A stretch of 40,178 nucleotides of DNA, taken from the IMG/VR virus record IMGVR_UViG_3300024346_000181, positions 1-40,178 of that record, one strand, 5' to 3'. The notes under the pieces are model-generated. The model did no database searches, was not told the origin of the DNA, and saw only the letters and a list, made by a program, of their open reading frames with translations. Position numbers and translations under genes: made by a program. This document shows, piece after piece, positions 1-40,178 of the stretch. Origin of the DNA: a virus. The first letter of the stretch is position 1. Each line of letters opens with the position of its first letter.

Positions 1-630
1 TTTTTTTAGAAGCATTAAATAAAAGTAGATGTTATCTGGGGCCATTTTATTCCCACCAAACCAGGGAAAAATTTCACGTACCAGTCCCAGGTTGAAACCC
101 CAGGTCATAATGAATGAAAATTCATCACCACTGGTCAGGTTCTTCACCTTCAGGGTGGTTTCATCATTTCCCCGGTCCACTACCAGGGTGGTTTCTATTT
201 CATCACCCAGTTCAGCTGTGATGAACGGAAGGTCTTCACCTACCTGGTGGCCAGCATCAGCCCAGGGAATCTTTGCCCAATATGTTCCACCGTCCTGGTG
301 GTAATAGGGGGCCAGATAAACCAGCCCACGCCCTGGATGATAAACCCACCCGGTCATCTGGCTGTTCCTATGGTTTGAAAAAAGATTGAATGAAAATCCT
401 GAAAGCTTATTCCAGTCAGCCTGGTCATTATCATTGTGGTGATATTCCCACGTGGAATCCACCTTCCAGCGATAAACCAAGGTTTCTATTTTTCCCCATG
501 AAAAATGGTAACCACTTGCCCTGTGTTTCCCTTCTTTTATGACCTTTTCATTCCATTGTCCAATTTTTGGCGAACATGACACCAAAAACAGAAGACCGAA
601 AAGAAGAAGGAATGATGATATTTTTTTCAT
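1..630 (-). CDS. Putative phage-encoded lipoprotein (3' end beyond window)
   Basis: An open frame starts at 630 and runs past base 1 without a stop (about 210 codons seen). The N-terminus MKKISSFLLLFGLLFLVSCS is a lipoprotein signal: positive start, hydrophobic core, lipobox LVSC with Cys about residue 19. The mature part is rich in Trp, Tyr and His (GWVYHPGRG, APYYHQDGG, FPWFGGNKMAP) and looks beta-rich and soluble. The start codon shares its A with the stop of the preceding gene (TAATG), so the two are translationally coupled. I do not recognise the family. By inference it is an outer-membrane or periplasmic lipoprotein made with the fibre cluster, perhaps for superinfection exclusion or surface modification. 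The lipobox is directly visible; the role is not. Confidence 0.75.
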   Translation of the reverse strand, partial: MKKISSFLLLFGLLFLVSCSPKIGQWNEKVIKEGKHRASGYHFSWGKIETLVYRWKVDSTWEYHHNDNDQADWNKLSGFSFNLFSNHRNSQMTGWVYHPGRGLVYLAPYYHQDGGTYWAKIPWADAGHQVGEDLPFITAELGDEIETTLVVDRGNDETTLKVKNLTSGDEFSFIMTWGFNLGLVREIFPWFGGNKMAPDNIYFYLMLLKK

Positions 631-3173
631 TAGAATACAATTTGTGAAATCTCAACCCGCGCCACAATTCTGATGACAGTGGTGGTCCCAGATGATGATG
701 GGGCTGCAAAATTTATTCTCAAAGCTTCATTAGTATTGTCAGCCGAAAAAACTATGGCTGCGTCAGCCATATTCGTGTCAATAGCTTTGTGAACTAGGGT
801 TTGTCCTACAACAGTAGTGCTGGCTCCAATTCTCTTAATCGTTACAAATCGCCCCAGTCCGTAAACTTCACCCAGGGCCGCGGTTCCATTACCAACCACA
901 TCTACTACTGCAACTAAATTGACATGGGCTGTCCAGGCTTCGTTTGTAGATGTCATATCCAGACCAAGTGTTGAACCATCCAGGAACAAATCCACATTCC
1001 CAGTCCCAGTTAGTTCCCGTCTTACAGTCACCACGCTTGTCTGTGCATCACCCAGGGCTGAAAATCTTCCTGAAGCCTGTGTGGATGCTCCGTAAAGCTT
1101 TGATTCAGCATAATAACCACGCGCCCCTGAATAGTCTGCTGTCGCTTTTGATGTCAGCCCATAGGCCACGCCTGAATAGTCACCAGCAGCTGTGTTTTCC
1201 TTTCCACCTGTTAAAACTGAATATTCACCACTGGCCACTTCACTGTTCACCAGTCTGCTGATCTGCCAGTCCACAGCTTTTGTTCCCCTGGCATTTCCAC
1301 CCAGAACCAGGTTGTCAGGCATTTCAGCAGCTATGAAATCAGGCGAACCCAAAACAAAAATATCACCATCCACCCGAACACTGTCTTCTGAATTTCCCAC
1401 TGTTATCAGGTCATTCCCGCTGAAGCTTTTGTTTATTATGTTTGTATAATCACTTGCATAATACCTGTTCCCTTGCCAATTTATGAACCCAGTGTCATCT
1501 ATATAGACACCGAAATTCAAGCCCTGGGCATTTGTGATGACTAGTGGGTTTGTGTCATAATGTGCCACATCCGTCATGTCAAATGTCAGGACATTACCAT
1601 CATGGTCAATCAATCTGGCTGCTGTCAGTGTCTGGTCAGCCACACCCAAAGGTGAACCACCGCCACCACCACCCGCGTCCAGTGGCCAGTTCACAGTTCT
1701 GTATCTGGTGTTCGTTTCATCTACCATCAGCCACAGGGATTCCCCAGGTGCCACGCTGGCGGAAGCGCTTCCATCTATTGTATAACCCACTGGTGCATTC
1801 ACTGTGATGGTCCCACTGGTGGATTCATTCACAAAAACCCTGACTTCACCATCATCTATGTTTCCGCTGGCCACAGTGTAAAGTGTCAAAGATTGTGTGA
1901 TGTTCAATGTCAGAAAATCAATTTCTGTAAATATTCCCCAGCCATTCAGTGAACTGTTCCATAAAATACCATCATCTGTTCCGTCAATGGTCAGGGTGTT
2001 CCCTGCATCGTTATAAGTCAGGGCAATATTTTCACCACCCACCAGAAGGGCATCCACTTCGTCCTGAATCCCTTCCGAAAGGTCCACGCTGTTTCCTGAT
2101 TCAATAGCCAGGACCCTGGTGGCATCTGTGAAGGTCAGGGTTTGGTCATCTGTCCCGCCACCAGCCGCGTCAATGGTCAGGGTGTTTGCCCCATCATTAT
2201 AGGTCAGGGTGATGTTCGTTCCAGCTACCAGTAAAGCATTCACTTCTTCCTGGATGCCTTCAGAAAGGTCCTGACTGTTTCCACCTTCAATAGCCAGAAT
2301 TCTGTTTGCAGCATCAAAAGTGATGTTCTGATCATCTGTTCCAGTTCCGTCACCCACCGCGTCAATGGTCAGGGTGTTTGCCCCATCATTGTAGGTCAGG
2401 GTGATGTTCGTTCCAGCTACCAGCAAGTCATCAACTGCATCCTGGATTCCTTCCGATAGGTCCACGCTATTACCTCCAGATATTGACAGAATCCTGGTGA
2501 CATCACTGAAAGTCAGACTTTGGCTGTCAGTGTTGTCCAGGTAGCCTGAAAAGTCCAGGGTTTGGTCTGGCTGGCCATCTGATTCAATAGCCAGGGTCAA
2601 AGTGTTCCCCACCAGGGTGAATGTTTCAATTTGCTGATCATCGGTCCCAGTGCCATCACCCACCGCGTCAATGGTCAGGGTGTTCGCCCCATCATTATAT
2701 GTCAGGGTGACGTTTGTTCCACCCACCAGCAAAGCGTTCACTTCTTCCTGAATCCCTTCAGAAAGGTCCTGACTGTTTCCACCTTCAATGGCCAGGATTC
2801 TATTTGTGTCATCAAAAGTGATGTTCTGATCATCTGTTCCAGTTCCATCCTGAAGACTGGCCAGGTCCACTGTGTAAGGTGCTTCATTGTCACCTTCCAG
2901 GGTTAAGGTCAAAACAGTCCCGGTCAGGCTTAATGTGTCCACCGTCTGGTCATCAGTTCCACCACCCCCAGCCAAACTGGCCAGATCGACTGTGTAAGGT
3001 GCTTCATTATCATCTTCTAGGGTCAAAGTCAAAACAGTCCCGGTCAGGCTTAATGTGTCCACCGTCTGATTGTCAGATGACTGTGTTTGACGTATGACCA
3101 CACCTGACTGTGACCGCAAAGCCACAAACGATGTCACCAATAAAATCAATGTTAGCAAAAATTCCTTTTTCAT
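630..3173 (-). CDS. Fibre-like beta-repeat protein with signal peptide (847 aa)
   Basis: The N-terminus (MKKEFLLTLILLVTSFVALRS) looks like a Sec signal peptide. Residues about 30-420 are a chain of beta repeats of the kinds DDQTVDTLSLTGTVLTL, NITFDDTNRILAIEGGNSQ and TNVTLTYNDGANTLTIDAV, shared with the gene upstream. A later segment (SGEYSVLTGGKENTAAGDYS and following) resembles the YadA-head/Hep_Hag left-handed beta-roll. The last about 145 residues (RFSALGDAQTSVVTVRRELTG onward) match the pattern of a C-terminal domain common in phage virion fibres. Start and stop overlap the neighbouring genes by one base, giving a coupled four-gene run. Best call is a tail-fibre or receptor-binding protein. 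The signal peptide is unexpected for a virion part assembled in the cytoplasm; a phage-encoded surface adhesin is the alternative. Confidence 0.8.
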   Translation of the reverse strand: MKKEFLLTLILLVTSFVALRSQSGVVIRQTQSSDNQTVDTLSLTGTVLTLTLEDDNEAPYTVDLASLAGGGGTDDQTVDTLSLTGTVLTLTLEGDNEAPYTVDLASLQDGTGTDDQNITFDDTNRILAIEGGNSQDLSEGIQEEVNALLVGGTNVTLTYNDGANTLTIDAVGDGTGTDDQQIETFTLVGNTLTLAIESDGQPDQTLDFSGYLDNTDSQSLTFSDVTRILSISGGNSVDLSEGIQDAVDDLLVAGTNITLTYNDGANTLTIDAVGDGTGTDDQNITFDAANRILAIEGGNSQDLSEGIQEEVNALLVAGTNITLTYNDGANTLTIDAAGGGTDDQTLTFTDATRVLAIESGNSVDLSEGIQDEVDALLVGGENIALTYNDAGNTLTIDGTDDGILWNSSLNGWGIFTEIDFLTLNITQSLTLYTVASGNIDDGEVRVFVNESTSGTITVNAPVGYTIDGSASASVAPGESLWLMVDETNTRYRTVNWPLDAGGGGGGSPLGVADQTLTAARLIDHDGNVLTFDMTDVAHYDTNPLVITNAQGLNFGVYIDDTGFINWQGNRYYASDYTNIINKSFSGNDLITVGNSEDSVRVDGDIFVLGSPDFIAAEMPDNLVLGGNARGTKAVDWQISRLVNSEVASGEYSVLTGGKENTAAGDYSGVAYGLTSKATADYSGARGYYAESKLYGASTQASGRFSALGDAQTSVVTVRRELTGTGNVDLFLDGSTLGLDMTSTNEAWTAHVNLVAVVDVVGNGTAALGEVYGLGRFVTIKRIGASTTVVGQTLVHKAIDTNMADAAIVFSADNTNEALRINFAAPSSSGTTTVIRIVARVEISQIVF

Positions 3174-6100
3174 TACTTAGTTAATTTTGTGACGTAAAAC
3201 CTTACTTTATCCTGGTCAGTTTGAACCTGTGTCCCTACGTTTTGGGTGTCAGCATAGGATTCAATTCTTATTTTGTCCCCTGTGGTGAATGATTTCACAT
3301 AAGTGGCATTCACCCCACCTTCATCTGGTTCAGATGGGTTTCTGATTGCATAGCTGAACCATTGATGTTCATTAGTGGTGGAAAATCCACTCCCAGTGTC
3401 AAAAGCTGTGGCCAGGTTTAATTCAACCCGCCCACCATCAAAAATGTAATATTTCACCATACATGAAATGGAAACCATATACACCCCAGTGCTGTTGATA
3501 GTCAGTTCCCCGGTAGTGCTGTTGAATGTGAAATCTGAAGTGATTTCATCCTGGTCCCACCCGGTTACTGGGTTGTAAGCTAAAGTATCAAAAAGGTAAA
3601 GAGTTGAATTTTTAGTGGCTGCAAAATAAGAAGCATCCACTTCAGAAGTGGCTGCTGTCATTGTGTTCCCTGCATCATTATAGGTCAGGGTAATTCCCGT
3701 TCCAGCTACCAGCAAAGCGTTCACTTCGTCCTGAATCCCTTCAGATAAGTCCACTGTGTTTCCTGATTCAATTGATAGGACCCTGGTGGCATCTGTAAAG
3801 GTCAGCGTTTGGTCATCTGTTCCAATTCCGTCCTGAAGGCTGGCCAGGTCCACCGTGTAGGGGGCTTCATTGTCATCTTCCAGGGTTAAGGTTAGAACCG
3901 TCCCTGTCAGGCTTAATGTGTCCACCGTCTGGTCATCAGTGTTGTCCAGGTAGGCTGACAGGTTCACTGTTTGGTTTGGCTGGCCATCATCTTCCAGGGC
4001 TAAAGTCAGAATATTTGCCGCCAGGGTGAAGGTTTCAATCTGCTGATTATCGGTTCCAGTTCCGTCCTGAAGACTGGATAGGTCCACCGTGTATGGGGCT
4101 TCATTATCATCTTCCAGGGTTAAGGTTAGAACCGTCCCTGTCAGGCTTAATGTGTCCACCGTCTGATCATCCGTTCCACCGCCACCAGCTAAGCTGGCCA
4201 GATCGACTGTGTAAGGTGCTTCATTGTCATTTTCCAGGGCTAGGGTCAGGATTGTTCCAGAAAGGCTGAAGGTGTCCACCGTTTGCCCTGCTGCTGCAAT
4301 GTTTGCCGCTGGGTCATAAGGTCTGGTGGCCTTCAGGATCAGCCTGTCAGCATCGGCTGCGTACCATAGCCAGTCATTAAGTTCATTCAGCGGAACAATG
4401 GTATCATAAACCTGGGCTGTCCCCTGAAGGAAATAATTCTTTGATACTTCGTAACCATGCCCGGTTTTGAACAGGAATCCTTCCGTCTGGATTGCAAATT
4501 CATTTGTATTTATGACATCCACGACGAATGCTTGGTGGACCTTCCTTTCATTTGAATTGACAGAAATTTCCCAGTTTGATGTCACGCTGTTCTTAAATAC
4601 TGGGATGGGAATGTCAGCAGAAAGGAATCCATGACCCACCTGGTTGATTGTGTCAATAATAGCGCTTAAATCATTGCCACTTCCACCACCGCCACCCACC
4701 GCGTCAATGGTCAGGGTGTTTGCCCCATCATTGTAGGTCAAGGTGACATTCGTTCCACCCACCAGCATGGCATTCACTTCTTCCTGAATCCCTTCAGAAA
4801 GGTCCTGACTGTTTCCTGTTTCAATGGCCAGGATTCTGGTGGCATCATCAAAAGTAATGTTCTGGTCATCTGTTCCGGTTCCATCCTGAAGTGTGGCCAG
4901 GTCCACCGTGTATGGGGCTTCATTGTCATCTTCCAGGGCTAGGGTCAGAACCGTCCCGGTCAGACTTAATGTGTCCACTGTCTGGTCATCAGTGTTGTCC
5001 AGGTAGCCTGAAAGGTCCAGGGTTTGGTCTGGCTGGCCATCATTTTCCAGGGCTAGGGTCAAAGTGTTCCCCACCAGACTGAAAGTTTCAATTTGCTGAT
5101 CATCGGTTCCAGTGCCATCACCCACCGCATTTATTGTCAGGGTGTTCCCTGCATCATTATAGGTCAGTGTGACGTTCGTTCCACCCACCAGCAAAGCATT
5201 CACTTCGTCCTGGATTCCTTCAGACATATCCACGCTATTACCACCAGATATTGACAGAACCCTGGTGCTGGTGCTGAATGAAAGTGTCTGGTTGGCATAG
5301 GCTGACAGGTTCACTGTTTGGTTTGGCTGGCCATCATTTTCCAGGGCTAAAGTCAGAATATTTGCCGCCAGCGTAAAGGTTTCAATTTGCTGATCATCGG
5401 TTCCAGTTCCGTCCTGAAGACTGGCCAGGTCCACTGTGTAAGGTGCTTCATTGTCATCTTCTAGGGCTAAAGTCAAAACCGTCCCGGTCAGGCTTAATGT
5501 GTCCACCGTTTGATCATCTGTTCCGGTTCCATCCTGAAGACTGGATAGGTCCACTGTGTAAGGTGCTTCATTGTCATCTTCCAGTGCTAAAGTCAAAACC
5601 GTCCCGGTCAGGCTTAATGTGTCCACCGTTTGATCATCTGTTCCAGTTCCGTCCTGAAGACTGGCCAGGTCCACTGTGTAAGGTGCTTCATTGTCATCTT
5701 CTAGGGCTAAAGTCAAAACCGTCCCGGTCAGGCTTAATGTGTCCACCGTTTGATCATCGGTTCCGGTTCCATCCTGAAGACTGGCCAGGTCCACTGTGTA
5801 AGGTGCTTCATTGTCATCTTCTAGGGCTAAAGTCAAAACCGTCCCGGTCAGGCTTAATGTGTCCACTGTTTGGTCATCTGTTCCCACGCCACCCCCGGCC
5901 GCGTCAATGGTCAGGGTGTTCCCTGCATCATTATAGGTCAGTGTGATGTTTGTCCCAGCCACCAGAAGTGAATTCACTTCGTCCTGGATTCCTTCCGATA
6001 GGTCCACGCTATTACCACCAGATATTGACAGAATCCTGGTCAGGTCATCAAATGTCAGGGTCTGTGCATCAGTGTTGTCCAGGTAGCCTGAAAGGTCCAC

Positions 6101-6523
6101 CGTCTGGTCTGGCTGTCCATCATTTTCAATTGCCAGGGTCAAAGTGTTCCCCACCAGGTTGAATGTTTCAATCTGCTGATCATCTGTATTGTCCAGGTAT
6201 GGGGAAAGATTCACAGCAACTGGGACAACACCATCCTGGCTGATCGACAAATAAAGCGTATCGCCAGAAATAGTGAACAGGTCCACAAACTGGGATTCAG
6301 TCAATGGATAAACAGCCACCGTGTCCCCGTTCAGAAGAAGTTCAGTTCCAGTCCAGACCATTGTGGTGTCCCACTGGCCATCATTGTTGGCGTCAGCAAT
6401 GATGAACTGACCTGGGGCTGTGGCTTCATGGATTCTTTTTGGAAGGGGCCTGGTCCTGGGACTTTGAGAATAACCCATAACCGAAATCACCATGAACCCC
6501 AAAAAAAACAATATCCTTTTCAT
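3173..6523 (-). CDS. Long fibre-like repeat protein with C1q-like tip (1116 aa)
   Basis: It begins with a Sec signal peptide (MKRILFFLGFMVISVMGYSQ, Bacteroidetes-style cut near YSQ/S). A long repeat region follows, built from a 40-residue unit DDQTVDTLSLTGTVLTLALE...NEAPYTVDLASLQDGTGT (eight recognisable copies, four in exact tandem), a DDQQIETFxLxxNxLTLALE unit, and an SGGNSVDLSEGIQDEVNALL plus TNVTLTYNDAGNTLTI unit. A unique insert at about 615-710 (DTINQVGHGF...) interrupts the repeats. The C-terminal about 150 residues (TFNSTTGELTINSTGVYMVS...YVKSFTTGDKIRIESYA) have the look of a C1q/TNF jelly roll, a common tip for trimeric fibres. Its stop overlaps the next start by one base. Likely a trimeric host-binding fibre or exported adhesin; the shared repeats suggest exchange with the downstream paralogue. 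Confidence 0.8.
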   Translation of the reverse strand: MKRILFFLGFMVISVMGYSQSPRTRPLPKRIHEATAPGQFIIADANNDGQWDTTMVWTGTELLLNGDTVAVYPLTESQFVDLFTISGDTLYLSISQDGVVPVAVNLSPYLDNTDDQQIETFNLVGNTLTLAIENDGQPDQTVDLSGYLDNTDAQTLTFDDLTRILSISGGNSVDLSEGIQDEVNSLLVAGTNITLTYNDAGNTLTIDAAGGGVGTDDQTVDTLSLTGTVLTLALEDDNEAPYTVDLASLQDGTGTDDQTVDTLSLTGTVLTLALEDDNEAPYTVDLASLQDGTGTDDQTVDTLSLTGTVLTLALEDDNEAPYTVDLSSLQDGTGTDDQTVDTLSLTGTVLTLALEDDNEAPYTVDLASLQDGTGTDDQQIETFTLAANILTLALENDGQPNQTVNLSAYANQTLSFSTSTRVLSISGGNSVDMSEGIQDEVNALLVGGTNVTLTYNDAGNTLTINAVGDGTGTDDQQIETFSLVGNTLTLALENDGQPDQTLDLSGYLDNTDDQTVDTLSLTGTVLTLALEDDNEAPYTVDLATLQDGTGTDDQNITFDDATRILAIETGNSQDLSEGIQEEVNAMLVGGTNVTLTYNDGANTLTIDAVGGGGGSGNDLSAIIDTINQVGHGFLSADIPIPVFKNSVTSNWEISVNSNERKVHQAFVVDVINTNEFAIQTEGFLFKTGHGYEVSKNYFLQGTAQVYDTIVPLNELNDWLWYAADADRLILKATRPYDPAANIAAAGQTVDTFSLSGTILTLALENDNEAPYTVDLASLAGGGGTDDQTVDTLSLTGTVLTLTLEDDNEAPYTVDLSSLQDGTGTDNQQIETFTLAANILTLALEDDGQPNQTVNLSAYLDNTDDQTVDTLSLTGTVLTLTLEDDNEAPYTVDLASLQDGIGTDDQTLTFTDATRVLSIESGNTVDLSEGIQDEVNALLVAGTGITLTYNDAGNTMTAATSEVDASYFAATKNSTLYLFDTLAYNPVTGWDQDEITSDFTFNSTTGELTINSTGVYMVSISCMVKYYIFDGGRVELNLATAFDTGSGFSTTNEHQWFSYAIRNPSEPDEGGVNATYVKSFTTGDKIRIESYADTQNVGTQVQTDQDKVRFYVTKLTK
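5401..5880 (-). repeat. Four tandem 120-bp repeats in fibre gene
   Basis: Units begin at 5401, 5521, 5641 and 5761 and differ at only a handful of positions. Each encodes the 40-residue DDQTVDTLSLTGTVLTLALE...NEAPYTVDLASLQDGTGT module. Copies of the same module lie elsewhere in this gene and in the next, e.g. 2841-3060, 3801-3960 and 4861-5000. Confidence 0.9.
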
Positions 6524-6528
6524 GCTTG

Positions 6529-7521
6529 TTAATTGTCTTGAAATAATCCCAGGAAACCTAGGTCATTGATTCCCAGAATGAAAATGACTTCCACATCTTC
6601 AGAATCTAGGGTGTAATTGAACACAATTTGATTACTAACTATTTCATAGTCACCTGTGGGGCCCTCTTGCTGTTTCATTCCTTCCACAAACACAGAAAGC
6701 GCCTGATTCAGAACAGGGATCACACCACCGTTTTCAGTCACTGTCACCACCCCAGCTGAAACATCAGCAAAATACTGTCTAAAAATATTATAGGCATCAG
6801 TAGTGGACCAGAAGAAAATGACTTCCACATCTTCTTCATCCAGGGCATAATTGAAAGAAACATTTGCCCCTGTTATTTCATAGTCACCCACACCTGGTGG
6901 ACCTTCTTTCTGTTTGATCCCTTCCACAAAAACACCCACCCCTGAAAGTTCAGAAGGTAGCGTTCCACCATTGACACCAACCACCACACCTGGGCCAGTG
7001 ATATTGCTGAAATATTCCCGGAAAATCGTAGTTGCGCCCACGCTTAAACTGTCCCGGTAAATAGAAAGATCAACACAATAAACAGTATCCAAAGAAGTCA
7101 AAGAAATACAAAGGGAATCATTCTGGATGAAAAAAGTGTCTACTTCCTGGCAGCATAAGCCAATATCTGGAAGGGGTGGCAATGGACAATTGTTCAATGT
7201 ATCAACCCACAACTGGGCTGTGGTAAATTCTGTCATGTCCACCCTAGTGGTGTCAAAAAACAGTGTGCTGTCCTGGCTGAAATTTATTCCGAAGTATCTG
7301 TCATTTCTCACATAGGCTTCGTATGGGTGCCTAATGTATTTTTTTTGACTTGTTGGGCTTGTCACTTCAATCCCGTACATTATAAATTCCTGATCTGGTT
7401 CACACCAGTGGCAGGCTGGGTCATTCAGTAGCGTGTCACCTTCCACACATCTGAAGGCAAACTTCTGGGCAAAAGTTGAAAATGGAAGAAGAATCAGAAG
7501 AATCACAAAAATCCTTTTCAT
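6529..7521 (-). CDS. Secreted fibre-associated protein with two C-terminal repeats (330 aa)
   Basis: A clear Sec signal peptide (MKRIFVILLILLPFSTFAQ) precedes a Cys-containing region (CHWC, CPLP, LCCQ). The C-terminal half holds two tandem repeats of about 75 residues: FREYFSNITGPGVVVGVNGG...VFVEGIKQ...GDYEI...FNYALDEEDVEVIF and FRQYFADVSAGVVTVTENGG...VFVEGMKQ...GDYEI...FNYTLDSEDVEVIF. The FVxGxKQ...DYEI...DVEV pattern resembles beta modules used in phage tail and receptor-binding proteins. It ends 5 bases before the long fibre gene, so it heads the exported fibre cluster. It may be a baseplate or fibre-attachment protein, or a secreted adhesin. The family was not identified by name. Confidence 0.7.
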   Translation of the reverse strand: MKRIFVILLILLPFSTFAQKFAFRCVEGDTLLNDPACHWCEPDQEFIMYGIEVTSPTSQKKYIRHPYEAYVRNDRYFGINFSQDSTLFFDTTRVDMTEFTTAQLWVDTLNNCPLPPLPDIGLCCQEVDTFFIQNDSLCISLTSLDTVYCVDLSIYRDSLSVGATTIFREYFSNITGPGVVVGVNGGTLPSELSGVGVFVEGIKQKEGPPGVGDYEITGANVSFNYALDEEDVEVIFFWSTTDAYNIFRQYFADVSAGVVTVTENGGVIPVLNQALSVFVEGMKQQEGPTGDYEIVSNQIVFNYTLDSEDVEVIFILGINDLGFLGLFQDN

Positions 7522-7616
7522 TTTTTGGTCTTTAGAACAGGAAGGGGGCCCACAAACAAAAGCAGTGAACCCCCAACACAGGCAATGAAAATGATGGTTT
7601 TTAAGGGCTTCCTATT
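7522..7616 (-). other. Intergenic segment with GC-rich hairpin
   Basis: This 95-base gap holds a run of five G and a run of five C (minus strand) that can pair across a loop of about 20 bases, resembling the post-stop hairpins elsewhere in the window. No U-tract follows, so it is more likely a processing or stability element than a terminator. A hydrophobic reading frame crosses it without a normal start codon (see findings). Confidence 0.35.
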
Positions 7617-8339
7617 TTACGCTACAAACGAAGAATAAGAATCAACTGGTGCCAGTTGGGTCCCGGCCAGGATCAGGGCATCATCCACGTACTGAATGGT
7701 AAATGTGATGTCATAATCAGAATCAATGTCATTTCGCGTAACAGCCGCCCCAATTACGACAGTGGCCCCGGCTGCCGCCAGTGCTGTGTCCAGGTCCGTG
7801 GCCAGGGTGGCCGCTGTGGCATCATCAGTGGCTGGTGTTCCAGTGTGCGCGTAAGGGGTGTTGGCTAGTGCCACAGTGGTTCCGCCAATAGTCAAAGGAC
7901 TGATGGCACCCACCGCGCTGGTGGAATACTTCAGAAGGCTGGCCAGGGTGGCTTTCAGGGTGGTGGCTTGTTGTGCCCCAGCTGAAACATCAGAACAGGC
8001 CACAGAAGCCAAACGAAGTTGGCCATCATGTTTGATGGTAAGATCACCACCAGCATATTCCACGCTGATCCATACGTTGTTTTCCTTCAGACCCACAACA
8101 GCTTCCAGGGCTGTTTTGATAGCCGCCACGCTGGCCACTGCAATGGGTGTATCCAGTGTGGTGGTCACGCCGTCAAAGACAAACGCTGTGAAGTTTCCGG
8201 CTGTGGTCAGCGTTACTTCATCACGCTTGGCATTCACACCCACCTGGTCCGCGTCAATAGCTGAAACCATGTTCGGTTTAACCGCGCTGGGGTTTGCAAT
8301 CTTTCCACCCCGATTTTTCGCTTCAATTACGTTACTCAT
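7617..8339 (-). CDS. Putative virion protein, Ala/Thr-rich (240 aa)
   Basis: A low-complexity, Ala-, Thr- and Val-rich protein (TTAGNFTAFVFDGVTTTLDT, ATDDATAATLATDLDTALAA) with no signal peptide and a beta-rich look typical of phage decoration, fibre or tail proteins. Its start overlaps the end of the zinc-ribbon gene by 8 bases, and it closes the head/connector gene run before the exported fibre cluster. I could not assign a family. A surface-decoration or head-fibre role is inferred from composition and position only. Confidence 0.65.
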   Translation of the reverse strand: MSNVIEAKNRGGKIANPSAVKPNMVSAIDADQVGVNAKRDEVTLTTAGNFTAFVFDGVTTTLDTPIAVASVAAIKTALEAVVGLKENNVWISVEYAGGDLTIKHDGQLRLASVACSDVSAGAQQATTLKATLASLLKYSTSAVGAISPLTIGGTTVALANTPYAHTGTPATDDATAATLATDLDTALAAAGATVVIGAAVTRNDIDSDYDITFTIQYVDDALILAGTQLAPVDSYSSFVA

Positions 8340-8640
8340 TGTAATTATTTTTTTTAGTCAAAAATTCAAAATCTGTTTCTTCCCACAGGTTTCCTTCAGG
8401 GTGGGAACACCTTATTTTTCTTATCCCAATTTGGGACATTTTTCGCTTCGTTTCAAATGGACAGCCACATTCAGTGCATCCTGGAAGAATAACTGATGGA
8501 TATGGCTCCACGTTCCCTTTGTATTCACAGCCATCACAGATGGCCTTCCTGGCCTTTTCATGTTCTTCTGTGATAATAGCGCCATGAATCTCTGCCAGTG
8601 CCATCATGGTGGACCTGGTGGCTTCCCAGGCTAAATTCAT
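8332..8640 (-). CDS. Small zinc-ribbon protein (102 aa)
   Basis: Two Cys pairs (CDGCEYKGN and GCTECGCPFETK), then a Cys/His near the end (IRCSHPEGN-W), match the small zinc-ribbon proteins often found in tailed phages, which read CxxC ... CxxCGCxxxxK ... CPxGKW. The start at 8640 is preferred over an in-frame ATG at 8652 because it gives an ATGA overlap with the preceding stop. The stop overlaps the next gene by 8 bases. Zinc binding is a safe guess; the biological role of this family is not known to me. Confidence 0.7.
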   Translation of the reverse strand: MNLAWEATRSTMMALAEIHGAIITEEHEKARKAICDGCEYKGNVEPYPSVILPGCTECGCPFETKRKMSQIGIRKIRCSHPEGNLWEETDFEFLTKKNNYNE

Positions 8641-9341
8641 GCCACTTCCCACCCGCTGTTCATTTTTTCCCTATTTATTCCACTGCTTCCAGGGCATTCA
8701 GTAGGATATTTGAATGAATCATTTCTGCATTCTTCATCTGCATCAGTAACACCCAGAAAAGTGGACCATTTGCCACCTGGGGAAGCTGTGTCCTTTTCAG
8801 TGATCCATGCCACCATATTGTCATAGGTCCTTCTGACCTGGGCATCTATATAATGAAAGGAAGTCACCACAGTTTCAGGTTTTGCCTGACTGAAGTTTTC
8901 CCCATTAATGTTTATCACACCCGCGCCTGTCAGCTGGTTTGTCTGGGGCTGGATGGTGTCACGAATAACCAACAAAGACAAATATCTGGCCATGAAAAAA
9001 CACCACAAATCCTGAAAATCAGGGTCTGTCATTTTTGGGGCTAAGTCCCAGTTCGTTCTGTCACTTGGTTCGCTGGTGGTTCCAGCCGTTGCTGTGTAAT
9101 ATGCCCCACGGTAGCTGACCACATCATCTGGGGAATAAACTGTCCCTTTGGCAAATTCTGTGGCTGAAGCATAATCAACCACATCAGCTTCAATGGCATC
9201 AAAAAAGGCTTCCCCAAAAGTTTTCCTTCTTTCAGTTCTTTCAACCTGGAAGATGTCAGCCACGTCACAGGCTGGAAATTCACCCCTGGGAATTTTACTG
9301 TGTCTGATCGCTTCCGCTTCTGTCAGAATTGTCTGTGGCAT
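8637..9341 (-). CDS. Putative head-tail connector protein with carbohydrate-binding-like insert (234 aa)
   Basis: It lies directly after the portal gene, overlapping it by 47 bases, the usual place for a head-tail adaptor. The outer segments (DVADIFQVERTERRKTFGEAFFDAI... and LWCFFMARYLSLLVIRDTIQ...) are mostly helical. Between them, residues about 60-102 (EFAKGTVYSPDDVVSYRGAY to TNWDLAPK) have the WxxGxxYxxGDxVxYxGxxYxA...P...W pattern of the small CBM5/12 chitin-binding fold. The C-terminus contains Cys and Trp (DADEECRNDS, KYPTECPG). Connector role is inferred from position; the insert is visible in sequence but its sugar binding is untested. Confidence 0.6.
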   Translation of the reverse strand: MPQTILTEAEAIRHSKIPRGEFPACDVADIFQVERTERRKTFGEAFFDAIEADVVDYASATEFAKGTVYSPDDVVSYRGAYYTATAGTTSEPSDRTNWDLAPKMTDPDFQDLWCFFMARYLSLLVIRDTIQPQTNQLTGAGVININGENFSQAKPETVVTSFHYIDAQVRRTYDNMVAWITEKDTASPGGKWSTFLGVTDADEECRNDSFKYPTECPGSSGINREKMNSGWEVA

Positions 9342-10605
9342 CTTCTTTTTTGGTTTCTCTTAGTTTTTCAATTACCTTTGTGATCTTGTCAGTGTACCTT
9401 GGTGAATATCGCTTCATCTCTTCCATTCCGCTAAAATCAGCCATCTGGTCCAGGATCACTTTTATTCTTCGTTCCCATGTTCGCTGAATAGGTGCCACAG
9501 TTCCTGATTCTTTAGTTATCAGTTCGTCAATCAGGGTATTTCCACCTATTGATCCAGATGTTCGCTGAAGACCTGTCAGAAGCTGTGACCACTGGTGTGC
9601 TGAAAATATCCTGTTTGAAGCCTGACTGAAAATCATTCCGTCCCATTGGTAGTCCCTGTTCAAATCCAGTGGGATCATGGTGGGTGGGTTTGCTCCATGT
9701 GGGTATTTCATAAACCCCAGTGATTCAGCTTCCTGGAAATCACCACGGTTTGTGGTAGTCTTCCTGATCGCTGAAGCCAGGGTGGAAAGTGAAAAACCAT
9801 CTGGTTCACCATCTGAAGAAGCCACGTTCCCAGCTGGGTGGTGGGCTTGTACTGCCAGGATTCCTTTTGATGTGGTGTCGCTGTCTGTTATTTTTGCAGT
9901 TCGGACCGTTGAACGCCATTCCACAAATTGCCAGAACAACGACTGAAGGCTGTCTGGCCTTCCATACCAATCAGAATGGTCCCGCTTATTTTTAAAATGA
10001 AACATGGTCACACGCTGGCCATTTTCTTCTTCAGTAAATTCAGGAAAGACCCTGTAAAGCTTTGGTTCTTCAGTCAGCCAGGTTCCAGCAAAAAAATCAT
10101 TTGAAACCACAACCGCTTTTGGTTCATCTGGTTCAGTGTTCAGAAACATCACCTTCAGGCTGTCAGTAAATTCTAAAGAAACAGCTTTGGCTTCACCCAC
10201 AACTGTTTCCCGGTAAATCAACCAAGCGTTCCCGGTTTTTTTATAATCCTGGAACAACAGCTTTGTGATCTCTAAAATATCAACAGGTGAAACCCCCAGG
10301 GATTTCATCCATTCACCCCAGGCTTTCTTTTCCTCTGCTGAAACCAGGTCTGGGTCTGAAACCATTCCTTCCACTGGATTCACCACCAGGTCCAGGTTTG
10401 ATCCAAAACACCAGGATTTCAGGCTTTCAATACAATCACCCTGGCTGGGGCTTAAATCGTACAAATCACACAGGATGGATAAAAAACGATGGCTGGAAGC
10501 AGTGCTGTTCCCGGCATAGGGAACCAGGTTCCATTCCCTATAAAAATTCCTTAGCTTTTCAGTGTCCCGAAGTTGCTGTGGTAGTGGGTTTGTGAGTTTA
10601 AACAT
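9295..10605 (-). CDS. Phage portal protein (436 aa)
   Basis: The protein has the features of HK97-type portals: an early segment on crossing or previously bound partners (LKSWCFGSNLDLVV), a clip/stem area with GNAWLIYRE, the motif HFKNKRDHSDWYGRPDSLQS (portals carry a WYG-P-S motif here), a Gln/Ser-rich crown region (FSQASNRIFSAHQWS), and a charged tail. Length of 436 aa is normal for the family. It forms the dodecameric ring at the capsid vertex for DNA entry and tail attachment. It lies downstream of the capsid gene, opposite to the common portal-protease-capsid order. Confidence 0.82.
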   Translation of the reverse strand: MFKLTNPLPQQLRDTEKLRNFYREWNLVPYAGNSTASSHRFLSILCDLYDLSPSQGDCIESLKSWCFGSNLDLVVNPVEGMVSDPDLVSAEEKKAWGEWMKSLGVSPVDILEITKLLFQDYKKTGNAWLIYRETVVGEAKAVSLEFTDSLKVMFLNTEPDEPKAVVVSNDFFAGTWLTEEPKLYRVFPEFTEEENGQRVTMFHFKNKRDHSDWYGRPDSLQSLFWQFVEWRSTVRTAKITDSDTTSKGILAVQAHHPAGNVASSDGEPDGFSLSTLASAIRKTTTNRGDFQEAESLGFMKYPHGANPPTMIPLDLNRDYQWDGMIFSQASNRIFSAHQWSQLLTGLQRTSGSIGGNTLIDELITKESGTVAPIQRTWERRIKVILDQMADFSGMEEMKRYSPRYTDKITKVIEKLRETKKEDATDNSDRSGSDQTQ

Positions 10606-10625
10606 TCAGCCTGGTTCCTGTTTCG

Positions 10626-10913
10626 TTATTCTTCTTCTTCTTCTGAAGATTTCTTTTTTCTGGTAGTCTTCTTTGTAGCCATATTGGTGGTCTTTTCCAC
10701 CCTGTCCACCAGGTGTCTGTTCCCCGCTTCCCACAGTAGCTGGTATTGTTCAGCTGTGGCTTCAGGAAACACCCTGGGCATCTTTGGAGGCTGTGGAACA
10801 ATCGTCACAGTCCCACCAATTCCGATAGGGAAAAATCTTCCCCTGTATTTCAGAATGGTGGTCCTGGGCTGTTCCACAGCCCCGTCAGATGGCTTGTATT
10901 CATAACCAGCCAT
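10626..10913 (-). CDS. Small virion-cluster protein with charged tail (95 aa)
   Basis: The core (YKPSDGAVEQPRTTILKYRG, MPRVFPEATAEQYQLLWEAG) is followed by an extreme tail of alternating basic then acidic residues (KKTTRKKKSSEEEEE). Its start overlaps the stop of the tail-tube-like gene by one base (TAATG) and it ends 20 bases before portal. Family unknown to me. By position it could be a head-tail joining or minor capsid protein. The charged C-terminus suggests interaction with DNA or with another virion protein. Confidence 0.6.
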   Translation of the reverse strand: MAGYEYKPSDGAVEQPRTTILKYRGRFFPIGIGGTVTIVPQPPKMPRVFPEATAEQYQLLWEAGNRHLVDRVEKTTNMATKKTTRKKKSSEEEEE

Positions 10914-11488
10914 TAAAGTGTCCGCATTGTGGTTAGGGTCACGCTGGAATAGGCTGGTGGCTTCAGGTGCTGGGCTGCAAGGTCAAATTCGTCCCTGCTT
11001 TTGTCATCCAGACTTCCAAAACCACCAGTGGTGTCCAGGTGCCGGGAAATACGACAGACATCTAGTGGATCAACCCAAGCCCCGTCAATAAATTCCTTTC
11101 CGATCACCCGGCTGCTGGAATTATTATCAAAAACCTGGGCAACAATTCCACAGCACGAAATGGCAGACCCAAGATTCACCGTCCTGGTTGCTGTGTGGCC
11201 TGTCAGGATCATGTTCAGAAGGTTCACTTCATAGTAACCGTTGTCACTGGTATAAAGTGAATCCAAACGTCCGTTTTTACGCTGGAAGGTGATTTCACCC
11301 CAGGTCCCACCGCCTGTCATAATCCAGTTCAAAACGGTATAGTTCGCATCATCCCAGTTGGCAATTTCTGCCATTGCGGTCCAGTCTATTTTCGATTTGT
11401 CAGCCCAGAAGACGGTCAACAGACCACCAGTGTCCGCACACAGTACGTCTGTTTGGATGTCTTCTAAGGCACAGCTAAAATCTGGCAT
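10913..11488 (-). CDS. Tail-tube-like structural protein (191 aa)
   Basis: The opening CALEDIQTDVLCADTGGLLT with VFWADKSKID, then ITFQRKNG...YYEVNLLNMI, then CCGIVAQVFDNNSSSRVIG and a C-terminal beta segment, follow the pattern of structural proteins in Bacteroidetes siphophages that look like tail-tube subunits (C....GGI..VYIANYDDV ... VEDNNGKR..LG). It sits right after the major capsid gene. The alternative is another abundant virion protein such as a head decoration. It would assemble around the tape measure encoded 8 kb upstream in the same direction. Confidence 0.5.
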   Translation of the reverse strand: MPDFSCALEDIQTDVLCADTGGLLTVFWADKSKIDWTAMAEIANWDDANYTVLNWIMTGGGTWGEITFQRKNGRLDSLYTSDNGYYEVNLLNMILTGHTATRTVNLGSAISCCGIVAQVFDNNSSSRVIGKEFIDGAWVDPLDVCRISRHLDTTGGFGSLDDKSRDEFDLAAQHLKPPAYSSVTLTTMRTL

Positions 11489-11535
11489 TTGCTTCTTTTT
11501 TTTCTTAATTAATCAATTCACACAAAACCCAGTTT

Positions 11536-12753
11536 TTAGGCTGGGGTGGTGTGTGTAATAGCGCCCACAAAATAGTTAGGGTCAGCGATTGCGGTCTTTG
11601 CCAGGGCATGGCTTAAAACAGCGTACTGTCCAAAACTATTAGAAACAGGGTCATTGTCCCGCGCAATAAGAACGCCCATGTCATTGTTTTCCACATCTTG
11701 TGGAAGGCTGGTGAAGCTTGCGCCAATCTGGATGTTTCCACTGGCAACAATTCCACAGAAATGGGTGTCACCTGCCAGGTAGGGGTCAAATCCATTCACA
11801 TCATCCACTGGAAGGATTGGAAGCATCCCATCCAGGTAATATACCCGCTGTGGTGTTGGGCTTGTTTCACCACCAAATTCACGCATGGTGATTCGTGTAC
11901 GGTTTGTGGCCACCTGGGTGGATTCAAAGTTATAACGGTCCACAATTGCGTTAAAATAGCTGGTGGAAACCAGGACCAGTGGGTAAAAGCTGAATCGCCC
12001 CTGCTGGACAATTCCACCACGGTTAATTAATTGACGAAGTGGGCCCCTAGCGTTTGCCTTCAGTTCATCCAGAAGGTCCAGAATGTTTCCTGTAAAACTT
12101 CCAGTAGCATCAAAATCAGAAGGTGCCACCACTGGAAGGTCCATCCACGGGTATTCAGCCGCTGCCAAATCTTTGGCCAGCTTCAGCCATCCTTTGATGG
12201 TGCCATGTGTCCGTTTGAACAGGTCTGTGATGTTTGCAGTGTTTTCTGGTGAATAGCTTACGCTGTCCACGTTGTAAAGCTGACCAGTGGCCGCTGTGAT
12301 ACGGAACCCATAGGCCGCGTTGGCCAGAAGCTCGTCAATCAACTGATTGAAAATCATGGTCCCTTCAGGTGTCAGATCGACGTTCCCGCTGGTTGCATAT
12401 TCAATCATGTGTTCATAAGCTGATTCCAGGAAAATGTCATGGCAAAACATTTCCTTCATGTACATTGGATCAGGTTCTAATTCCCGCGTTCCAATAGTGA
12501 TTGAACCAGTGGGTGAATATGAACAACTGGTGTAAGGCTGCCACATTAGTGGCTGTCCCTTTGGTGTATGAACCGTGAATTTGTTTCGACGGTTCATAGG
12601 CATATATGTGTACAACCCAAATAGGTTCTGGTAGAACCCAAAGGTGTCCATATATTGCGCCCGCTGAAAGCTGTTTAGGTCCTTAGCGGTAAAAAAGAAC
12701 TGGCCAGATTCTGGCACAAAGTTCGGTGCAATACTCAATAAATTAGCATCCAT
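11536..12753 (-). CDS. Major capsid protein (405 aa)
   Basis: It follows a ClpP-like prohead protease and precedes tail-tube-like and portal genes. The 405-aa length, absence of signal or coiled coil, and mixed alpha/beta content fit an HK97-fold capsid protein: an N-terminal arm with MDTFGFYQNLFGLYTYMP, a long mid-helix region IEYATSGNVDLTPEGTMIFN, a P-domain-like IFNQLIDELL helix, and a late beta segment IQIGASFTSLPQ. There is no direct motif proof because HK97 capsids diverge beyond recognition; the call rests on protease adjacency and length. A 76-base leader with a bulged hairpin separates it from the protease. Confidence 0.72.
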   Translation of the reverse strand: MDANLLSIAPNFVPESGQFFFTAKDLNSFQRAQYMDTFGFYQNLFGLYTYMPMNRRNKFTVHTPKGQPLMWQPYTSCSYSPTGSITIGTRELEPDPMYMKEMFCHDIFLESAYEHMIEYATSGNVDLTPEGTMIFNQLIDELLANAAYGFRITAATGQLYNVDSVSYSPENTANITDLFKRTHGTIKGWLKLAKDLAAAEYPWMDLPVVAPSDFDATGSFTGNILDLLDELKANARGPLRQLINRGGIVQQGRFSFYPLVLVSTSYFNAIVDRYNFESTQVATNRTRITMREFGGETSPTPQRVYYLDGMLPILPVDDVNGFDPYLAGDTHFCGIVASGNIQIGASFTSLPQDVENNDMGVLIARDNDPVSNSFGQYAVLSHALAKTAIADPNYFVGAITHTTPA

Positions 12754-12829
12754 TTCTGTAAAGGATTTTTTGACTTTTAAAACCCACCAGAAGCAACAAA
12801 ACCCTGGGTGGCTGTGTCTTTGTTACTTA
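12754..12829 (-). other. Intergenic hairpin between protease and capsid genes
   Basis: On the minus strand CCACC-CAG pairs with CTGG-TGG with one bulged base, followed by GGGTTTTAAAAG. It could partly end transcription, or protect or punctuate the capsid message. The A-rich leader AAAGTCAAAAAATCC precedes the capsid ATG. There is no Shine-Dalgarno, as expected for a Bacteroidetes host. Confidence 0.35.
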
Positions 12830-13936
12830 TTATTTTTTTACGTTCCCTGGGGTCTTGATTTTACCCATGAACGCCTTTTCAGACCCGCTCCCTTCAGCTG
12901 GTGAACTGTTCGCTGGCTTCCGCTTGCTTCCACCAGAAATGGCTTTAGCTGTGGCCTGTTCGCTTTTTTCAATCCGTTCAGTCAGTTTGTCCAGTTCAGC
13001 CTGGAAGGCTTCCTGGGCCGCCTGAATAGAAGCCTGTGTGGCGTTTTCAAGTTTAGCGACCCGGGCCTGGATAGCTTTCTGCATGGATGCCACGCTTTCA
13101 GTCAGCTGTTCACCCATCTGGGACATCTGATTTAGGGCTTCTTCCACATCCTGGTCTTCACCAGCCTGGTCTTCAGTCTGATCTTCACCATTATGGTCTT
13201 CAGTCTGATCTTCTTCAGCCTGGTCTTCACCAGCCTGGTCTTCAGTCTGATCTTCTTCAGCCGCTGCCAGGAAGTCCCGGCCAGTGTCCAGAACGTTTTT
13301 CAGGCTGGCTTTCCATTCGCTTAAATTCACTGTCATCATTGTTGTTTTTTGGGGGTCCAGCAGGGCCACCGGAACGTTTTGAAAATTTCTTAATTCGTTA
13401 GGATCAAAAAGGGCCTGAATGTCAGCCCCGTCTGTGACCTGATCAACAAAACCCAGCTGAAGGGCTGTTTCACCGTTCATCCAGGTTTCTTCATCCATCA
13501 TGGTTATGATTTCAGCCATGTCCAGGCCAGTCTTCCTTTGGTAAATTTTTGCCAGGTCAGAACGCATCATTTGCAGAAGCTTCTGGGTCCCCTGGTGGTC
13601 ATTCACATCACCAATAGTCATGGCCCAGGGATTGTGAATCATCAAATACCCATTTTCAGGCATTGAAACAGTGTCCCCAGCCATAGCGATGACTGAACCC
13701 ATTGACATGGCATAGCCCACCACTTTGGTGTGGACGTCTTCACTTCTTCCCCGCAAGGTGTTGTAAATTGCCAGACCTTCTGTGACGTTGCCGCCAAAGG
13801 AATTGATAGGAACATTGATCCTGGACCCAGAAAACCCACGTAGCTGATCCAGCATTGTGTTCAGGGTGAAACCCCATCCACCTATGTTTTCCAGAATTGA
13901 AACCTGGATTTCCTGTCCTGTCTTGTTTGCTTCCAT
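12830..13936 (-). CDS. ClpP-like prohead protease with scaffold-like C-terminus (368 aa)
   Basis: Residues about 1-200 are a ClpP/S49-like head maturation protease: INSFGGNVTEGLAIYNTLRG, the nucleophile Ser78 in GYAMSMGSVIAMAGD, catalytic His101 in YLMIHNPW, and the closing WMNGETALQLGFVDQV. From about 225 comes an acidic low-complexity repeat (EDQTEDQAGEDQ), then a long helical/coiled-coil segment (MGEQLTESVASMQKAIQARV) and a basic Ser/Gly end, the layout of a protease fused to its scaffold. The start at 13936 (MEANKTGQEIQ) is chosen because a longer reading frame would translate through the upstream terminator and promoter. The capsid gene follows. Confidence 0.85.
   Translation of the reverse strand: MEANKTGQEIQVSILENIGGWGFTLNTMLDQLRGFSGSRINVPINSFGGNVTEGLAIYNTLRGRSEDVHTKVVGYAMSMGSVIAMAGDTVSMPENGYLMIHNPWAMTIGDVNDHQGTQKLLQMMRSDLAKIYQRKTGLDMAEIITMMDEETWMNGETALQLGFVDQVTDGADIQALFDPNELRNFQNVPVALLDPQKTTMMTVNLSEWKASLKNVLDTGRDFLAAAEEDQTEDQAGEDQAEEDQTEDHNGEDQTEDQAGEDQDVEEALNQMSQMGEQLTESVASMQKAIQARVAKLENATQASIQAAQEAFQAELDKLTERIEKSEQATAKAISGGSKRKPANSSPAEGSGSEKAFMGKIKTPGNVKK
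13135..13262 (-). repeat. Acidic low-complexity repeat in protease linker
   Basis: Six or so imperfect units of GAAGACCAGGCT / GAAGATCAGACT encode EDQTEDQAGEDQ between the ClpP domain and the scaffold-like helix. Such tracts can change length by slippage. Confidence 0.7.
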
Positions 13937-13967
13937 GCTACAAATAACACATTCAGGGCCCACAATA

Positions 13968-13996
13968 CAAAGGTTAAACTTTGACAGTGGAACAAA
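13968..13996 (-). promoter_or_regulatory. Candidate promoter for the head operon
   Basis: Minus-strand TTTG (13996-13993), 16 bases, then TAACCTTTG, close to TAnnTTTG but with one extra spacer base. It lies between a strong terminator and the protease start, where a new promoter is needed. The match is imperfect and the spacer is short for a Bacteroidetes promoter. Confidence 0.4.
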
Positions 13997-14007
13997 ATTT
14001 GTAGCAA

Positions 14008-14038
14008 TAAAAAAACCCCACCTATTTCCAGATGGGGT
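14008..14038 (-). terminator. Rho-independent terminator after the small HTH operon
   Basis: On the minus strand ACCCCA pairs with TGGGGT across a 12-base loop and is followed directly by a run of T (GGGGTTTTTTTATTG). It lies 34 bases beyond the stop at 14072 and ahead of the head operon. Confidence 0.8.
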
Positions 14039-14071
14039 CCCATAAACCATTCGTATGAAATAAAACCATTC

Positions 14072-14335
14072 TTAAAACACCATCGTTTTCCTGTGGCGTA
14101 TTTGCTTTTCTAGGTCTGAAATAGATGTTCTGATCATGGATGAACCCATCACTGTGTTCAGAAGCTTCAGGGTCTTCAGCATCCCTTCAAGGTAATGAAG
14201 GGCTGCGTTTGCCAGTTCTTCCTTCGCTGCCATTTCAGCGGTAATGGATGATCCCAGGGCTTCTTCTAGCAGGTTGTCAGCTGATGAAATTTTCACCTGA
14301 ATTTCTGCTTCAATTAAGTCGATAAAATCTTTCAT
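14072..14335 (-). CDS. Small helical protein (87 aa)
   Basis: Almost wholly alpha-helical and charged (LIEAEIQVKISSADNLLEEA, AAKEELANAALHYLEGMLKT, ISDLEKQIRHRKTMVF), with no Cys, membrane segment or signal. It is last in the three-gene operon 14792-14072, 23 bases after the HTH gene and just before a terminator. It could be a partner or antagonist of the HTH protein; that is inference from operon position only. Confidence 0.65.
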   Translation of the reverse strand: MKDFIDLIEAEIQVKISSADNLLEEALGSSITAEMAAKEELANAALHYLEGMLKTLKLLNTVMGSSMIRTSISDLEKQIRHRKTMVF

Positions 14336-14358
14336 CTGGTTTCCTAGTTTGGGTGGAT

Positions 14359-14601
14359 TTAGTGAATTGATGCATCTGCTGGTTTTCCTTCAGGAAAATA
14401 TTGGTTCAGGATTTCCTGAATTTTTTGCAACACAGGACCCACCCGGTCAATTCCGCTGCATGTTAATTGGCCCCTGGTAATGGCTTTCACCAGGGTAGAC
14501 TGGGGAACCCCAGCTTCTTTTTCAATTTTGTTAAGACTTACCAGCCCAGTTTCACGAAGGGCTTCCAGCGCTTCCAGTGTAGGGTGTTTTTGATCCATCA
14601 T
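14359..14601 (-). CDS. Small HTH DNA-binding protein, candidate operator-binding regulator (80 aa)
   Basis: Residues about 20-46 (LVSLNKIEKEAGVPQSTLVK) form a helix-turn-helix of the type seen in small Bacteroidetes phage and mobile-element regulators (LNKLEREAGVPxxTLxKA). The rest is a short helix IQEILNQYFPEG, possibly for dimerisation. ATG at 14601 overlaps the preceding stop by ATGA. Upstream of this operon lies a copy of the same 13-bp palindrome found at nine accessory-gene promoters (14904-14916), so autoregulation and control of those promoters is a reasonable hypothesis. There is no direct proof. Confidence 0.7.
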   Translation of the reverse strand: MMDQKHPTLEALEALRETGLVSLNKIEKEAGVPQSTLVKAITRGQLTCSGIDRVGPVLQKIQEILNQYFPEGKPADASIH

Positions 14602-14792
14602 TGCTGTGTTTTAAATTCCAGGACCACATCATTTTCAGCCTGAAATATGTTCAAAGAATCATCATTTTCCTTTAGGTCGTTTTCTGAAATCATCCATGTT
14701 TTACCATTGTTCACCATTGGGATTTCAGTCTGTGTTTCCAGCCATTGCTGAACCACACCTGGGTCACCCTTGATCACTCCTATTGTAAACAT
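14598..14792 (-). CDS. Small unknown protein, first gene of HTH operon (64 aa)
   Basis: A short mixed protein (MFTIGVIKGDPGVVQQWLET, KTWMISENDLKEN, FQAENDVVLEFKTQQ). VVQQWLETQTEIPMVNNGKTWM could be a mini winged-helix or DNA-binding excisionase-like fold (W-L-...-K-T-W-M-I), but this is weak. It ends with an ATGA overlap to the HTH gene. Its leader carries an 8-bp perfect hairpin and the upstream operator. Confidence 0.65.
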   Translation of the reverse strand: MFTIGVIKGDPGVVQQWLETQTEIPMVNNGKTWMISENDLKENDDSLNIFQAENDVVLEFKTQQ

Positions 14793-14812
14793 ATAAACTT
14801 TGATTTTGGAAG

Positions 14813-14837
14813 GCTGGGGGTTTTGATTCCCCCCAGC
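14813..14837 (-). promoter_or_regulatory. Leader hairpin of HTH operon
   Basis: The arms GCTGGGGG and CCCCCAGC pair perfectly (8 bp) around a 9-base loop. It lies between the operator/promoter and the ATG at 14792, so it is probably part of the 5' leader rather than a terminator; no U-tract follows on the minus strand. Confidence 0.6.
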
Positions 14838-14880
14838 TAATCGACCTAAAGTAGAATAACAAATTGTAATCTAACTGCAA

Positions 14881-14916
14881 GGTAGATAAAAAACAAACAC
14901 CGTCCTAATTTTTAGG
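14881..14916 (-). promoter_or_regulatory. Tenth operator copy and promoter of HTH operon
   Basis: The palindrome CCTAAAAATTAGG (14904-14916), with flanks AATTGC upstream and AC downstream, is identical to the operator of the accessory-gene cassettes. About 15 bases downstream is TATCTACC, a poorer match to TAnnTTTG. The 5' hairpin sequence and the CACAGTCAAAA element of the cassettes are absent here. Confidence 0.6.
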
Positions 14917-14925
14917 CAATTATTT

Positions 14926-15270
14926 TTAATCACTGTCCAGTGTTCCCTTCATTGCGTAGTAATAAACCCCAGTAACCATGAAGGAAATATTTTCTTTTAA
15001 TTCGGTAACCTGGGGGGTCATTATCTTTTCCATCTGCTGTTCAGTTGGCCTTTTATCTGAATGAATTTGATTATGTGAAACCAGGGTGAAATGAAGTGGA
15101 ATAGTCCCCGTGGAATCTTCAGCATGAACATAGGCCATAACTATCCAGGTGTCAAGATGTGGAAGGTCCTGTGGTGTCAGGTGAACTGGGTCTGGTTCAT
15201 TCGCCTGATGTCCCATGAACACCAAAGAAAATAGGGGAATACCAAAGAAAATAATTATCCACTTTGTCAT
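14926..15270 (-). CDS. Membrane-anchored or secreted small protein (114 aa)
   Basis: The N-terminus MTKWIIIFFGIPLFSLVFMG is a signal peptide or anchor; the rest is soluble (HLTPQDLPHLDTWIVMAYVH, MTPQVTELKENISFMVTG). It starts 5 bases after the HTH-like gene above. It could be an exported phage protein such as a lysis accessory or exclusion factor; no family was recognised. The stop at 14926 lies only 10 bases before the operator palindrome. Confidence 0.65.
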   Translation of the reverse strand: MTKWIIIFFGIPLFSLVFMGHQANEPDPVHLTPQDLPHLDTWIVMAYVHAEDSTGTIPLHFTLVSHNQIHSDKRPTEQQMEKIMTPQVTELKENISFMVTGVYYYAMKGTLDSD

Positions 15271-15274
15271 TTTT

Positions 15275-15565
15275 TTATTCTTGTTCGGTTGTTGAAAAAA
15301 TTGTTTTGCAGCAAAGAATGTAGTTCACTTGTCTATTTGTTAGGCCATATTTTATGGAAAGCTGCCCATAAGAAAGCCCCATTTCCCGGTCCCTTATGAT
15401 CAGTGGTGTGACAATATCCACATATTTCAGACACCCCAGGAAGCTTCTGGTAATGGTTGGAATGTCTTTCACTTTCTTCACCCTGATCCCAAAATAAGCC
15501 CTCACCACTTTCAGGATCATTTCATCACGTCTGGGGTGGTCATTTTCTTCAGTTGTGTCCATCAT
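15275..15565 (-). CDS. Small HTH-like protein (96 aa)
   Basis: Its C-terminal half reads MGLSYGQLSIKYGLTNRQVN, a helix-turn-helix of the sigma-70 region-4/LuxR-like kind (SYGQLSxKYGLTxRQV). The N-terminal part is helical and basic (RVKKVKDIPTITRSFLG). It sits in a compact run of small genes between the tail and head modules. Likely a transcription factor or anti-terminator. There are two ATG codons at the start; the first (15565) is 6 bases after the preceding stop. Confidence 0.65.
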   Translation of the reverse strand: MMDTTEENDHPRRDEMILKVVRAYFGIRVKKVKDIPTITRSFLGCLKYVDIVTPLIIRDREMGLSYGQLSIKYGLTNRQVNYILCCKTIFSTTEQE

Positions 15566-15571
15566 GTAATG

Positions 15572-15775
15572 CTATTTTTGCCAAAGGTGTTCAATTGCCC
15601 AGGTTGTCCAGGCTTTTATCTGATCATTCTTCTGGCATGTTTCACAGGAATTGTAAAGATAAACACCATTATTTTTGTAGATGGTATGAATTTTATCATA
15701 CTGGTCCAGGTGAAAAAGTTCTTTCACTTCTTTCACCTGGTCATCTGAAAGCCTGTCCATTTGCCATCCACGCAT
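15572..15775 (-). CDS. Small CxxC protein (67 aa)
   Basis: A short, helical, charged protein with a single CETC pair (LYNSCETCQKNDQIKAWTTW). It begins 14 bases after the large distal tail gene and ends 6 bases before the HTH-like gene. Similar short proteins with SCxxCxxxxxxxW segments occur near tail genes of Bacteroidetes phages, but I cannot name the family. Metal binding would need a dimer because there is only one Cys pair. Confidence 0.6.
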   Translation of the reverse strand: MRGWQMDRLSDDQVKEVKELFHLDQYDKIHTIYKNNGVYLYNSCETCQKNDQIKAWTTWAIEHLWQK

Positions 15776-15789
15776 GGTTCACTTTTTTT

Positions 15790-18000
15790 TTACTCAAAAA
15801 CTGGTGCCGGGTCCAGCCTGATGGGGCCCATTCCGGCTGTGGTTGTCAAATTTGTTGGCATTGGCCGAACCCTGATGATCATGGGAATGGCCTGGGCTGT
15901 CCTGAAGTCTTTCTTTTCTATAAGCTTTACCAGATATGTGAATCCACCATAAAAGAAGAACAGCCGCTTCCTGAAATCCATTTGATCAAATTCAGTCTGA
16001 TTCACAAAGATCAGAAATTCAAAGACCCTGGTGCTGATAAGAAAATCAGATTCAAATTCCCAGAACTGGGTGAACAAGCTTTCATTCCCGTCTGGCTGGC
16101 CACCATAAACCACTGATTTGTCTGGGGTCACAGGAACACCATTGTCCAGTTCATCAAAAGGCTGGATGGGTAGCTGTGAAAGGTATGGCATTTTTTCAAT
16201 TGTGTCCCACTCAAAGACCCAGCCCACCCGGTTGTCAGCCCCTGAACCAGTGATCTGGGCATAATATCCCACAGCATAAGCCACTCTAGCTTCAATGTCT
16301 GAAGACCTGTTCCCTTCATTGTTGTCCCAAAGTGCTGGAATGGTCAGCCCTTTCCACAAAATGTCCCCAGTTGGTTCAAAGAAGCTATTTTCCAGAATCT
16401 TCGTTTCCCGGTCATTGCCATTTCCCAGGTCCAAATCCTGACTGTAAAGTTCAAAATCGTTGTCCTGGGTCAGTTTTTCTGAAATGAAGGTGTCTGTGGA
16501 TTTCTTAAACTGGATTCTGTAAAACCTTGCATTTTGTCCGCTTGGTGTTATTATCTGTCTACTTTCTGGAACCACCTGGTCAGTGATGTTCAGATCATTT
16601 GACCCGTCCAGAAGGTAGCCTTCCACCTGGTCAGAATAGACTGATGTTTCCTGTGGTGGAAAAATGGTGATGGTCCTGGTGCTGAAATCCTGATCAATTT
16701 TGAAAGCCCCAAGGTGAACCACACCTTTCAGGAAGTCAATAAATGTATATTCTGATCTGACCAGTTCATTCAGCTGGACCACATCATTCCTGTAAATTCT
16801 GTTTGAAATGGGAATCACTGAACAAGTGGAAGTTGGGCTGATTGAAAAAATTTCAGCTGGTGATGATCCGCTGTAACCCACTATTTGAAAATAAACTTCC
16901 TGGCCAAAATCAAGATTGTATTCAAGTTTAACTTCTATTGATTCAGTGCTGCTGGCTGGCACCTGGTAACGTGCTGACCTGTCCAGTTCCAGGTTTTCAT
17001 TGAATAGGACCACCCTGACTTCAAAACTAATGGCTGACAGCAATGGATTCCCCACAACTAGGTTTAATGTTGCCCTGAAGTCACTGTTCAGTTCAGTCAC
17101 GTTCATAAACCTTGAAAAAGTGGTGAATGGGTTTACTGGGCCCTGGAAGAAGTGTCCACCTTCATTATCCAGGTTCACCTGGGTCCATAGTAGTCTGTTT
17201 GCGTTGTTCGGTCCACCCACTGGCATTCCTGAAGTGTTTTCAACAACAATTTCATAGTGGCCTCCTTTGCCAGTATATTCCACCACTTCTTCAATCAGAT
17301 AGGCCCACAGCCTTCTGAACCATTCCCCGGTCAATAGGGGTGAATCAAATGTCCAGCCACATTCCAGGAAACCTTTCTTCAGTATTCCTGGGATGCTGAA
17401 CCAGGGAAGGAAATCTTCCACAGATACCCCACCATTGTCAAAGTCAAACCGTCTGCTGAAACCACCATAATGGCACAAAGGAAACCAGGCTTCCCCATTG
17501 CTTCCATCAGCTTCCCAGATTCCATCCAGGGCCCAGTTGGCCTGAAGGTTTGCCGCGTTCATCGTAAATTCACCAAGGTCCAGTTCAGAAAGGAACAAAT
17601 CCTGGGCCCTGGTCAGCCAGAACTGTCCATCTTCAACAAGTTCCACTTCTATCGAGTAATCACCATCATTTGAACCTTTGAAAAATATCAGATTCTGTGG
17701 CATGTAGCGTGAACCCCCACCCATGCTGGTTACGTATATGGGTGAAAATCCCTGTTCCAGTGTTCCTGGAAGAAGATAATCTTGAAAAATCCAGATGTTC
17801 TTTGGTGACATTGGAACAGTGAACCCCAGGACCCCTGAACCTTTCAGCTCATTCACATCATTAAGTTCAGCAGCATTTTCAGTGATCTGGAATGTGAAGT
17901 CAGATTCCAAATCCAGAAAAAGCTGGCCTGATGGGGTCAGAAATTCAGTGGGTGTCCCAGCTGGAATTTCATTAATCAAAATAGTGTCTTTGGAAATCAT
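15790..18000 (-). CDS. Distal tail / hub protein (736 aa)
   Basis: A large beta-rich protein placed second after the tape measure, where tail hub or tail-associated (Tal-like) proteins belong. The segment VRSEYTFIDFLKGVVHLGAF followed by IDQDFSTRTITIFPPQ resembles hub proteins of Bacteroidetes siphophages, in which a FLKxxxxLFxL segment precedes a short beta domain. The N-terminus (GQLFLDLESDFTFQIT) and the late part (IEARVAYAVGYYAQITG) are beta domains. No protease or glycosidase catalytic motif is evident. It should cap the tail tube and link to the fibres. It starts 6 bases after the preceding stop. Confidence 0.65.
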   Translation of the reverse strand: MISKDTILINEIPAGTPTEFLTPSGQLFLDLESDFTFQITENAAELNDVNELKGSGVLGFTVPMSPKNIWIFQDYLLPGTLEQGFSPIYVTSMGGGSRYMPQNLIFFKGSNDGDYSIEVELVEDGQFWLTRAQDLFLSELDLGEFTMNAANLQANWALDGIWEADGSNGEAWFPLCHYGGFSRRFDFDNGGVSVEDFLPWFSIPGILKKGFLECGWTFDSPLLTGEWFRRLWAYLIEEVVEYTGKGGHYEIVVENTSGMPVGGPNNANRLLWTQVNLDNEGGHFFQGPVNPFTTFSRFMNVTELNSDFRATLNLVVGNPLLSAISFEVRVVLFNENLELDRSARYQVPASSTESIEVKLEYNLDFGQEVYFQIVGYSGSSPAEIFSISPTSTCSVIPISNRIYRNDVVQLNELVRSEYTFIDFLKGVVHLGAFKIDQDFSTRTITIFPPQETSVYSDQVEGYLLDGSNDLNITDQVVPESRQIITPSGQNARFYRIQFKKSTDTFISEKLTQDNDFELYSQDLDLGNGNDRETKILENSFFEPTGDILWKGLTIPALWDNNEGNRSSDIEARVAYAVGYYAQITGSGADNRVGWVFEWDTIEKMPYLSQLPIQPFDELDNGVPVTPDKSVVYGGQPDGNESLFTQFWEFESDFLISTRVFEFLIFVNQTEFDQMDFRKRLFFFYGGFTYLVKLIEKKDFRTAQAIPMIIRVRPMPTNLTTTAGMGPIRLDPAPVFE

Positions 18001-18006
18001 ATCATT

Positions 18007-19221
18007 TTACATTGTCTGAAGGTCTTTGAAAATTCTTCCCTGAACAGTGAAGGTAGTTTTCCCCTGGGCATCAGCCACTGAAAAACTGCCATCATCCACC
18101 AGGAATTTCACAGCTATAATATTTCCCCGGCTGTCTGTGGTCCTGATCCAGTGTTCACGGCTGGCAAAGATGCTGGTGTGATACCTACGTCTGGAATATG
18201 CCAACTGATCCAGTTCAACAGTCAAAATCATTTCTTCACCTACGTTTGCCTGTCCTATCTCAAAACCACCAGTGGTGGACCTTACCTGAATGCCACCAGT
18301 AGGATCACCAAAAGCTGTTCTAGGGATTCCACATTCCCTGAATCTGGTGGTGGACCTATTCACACCAAACTGAACGGTTTTGAACCTTAATGAAGCATAT
18401 CCGCCAGCTGGTTCCAACCAAAAAAGATCAACTTCTTCCCGTGTTGGTTCACAGTTGTCCACGTAGATTCTGAAAGTTCGGTCAGGGCTGGGAACATCAC
18501 CACCTGAAAAGGTCCCCAGTTCAATAGTATAATAGTATACCTGGGTCCAGTCAGTTATTCCAGCCGCTGTGGCTGCTGCGTTGTTACCTGGTCCGATAGG
18601 GTAACCCACAGCCGTTCCACTTGTGTAAAGGGCACCAGCCGCCCCAATTTCAGCCCCTAGGGCATTGTAAAACCTAGTAACCACACCCCCCAGTGCTGTC
18701 TTCACATAAAGATAAATCCAGTCTGACTGACCCAGCCCCAGCCGCAATGTTTCCGGTTTGTTGCTGAAAATAGATAGTGGGCCCGGTTCCGTTACCCAGT
18801 CATATTCATAATGCTGGAATGCTGACCTGAATACCTTCCTTGCTGTGGTGACCGTCACCCCAAATTCCACCACCGCCCCAGTGGAAATGGTCTGCTGAAG
18901 TTCACCAAATCTGATGGAAAATTCACCCCACATTTCAGAATCTGACAAAGTGCTGTCATCATCCAGTGCTGGAAGTTGATCCCCTAGAAGTCTTCTAATA
19001 GTGTCACTGAAGTCCACCCTGATGGTCTGGCTAGTATATGGGACCACTTGCCGTTCCCCTATGGTTCCATTCGCTCCGATCCCACCAGACACCTTCACCA
19101 GTTCGTAAAATGCAAAACGCCTGATGGTGGCATTACTTGGTGTGTCCATTGTTATTTCCCAGGTTACATCTGGTTTCACAGTGGTCAATTCAAATGGTTC
19201 TGATTCTAATGATACTGCCAT
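18007..19221 (-). CDS. Distal tail protein (404 aa)
   Basis: It directly follows the tape measure (3-base gap), the position of a distal tail (Dit-like) or adaptor protein. The sequence is beta-rich, with long stretches of Gly/Thr/Val and a late segment VGEEMILTVELDQLAYSRRR, then FASREHWIRTTDSRGNIIAV. Its mid-part (TSGTAVGYPIGPGNNAAATA) looks like an exposed loop or inserted domain. No enzyme motif was seen. Together with the 736-aa protein it would form the tail tip. Confidence 0.6.
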   Translation of the reverse strand: MAVSLESEPFELTTVKPDVTWEITMDTPSNATIRRFAFYELVKVSGGIGANGTIGERQVVPYTSQTIRVDFSDTIRRLLGDQLPALDDDSTLSDSEMWGEFSIRFGELQQTISTGAVVEFGVTVTTARKVFRSAFQHYEYDWVTEPGPLSIFSNKPETLRLGLGQSDWIYLYVKTALGGVVTRFYNALGAEIGAAGALYTSGTAVGYPIGPGNNAAATAAGITDWTQVYYYTIELGTFSGGDVPSPDRTFRIYVDNCEPTREEVDLFWLEPAGGYASLRFKTVQFGVNRSTTRFRECGIPRTAFGDPTGGIQVRSTTGGFEIGQANVGEEMILTVELDQLAYSRRRYHTSIFASREHWIRTTDSRGNIIAVKFLVDDGSFSVADAQGKTTFTVQGRIFKDLQTM

Positions 19222-19224
19222 AAT

Positions 19225-22200
19225 TTAAATATTTATTCTGTTTTCAAGTGCCTGTTCCCGTTCAGCTAGTCTGTTTTGATCCTTCAATCCTTTTCGGCTG
19301 CCTGATTCAGCCCCCTGGGATGATCCAGCCCTGGTGGCTTCAGCTATTCTTTGGACAGCTTCATCAGGTAGTTCAATGTTTATTTCAGCCACCATTTGGC
19401 CCACTGTCCCGGCATTTCCAGCTGCTGATGATATAATCCCACCAGATTCAAACATAGTGGCACCAGAAGCGCCCCTGAAAGCCACACCGCCACCCAGTTG
19501 GTTTAATGAACTTGCAATGGCCCTGGGGGTCCCACTTAATGAAACCACCCGGTTCATTCCCATTGTTCGTTTGTTCAGGACGCCTTCACCACCTTCCAGT
19601 TCCACCCGCTGGCCTGTGGACCTTACTATCTTCTTAACCCCACCACGGCTGTGGCTGGGTCCATCTATTTCACCACCATCAGCAAAGGTCTGATTTCTGA
19701 TGACAGCGATTTCAGCGCCACCCCTGACAGCCGCTATTCCAGCCGCTATTAAGGCATTTGGAATGAATGGCTGTGTGGTGGCCAGGGCTGTCCCCACTGC
19801 CAGTGCTGTGTTGATAATTGCCTGTCTGATGGCTAGCTTTCTTCTTTCTTCAGCCGCCTGTCTTGCTAGGGCTTGTTTTTGGGCTTCAAATTCAGTTTCA
19901 AGTCTTAATTCTTCCAGCGACCCTTCTTCCACAGCGGCCAACCTGGAAGCATATTCTTCATTTAGGGCTTCTTCCTTCCTGGCCAGCCTACGTTCCAGGT
20001 TTTGTTCTTCGATCTCAAAGATGGCACCAGCTATGTCCTGAACACCCTGAATGGCTGCATTCAGCAGCTGTTCATTCAGATCAATTTCAGCCTGGGCCTG
20101 GTTTGCCCCGCGTCCCTGTCTTATAGCTGCTTCCTGATCGGCTAACTGCTGTTTTAGTGCCAGGTATTCATTGGAACCCACTTCAGCCAGCGCCAACTGG
20201 GCCCTGATGATTTCCCTTTCTGCTTCCAGATTTATCAGCTTCCTTTCTTCCAGGTAGGCTTCTTCATCTTCCCTTTGACCTTCCAGGGCTGCCAGCCGCT
20301 GAAGACGATTCCTTTCTATTTCCTGGACTTGTTCATCCACCCGCGCCTGGGCCAGTCCCTGAACACCATCGAGAAATCCTTCTTCAATAGATTCCTGAAA
20401 TTCCCTGGTGGCCTGAACCAGTTCGTCAAATTCCAAGTCAGTCAGTGGAATCAGAAGCCTTTCAAGATTTTCCCTTACTTCTTCAATCTGGTTTTTGAAT
20501 GCTTCCAGTTCCTGTTCTTTGTTTATCAGTTCTTCCAGGGTTTCAGCAATAGCATTCTGGTCCACTTCGTTTTCCAGGTCCGCTTTCAGTTCACTGATTT
20601 GTTTCTGAAGTGCTTTTATACTTCCTTCCACCACTGTGTCTTCCAGACCTTTCTTCACACCTTTGGAAATGCTTTCCCCAAGGTCTTCACCCAGGTCTTC
20701 CCCGGCTGTTTTGATCGGTCCACTGCTGGCCTTTAGGTCATCCGCTAATCCTTCAGTTTCATCCTTTATTTTTGCCCTTAAAGTCTTGCTTTCTTCGAAT
20801 CCCTTCCTGAATGCTTCACCCACTCCCACATCAAAATTCTGGTTCCTTACATTATTGGCAAATTGTTTGACCGCTGCAATAACCCCATTTATAAAGTCAG
20901 GAAGCTGAACAATGGACAGAAATAATTCCTGGAAGAACCCTGTGACCTTCTGAATGATGGGGCCCAGTATTGGTATTTCCTTTGCACCTTCCTTAAAGAA
21001 GGTTATCAGTCTTGCAAAATTTTCAATTGCCCCGGTCAATACATTTGCAAACAATGTGATAAATCCAGCCACAAAATCAACAATTCCACCAAAAGTTATG
21101 GCAGCATCACCACCACCAAACAAAGCAGAAATTAAGGTGCCTATGGCATCAAAAACAGGGCTGAAGCTTTCCACCAGAAATTCCAGGACATCACCCACCA
21201 ACGCCAGTGATGATGTGGCCGCCTGTGTTCCATCCCTCAAAGCGCCTTCAAAGAATCCTACAAAACGAAGCTGAAGACCTTCTAGGGCTGACGCAAATAA
21301 ACGCTGGTCACCTGCCAGGCTGTCCTGGACCTGTCTGGCTGTTTCAGCAGCTGTGGCCAGGTTCTGGTATTTTTCAGGGATTTCATCCAGGGTTTGTCCC
21401 AGGGCTTCCAGGTCAGTGGATGTCAGCCCCAGGGCTTCAGTGTTCCCTGTCAGTTCAGCGAAGCCACCAGATAGCTGAAGAACTTTATCTGTGTTCCCAG
21501 CCAGGACAGCAAAAGCTGAAGCCGCGTTTCTTCCCACCAGGTCAGTGGCCGCTGCCACATCAATATTTTTTTCACCCAATCTTTGCAGGGCCACATTAAA
21601 GGAATCAGCATCTGTAACAGTAATACCCAGGACATCTGACAATTTGCTTCCTTCAGTCCCCAGTTCCGTGAATATTCGACGCAAAGCAGAACCAGACACC
21701 GTTCCTTTTAGACCAGCATCAGCCAGGGCCCCCAGGGTGGCTGTGGTTTGTTCAATACTCACACCCAGAACCTTGGCAATAGGTGCCACAAATTTGGTAG
21801 ATTCACCAAAGCTTTCCAGTTCCAGGGCTGAAGTGTTAAAACTGGCTGTCATTAAATCTGTGACCCTGGCTGTTTCTTCAGCCGACAGTTGATAGCCCCC
21901 CAGGGTGGCCGCCACAGTTTCTGAAGATTTGGCCAGGTCTTCACCAGTTGCCACAGATAGGTTCGTGGTGGCTTCAGTAGCCGCCAATATCTGGCTGGTA
22001 TCAAAACCCACCCTGGCAAAGTTTGTCTGAAGGTCCGCAATCTGTGTGGCTGTGAATTGTGTGGTTTCACCCAGCCTTCTGGCATCATTTTCCAAAACCT
22101 GAAGGTCTTCACCAGTTGCCCCACTGATGGCCCCCAGAATCTTTATTTTATCTTCAAATTCAGAAAATACCTTTATGGATGCAACCACGGCCTGTGATAC

Positions 22201-22704
22201 TTCCTGAACACCCAGGGATATTCCAGCCGCTATAAGTCCACCTTTGAGTTTGCCAGCCAGCCCAGAAAATGCTGACTGGTAGTTCCCCACATTCCTGAAG
22301 TTGTCACCCAGGGATTTGTCCAGCCGTTTCAGTTCACCATCCAGGGACCGAATCCTGGATTGTAGTTTTTGACCACCAATTCCATCCCTGGCTTCAGCAC
22401 TCAATTCTTTGAACTCATTCTTCAGGTTTGACAGTTCAGCCTGAAGACCACGGTAACTTCCTTTCCCAGCATCAGCCGCTTTGACAAATTCCCGCCCTTG
22501 CTGCCTGGTTTCAGCCCTGACTTGCTTCTGAATTTCTTTTAGCCCACCCAGATTCCGCTGAAGGTCTTTGTATCTTTGTGACCCGATCTGTGCCCCATCC
22601 AGTTCTTTATTGGTCAGCCTGATCGCCTGACGAAGTTCAGCCTGGTTTTTGATCAGAACATCCTGGCCATTTATCCTGATTTCGTATAATAGAACCTTTG
22701 CCAT
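19225..22704 (-). CDS. Tail tape measure protein (1159 aa)
   Basis: From about residue 175 it matches the conserved core of phage tail tape measure proteins (TIGR01760 type): EFEDKIKILGAISGATGEDL, LGETTQFTATQIADLQTNFA, ATLGGYQLSAEETARVTDLM, LADAGLKGTVSGSALRRIFT. Before and after are coiled coils, with a long one at about 700-960 (LEEERKxx, ARKEEALNEEYASRLAAVEE). Hydrophobic segments at about 500-620 could insert in the membrane during DNA ejection. The C-terminus has FADGGEIDGPSHSRGGV, a frequent tape-measure motif. By the usual 0.15 nm per residue rule the tail would be near 170 nm long, so a siphovirus is likely; no contractile-sheath gene was seen. Confidence 0.93.
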   Translation of the reverse strand: MAKVLLYEIRINGQDVLIKNQAELRQAIRLTNKELDGAQIGSQRYKDLQRNLGGLKEIQKQVRAETRQQGREFVKAADAGKGSYRGLQAELSNLKNEFKELSAEARDGIGGQKLQSRIRSLDGELKRLDKSLGDNFRNVGNYQSAFSGLAGKLKGGLIAAGISLGVQEVSQAVVASIKVFSEFEDKIKILGAISGATGEDLQVLENDARRLGETTQFTATQIADLQTNFARVGFDTSQILAATEATTNLSVATGEDLAKSSETVAATLGGYQLSAEETARVTDLMTASFNTSALELESFGESTKFVAPIAKVLGVSIEQTTATLGALADAGLKGTVSGSALRRIFTELGTEGSKLSDVLGITVTDADSFNVALQRLGEKNIDVAAATDLVGRNAASAFAVLAGNTDKVLQLSGGFAELTGNTEALGLTSTDLEALGQTLDEIPEKYQNLATAAETARQVQDSLAGDQRLFASALEGLQLRFVGFFEGALRDGTQAATSSLALVGDVLEFLVESFSPVFDAIGTLISALFGGGDAAITFGGIVDFVAGFITLFANVLTGAIENFARLITFFKEGAKEIPILGPIIQKVTGFFQELFLSIVQLPDFINGVIAAVKQFANNVRNQNFDVGVGEAFRKGFEESKTLRAKIKDETEGLADDLKASSGPIKTAGEDLGEDLGESISKGVKKGLEDTVVEGSIKALQKQISELKADLENEVDQNAIAETLEELINKEQELEAFKNQIEEVRENLERLLIPLTDLEFDELVQATREFQESIEEGFLDGVQGLAQARVDEQVQEIERNRLQRLAALEGQREDEEAYLEERKLINLEAEREIIRAQLALAEVGSNEYLALKQQLADQEAAIRQGRGANQAQAEIDLNEQLLNAAIQGVQDIAGAIFEIEEQNLERRLARKEEALNEEYASRLAAVEEGSLEELRLETEFEAQKQALARQAAEERRKLAIRQAIINTALAVGTALATTQPFIPNALIAAGIAAVRGGAEIAVIRNQTFADGGEIDGPSHSRGGVKKIVRSTGQRVELEGGEGVLNKRTMGMNRVVSLSGTPRAIASSLNQLGGGVAFRGASGATMFESGGIISSAAGNAGTVGQMVAEINIELPDEAVQRIAEATRAGSSQGAESGSRKGLKDQNRLAEREQALENRINI

Positions 22705-22713
22705 AGTACAATA

Positions 22714-23205
22714 TTAAGCCCTCAACAGGCCAGTGGTTTTGAAAATATTTTCCAGTGCCGCTTCTACTTCTTCACCAGTGGAAGATTCCAGGATTTTGTC
22801 CACATCACCCTGGGCTGCTTTTCTGGCAAATTCGCTGAAGTTTGTCCTTCTTCCATTGCTACTGAAACGAAATGAACCTGGTGATGGTGTCCCCACCGTT
22901 GCAATTGAACGCTGGACAGCATAGGCCAGGGATTCACGTTCCCTGATGCTTCCAGTTCCCACAATGTTTGCCCACTTCTTCAGTGGTGCAATAGGGACCC
23001 AGTGTGGTTTTGTCCCAGTGTCTAAATAAAGAAGAACTTCTGAACCCAGAACCTGGCCAATTAGAACAGGCCCCCCTGGGATGACCTTCACTTCAAAGCT
23101 GTTCGACGTTTCACCACTGGCTTTGTGTCCCTGGGCTTCCAGTTCTTTCTGGCTGGCTTTGATCAGTGTATAAAGCGCCCTTTTAATGTCCTTCACAGTT
23201 GCCAT
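22714..23205 (-). CDS. HK97 gp10-like tail-completion protein (163 aa)
   Basis: The central motif YLDTGTKPHWVPIAPLKKWA is characteristic of the HK97 gp10 / minor tail-completion family (xxxGTxPHxI.....L..W). The length is normal. It lies just upstream of the tape measure. The protein acts at the head-tail interface or tail end during assembly. C-terminal helices (DVDKILESSTGEEVEAALEN) complete it. Confidence 0.75.
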   Translation of the reverse strand: MATVKDIKRALYTLIKASQKELEAQGHKASGETSNSFEVKVIPGGPVLIGQVLGSEVLLYLDTGTKPHWVPIAPLKKWANIVGTGSIRERESLAYAVQRSIATVGTPSPGSFRFSSNGRRTNFSEFARKAAQGDVDKILESSTGEEVEAALENIFKTTGLLRA

Positions 23206-23219
23206 GTGTCAGCTTGTTT

Positions 23220-23372
23220 TTAATTGATCAGTAAAAGATACACAGCCGCCCCCAAAGATGCTACCAGCGCCACCGCAATAAGCCAGATGGGGTTTTCCTT
23301 CACCTTTGTGAATGCAATGGCTAGGAAAGCTATTACATAAGCCCAGAACATCCATTTTTTCCAGTTTGTCAT
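23220..23372 (-). CDS. Small two-helix membrane protein (50 aa)
   Basis: The frame has a start at 23372 and reads MTNWKKWMFWAYVIAFLAIA, a short loop FTKVKENP, then IWLIAVALVASLGAAVYLLL. These are two hydrophobic helices with a positive N-terminus. Its ATG overlaps the preceding stop by ATGA, which supports translation. It could be a small holin-like or tail-associated membrane protein. No lysin gene is nearby, so a holin role is only one option. Confidence 0.65.
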   Translation of the reverse strand: MTNWKKWMFWAYVIAFLAIAFTKVKENPIWLIAVALVASLGAAVYLLLIN

Positions 23373-24064
23373 TGTGGGATATGATCATGTGGGAAAACAT
23401 CAGATTTTAAAACCTGCATGTCAAAATATTTGGGACCTTCAAAACAATTATCCCAGACCCACGCCTGTGTCCCTGGGTTGATAGTCAGTTGATACTTCTG
23501 GCCCCAGGTGCCCTTCAGGCCATTGTGCTGGAATTGGTTTTCCCATATCATAGCATTGAAACAGTTTCCCACCTGGTTGTCCCATCCACAGGCCAGGATT
23601 CTGTTTCTTGAAATCCTGACATCCTTCAGCGCTGTTCCTAGTTGCTGGTAAGATGGCCCAATATAAAACCCTTCATGGGACATCCCAGCGATAAAACAGC
23701 CTGTGATTTTTATGTTCTGGTGTGGTTTTGAAGTACTGATCTTTATTCCTGTGTGGCCATGAAAGAAAGTGCTGTTCAGAATGTCAAGATGTTCCACCAG
23801 CCCCCAGAAGGTGATACCACCGTCTTCCAGTGTTAGGTTTTGGATCACCAGGCCAGAAACATCACCTTCCACACCCACAATTTCTTCATGGGTGTGGCTT
23901 TTCATTCTTATCATGGCTTCTGAACCATCCACCCTGGTGTCTGAAGCATTTTTCCAGATCATCCTGGGCCCAAAGTAGGTCCCTTTCAGTTTAGCGTTTT
24001 TAATTCCGCTGAAGTCGATCACAGGGTTTTTTAATTCACCAAGTTCTATTATTTTAACTTCCAT
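23369..24064 (-). CDS. Right-handed beta-helix protein (231 aa)
   Basis: Repeating turns such as VSGLVIQNLTLEDGGITFWG, LDILNSTFFHGHTGIKISTS, QNIKITGCFIAGMSHEGFYI and LKDVRISRNRILACG...NQVGNCFNAMIWENQFQHNG are the pectate-lyase-like parallel beta-helix (periodic I/V-x-I-x-x-N). Such folds serve in phage tail spikes and polysaccharide depolymerases. At 231 aa it is short and lacks an obvious trimerisation or tail-binding domain. Its position among tail genes supports a virion role. Enzyme activity cannot be read from the sequence. Confidence 0.7.
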   Translation of the reverse strand: MEVKIIELGELKNPVIDFSGIKNAKLKGTYFGPRMIWKNASDTRVDGSEAMIRMKSHTHEEIVGVEGDVSGLVIQNLTLEDGGITFWGLVEHLDILNSTFFHGHTGIKISTSKPHQNIKITGCFIAGMSHEGFYIGPSYQQLGTALKDVRISRNRILACGWDNQVGNCFNAMIWENQFQHNGLKGTWGQKYQLTINPGTQAWVWDNCFEGPKYFDMQVLKSDVFPHDHIPQ

Positions 24065-24076
24065 AGGCTTCTTTAT

Positions 24077-24805
24077 TTAGCAGCATTTCACCACACCAAG
24101 TGCATCACCTGGGCTGATGTCATGGTCCCAGACTGGATTCACAGGGTCACAGGTGCTGATTGTTATGTTCATTGCAGCACTGATCACATTGTCCCCAAGT
24201 TGCCAGTTGGTGGGGAAAACCTGCCAGTTGCCGCGTTCTGGCTGAATATAAGACATTAGGGAATCCCCCATCTGTGAAATGGATGTGATTTCCCCCGGTC
24301 TGTTTGCCAGATAATACTGGGCTTGTGTGGTGGTCATCCATGTTTTATATGGGCCACCTGTTACTGGCTGAACTTCAAATTCAAAAACACCATTGAATCT
24401 TTCCAACAGTGTCCTGAATGCTTTTACCACTTCTTCCTGAACTTCCATGACTGGCCTGTAATTTGTTTTACATTCCTCACAGTCCCGCAAGATCAAAATG
24501 TTTATTGTCACAGGTCGGACCACCTGGTTTGTGAAATCTGGGTCCACGTTCACTTCTTTGGATTCCACAGCCAAAATCCCATATTCTTTTTCCATCCTGG
24601 ATGGTGAAGCCCCTGACAGAACCCAGTCCCTGGCCCAGAAAAATCCTTCCTGGTAGTCATCGAATGAACGCCCCAGGGCTGATTCAGCAATGTCTGAACC
24701 TTTGTCCAGATAGCTGAAGGTGTTCAGCCGCCCCCAGGCTGGTGAAGATGGCCAGAACATCACTGTTTCTTTACAGACCCCCAGAAATTCTTCAAATGTT
24801 ATCAT
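24077..24805 (-). CDS. Unknown tail-module protein (242 aa)
   Basis: A soluble protein of mixed character with Cys pairs (LRDCEECKTNYR, and VVKCC at the extreme C-terminus) and segments FWARDWVLSGASPSRMEKEY and GPYKTWMTTTQAQYYL. Its start is preceded by an 83-base gap with a GC-rich hairpin. Placed between the protease and beta-helix genes, it is plausibly a tail-terminator or assembly protein, but there is no motif to prove it. Confidence 0.6.
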   Translation of the reverse strand: MITFEEFLGVCKETVMFWPSSPAWGRLNTFSYLDKGSDIAESALGRSFDDYQEGFFWARDWVLSGASPSRMEKEYGILAVESKEVNVDPDFTNQVVRPVTINILILRDCEECKTNYRPVMEVQEEVVKAFRTLLERFNGVFEFEVQPVTGGPYKTWMTTTQAQYYLANRPGEITSISQMGDSLMSYIQPERGNWQVFPTNWQLGDNVISAAMNITISTCDPVNPVWDHDISPGDALGVVKCC

Positions 24806-24888
24806 CAGGCTTTTTTTTATGTGAAGATGTGGACCCCAGTTTCCCAGGGCCCACCTTCATTCACCTATAAACTAGCAAAAACAAAAAA
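24806..24888 (-). other. Intergenic hairpin after the protease gene
   Basis: On the minus strand GGGCCC pairs with GGGTCC (one G-U) around TGGGAAACTG, then CACATCTTCACATAAAAAAAA before the ATG. There is no U-tract, so it is a leader or processing element rather than a clear terminator. A possible degenerate promoter, TAGTTTA, lies upstream. Confidence 0.35.
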
Positions 24889-26415
24889 CTAAGCAATAGC
24901 ATCACCCAGCTGTGGATCAGCCAGGGAAATCTTCACATGGTCAATTTCTGTCACCAGTTCACCAAGGTGTTCCCAAACACCAGCCTTGAAGTACACAGCC
25001 AGGTTGAACAAAGTCACAGCTTTCATTCCATCCAGTTTTTTCACTGGTGTTTTCAGCGTTCTGGCTGCAAGATACATTTCACTGTCATCTTCACCAGTCA
25101 CCCAAATGTGGTTAAATTGGTTAAGATACTGATGAACACCCACCCTGACTTTCTGCTGAAGAATAGAAAATGCCAGCTGGGTGTTCAGGTTTGGAATGGC
25201 CCGAACTTCCACGGTCATGGTATAACCATTTGCACGTTCTGCGATGTTTCCAGTGTTTCCTATGGTTGAATCTCTGAAGACCAGATTCAGGTCCATCTGG
25301 GTGTCAAATTTGAACATTGGTTCTTCAGGTGCTGGTGGTGGTGGTGGTGGTGGTGGTGGTGGTGTTGGATCGGTTTTATAATCACCCATGAACACCAGCC
25401 CTTTCCCAAAAGCTTCATCCCTTCCAGGGTCACCCGCGTCTGTGATATGTTTGTCCAGGTATTCTTCCAGGTCATCCATGTTTTTGATGTCTGGTTCACA
25501 GGCCACAATTCGTGCCGCTGTGGCTCCAAAGTTAGGGGAAGACATTGACGTTCCACTGGCCAGCCTTAAATCATCCACACCAGCACCACAGCCTATGACT
25601 GAACTTCCACCTGAACAGTAGTCCACTTCAGGTCCCTGACTGCTGAACGGGCTGATTCTTAGATTTGTGTCACAGCTGGCAATTCCCAGGACATTTTCAG
25701 AACGACCGGGGAAACCCACCCGGCTTCCACCATTGGGGTCTTTGCCACTGTTTCCTGAACTTGCTGAAATGAAAACACCATTTTGGCGCAATTCTTTCAG
25801 AACAGCATCCACATCAGGACTACTGGAAGAACCACCCAGTGAAAAATTCATCCAGATGATCCATTCATCACCCAGTTTTTTCTTAATGTCCAGGCAATAT
25901 TCAGCGCCTGATTTGATCCAGTTATAAGAACCAGAACCGGAACGGTTCAGGACCTTCTGACCTGCTGACCATGCCCACTGTTCCTCATCATGTTTGGACC
26001 AACACAGACCCAGTGGAAAATCTGGATGGTAACCCACAAAGCTGGAAAGAACATGACTGAAATGGAAATGTTCATCCACCCCTGATCCACCATCAGTGGT
26101 CCAGTCTTTGGAATATTCCATCAGATGCTGGCCACGGTTGTTCAGAAATTTGTTCTGGCTGTGGCTTCCTGTGTCCAGGACCACCACCAAGACCTTTCTT
26201 TTTGGCTTGTTTGTCTTTGCGTATTCATCGACTTGCCACCGGGCATGGTTCCAGTTTCCTGACTGCTGGACCCCATAAGAATCAGGAACCAGAAGATTTT
26301 TTTCAGGCTGAAGAACCACATCCCACTGTTCCTTCAGTTCGTCATAGTTTTTCCAGGCTTCCTGGTAGCTTATTTCAGCCATTTGCTGCTTCAGCTTCAA
26401 TAGTTTTTCATTCAT
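24889..26415 (-). CDS. Subtilisin-like serine protease with polyproline linker (508 aa)
   Basis: A peptidase S8 domain occupies about residues 70-345. Asp81 lies in VLVVVLDTGSHSQ, His118 in HFHFSHVLSSFVG (the usual HGTHVA has F for G and S for T), oxyanion Asn222 in SASSGNSGKDPN, and nucleophile Ser290 in ASGTSMSSPNFG. There is no signal peptide, so it acts in the cytoplasm or virion. A (Pro)10 linker (TPPPPPPPPPPAPEEP) separates a C-terminal beta domain (about 365-508). It starts 1 base after the frameshift extension stop, well within the tail operon, so a role in virion maturation, self-cleavage or host-surface digestion is plausible. All catalytic residues are present. Confidence 0.88.
   Translation of the reverse strand: MNEKLLKLKQQMAEISYQEAWKNYDELKEQWDVVLQPEKNLLVPDSYGVQQSGNWNHARWQVDEYAKTNKPKRKVLVVVLDTGSHSQNKFLNNRGQHLMEYSKDWTTDGGSGVDEHFHFSHVLSSFVGYHPDFPLGLCWSKHDEEQWAWSAGQKVLNRSGSGSYNWIKSGAEYCLDIKKKLGDEWIIWMNFSLGGSSSSPDVDAVLKELRQNGVFISASSGNSGKDPNGGSRVGFPGRSENVLGIASCDTNLRISPFSSQGPEVDYCSGGSSVIGCGAGVDDLRLASGTSMSSPNFGATAARIVACEPDIKNMDDLEEYLDKHITDAGDPGRDEAFGKGLVFMGDYKTDPTPPPPPPPPPPAPEEPMFKFDTQMDLNLVFRDSTIGNTGNIAERANGYTMTVEVRAIPNLNTQLAFSILQQKVRVGVHQYLNQFNHIWVTGEDDSEMYLAARTLKTPVKKLDGMKAVTLFNLAVYFKAGVWEHLGELVTEIDHVKISLADPQLGDAIA
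25334..25363 (+). repeat. GGT microsatellite (10 copies) encoding the polyproline linker
   Basis: Ten exact GGT triplets (plus strand) encode ten CCA proline codons in the protease linker. Slippage in multiples of three would change linker length without breaking the frame. Confidence 0.85.
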
Positions 26416-26416
26416 T

Positions 26417-27420
26417 TTACTGTGTTTGATAAACGCTGTTCACGCTTATTAGATAAATTAAAATCTCAAAATCTGCATCCATAATAGATACTAGTGGTTC
26501 TTTTCCAGCTACCTGAAACCAGTTTTTTTCAAGGGCTAAAATGACAGCCCACTGAAGACCAATCAGGTCCTTTACATACTGGCCCACAATTTCACTTTTC
26601 CTGTCCTTTGCTGCTTCAGCCTTTGCTTCAGCTGGACTGCTGGCCAAACTTAATGGTGGCTTTCCGAAGAAAAATATCCCGTAACTAGGGCACCTTTTAA
26701 GGTGTCCCAGGTAGCTTTCAAAAAACAATTTATCCCAATAGCAATGGTCATGGGAAGCTTTGAAAAATGTTTGGCCCTGGTTTGAATCCATTCAGCCCGT
26801 TCCCTGGGGTTTTTTGGAAGGTCTTCCCCTGGTTTCCTGGCCAAAATTGCCACCTTGCGAAGGTCACGTTCAAATTCAATGGCCCCAGTGGGGTCACCTT
26901 CTTTGTCTGCTTTCTTATCCAGCCAGCGCTGGGCTTCTGTAACTTCCATGACTTCCATCACTGTGAACGTCTTGCCTTCAGCGCCCACCATACCTTCAGA
27001 AATTACCCGCTGGGCCCGTTTTGGTGTTATGGTGAACATTTCACCCATATATTCAAAAGTGAAATCTTTGTCAGAAAGGATTTCACCAGGATTCCAGGCG
27101 AACAGTTTTTCCAGGTGATGATATAACCTGACCAGGCTGACAGCCTGGAATATGCTTCCCAGGTTGTCAGCGTTCCATTTGTCCTGAATGTTTTCCCCAT
27201 CTATATTGAAAGGAAGCCTGAACAGGTCCCCGTCCACTATTTGTGAAACGCATTCCACCACCCGGTCAATATCAGTCCCCACTGGTTTGTCAGGGTCCAG
27301 ATATTTTGATTCCTTCACCCTGAAATCAATGTACTGACTGAAAGTTATGTCAGCTGGTTCAGTTGGAACATTTATGGTGATCATCCCATCATTTGTGGTC
27401 ACTCCTAATTTAACCCACAT
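26417..27420 (-). CDS. Tail assembly chaperone frameshift product (GT-like, about 334 aa)
   Basis: The frame 26791-26417 has no plausible independent start and overlaps the end of the upstream gene in the -1 phase. A slippery T TTT TTG at 26725-26719 lies in the 0 phase of the upstream gene as X XXY YYZ. After slippage, decoding continues with GAA-AGC-TAC into ESYLGHLKRC...SYGIFFFGKP...DADFEILIYLISV. The fusion would have 234 residues of the first gene plus about 100 of the extension. This is the pattern of lambda G/GT tail assembly chaperones, whose long form recruits the tape measure. The translation exception at 26719 is inferred from sequence, not measured. Confidence 0.72.
26650..27420 (-). 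CDS. Tail assembly chaperone, short form (256 aa)
   Basis: The unshifted product ends at 26650. It is helical and soluble: ITFSQYIDFRVKESKYLD, a GDLFRLPFNIDGENIQ segment, then YMGEMFTITPKRAQRVISEG and a charged helical region. The length and position (before the tape measure, with an overlapping -1 frame) suit the G-type tail assembly chaperone. The tape measure is 4 kb further down rather than adjacent, with the protease and other genes between. It starts 15 bases after the preceding stop, with no separate promoter seen. Confidence 0.65.
   Translation of the reverse strand: MWVKLGVTTNDGMITINVPTEPADITFSQYIDFRVKESKYLDPDKPVGTDIDRVVECVSQIVDGDLFRLPFNIDGENIQDKWNADNLGSIFQAVSLVRLYHHLEKLFAWNPGEILSDKDFTFEYMGEMFTITPKRAQRVISEGMVGAEGKTFTVMEVMEVTEAQRWLDKKADKEGDPTGAIEFERDLRKVAILARKPGEDLPKNPRERAEWIQTRAKHFSKLPMTIAIGINCFLKATWDTLKGALVTGYFSSESHH
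26685..26725 (-). promoter_or_regulatory. -1 ribosomal frameshift signal
   Basis: Slippery heptamer T TTT TTG at 26725-26719, in the zero phase of the 256-aa gene. An 8-base spacer (26718-26711) follows, then a hairpin at 26710-26685: CTGGGACACCT pairs with AGGTGCCCTAG around loop TAAA (11 positions, one G-U and one mismatch). Spacing and geometry fit known -1 programmed frameshift sites. Confidence 0.78.
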
Positions 27421-27435
27421 AGCCTGTTTATTTTT

Positions 27436-28068
27436 TTACTGGTGATCTAAAAATTCTTCCAGCCACCTGTCCAGGCCATGTCTGAAGGTAAGTTCAGTTG
27501 CCCACTGATGGGTTTTAAAATGTGCCATCACATTCCGTTTGGCATCCTTTTCTTCCAGCGTTCCATTCTGGGTCCAGTATTCACGCGCCTGGTCCACGTT
27601 TTTTACACCAAGGAACGTCACAGGGTCTTCCTGTTTGGCTTCTTCAAATAATTCAGAAGGAAGGTCTGGAAAATCATCTTCCTGGCCACCAGTGGCTTCT
27701 GTGGGCTTCTGTGGTGAATTATCCTGGGCTTCCTGTTTGGTTGCTTCCAGAAGTTCTTTTATCACTTTATCTGGGCAATCCTTACAGCCAGCTTCAGCCG
27801 CTTCAGGTCCGCTGAATGCTTCCAGGGCAAAACGTACACTTCCTCCTTTTTTCTTTGTTTCACGTTCGATGTGTGAAAATTCAAACATCTGGGCCAGGGT
27901 GTGGGCATCCTGGGGAAACAAAACCCCATAGCTGGCCACAACTTGGTTGAACCTGGAAAGCTGAAGGGCATTCATTCCTTCAGGATTCATCACCTGAACC
28001 ATCTTCTTCAGCATTTCTTTTAGCTGTTCGCTTTTGATAGGTGCCTGATTGATAATCTGTTCAGTCAT
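27436..28068 (-). CDS. Unknown tail-module protein (210 aa)
   Basis: The start at 28068 (MTEQIINQAPIK) is preferred over an upstream in-frame ATG, because the extra segment would be an A-rich leader and promoter. The protein is helical: KSEQLKEMLKKMVQVMNPEG, RFNQVVASYGVLFPQDAHTL, a Cys pair CKDC, then a Gln/Glu/Pro-rich linker and a C-terminal helical domain with HQWATELTFRHGLDRW. It directly precedes the chaperone genes. Possibly an accessory tail-assembly or capsid-connecting protein; family unknown. Confidence 0.62.
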   Translation of the reverse strand: MTEQIINQAPIKSEQLKEMLKKMVQVMNPEGMNALQLSRFNQVVASYGVLFPQDAHTLAQMFEFSHIERETKKKGGSVRFALEAFSGPEAAEAGCKDCPDKVIKELLEATKQEAQDNSPQKPTEATGGQEDDFPDLPSELFEEAKQEDPVTFLGVKNVDQAREYWTQNGTLEEKDAKRNVMAHFKTHQWATELTFRHGLDRWLEEFLDHQ

Positions 28069-28124
28069 TGTTTTTGTTTTTTTTTTGCAAAATAACACTT
28101 TTTATCCTTTGATCGAAAGAAGAA

Positions 28125-28156
28125 CAAAAAAGCCACCACGTTTTCTGTGGTGGCTT
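28125..28156 (-). terminator. Rho-independent terminator
   Basis: On the minus strand AGCCACCAC pairs exactly with GTGGTGGCT (9 bp, 7-base loop), directly followed by TTTTTTG. It lies 31 bases past the stop at 28187, so it ends the transcript that includes the DUF7694-like gene. Confidence 0.88.
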
Positions 28157-28186
28157 CTAAATAGCATCTTATGAAAAAAACACTTC

Positions 28187-28696
28187 TTACAAGGTCCTGA
28201 AGATAGCCACACCATCCAGTGATTCACCAGTGATCTGTGTGACCTTTCCTGTCTTCATGTCCACATCCACACCAGGAACACCCACCCGTAAAGGTGAAGG
28301 AATTGGAATGGTCTTCAGGCTTTCCGGTTTTGGCTCCCAAAGATGTAAGGTCATTGGGGTTTTATTTTCCCAGACCTTTTCAGGAATATGGACCTGCATC
28401 ACCACAGAACCTTCAGCGAAAAACATTTCCTTCAGCCCTTCCATTTCCTGGAATGTGGGCTGTTTGTTTGCCAGGTCAAATTTCCCGGTTTTCCTGTCTG
28501 CTGTCATCTTTGTCACTGCCAGATGGTTCCATCCATACTGATCAGAAACAATGACATGGAAAAAGAATTTCGGTTTCCTTCCCATTTTTGACTTCAAAGG
28601 AATCACAAAGACCCCACCAGTGTCCCCAGGTTTTGTGGACATAGGGTGTTCTGGATTTGTTAGCCTGAATTTTTCAGGTAGCATCATTTTTAACAT
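28187..28696 (-). CDS. DUF7694-like phage protein (169 aa)
   Basis: The core QYGWNHLAVTK...QPTFQEMEGLKEMFFAEGSV then VVMQVHIPEKVWENKTPMTL and HLWEPK...TIPIPSPLRVG matches the DUF7694 pattern (HLSVS...PTWEEM..IK..FF....VVMQ.HPPxSxYVNxHPxxLHLWRP...P.P...VG). This family is common in phages and prophages and has no assigned role. The start at 28696 is chosen over longer frames that run back into the upstream gene. It follows that gene by 13 bases and precedes a strong terminator. Confidence 0.72.
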   Translation of the reverse strand: MLKMMLPEKFRLTNPEHPMSTKPGDTGGVFVIPLKSKMGRKPKFFFHVIVSDQYGWNHLAVTKMTADRKTGKFDLANKQPTFQEMEGLKEMFFAEGSVVMQVHIPEKVWENKTPMTLHLWEPKPESLKTIPIPSPLRVGVPGVDVDMKTGKVTQITGESLDGVAIFRTL

Positions 28697-28709
28697 TGCG
28701 TGGAATTTT

Positions 28710-29081
28710 TTAATAAATGCGAACCTGGACCCGAACCTGAACCACAAAATTGTTTGCACTATCTGGGCTGTAAGCATCCACAGCCACTTCAAAGTTTGAC
28801 AGTGAATAGATGGCCGCCCGGTAGTCCACGTTTTTTGCTGTAATATCCACACCCAGGGTGGTGTCAACCCAGGTTTCCACAGCCGTTCCCACAGCCGTTA
28901 CTAGGGCATCAAAACCCACAGCTGGGTCAGCATTCACCAGGCCAGTTTTGCCGATGGTCAAGGAAAGGTTTTCTTCCAGGCTGACAGCCGCAAGGGAAGC
29001 CGCTGAAGTGGGGGTGGAAACACCTGAAGGAATGTTCCCCAGGTTTTGCGTGAAGACGGTAGTGGTTTGGAATCCAGGCAT
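28710..29081 (-). CDS. Small virion-like protein (123 aa)
   Basis: A Ser/Ala/Val-rich protein (SGVSTPTSAASLAAVSLEEN, AIYSLSNFEVAVDAYSPDSA, NFVVQVRVQVRIY) without Cys or signal peptide; composition and C-terminal beta strand fit a small virion or tail protein. It is the first gene behind a good promoter (TATTTTTG at 29115-29122), so it heads the operon that ends at 28125. Family not recognised. Expressed perhaps early in the late cluster. Confidence 0.6.
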   Translation of the reverse strand: MPGFQTTTVFTQNLGNIPSGVSTPTSAASLAAVSLEENLSLTIGKTGLVNADPAVGFDALVTAVGTAVETWVDTTLGVDITAKNVDYRAAIYSLSNFEVAVDAYSPDSANNFVVQVRVQVRIY

Positions 29082-29114
29082 CAGTTTATTTTTTTAGTTT
29101 GACAATATAAAGCC

Positions 29115-29145
29115 CAAAAATACCAATTCCCCAGCTTACCTTCAA
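29115..29145 (-). promoter_or_regulatory. Promoter with consensus Bacteroidetes -7 box
   Basis: Minus-strand TTG (29145-29143), 20 bases, then TATTTTTG (29122-29115), an exact TAnnTTTG match. The start of transcription would lie near 29108, ahead of the gene at 29081. A stem formed by ATTCCCC and GGGGAAT overlaps the region just upstream. Confidence 0.6.
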
Positions 29146-29162
29146 GTAAACCGGGGAATCAT
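29128..29162 (-). other. Post-stop hairpin overlapping the promoter
   Basis: ATTCCCC(G)G-TTTAC pairs with GTAAG-CTGGGGAAT on the minus strand across a loop of about 6 bases. It follows the stop at 29179, and the promoter of the next gene is built into its downstream arm. It could act as terminator or punctuating element for the upstream gene. Confidence 0.5.
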
Positions 29163-29178
29163 CATTCCATTTAATGTA

Positions 29179-29724
29179 TCATTTTGAACCTGGTGGTTCC
29201 CTTTCTTCAAAGTTCTTGATGTGGTTATACTTCCCCAGGCATCCATTTTTTACTAGGGACCCCATCTGGTTTCCCAGGGTCTTCATCATCATAGGAATGT
29301 CATCACCAACCACTGAAAAGCTATGGGTGATCACCTTTTCATCTTCAAGGCTTCCAGGATTGTCACCCAGCCACCTGGAAGCTTCCAGTTTGAAAAAGGT
29401 GTTCGTTTGGGTCAGGTCCACTGGGTTAAAATAGAAAACTGGGACCAGGGTGACGTTCATTTCATTGTGGTCATTCATCCAGTTCAGCTGATTCTGGAAT
29501 TTGCCCCTGGTCATTGTGTTTGCTTGGTCCTGGGTCCCTTCCACCAGGTTTGACAGTGGAAACCCTGTTTGGTCTATTATAAACCCACCACGGTCTTTAT
29601 CTGGGCTAATAGTGGCCACTTTGGTCTTCCCTTTTAGAAACCACCCGGCTGAAAATGAAATGGCCATCAGGAAGACGATGACCCACCCGGTGACGATCTG
29701 AACTTCTTTTAAAAACTTTAACAT
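29179..29724 (-). CDS. Membrane-anchored protein, role unknown (181 aa)
   Basis: An N-terminal transmembrane helix (EVQIVTGWVIVFLMAISFSAGWFL) is followed by a soluble domain of about 140 residues: DKDRGGFIIDQTGFPLSNLV, NEMNVTLVPVFYFNPVDLTQ, TFFKLEASRWLGDNPGSLED. The topology would be N-in, C-out, or an uncleaved signal. It lies between the accessory genes and the first virion-type gene. It could be an inner-membrane exclusion or lysis factor, or a spanin-like protein; no lipobox partner was seen. Family not recognised. Confidence 0.65.
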   Translation of the reverse strand: MLKFLKEVQIVTGWVIVFLMAISFSAGWFLKGKTKVATISPDKDRGGFIIDQTGFPLSNLVEGTQDQANTMTRGKFQNQLNWMNDHNEMNVTLVPVFYFNPVDLTQTNTFFKLEASRWLGDNPGSLEDEKVITHSFSVVGDDIPMMMKTLGNQMGSLVKNGCLGKYNHIKNFEEREPPGSK

Positions 29725-29738
29725 TGCTTTGATATTTG

Positions 29739-29770
29739 CCCCAGGGTCATCACAGATGGCTTCCCTGGGG
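29739..29770 (-). other. Post-stop hairpin (CCCCAGGG/CCCTGGGG)
   Basis: An 8-bp perfect stem between the stop at 29797 and the start at 29724. Its inner segment CATCACAGATGGCTTCCCTG is also found at 30337-30355 after the paralogous gene, so the hairpin was duplicated with it. No U-tract. Confidence 0.6.
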
Positions 29771-29796
29771 TTTTGTGATTAAATAGGTGTCTTTGC

Positions 29797-30309
29797 TTAC
29801 GTTTTGCTGCTGGTATCAACTGGTGGCTTCTGAAAGGCTGCCCACTTGGGGTGAAATTTATATCCTTCCATTGTTAGATTCAGGAATCCGTCCTGGTCTT
29901 CCACCAGTTCTTTTGCCTTTAGTGAATGGATGGCCTGAAGGGCATCTTCCAGGTCTAGGTCCGTTTCATCCACCAGGGCATCTTCTGTGACATCAGTGAA
30001 CCCTATTTCATTGAACCAAAGAAGACCCACTATGGCCATCATGGTTGTAAATTCTTCATGGGTCAGTTTCACATCTGGTGGGGTCCAAGTCCCAGATGGC
30101 TTCCCTGATTCTTTGAACTTCAACCCGGTGGCCCAAGTCATACTTTTCAGGGTGACGGTTTGGCTTTCCTGGTCCAGTTCCGTGGTGTCAAAACCCTGCC
30201 CATCTTTCAAAGCTTCAGCTTGTATGGATTCAGCTTCACATTTTGGACATTCCAGTGTGAAATCTTCATCAAAAAAATGGTCATGGTTTTCGCAATAGTT
30301 AACACTCAT
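29797..30309 (-). CDS. Winged-helix-like protein with N-terminal zinc ribbon (170 aa)
   Basis: The N-terminus has Cys6, His9, Cys21 and Cys24 (CENHDHFF...LECPKCEAE), a likely zinc ribbon. A linker is followed by a C-terminal domain (LTHEEFTTMMAIVGLLWF, DALVDETDLDLEDALQAIHS, LKAKELVEDQDGFLNLTMEG, FHPKWAAFQ) that is the paralogue of the 114-aa protein encoded just upstream (30710-30366). The helix-loop-beta layout (AIHSLKAKELV then a beta hairpin with G-F/Y-x-x-T/N) looks like a winged helix. Possible DNA-binding regulator. Paralogy is seen directly; function is inferred. Confidence 0.68.
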   Translation of the reverse strand: MSVNYCENHDHFFDEDFTLECPKCEAESIQAEALKDGQGFDTTELDQESQTVTLKSMTWATGLKFKESGKPSGTWTPPDVKLTHEEFTTMMAIVGLLWFNEIGFTDVTEDALVDETDLDLEDALQAIHSLKAKELVEDQDGFLNLTMEGYKFHPKWAAFQKPPVDTSSKT

Positions 30310-30326
30310 AATGATTGAATTTTGAT

Positions 30327-30356
30327 CCCAGGACCATCACAGATGGCTTCCCTGGG
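30327..30356 (-). other. Post-stop hairpin (CCCAGG/CCTGGG)
   Basis: A stem of 6 bp with an inner CCAT/ATGG pairing, between two paralogous genes. Shared with the hairpin at 29739-29770, with the same ACCCCAGG-type arms and loop. Confidence 0.6.
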
Positions 30357-30365
30357 GTTTTGTGG

Positions 30366-30710
30366 TTAAATTGGTGTATTAGCTTCTTTTTCTTCAGGAA
30401 GGTCCTGAAATCCTTTCCACGCTGGATGGAATTGGTGGCCTTCATTTGTCAAATTATAAAGCCAGCCTTCCTTTGTCTGGCCTGGGGTGATTTTTACACC
30501 TTCAGGTCTTTGGAAGATGATCAGTTCACGTTCAGTCAGTGAATTGATAGCCTGGACAGATTCAGCTTCAGTCAAACCATTTTCTTCCAGGGCATCCAGG
30601 AAGTCATTTTCTAGGACCCCAGTGGACCCAGCTTCAGCCCTGATCAGACACCCCACCAAGGTCATAATGGTCATGTATTCTTCAGAAGTCATTTTTTTTG
30701 AATTGGACAT
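30366..30710 (-). CDS. Winged-helix-like protein, paralogue of next gene (114 aa)
   Basis: MTSEEYMTIMTLVGCLIRAE, DALEENGLTEAESVQAINSL, TERELIIFQRPEG...WLYNLTNEGHQFHPAWKGFQ aligns over its whole length with the C-terminal domain of the 170-aa protein downstream; both end in FHPxWxxFQ. It lacks the zinc ribbon. The two genes and the hairpins after them form a duplicated unit. A DNA-binding or regulatory role is possible, but no target is known. Confidence 0.66.
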   Translation of the reverse strand: MSNSKKMTSEEYMTIMTLVGCLIRAEAGSTGVLENDFLDALEENGLTEAESVQAINSLTERELIIFQRPEGVKITPGQTKEGWLYNLTNEGHQFHPAWKGFQDLPEEKEANTPI

Positions 30711-30739
30711 TGTATCAAATTTTTAAGGGCTAAATAATG

Positions 30740-30770
30740 ACCCCAGGCATTCAGCGTGAACACCTGGGGT
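30740..30770 (-). other. Post-stop hairpin (ACCCCAGG/CCTGGGGT)
   Basis: An 8-bp perfect stem with a 15-base loop just after the stop at 30776. No U-tract follows (TCATTATTTAG), so it probably punctuates rather than ends the transcript. Confidence 0.55.
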
Positions 30771-30775
30771 GGGTT

Positions 30776-31036
30776 TTAAAATTCGTCACTGGATTCAAAT
30801 TCTTCCCAGTCACCTTCCTGTTCTGCCTGGTTACATAGGGCTTCAAATTCTTCAGATGTCAGGGGAAATTCCCGTCCATTTTCATCACTGGCATCCACCC
30901 AGGTGATCTGGATTTCATCAGTTGAATAATTAGCGCCCCAGTATTCCCCACATTCGGTGCTGGTGGCCTGTGTTCCGTGAAGTGTGATCTGGATGTCATC
31001 CTGTAAAAAGACCTTTGCTGTGATTTCGATTGACAT
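30776..31036 (-). CDS. Small acidic protein behind a cassette promoter (86 aa)
   Basis: Strongly acidic, especially the C-terminus (EALCNQAEQEGDWEEFESSD), with a beta-rich front (ITAKVFLQDDIQITLHG). The start lies 10 bases after the CACAGTCAAAA element of its cassette. Acidic small phage proteins are often DNA mimics or inhibitors of host enzymes, but that is speculation here. No family recognised. Confidence 0.66.
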   Translation of the reverse strand: MSIEITAKVFLQDDIQITLHGTQATSTECGEYWGANYSTDEIQITWVDASDENGREFPLTSEEFEALCNQAEQEGDWEEFESSDEF

Positions 31037-31046
31037 TTTTCTGTGG

Positions 31047-31126
31047 TTTTGACTGTGTGAAGAAGCGTTTCCCGCTTCCGATGTTTCAAAGATAATACCT
31101 TTTTAGTTCTTGTCCTAATTTTTAGG
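31047..31126 (-). promoter_or_regulatory. Cassette promoter i (gene at 31036)
   Basis: Operator CCTAAAAATTAGG at 31114-31126, -7 box TATCTTTG at 31087-31094, 5'-terminal hairpin GAAGCG/CGCTTC at 31062-31078, start-associated CACAGTCAAAA at 31047-31057. The stop codon of the upstream gene lies in the flank just before the operator. Confidence 0.82.
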
Positions 31127-31129
31127 CAA

Positions 31130-31438
31130 TTAGTTTGAACATTTATCACCCAGTTCTTTTGCCTGGTCTGCTGTTATTGGAAGGTGACAAGTGATCCATA
31201 CAGGGTCAAATTTTATGGGGAACATTGCCCATCCGTTTTTGAATCCATGTTCATTTATCTGGATCATGGGGTCCCCATTTAATGAAATTTCAGGCAGAAG
31301 ACCAAACAGGCACCTTTCCAGTATTTTATGTCTTATTTCCTGAATTAGTGGGTTTTTACAGCTACTGTGGGCCGATCCGGTGACCTTCCCACGGTGTGGG
31401 CATCCATAACAGCTGTTTCCTTCTTTTCCATTTGCCAT
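31130..31438 (-). CDS. CxxC/H/C zinc-motif protein (102 aa)
   Basis: The N-terminal motif SCYGCPHRGKVTGSAHSSCK has CxxCPHRG...HSxC, a metal-binding signature recurrent in small tailed-phage proteins of unknown role (CxxCxHRxxVPGxxHSxC). The rest includes NGWAMFPIKFDPVWITCHLP. The stop lies in the flank of the cassette for the following gene (TGTTCAAACTAATTGCC), so the two genes are tightly packed. A CCCCAGG/CCTGGGG hairpin precedes the start. Confidence 0.68.
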   Translation of the reverse strand: MANGKEGNSCYGCPHRGKVTGSAHSSCKNPLIQEIRHKILERCLFGLLPEISLNGDPMIQINEHGFKNGWAMFPIKFDPVWITCHLPITADQAKELGDKCSN

Positions 31439-31455
31439 CGTTTGTGGTTTGTGTT

Positions 31456-31475
31456 CCCCAGGGCTGTTCCTGGGG
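31456..31475 (-). other. Post-stop hairpin (CCCCAGG/CCTGGGG)
   Basis: A 7-bp perfect stem with a 6-base loop between the stop at 31499 and the start at 31438. It is followed by AACACAAACCACAAACG before the ATG. Confidence 0.6.
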
Positions 31476-31498
31476 TCCTGTGGTTGAATTTTGATTCT

Positions 31499-31810
31499 TT
31501 AGTCCACCCACCCGTCAAACATCCGTTCGTCATAGGTGGCTGTCATTTGCTTTCTTTCCTTTGCCGTTTCCAGGGTGGTGATAAAAGAAGCAATTATTTC
31601 CATCCGGTCATGGGCTGGATTCAGCAGGTGAAAGTTCTTTTCACTTTTAATGGTGGAATGAATCCAATTATTCTGGTCTTCCAGCATGGTTTCAAATTCC
31701 TGAATCTTCTGGGCTGCTTTCCGGCTGAACTGGTTTCTGGATGTTTCCAAAAGTTCAGCTTCTGTGGTCTTGATTGCCTGGGCCAGTGATTTGTTTGTGA
31801 TGGTTTGCAT
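31499..31810 (-). CDS. Small helical protein behind a cassette promoter (103 aa)
   Basis: Mostly helical and charged (KTTEAELLETSRNQFSRKAA, EFETMLEDQNNWIHSTIKSE, IIASFITTLETAKERKQMTA); coiled-coil potential is high. The start lies 9 bases after CACAGTCAAAA. No domain recognised. Part of the accessory set with individual promoters. Confidence 0.66.
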   Translation of the reverse strand: MQTITNKSLAQAIKTTEAELLETSRNQFSRKAAQKIQEFETMLEDQNNWIHSTIKSEKNFHLLNPAHDRMEIIASFITTLETAKERKQMTATYDERMFDGWVD

Positions 31811-31819
31811 TTTCTGTGG

Positions 31820-31899
31820 TTTTGACTGTGTGAAGAAGCGCTTCCCGCTTCCGATGTATCAAAGATAATACCTTTTCAGTTCCCGTCCTAATATTTGGG
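31820..31899 (-). promoter_or_regulatory. Cassette promoter h (gene at 31810)
   Basis: Operator CCCAAATATTAGG at 31887-31899 (type 3), -7 box TATCTTTG at 31860-31867, 5' hairpin GAAGCG/CGCTTC at 31835-31851, CACAGTCAAAA at 31820-31830. Confidence 0.82.
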
Positions 31900-31912
31900 C
31901 AACTGATTTGAA

Positions 31913-32071
31913 TTAAAAGTGATATTTTATGAAATCCATGTTAAACCGTTCCAGGTTTTCCAGGGCCCAGGATTTGGCTTCTTCGTATGTCAGGAAATTT
32001 TTTCTGGTGGTCCTGAATCCTTTCTTTGCGTCCATGTATTCAATGAAGCATTCATAAGATGTGACGGTCAT
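31913..32071 (-). CDS. Small unknown protein (52 aa)
   Basis: A short frame reading MTVTSYECFIEYMDAKKGFR then TTRKNFLTYEEAKSWALENL to ...KYHF. Its ATG is 9 bases after CACAGTCAAAA, although no promoter cassette is present; a 10-bp hairpin lies between it and the upstream stop. This conserved placement is good evidence that the gene is translated. The charged, aromatic composition suggests a small soluble protein; no family known. Confidence 0.62.
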   Translation of the reverse strand: MTVTSYECFIEYMDAKKGFRTTRKNFLTYEEAKSWALENLERFNMDFIKYHF

Positions 32072-32080
32072 GGTTTGTGG

Positions 32081-32129
32081 TTTTGACTGTGAAGTAAGAC
32101 CACCACCCCAGATGATCCAGGGTGGTGGT
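32081..32129 (-). promoter_or_regulatory. Start-associated element and hairpin without promoter
   Basis: A 10-bp perfect stem (ACCACCACCC/GGGTGGTGGT at 32099-32129) is followed by CACAGTCAAAA at 32081-32091 and the ATG at 32071. No -7 box or operator is present, so the element works independently of the promoter and is probably read through from the upstream gene. Confidence 0.65.
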
Positions 32130-32137
32130 GTTCGGTT

Positions 32138-32377
32138 TTATTTGCTTGCGTAGACTTCAGGAAACAGTTCACGCATCTTGATATTTTTGGCTTTGTCCCA
32201 GCCCTTCAGCCAGGCATCCAGGATTTCCACTGTGGAAGGTTCCCCGGCTGGTGTTTGGCCTATTTGCCTTCCTTCAATCATTGGAAACCAGCTGGAATCC
32301 TGGGCTGGGACCCGGTTTTTCCCGTTTTCGTGTGCGATCATTCCCAGGGTTTCAGCAATAATGGTACAAGCTTTCAT
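32138..32377 (-). CDS. Small unknown protein behind a cassette promoter (79 aa)
   Basis: The start at 32377 (MKACTIIAETLGMIA) is chosen because longer frames translate the promoter cassette itself. The protein has helical and Pro/Gly-containing parts (QIGQTPAGEPSTVEILDAWL, KGWDKAKNIKMRELFPEVYA). It lies 10 bases behind CACAGTCAAAA. No domain recognised. Confidence 0.64.
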   Translation of the reverse strand: MKACTIIAETLGMIAHENGKNRVPAQDSSWFPMIEGRQIGQTPAGEPSTVEILDAWLKGWDKAKNIKMRELFPEVYASK

Positions 32378-32387
32378 AATTCTTTGA

Positions 32388-32467
32388 TTTTGACTGTGTG
32401 AAGAAGCGCTTCCCGCTTCCGATGTTTCAAAGATAGTCCTTTCCACTTTACTGTCCAAACTTTTTGG
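32388..32467 (-). promoter_or_regulatory. Cassette promoter g (gene at 32377)
   Basis: Operator CCAAAAAGTTTGG at 32455-32467 (type 2, covaried arms; TTTG of the inner arm is an exact -33 box), -7 box TATCTTTG at 32428-32435, hairpin at 32403-32419, CACAGTCAAAA at 32388-32398. Confidence 0.83.
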
Positions 32468-32489
32468 CAAATGATTTGAAAATAATGTG

Positions 32490-32526
32490 AAAAAAAACCA
32501 GCCCAGGTGTTTTGGTCCTGGGCTGG
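32490..32526 (-). terminator. Rho-independent terminator
   Basis: The minus-strand stem CCAGCCCAGG/CCTGGGCTGG (10 bp, 9-base loop) is followed by TTTTTTTTC. It lies after the stop at 32536. Confidence 0.88.
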
Positions 32527-32535
32527 GGGTCTTTA

Positions 32536-32985
32536 TTAGATGGCTTTTCTAGTGTTCAGACCCTGCTGTGAAAAAATGTTCTTCACCCACATGGTGGCAA
32601 ATGATTTATTTGCTGACATGGCCCTTGGGTAATACTTCAGACTGGTGAACCTGTTCAGGTCCATGTCTGCTTTACTGATGCTAGGCATATAAAGATTTCC
32701 CTGCTGGAAGTGAACCGGAGTCACCCAGAACATTTCCTTTTCCAGGCCCTGAACATTTACCAGAAATTCCATATCTGGGTCAGGCACCAGGTCCCCGTTT
32801 TGCTCGTAATAGTGGGAAACGCTGAAGTGAATGAAAGTCGATCCTTCACCCAGGATTTCCACATGGGCTGGCATGAATGACCCTTCTGTGTTGTCGATCT
32901 TAATTGACCCACCAGCCGCCTGGGCCATCTTCATCAGGTAGGTGAATTTTTTTGCTGCTGTTTTTGATACTGAAAGACTTGCCAT
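32536..32985 (-). CDS. Unknown accessory protein behind a cassette promoter (149 aa)
   Basis: The start at 32985 (MASLSVSKTAAKKF) is chosen because a longer frame would translate the cassette. The body is a soluble alpha/beta protein (FTYLMKMAQAAGGSIKIDNT, FIHFSVSHYYEQNGDLVPDP, FLVNVQGLEKEMFWVTPVHF) with a basic C-terminus (RAMSANKSFATMWVKNIF). It has its own promoter and its own terminator. No domain recognised. Confidence 0.66.
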   Translation of the reverse strand: MASLSVSKTAAKKFTYLMKMAQAAGGSIKIDNTEGSFMPAHVEILGEGSTFIHFSVSHYYEQNGDLVPDPDMEFLVNVQGLEKEMFWVTPVHFQQGNLYMPSISKADMDLNRFTSLKYYPRAMSANKSFATMWVKNIFSQQGLNTRKAI

Positions 32986-32994
32986 GATTTTTGG

Positions 32995-33075
32995 TTTTGA
33001 CTGTGATGGAAAAGCTTCGTGCCCTTCCGATGTTTCAAAGATAACACCTTTCAAGTTCCTGTCCAAACTTTTTGG
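32995..33075 (-). promoter_or_regulatory. Cassette promoter f (gene at 32985)
   Basis: Operator CCAAAAAGTTTGG at 33063-33075 (type 2), -7 box TATCTTTG at 33036-33043, leader hairpin with arms GGAAGGGC and GCTTTTCC at 33008-33028, CACAGTCAAAA at 32995-33005. Confidence 0.83.
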
Positions 33076-33096
33076 CAATTGATTTGAAAGAAATGC

Positions 33097-33130
33097 AAAA
33101 AAAAAGTCACCCCAGGGTTTCCAGGGTGAC
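33097..33130 (-). terminator. Rho-independent terminator
   Basis: Minus-strand GTCACCC pairs with GGGTGAC, with a U-tract of nine T after it. It lies after the stop at 33155. Stop and terminator are joined by AGAACTAATGTTTT, shared with the gene at 34805. Confidence 0.82.
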
Positions 33131-33154
33131 CAAATCAGTCAAAACATTAGTTCT

Positions 33155-33547
33155 TTACGGTTTTTTGATTTGGCTGTGAAATCTATCGTCAGCTATGGCT
33201 TCTTTAGGAATAGGCTTCCACCGTTCAAATGTGTCTATATCTGATGTTCCATGAATCCAGGTTTGACCAATTCCGTGTTCAGGTAACAAAATTTGAATAA
33301 AGTATCCTTTTTTGAATCCATGATTGCATTCGTATAGAATGGCCTGACCTGGTTCTGGGACCTTTTCAGTCAGCAAAAAAGATTTTGGTGGGGCTTCCAG
33401 CTGTTTTATCAATTGGTCAGCCAGGGCCACGGCTGTTTCTGTGGCTGTTTCTAAATCAGTATTAGTCCATTCCTTTAATGGCCACGTTCCACAAAGACCC
33501 TGCAAAGCTAGGCCAGCATAATATTCACGAAGTGTCATATCCTTCAT
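33155..33547 (-). CDS. Unknown accessory protein (130 aa)
   Basis: The start at 33547 (MKDMTLREYYAG) is preferred over an upstream GTG because the longer frame would run into the upstream hairpin. The N-terminal half (ALQGLCGTWPLKEWTNTDLE, TATETAVALADQLIKQLEAP) is helical, and later HGFKKGYFIQILLPEHGIGQ and TWIHGTSDIDTFERWKPIPK are beta-rich. The leader lacks CACAGTCAAAA but has a 10-bp stem immediately before. No domain recognised. Confidence 0.65.
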   Translation of the reverse strand: MKDMTLREYYAGLALQGLCGTWPLKEWTNTDLETATETAVALADQLIKQLEAPPKSFLLTEKVPEPGQAILYECNHGFKKGYFIQILLPEHGIGQTWIHGTSDIDTFERWKPIPKEAIADDRFHSQIKKP

Positions 33548-33563
33548 TATTATTGATTTTGTT

Positions 33564-33594
33564 CCCACAGGGCTGTCTGTGTTGGCCCTGTGGG
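33564..33594 (-). other. Post-stop hairpin (CCCACAGGGC/GCCCTGTGGG)
   Basis: A 10-bp perfect stem with an 11-base loop between the coiled-coil gene (stop 33602) and the gene starting at 33547, followed by AACAAAATCAATAATA and ATG. No U-tract. Confidence 0.6.
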
Positions 33595-33601
33595 TTGTTT
33601 T

Positions 33602-34630
33602 TTATTTCTTCAGCCAGGTTCCCTTTGAGATACTGAAGATTTTGGTGTTTTCCAGTGGGTCCTGGTCTGGTTTCGGTTGATCTTCCTTTCCATTCAGGGA
33701 ATTAGCCGCCATTTCCATTAGGCGGGTGGAATTTTTGATTGACACCTTCAGCGCTTTGTTTTCGATCTGGATGGCTTCCAGGGCTGTCTGTTGTGCTGTC
33801 AGGTGTTTGTTTTGATCCCTTAGCGCCTTGTTTTCAGCTTTAAGGGCTGCCAGTTGTTCCTTCAGGGTCTGGTTTTCCACCTGGACGGCTTTCAGGTTTT
33901 CCACCTTTGCCAGAACAGCCAGAAGCTGGCTTTCTACCTGATCCAGAATATTCAGAAGCTGTGGCTTTGTGGCTTCCTGGTGGGCCTGGGCTTCCTGTCT
34001 GTCAATGTCAGCAGCTGTGAAGGTTTCTTCCAGGTTGAAAAATTCAATCATTGAATCCAGTGAATCCTGGTCTTCTAAAGTCTGATAAATTTCTTCCAGG
34101 GCTGCCATGTCTTCCTGAACTTCCACTTGGTGGATCAGTTCATCCTGTTCAGCCCGGTCAGCCTGGGCTTCCCTGGCTGCCACTTTTTCATTCAGCAAGG
34201 TTTCAAAATCTGCATCTTCCTTTTCCTTCTGTGTTGGCTGGCCTTCATTGTTGTTCCCAGTGCTTACAAATTTCTTATCCCATTCGCCCACCTTCAGGTC
34301 CAGATAGTAGGCTGTGTGAAAGTAGTCAGTCATAGAATCTGACTTATCAAACCAGTTCTGGGACTTCATTATGGTGATGATCTTCTGGACATCCTGGAAC
34401 ATTGAAACAGGAAGTCCCTTATTTGAATGTGTGCCATTATAGGTGTTCAGGGTCTTGTAAGATTCTTCACCCAGGAATGCTTCCAGGTTGTACGGTGCCT
34501 GAAGGATAACCACCACCACTTCAGAATTGTGGTTTTTGCGTACGCTGAACTTCCATCCTTCCTTCTTTGAAAATTCTGTGGTCAGTTGCTTTCTGATGCT
34601 TAAAACTTCTTCTTTGGTAATGTAGGCCAT
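33602..34630 (-). CDS. LPD29-like domain plus coiled-coil protein (342 aa)
   Basis: Residues about 1-125 (MAYITKEEVLSIRKQLTTEF, KFSVRKNHNSEVVVVILQAP, SMTDYFHTAYYLDLKVGEWD) match the pattern of LPD29, a large polyvalent protein-associated domain that in phages and plasmids often occurs with anti-restriction or DNA-associated modules (KFSVRxxHSSxVxVxI ... SDxMTDYFxxAYYxxxxxGxWDKxFV). The rest (about 150-310) is a long charged coiled coil (VENLKAVQVENQTLKEQLAA, LKAENKALRDQNKHLTAQQT). It stands behind a cassette promoter with type 3 operator. It might be injected with DNA or act on host defence; this is inference from the domain's usual setting. Confidence 0.72.
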   Translation of the reverse strand: MAYITKEEVLSIRKQLTTEFSKKEGWKFSVRKNHNSEVVVVILQAPYNLEAFLGEESYKTLNTYNGTHSNKGLPVSMFQDVQKIITIMKSQNWFDKSDSMTDYFHTAYYLDLKVGEWDKKFVSTGNNNEGQPTQKEKEDADFETLLNEKVAAREAQADRAEQDELIHQVEVQEDMAALEEIYQTLEDQDSLDSMIEFFNLEETFTAADIDRQEAQAHQEATKPQLLNILDQVESQLLAVLAKVENLKAVQVENQTLKEQLAALKAENKALRDQNKHLTAQQTALEAIQIENKALKVSIKNSTRLMEMAANSLNGKEDQPKPDQDPLENTKIFSISKGTWLKK

Positions 34631-34641
34631 GATGTTTTTTG

Positions 34642-34722
34642 TTTTGACTGTGATGGAAAAGCTTCGTGCCCTTCCGATGATTCAAAGATAATACCTTTCA
34701 AGTTCCCGTCCTAATATTTGGG
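34642..34722 (-). promoter_or_regulatory. Cassette promoter e (gene at 34630)
   Basis: Operator CCCAAATATTAGG at 34710-34722 (type 3), -7 box TATCTTTG at 34683-34690, leader hairpin GGAAGGGC/GCTTTTCC at 34655-34675, CACAGTCAAAA at 34642-34652. Confidence 0.82.
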
Positions 34723-34743
34723 CAACTGATTTAAAAATAATGC

Positions 34744-34777
34744 AAAAAAAAATCCACCCCAGGCTTCCAGGGTGGAT
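34744..34777 (-). terminator. Rho-independent terminator
   Basis: The minus-strand stem ATCCACCC/GGGTGGAT (8 bp) is followed by a run of nine T. It lies after the stop at 34805. Confidence 0.85.
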
Positions 34778-34804
34778 GAATCAGTCAGTAAAAACATTAG
34801 TTCT

Positions 34805-35125
34805 TTATGAAACCACAGGGCTGGTGTCACCTTCCTTCCAGGTGACTGTGGCATGGGTCCATTTGCCGTGAAGAAGAAATTCAACCTTCATGCTGTGGTT
34901 CTTTGAAAAGTCTTCCAGAAGGGCTGTGACTTCATCCAGTTCAGGACCTTCCACCCCCAGTGATGTCACCCCCATTTCCCAGGCCATTTCTTTTGCCTGG
35001 TCCATAGTGTACCCACTAGCGGAAAACCTGGCCAGATAGGAAAGGTAAAAGCACAAACAGCTTTCTGACATCTTGCTGGCTGTCTTGTTGTTGAAACGGT
35101 ATTCTGTGAACTGGTCCATGATCAT
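34805..35125 (-). CDS. Small accessory protein (106 aa)
   Basis: A helical protein with a Cys pair (SESCLCFYLSYLARFSASGY) and segments MDQAKEMAWEMGVTSLGVEG and VEFLLHGKWTHATVTW. The start could be 35125 or the ATG 6 bases further in (35119). It ends in the AGAACTAATGTTTT motif and a strong terminator; the gene upstream is separated by a hairpin in a 52-bp exact repeat. Unknown function. Confidence 0.65.
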   Translation of the reverse strand: MIMDQFTEYRFNNKTASKMSESCLCFYLSYLARFSASGYTMDQAKEMAWEMGVTSLGVEGPELDEVTALLEDFSKNHSMKVEFLLHGKWTHATVTWKEGDTSPVVS

Positions 35126-35130
35126 TCTGG

Positions 35131-35182
35131 TTTTGATGACCCCAGGTGTGATCCCTGGGGCCCGGTGAAGGTTTTAATTCTT
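35131..35182 (-). repeat. 52-bp exact repeat carrying the CCCCAGG hairpin, copy 1
   Basis: Identical to 35411-35462. It includes a hairpin (CCCCAGG/CCTGGGG, 35140-35160) and the conserved leader element ATCAAAA, here with T for the G of CACAGTCAAAA. The unit links the upstream stop to the next start. Confidence 0.8.
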
Positions 35183-35184
35183 GG

Positions 35185-35400
35185 TTATTGGTCTTTGATC
35201 CATTCACAGACTTCTTCACAGACTTCTTCTTCTGTTGGGTCTTCACCATCTTCAATGGCAAAATGGCTGAATGGAAGGAATGCCGCCACAGTGTAGCTGT
35301 CTTTGAATGTCAAAACCTGTCTTTTGTTCATATCCACATGGAATGAAAGACCTTTTTCAGTGTGGATGGTTCCATAAGCGTGGTGTTCAATGCTGGTCAT
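35185..35400 (-). CDS. Small acidic protein (71 aa)
   Basis: A beta-rich core (HTEKGLSFHVDMNKRQVLTF, FLPFSHFAIEDGEDPTEEEV) with an acidic C-terminus containing EEVCEEVCEWIKDQ. The gene is bounded on both sides by the 52-bp repeat. No family recognised; two Cys at the end suggest metal or disulfide chemistry. Confidence 0.62.
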   Translation of the reverse strand: MTSIEHHAYGTIHTEKGLSFHVDMNKRQVLTFKDSYTVAAFLPFSHFAIEDGEDPTEEEVCEEVCEWIKDQ

Positions 35401-35410
35401 AATTTTCTGA

Positions 35411-35462
35411 TTTTGATGACCCCAGGTGTGATCCCTGGGGCCCGGTGAAGGTTTTAATTCTT
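35411..35462 (-). repeat. 52-bp exact repeat carrying the CCCCAGG hairpin, copy 2
   Basis: Identical to 35131-35182. The identity is total across hairpin and flanks, which implies recent duplication or homogenisation. It lies between the genes at 35462-35710 and 35185-35400, and includes the last base of the upstream stop. Confidence 0.8.
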
Positions 35463-35710
35463 TAGCCTAAAGTCTTTAAGGATTTTCCACAATCCCGAAG
35501 AAACAGTTCTGTGGAAGCTTTTGATGAAATCCATTTGATCTTCGCATCCAGTAATATTTCCAGGCTGGCCTTATCCAGATTCCCAACAAACCGGTTTAAT
35601 GCTTTGATCTGTTCACTTTCAGGGTCCACGGTTTCAATTTTCGCGTATGCGTTTCTGATGGCTGAAAGTTCTTCTTCAGTTATGAATGTGATGCTGGTCT
35701 GATTTGCCAT
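35462..35710 (-). CDS. Small accessory protein behind a cassette promoter (82 aa)
   Basis: The start at 35710 (MANQTSITFITEEE) is chosen because a longer frame would translate the cassette. It is helical and charged (AIRNAYAKIETVDPESEQIK, ALNRFVGNLDKASLEILLDA, SKASTELFLRDCGKSLKT). CACAGTCAAAA lies 12 bases upstream. No domain recognised. Confidence 0.64.
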   Translation of the reverse strand: MANQTSITFITEEELSAIRNAYAKIETVDPESEQIKALNRFVGNLDKASLEILLDAKIKWISSKASTELFLRDCGKSLKTLG

Positions 35711-35722
35711 GATATTTATGTG

Positions 35723-35803
35723 TTTTGACTGTGATGGAAAAGCTTCGTGCCCTTCCGATGTTTCAAAGATAATACCTTTCAAGTTCCTGTCCTAATTTTT
35801 AGG
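35723..35803 (-). promoter_or_regulatory. Cassette promoter d (gene at 35710)
   Basis: Operator CCTAAAAATTAGG at 35791-35803 (type 1), -7 box TATCTTTG at 35764-35771, leader hairpin GGAAGGGC/GCTTTTCC at 35736-35756, CACAGTCAAAA at 35723-35733. Confidence 0.83.
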
Positions 35804-35823
35804 CAATTAATTTGAAAATACTT

Positions 35824-36162
35824 TCATCCTGTGCCTGGTCCATGACTTATTTTTTCTATTTCATGGGTGACAATTCCAATTTTGCAAAGGATTTTTATCT
35901 GTGATAAATTGTCTTCATTTACTTCAGTCTTCACCCATTGTCCATCAGTGAAGATCATCACATTATTTCCAACTTTCACCCCCCAGCTTTGGCGGGGAAA
36001 GGTGCTAAACACTTTTTGCCAAAGGTCCCCGGTAGCGTATGCTTTGCCAGCTTTTTCCATTGTTGCAATCTGTGTAAGTAGTCCAGATAAAATTTCTTCA
36101 TCTGTGATCAGGTATGTGGTGGTGTGAACCTGCCACTTCCGTATTTTTTTTATTTCTTCCAT
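35824..36162 (-). CDS. Small accessory protein (112 aa)
   Basis: The start at 36162 (MEEIKKIRKWQVHT) lies 10 bases after CACAGTCAAAA; a longer frame would begin inside that element. The body is alpha/beta (TTTYLITDEEILSGLLTQIA, SWGVKVGNNVMIFTDGQWVK, NLSQIKILCKIGIVTHEIEK). It is directly downstream of the 64-aa gene with no separate promoter. Unknown function. Confidence 0.64.
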   Translation of the reverse strand: MEEIKKIRKWQVHTTTYLITDEEILSGLLTQIATMEKAGKAYATGDLWQKVFSTFPRQSWGVKVGNNVMIFTDGQWVKTEVNEDNLSQIKILCKIGIVTHEIEKISHGPGTG

Positions 36163-36172
36163 GATGGTGTGG

Positions 36173-36183
36173 TTTTGACTGTG
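36173..36183 (-). promoter_or_regulatory. Start-associated element between two genes without promoter
   Basis: CACAGTCAAAA lies in the 23-base gap between the stop at 36186 and the ATG at 36162, showing that the element works inside an operon and belongs to translation or mRNA processing rather than to the promoter. Confidence 0.7.
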
Positions 36184-36185
36184 GT

Positions 36186-36380
36186 TCACAGCTTTGAATT
36201 GTGCAAAGCGATAAATAAAGATTTGAACCTGGGGTCAGCTGTGGAAACCATTTCAGAATAATCTGAATAAATCACTGAACAGTCATTGAATTTTCTTCCG
36301 TCAATGATGGTCTGAATAAGCTGAAGGTTTCCTTCCGTCACTGTTGTCTGTCCGTTTTCTGAAGTTGTTACAATTGCCAT
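36186..36380 (-). CDS. Small accessory protein behind a cassette promoter (64 aa)
   Basis: A short mixed protein (TTSENGQTTVTEGNLQLIQT, CSVIYSDYSEMVSTADPRFK). Start 10 bases after CACAGTCAAAA. Its cassette has the third leader hairpin family. No domain recognised. Confidence 0.64.
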   Translation of the reverse strand: MAIVTTSENGQTTVTEGNLQLIQTIIDGRKFNDCSVIYSDYSEMVSTADPRFKSLFIALHNSKL

Positions 36381-36390
36381 TTTTCTGTGG

Positions 36391-36475
36391 TTTTGACTGT
36401 GTGAAGAAGCGGCTGGTTAGGCCGCTTTGGATGTTCAAAGATAATCATTCCCAGATTGCTGTCCTAATTTTTAGG
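36391..36475 (-). promoter_or_regulatory. Cassette promoter c (gene at 36380)
   Basis: Operator CCTAAAAATTAGG at 36463-36475 (type 1), -7 box TATCTTTG at 36436-36443, leader hairpin with arms AAGCGGC and GCCGCTT and loop CTAACCA at 36407-36427, CACAGTCAAAA at 36391-36401. Confidence 0.82.
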
Positions 36476-36554
36476 CAATTACTTTGAAAGTATTTTTTAC
36501 TTGTGCTGTGGTGGTCCAGGGTGTAATGGCATCCAGTGCCCGTATTAACTCCAT
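36471..36554 (-). CDS. Possible 27-aa peptide ending in the operator
   Basis: An ATG at 36554 follows a GCCCCAGG/CCTGGGGC hairpin (36571-36592) and an A-rich CACTCAAAGACAATAAG leader, the same layout as the other genes. It encodes MELIRALDAITPWTTTAQVK plus seven residues and stops with the TAA inside the CCTAA arm of the operator. It may be a real small peptide or chance. The overlap would let translation disturb operator binding, which is speculative. Confidence 0.35.
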   Translation of the reverse strand: MELIRALDAITPWTTTAQVKNTFKVIA

Positions 36555-36570
36555 CTTATTGTCTTTGAGT

Positions 36571-36592
36571 GCCCCAGGGGTGATCCTGGGGC
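36571..36592 (-). other. Post-stop hairpin (GCCCCAGG/CCTGGGGC)
   Basis: An 8-bp perfect stem with a 6-base loop just after the stop at 36604. No U-tract. Confidence 0.6.
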
Positions 36593-36603
36593 CTGTGACT
36601 GAA

Positions 36604-37128
36604 TTATTTTACCAAATACCTGTAATGTGGCCGCTGAATTGGTCCACTGGCCACAATGGTCCAGGCTGTCACTGTGGTTTCCCCATCAGTGATGGTGATT
36701 TCCAGATTCACATTGAATGAAGCCCGGATGACCTTCATGGTGGAAACCTTCAGCCCTTTTTCTTTCAACCGACCCACCAGTTTGTCCAGCTGGGCTTCCA
36801 GGTTCTTTTCTTCCTTCTTCAGCTGGTCTGAAACATAGTCTTCAGCTGTATTTCTGGAAATGCTGCTGGCTGAAGTCCTGTCTGTGTGGTACTGCCTTGA
36901 TTTTTTTGTGTTGAAGAACCCAGTTGGAAATCCCAGATATTCCCCGCGAACACCTTTTTTCTTCAGTTCTGGGACCAGACCCAGGTATTCACACCATTCC
37001 ACTTCCTTCCAGGTGTTTCTGATGGTCATTTCTTGGTGGACATATTCAGCCCACTGTGCAGCCCTGGCCATATGGGCTTTTCTGATGTCTTCAGTGGCGT
37101 TTTTAATCTGTTCTTTTATCGTTGCCAT
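36604..37128 (-). CDS. Unknown accessory protein (174 aa)
   Basis: The N-terminus is a helical domain (KEQIKNATEDIRKAHMARAA, QWAEYVHQEMTIRNTWKEVE); then KKKGVRGEYLGFPTGFFNTK, a charged coil (AEDYVSDQLKKEEKNLEAQL) and a C-terminal beta segment (VNLEITITDGETTVTAWTIV). It lies behind a cassette promoter and before a GCCCCAGG hairpin. No domain recognised. Confidence 0.66.
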   Translation of the reverse strand: MATIKEQIKNATEDIRKAHMARAAQWAEYVHQEMTIRNTWKEVEWCEYLGLVPELKKKGVRGEYLGFPTGFFNTKKSRQYHTDRTSASSISRNTAEDYVSDQLKKEEKNLEAQLDKLVGRLKEKGLKVSTMKVIRASFNVNLEITITDGETTVTAWTIVASGPIQRPHYRYLVK

Positions 37129-37137
37129 TGCTTTTGG

Positions 37138-37217
37138 TTTTGACTGTGTGAAGAAGCGTTTCCCGCTTCCGATGTTTCAAAGATAATACCCTTTTAGTTC
37201 TTGTCCTAATTTTTAGG
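37138..37217 (-). promoter_or_regulatory. Cassette promoter b (gene at 37128)
   Basis: Operator CCTAAAAATTAGG at 37205-37217 (type 1), -7 box TATCTTTG at 37178-37185, hairpin GAAGCG/CGCTTC with loop GGAAA at 37153-37169, CACAGTCAAAA at 37138-37148. Its upstream flank is a degenerate copy of the terL 3' end. Confidence 0.83.
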
Positions 37218-37273
37218 CAATTACTTTGAAAATAGTTTTCCTTATCCCAGGTCTTCATATCCCTGGGGCCTGT
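37218..37273 (-). repeat. Duplicated terL 3' end forming a hairpin
   Basis: CAGGGATATGAAGACCTGGG followed by ATAAGGAAAACTATTTTCAA resembles the terL end CAGGGATATGAATATCTGGG with ATAAGAAAGTATTTTCAAAG at 37757-37794. In this copy CCCAGG and CCTGGG pair (37246-37251/37262-37267). It lies between the genes at 37281 and 37128, so the promoter cassette was copied with terL flank. Confidence 0.68.
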
Positions 37274-37280
37274 GAATGAA

Positions 37281-37658
37281 TTATTTCTGGCTTGGTAGGA
37301 TGTCACCTTTCATAACCAGGATTCCGGTTCTGGCTAGGTATTCTTTTTCTGAAGGTGTTCTTCCAAATTTGTGTTGCCCTTTTGATATTTCACCCTTGCG
37401 AAAACTGTAATTCACAGAAGTAAATTCAGCCACAGTTTCACTAACAAGTGTAAGCCTATTTAAAAGAAGGAAATTTCCAGCCGTCCTGACAATAAAATAA
37501 ACTGATTCTTCAATCACCAGCCAGTTTACAATTCGGTGATTTTTAGTGGAAAGAAGTTCTTTTTTTAGGGCCAGGTCTGTGGGTGAAAATTCAGCCACAG
37601 TTTTAGGGGCATTTTCCAGGGCTTTGTTTAGGGAAGGATATGAAATGAAAGTGTGCAT
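37281..37658 (-). CDS. Small accessory protein behind a cassette promoter (125 aa)
   Basis: An alpha/beta protein (ALENAPKTVAEFSPTDLALK, HRIVNWLVIEESVYFIVRTA) with a repeated TVAEFSP/TVAEFTS motif and a basic C-terminal half (KGQHKFGRTPSEKEYLARTG). Start 10 bases after CACAGTCAAAA. First gene after terL. No family recognised. Confidence 0.66.
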   Translation of the reverse strand: MHTFISYPSLNKALENAPKTVAEFSPTDLALKKELLSTKNHRIVNWLVIEESVYFIVRTAGNFLLLNRLTLVSETVAEFTSVNYSFRKGEISKGQHKFGRTPSEKEYLARTGILVMKGDILPSQK

Positions 37659-37668
37659 TTTGTTGTTG

Positions 37669-37748
37669 TTTTGACTGTGTGAAGAAGCGCTTCCCGCTTC
37701 CGATGTTTCAAAGATAATACCCTTTTAGTTCTTGTCCTAATTTTTAGG
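37669..37748 (-). promoter_or_regulatory. Cassette promoter a (gene at 37658)
   Basis: Operator CCTAAAAATTAGG at 37736-37748 (type 1), -7 box TATCTTTG at 37709-37716 (19 bases between), hairpin GAAGCG/CGCTTC with loop GGAAG at 37684-37700, CACAGTCAAAA at 37669-37679. It starts 22 bases past the terL stop, so it is probably the founding copy. Confidence 0.85.
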
Positions 37749-37770
37749 CAATTACTTTGAAAATACTTTC

Positions 37771-39291
37771 TTATCCCAGATATTCATATCCCTGGACCAC
37801 GCCCCGGTTCCAGGTGTTCACCCCTGCCATAGTCAGTGTATCCACTGCTTCATCATGTTCAGCGTTTGGAAATACTGTCATTTCATGGATAAAGTCATCA
37901 TTCCAGGGACCCTGAACCAAAAAGCATTTCCCAGCTTCCAGGTTTGGCGAAATGGAACGCAACCTGGCCAGCTTGTCACCTTCAGCCATCTTCCATTCCA
38001 GAACATTCAGGGTGGTGGATTCCTGAAGATACTGGGTGATGGCCACCCCTGAACTTTTTGGTTCAATAAATATCCGTCCCCGGTTCCCATTTTTGGCCAC
38101 AAAGCCTTTCAGGGCTTCCACACGCTTCCCAAAGGTTTCCTTTATGGTCATATAGTCAAAAACAAATAAATAGCCTTTGTAGGTAGCGTAACAAAGGAAG
38201 GCTGTGGGGTCATTGGCTTGTTTGGTTTTATCAGCAGCATCCACTGTGTAGTCTTTCACCAGGTTCTTCACCTGTTCTGGTAGTTTGTTATATGGGACCA
38301 CCTTCAGCCATTCCAGCTTCACTTCATTTCCTTCAGGTGCTGACGTGGCCTGACCATACTGTTCAGAATAACCCCTGGAACCCAGTTTCCCTTTTTCATC
38401 TTCCAGAACTGGACCTGGGGCCCTGGTAGGGTCCAGGAATCCACCCTGGTGTTCATACCATTCAGAAAGTGTCATTTCGTTCCCCTGGAAGGTCACCAGG
38501 TCTTCAGATGGGTGAACTGGAAATTCACTGGTGGATGGTAGACAAATATGCTTCAGCCTGATTTTACCATCCTTACTTTTTTTGATCCAGTCCCCGGCTG
38601 GGTCCGCTTCATGTAGCCTTTGCATTATCATCACCATTGGCGTGTTGGCCTTGTCTACTTTTCGCGTTGAAAGTGTTGTATTGATCCACTGGGATGCGCC
38701 TGTGATGATTTTCTTTGACTGGACACCCTTTGGGTTGATAGGATCATCAACAATGATCAGGTGTCCATGCTGGCCTGTAATGTTTGCCCCGGTTGATGTG
38801 GACATCCTGAATCCACCATCTAGGTTCATGTATAATCCCTTTGTGTCCTGGTCTTTTCTCATTATCACCAGGTCCCCATAAATTAGTTGAAAATAGTCTG
38901 AATTTATCACATCCCTGGACATCTGTGACTGGAACATGGACAGCCGCCCTTCATTTGATCCACTGATGATCCTGGCCCACGGTGCCTGTGTCCAAATCCA
39001 GACTGGAAATAAAATTGTGGCAATTGTCGATTTAGAAGACCCTGGTGGAACATTGATCAGAAGGTCATATTCTTTGGGCTGCTTATTGATCACCCATTCA
39101 CCCAGAAGCTGAAGTTCATCACACATATATTTCATGTGAAAATTCAGTGATGGTTCACCATGTGATGTGGGAACATGGGACCACATATCCTTCAGGAAGT
39201 TCCAGAAGTTCCTGTGGTAATGTCTGGCCATTGACCTGAACTGATTTCTGTCTGTGATCCACTGTGCTTGTTCTGATGGGTCCTGTTCCAT
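37771..39291 (-). CDS. terL: Terminase large subunit (506 aa)
   Basis: The N-terminal ATPase has Walker A at about 80-89 (NVPPGSSKST), Walker B at 177-184 (HLIIVDDP), and a coupling motif MIMQRLHEADPAG at 221-233. The C-terminal RNase H-like nuclease has Asp351/Asp354 in TVDAAD, Glu410 in IFIEPKSSG and Asp480/Asp484 in AEHDEAVD. The pattern LGSRGYSEQYGQATSAPEG fits TIGR01630-type terminases. Length is normal. It packages phage DNA into the prohead through the portal. It follows terS by zero bases. Unusually, the head genes are over 23 kb downstream. Its 3' end can fold into a hairpin (CCAG...GATATgaATATC...CTGG). Confidence 0.95.
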   Translation of the reverse strand: MEQDPSEQAQWITDRNQFRSMARHYHRNFWNFLKDMWSHVPTSHGEPSLNFHMKYMCDELQLLGEWVINKQPKEYDLLINVPPGSSKSTIATILFPVWIWTQAPWARIISGSNEGRLSMFQSQMSRDVINSDYFQLIYGDLVIMRKDQDTKGLYMNLDGGFRMSTSTGANITGQHGHLIIVDDPINPKGVQSKKIITGASQWINTTLSTRKVDKANTPMVMIMQRLHEADPAGDWIKKSKDGKIRLKHICLPSTSEFPVHPSEDLVTFQGNEMTLSEWYEHQGGFLDPTRAPGPVLEDEKGKLGSRGYSEQYGQATSAPEGNEVKLEWLKVVPYNKLPEQVKNLVKDYTVDAADKTKQANDPTAFLCYATYKGYLFVFDYMTIKETFGKRVEALKGFVAKNGNRGRIFIEPKSSGVAITQYLQESTTLNVLEWKMAEGDKLARLRSISPNLEAGKCFLVQGPWNDDFIHEMTVFPNAEHDEAVDTLTMAGVNTWNRGVVQGYEYLG

Positions 39292-39864
39292 TTAATCCGT
39301 TGCTGTGTGGATTTGCTTTCCTATTTTCATAAGGGCTTCTAGGGTGTCTTCTGACAGTCCCTGAAAGACGTTCTGGATGATATTCGCTGACTGGTTCACC
39401 CCCTGGTTTTCCACCTGGTTGTTTATGTATCCACGCTCCACACCACGCCTGGTCTGTGTCAGTGCCACCTTCAGGGCCGCCACCCTGGCTGATTCATTCA
39501 TCCCGTTCAGCGCTATGTCTTCCAGGGCCCATTCCAGTTTTTCCATCCTGGCTTCCAGTATGTCTGATAAAATTTGCGGCTGGCTTTTTGCCCGGTTATG
39601 AACTGCCACCCTGGAAATGTTCACCCCATAGCGTTCTTCAATCAATCTGGCCGCCTGGGCATATATTCCATTGGCATCATACAAACATTGCCAGAAAGCC
39701 TGGTCATCCACTGTCAGCTGATTCTGGATCAGAACCACATGGGGTCTTCCTTCCACTGGGGTGATCAGGGCTGTTGCTCTTTCGATGGTGAACGTGGGAC
39801 CCTTTTTCTTCCTTCTGGTGGTCTTCTGAATTTTCACTGGGGTCTTCTTCTTCTTCTGATCCAT
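39292..39864 (-). CDS. terS: Terminase small subunit-like protein (190 aa)
   Basis: Immediately upstream of terL. The start at 39864 (MDQKKKKTPVKIQK) is chosen because longer frames would read through a promoter-like AT-rich leader. A basic N-terminus (TTRRKKKGPTFTIERATALI) is followed by an HTH-like segment FWQCLYDANGIYAQAARLIE...YGVNISRVAVHNRAKSQPQI, typical of phage terminase small subunits that recognise packaging sites, then a helical C-terminal half with ALKVALTQTRRGVERGY. It would form an oligomer on phage DNA and recruit TerL. Confidence 0.78.
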   Translation of the reverse strand: MDQKKKKTPVKIQKTTRRKKKGPTFTIERATALITPVEGRPHVVLIQNQLTVDDQAFWQCLYDANGIYAQAARLIEERYGVNISRVAVHNRAKSQPQILSDILEARMEKLEWALEDIALNGMNESARVAALKVALTQTRRGVERGYINNQVENQGVNQSANIIQNVFQGLSEDTLEALMKIGKQIHTATD

Positions 39865-39886
39865 CTTTCCTATGTTAATAACTCGA

Positions 39887-39925
39887 TAGTAATAGAACTG
39901 AAATATAATAACTTTACAAATACAA
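39887..39925 (-). promoter_or_regulatory. Candidate terminase promoter
   Basis: The AT-rich region ahead of terS has minus-strand TTTG, about 15 bases, then TATATTTC, one base away from TAnnTTTG. It follows the terminator at 39943-39981, so a promoter is expected here. No operator palindrome. Confidence 0.4.
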
Positions 39926-39942
39926 AATAAATTAGTTCTATC

Positions 39943-39981
39943 CAAAGAAAAAGGGACCACCGTTTCTGGGGCCCCTGTGGT
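39943..39981 (-). terminator. Terminator upstream of terS
   Basis: Minus strand: ACCAC pairs with GTGGT across a loop that itself contains the palindrome GGGGCCCC; CCCTTTTTCTTT follows. It lies after the stop at 40008. Confidence 0.6.
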
Positions 39982-40007
39982 GTTTGTTGTTTGGGATCGG
40001 TTAAGGT

Positions 40008-40178
40008 TTATTTCCCTGAAGGTTGTGGGACTTGGGTGGATGCTCCTGGGGGTGATATTGGGTCCAGGTTTGTGGTATCCTTCACAGTGGCTTGTAAGCT
40101 GTCACGCCTTACTTTTATGTAATCCATTCCTTCCTTTGCTGAAGGTCCTCCGTTTTCCTGGTAGAAATACATTAAGCC
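40008..40178 (-). CDS. Unknown protein, C-terminal part only
   Basis: An open frame enters the window at 40178 and stops at 40008 (56 residues seen). The end is hydrophilic with prolines (LDPISPPGASTQVPQPSGK). ATG codons at 40172 and 40127 exist, but the real start probably lies outside. It is followed by a terminator, so it ends the operon before the terminase. Too little is visible to assign a function. Confidence 0.5.
   Translation of the reverse strand, partial: GLMYFYQENGGPSAKEGMDYIKVRRDSLQATVKDTTNLDPISPPGASTQVPQPSGK

Follow-up and report, generated by a model that had tools for sequence, protein, structure and literature searches.

A repeated promoter cassette with an operator-like dyad in front of the accessory genes of a phage and in its relatives

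Described repeated control sites and the cassettes of the window

Mycobacteriophage L5 contains more than 20 sites of 13 bp that are oriented with transcription and serve a single phage repressor; these sites are asymmetric, are bound by monomers and are found at promoters as well as in intergenic spaces away from promoters (PMC9283540). The cluster K mycobacteriophages have repeated leaders 5' of many non-structural genes, of which the SAS (GGGATAGGAGCCC) coincides with the ribosome-binding site and lies 3-7 bp from the start, and the ESAS adds an inverted repeat of 17-bp imperfect repeats, the pattern having no promoter element (PMC3203893, PMC12699233). The repeats of the halovirus HF2 are, like the cassettes described here, dispersed, intergenic and promoter-carrying, with positions conserved among related viruses, and have been proposed as targets of virus factors. 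Unlike these cassettes, they are archaeal promoters of an archaeal virus with repeats of 58 and 29 bp, their promoter activity was shown experimentally, and they are not known to have a fixed dyad (PMC8707807). In the middle promoters of T4, a strong downstream element accompanies a phage-specific box located near -35 (PMC6755090).

In the current analysis we have identified nine minus-strand cassettes in the window, the whole stretch of 40,178 nucleotides analysed (record IMGVR_UViG_3300024346_000181), which comes from a virus of Bacteroidota. Each is comprised of a dyad (CCnAAnnnTTnGG), 19 nt, the box TATCTTTG, a short start region, a hairpin and CACAGTCAAAA, followed by the ATG (Table 1). 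The nine sites and nine start codons listed in a previous sequence-only reading were all located as claimed, and a tenth copy was missed by that reading.

The cassette resembles the known repeated viral control sites but lacks defining features of both mycobacteriophage systems. Its dyad has a symmetric sequence and keeps a fixed distance of 19 nt to the -7 box, unlike the asymmetric sites of L5. CACAGTCAAAA lies about 10 nt from the ATG in a leader that has no Shine-Dalgarno core, unlike the SAS, and a 13-bp dyad near -38 with a separate leader hairpin of 7-8 bp is found where the ESAS has its 17-bp repeat. The parallels drawn earlier with the stoperators of L5 and the SAS of cluster K therefore hold as analogies and do not extend to the defining features that were tested. 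The earlier statement that it has no equal described in Bacteroidetes phages has to be amended, since uncultivated relatives carry it, although the open-access literature searched yielded no description of the cassette in phages of Bacteroidota.

The -7 box is an exact match to the Bacteroidetes sigma-A consensus TAnnTTTG (TATCTTTG) at all nine cassettes, as had been claimed. The -33 element, considered in comparison with F. johnsoniae data (PMC7366714), is the consensus TTTG in cassettes 6 and 7 and TTAG in the other seven. The window adds to this promoter a dyad of 13 bp with 5-bp arms, which spans about -44 to -32, covering the -33 region, with its centre computed near -38 (box numbering as in PMC9723704). 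The palindrome reported earlier is present at all the nine sites but is not uniform: five cassettes have CCTAAAAATTAGG, cassettes 6 and 7 have CCAAAAAGTTTGG, in which both half-sites are altered together so that the symmetry is kept, and two have CCCAAATATTAGG, with one mismatch. The gap between dyad and box, previously given as about 19-20, measures exactly 19 nt throughout.

TATCTTTG has nine minus-strand occurrences in the accessory block and one elsewhere (plus strand, 22571), with 1.3 expected by chance, and second-order Markov shuffles give 0.01 chance cassettes per window. CACAGTCAAAA is exact at all nine cassettes and is also found 5' of two genes, at 32081 and 36173, that have no promoter cassette. 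Identity between cassettes 1 and 2 is 93% across 116 nt, and conservation among the window cassettes is inflated by duplication.

The tenth copy includes a 20-nt match to the cassette dyad and flank (14902-14921, minus strand) and has no cassette leader. It is situated 5' of three small genes (including 14598-14792 and 14359-14601) and of the head genes. Its box, TACCTTGC, departs from TAnnTTTG and matches TAnnTTGY, which is known as the SM5 motif in Flavobacterium psychrophilum and has been ascribed to an alternative sigma factor (PMC9723704). A site resembling this copy, with TATCTTGC, is encoded in the colinear relative G418 described below.

Table 1. Positions of the cassettes and associated features in the window
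Feature	Position (strand)	Dyad	-7 box	Leader hairpin	ATG	Remarks
Cassette 1	37658..37769 (-)	37736-37748	37709-37716	37683-37701	37658	Flank present; CACAGTCAAAA 37669-37679
Cassette 2	37126..37238 (-)	37205-37217	37178-37185	37152-37170	37128	
Cassette 3	36380..36496 (-)	36463-36475	36436-36443	36407-36427 (variant)	36380	
Cassette 4	35710..35824 (-)	35791-35803	35764-35771	35736-35756	35710	
Cassette 5	34630..34743 (-)	34710-34722 (CCCAAATATTAGG)	34683-34690	34655-34675	34630	
Cassette 6	32985..33096 (-)	33063-33075 (CCAAAAAGTTTGG)	33036-33043	33008-33028	32985	
Cassette 7	32377..32488 (-)	32455-32467 (CCAAAAAGTTTGG)	32428-32435	32402-32420	32377	
Cassette 8	31810..31920 (-)	31887-31899 (CCCAAATATTAGG)	31860-31867	31834-31852	31810	
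Cassette 9	31036..31147 (-)	31114-31126	31087-31094	31061-31079	31036	
Tenth copy	14877..14921 (-)	14904-14916				AATTGCCTAAAAATTAGGAC, dyad, 19 nt, TACCTTGC
Intrinsic terminator	34752..34777 (-)					Directly 5' of cassette 5; terminator scan
Intrinsic terminator	33105..33131 (-)					Directly 5' of cassette 6; terminator scan
Terminator-like hairpin	32490..32524 (-)					AGCCCAGG/CCTGGGCT and T-run; 5' of cassette 7; read from the sequence
80-aa protein	14359..14601 (-)					3' of tenth dyad; weak HTH/MerR-like matches

Distribution in related phages, unrelated phages and host chromosomes

A single-sequence terminase search of IMG/VR gave nothing usable. The alignment-based terminase search identified G001 (IMGVR_UViG_3300040801_002948, 67,384 bases), which was also matched independently by the cassette pattern. 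G001 and the window are colinear (57% for the capsid, 46% for the terminase and 41% for the tape measure), and G001 encodes about 18 cassettes; a second colinear phage, G418 (65,418 bases), has six. G001 retains the dyad, the -7 box and CATCGTTAACA as the start region, and its -33 element is TTTG in every copy, whereas the flanks and the spacer are variable, which argues that the dyad is not merely copied along with its surroundings. The accessory genes of the window have no match in G001 and G418 at E 1e-3; the control elements are thus conserved and the genes are not. Among the relatives the differing accessory genes occupy the same slot.

This turnover of genes in one slot, along with the near identity of cassettes 1 and 2 and repeats of at least 200 nt common to the phages G002, G003 and G428, would be in line with cassettes that serve as dispersed homology for the duplication or exchange of accessory genes. 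We regard this as very unlikely to be their main function. The conservation of the functional positions only in G001 is unexplained by recombination alone, and this phage leans towards conserved boxes in the absence of homology of recombination length, with the same gene turnover. A role in recombination is more likely a by-product.

G001 and G418 have about 20-25 kb of early genes 5' of the terminase that are absent from the window, and hence the window is probably incomplete. The portion it appears to be without, about 25 kb of early region, is where a regulator would be expected.

The sequence-only reading had proposed a search of related phages, and the cassette does recur, both in G001 and G418 and in two unrelated phages of 32% GC, G002 (98.6 kb) and G003 (77.6 kb), which share with the window only a subtilase-like protein. 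These two encode five and four copies of GCCAAAATATTAGG respectively, with GACAAAATATTAGG instead at one site each. The order of elements is the dyad, 19 nt, TATCTTTG or a sequence near it and a related start region, with TTAG as the -33 element. The 19-nt gap is constant across the window, G001, G418, G002 and G003.

A sister of G002 and G003, G428, has best shared proteins that are 57-94% identical to theirs. Its flank and leader are nearly constant, and a different 13-bp box, with a different spacer, is found in three of the four aligned copies; such a replacement of the box is what a specificity element would be expected to show. Seven promoters of G425 have CATTGTTAA, or a sequence near it, as their start region and lack a full dyad. 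The patterns of G428 and G425 indicate modules that can be combined separately. From these comparisons we tentatively propose, as a possibility short of probable, a class of phage promoters, not described before, in which the -7 box is placed 19 nt after a swappable 13-bp operator and is in many cases followed by the conserved start region CATYGTTAA. The class would be common to the unrelated lineages of the window family and the G002/G003 group, and its regulator would differ between sister phages, co-evolving with the box.

No cassette-type site was found in the five nearest isolate phages identified by terminase, and comparison of the accessory block and the G003 cassettes with isolate phages by DNA similarity gave no match. 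The putative major capsid protein has no match among isolate phages and the DUF6908 protein none among plasmids. With the -7 box left out, a loose dyad pattern gave 21 matches, none of them followed by TATCTTTG. G407 and similar AT-rich phages with one-mismatch matches are not considered members, as TTTGG at -33 with a left half arising by chance suffices to produce such a match.

The occurrence of the cassette in host chromosomes, which the earlier reading had named as a point to check, shows no excess. The 395 Bacteroidota genomes searched have 33 dyad-promoter matches over nine spacings, compared with about 47 in the reversed control; six of the 33 have the 19-nt spacing (3.7 expected), with no clear preference for it. 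CATYGTTAA behind the -7 box gave 12 matches in 247 genomes and 11 in the reversed control, with no enrichment, and the 19-nt pattern, when scanned against 84,980 species, matched 64 scattered stretches. An origin of the cassette in host chromosomes was therefore rejected and the pattern is considered a phage feature. The repeated promoter-operator-leader unit recognised earlier is borne out to this extent: its dyad and -7 box are kept in relatives and are phage-specific by the genome scans.

The same scans bear on the suggestion that no factor is involved and that the dyad serves as an upstream element, or as an extension of the -33 element, in a strong constitutive promoter for the host RNA polymerase. 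The right half of the dyad does overlap the -33 position at a fixed spacing, and single promoter-like matches are present in some Bacteroidota chromosomes. We nevertheless consider this unlikely in view of the lack of excess in the 395 genomes, the swap of the box between sister phages and the left half-site, which accompanies 9 of 10 TTnGG-N19-TAnnTTTG sites in the window and 17 of 18 in G001 where about 0.4% is expected.

Possible control of the promoters

The reading that we favour, with a probability somewhat above even, is that the ten copies are promoters of one phage regulon under a predicted dimeric operator-binding factor, more likely a repressor. Each promoter would combine a host sigma-A-type -7 box with an operator-like dyad over -33, to which a dimeric and probably phage-encoded factor would bind, so that all the units are controlled together. 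The promoters would fire early on the host RNA polymerase, and the factor would silence them at a set time. That the dyad has a constant position over -33 points to a factor acting directly on the access of RNA polymerase, and a repressor is favoured because the -7 boxes are perfect, as is the -33 element of G001. Two observations count against a repressor: with TTAG at -33 in seven of the nine cassettes the core promoter may need an activator, and G002 and G003 look large and lytic, for which a repressor of the lysogeny type is less expected.

The TTAG elements of the window and of G002/G003 are also what would be seen if the dyad stood in for a functional -33 element and the host RNA polymerase were recruited in a middle phase by a phage activator similar to MotA of T4. 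The near perfect -7 boxes, as in T4 middle promoters (PMC6755090), and the presence of the cassettes in large, apparently lytic phages agree with such an activator. TTTG is, however, retained in every G001 copy, and the dyad is symmetric with its centre near -38; in T4 the MotA box takes the place of the -35 element and has its centre near -30. By analogy with T4 an activator is possible, though rather doubtful, and repression remains the preferred reading.

A protein of 85-95 aa kept between G001 and G418 (36% identity) is a candidate regulator of the dyad. Its model (pLDDT 73, built from a two-sequence alignment) matches XRE and lambda-repressor-like HTH proteins with a best E of 0.066, and no significant counterpart is found within the window. 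The 80-aa protein encoded 3' of the tenth dyad is a weak candidate for a putative regulator; its model is poor (pLDDT 57) and comparisons gave no connection with the HTH protein of the relatives.

The same switch at nine groups of accessory genes, with its core present up to about 18 times in other viruses, suggests an undescribed joint control of small genes. The open-access literature searched contains little on how Bacteroidota phages control transcription. The cassette, modular and countable, predicts exact start sites and names a site for the pull-down of a regulator; it also groups accessory genes of unknown function into one regulon and provides a sequence tag for phages with the same scheme. 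If box and regulator are swapped together between sister phages, they would amount to a naturally occurring specificity system in a phylum for which few genetic switches are known.

Leader hairpin and transcription units

Transcription from Bacteroidetes sigma-A promoters starts about 5 nt past the -7 box. With the box numbered -12 to -5 (as in PMC9723704), the predicted +1 is the A of CATC and the stem begins at about +4. The 5' end of the mRNA would thus have about three free nucleotides, a stem-loop of 7-8 bp, an unpaired A-rich stretch and the ATG. All nine window leaders fold into one predicted stem-loop (-9.9 to -10.7 kcal/mol; 7-8 pairs, loop of 5 or 7) that leaves the start region open, and three sequence versions give the same fold. 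Rfam gave no match. Upstream adenines together with low structure modulate initiation in F. johnsoniae (PMC6847099), and a hairpin shielding an open, A-rich start would be in keeping with this; the hairpin would most likely stabilise the 5' end and keep the start region open for initiation independent of a Shine-Dalgarno sequence.

The earlier proposal that the hairpin is a general part of the cassette does not extend to the relatives, since the leaders of G001 and G002/G003 that were folded have no hairpin of this type, the one from G001 being unstructured. By these comparisons the leader hairpin appears to be specific to the window phage. The distance from dyad to ATG is 89-95 nt in the window versus mostly 68-71 nt in G001, a difference that would correspond roughly to the inserted hairpin.

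Single-gene transcripts, as proposed before, are plausible for some units, but five or six of the nine look bi- or tricistronic (units 3, 4, 5, 7, 8 and probably 9). Intrinsic terminators, previously ascribed to several units, are found 5' of cassettes 5, 6 and 7 only, that of cassette 7 having a loop of 9, which is outside the limit of the terminator scan. Most genes internal to the units have other strong hairpins 5' of them, often with CCCAGG/CCTGGG.

Variants of the promoter parts

The dyad (the 13-bp operator-like palindrome of the cassettes) and its 19-nt spacing are also found in front of TAnnTTGC in place of the -7 box TAnnTTTG, both in the window and in its colinear relative G418. These sites suggest that a second sigma factor possibly acts under the same operator. 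Promoters with the start region CATTGTTAA are repeated in two further phages, G425 and G428, and those of G425 have no complete dyad. This start motif may represent a phage element in its own right.

Repeats and hairpins

Cassette 2 is preceded by a second copy of the terminase gene's 3' end (CCAGGGATATGAA...CTGGGATAAG), a trace left by segmental duplication of the terminase tail and the cassette together. Strong GC-rich hairpins, mostly of the form CCCAGG/CCTGGG and devoid of a T-run, are situated directly 5' of window genes that have no promoter cassette of their own. Two adjacent genes with no promoter cassette are each preceded by a 58-bp leader repeat (98% identity).

Encoded proteins

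Among the cassette-controlled genes of the window, the only ones whose Pfam matches exceed the curated cut-off encode accessory proteins that carry LPD29 and DUF6908 domains. A subtilase-family protein is the sole protein that the window has in common with the otherwise unrelated G002/G003 phages.

Coordinates of the features described
Feature	Genome	Position	Locus
Dyad with TAnnTTGC	window	14877-14921 (-)	
Dyad with TAnnTTGC	G418	14958	L449
Repeated CATTGTTAA promoters	G425 (IMGVR_UViG_3300040856_002293)	10619-17444	L506
Repeated CATTGTTAA promoters	G428 (IMGVR_UViG_3300011116_000920)	15928-18830	L507
Terminase-end repeat	window	37230-37265 and 37765-37800	
Genes with GC-rich hairpin directly upstream	window	starts 35400, 35125, 33544, 32071, 31438, 30710, 30309, 29724	
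58-bp leader repeat	window	35125-35182 and 35405-35462	
LPD29 and DUF6908 proteins	window	33602-34630 and 32536-32985	
Subtilase-family protein	window	24889-26415
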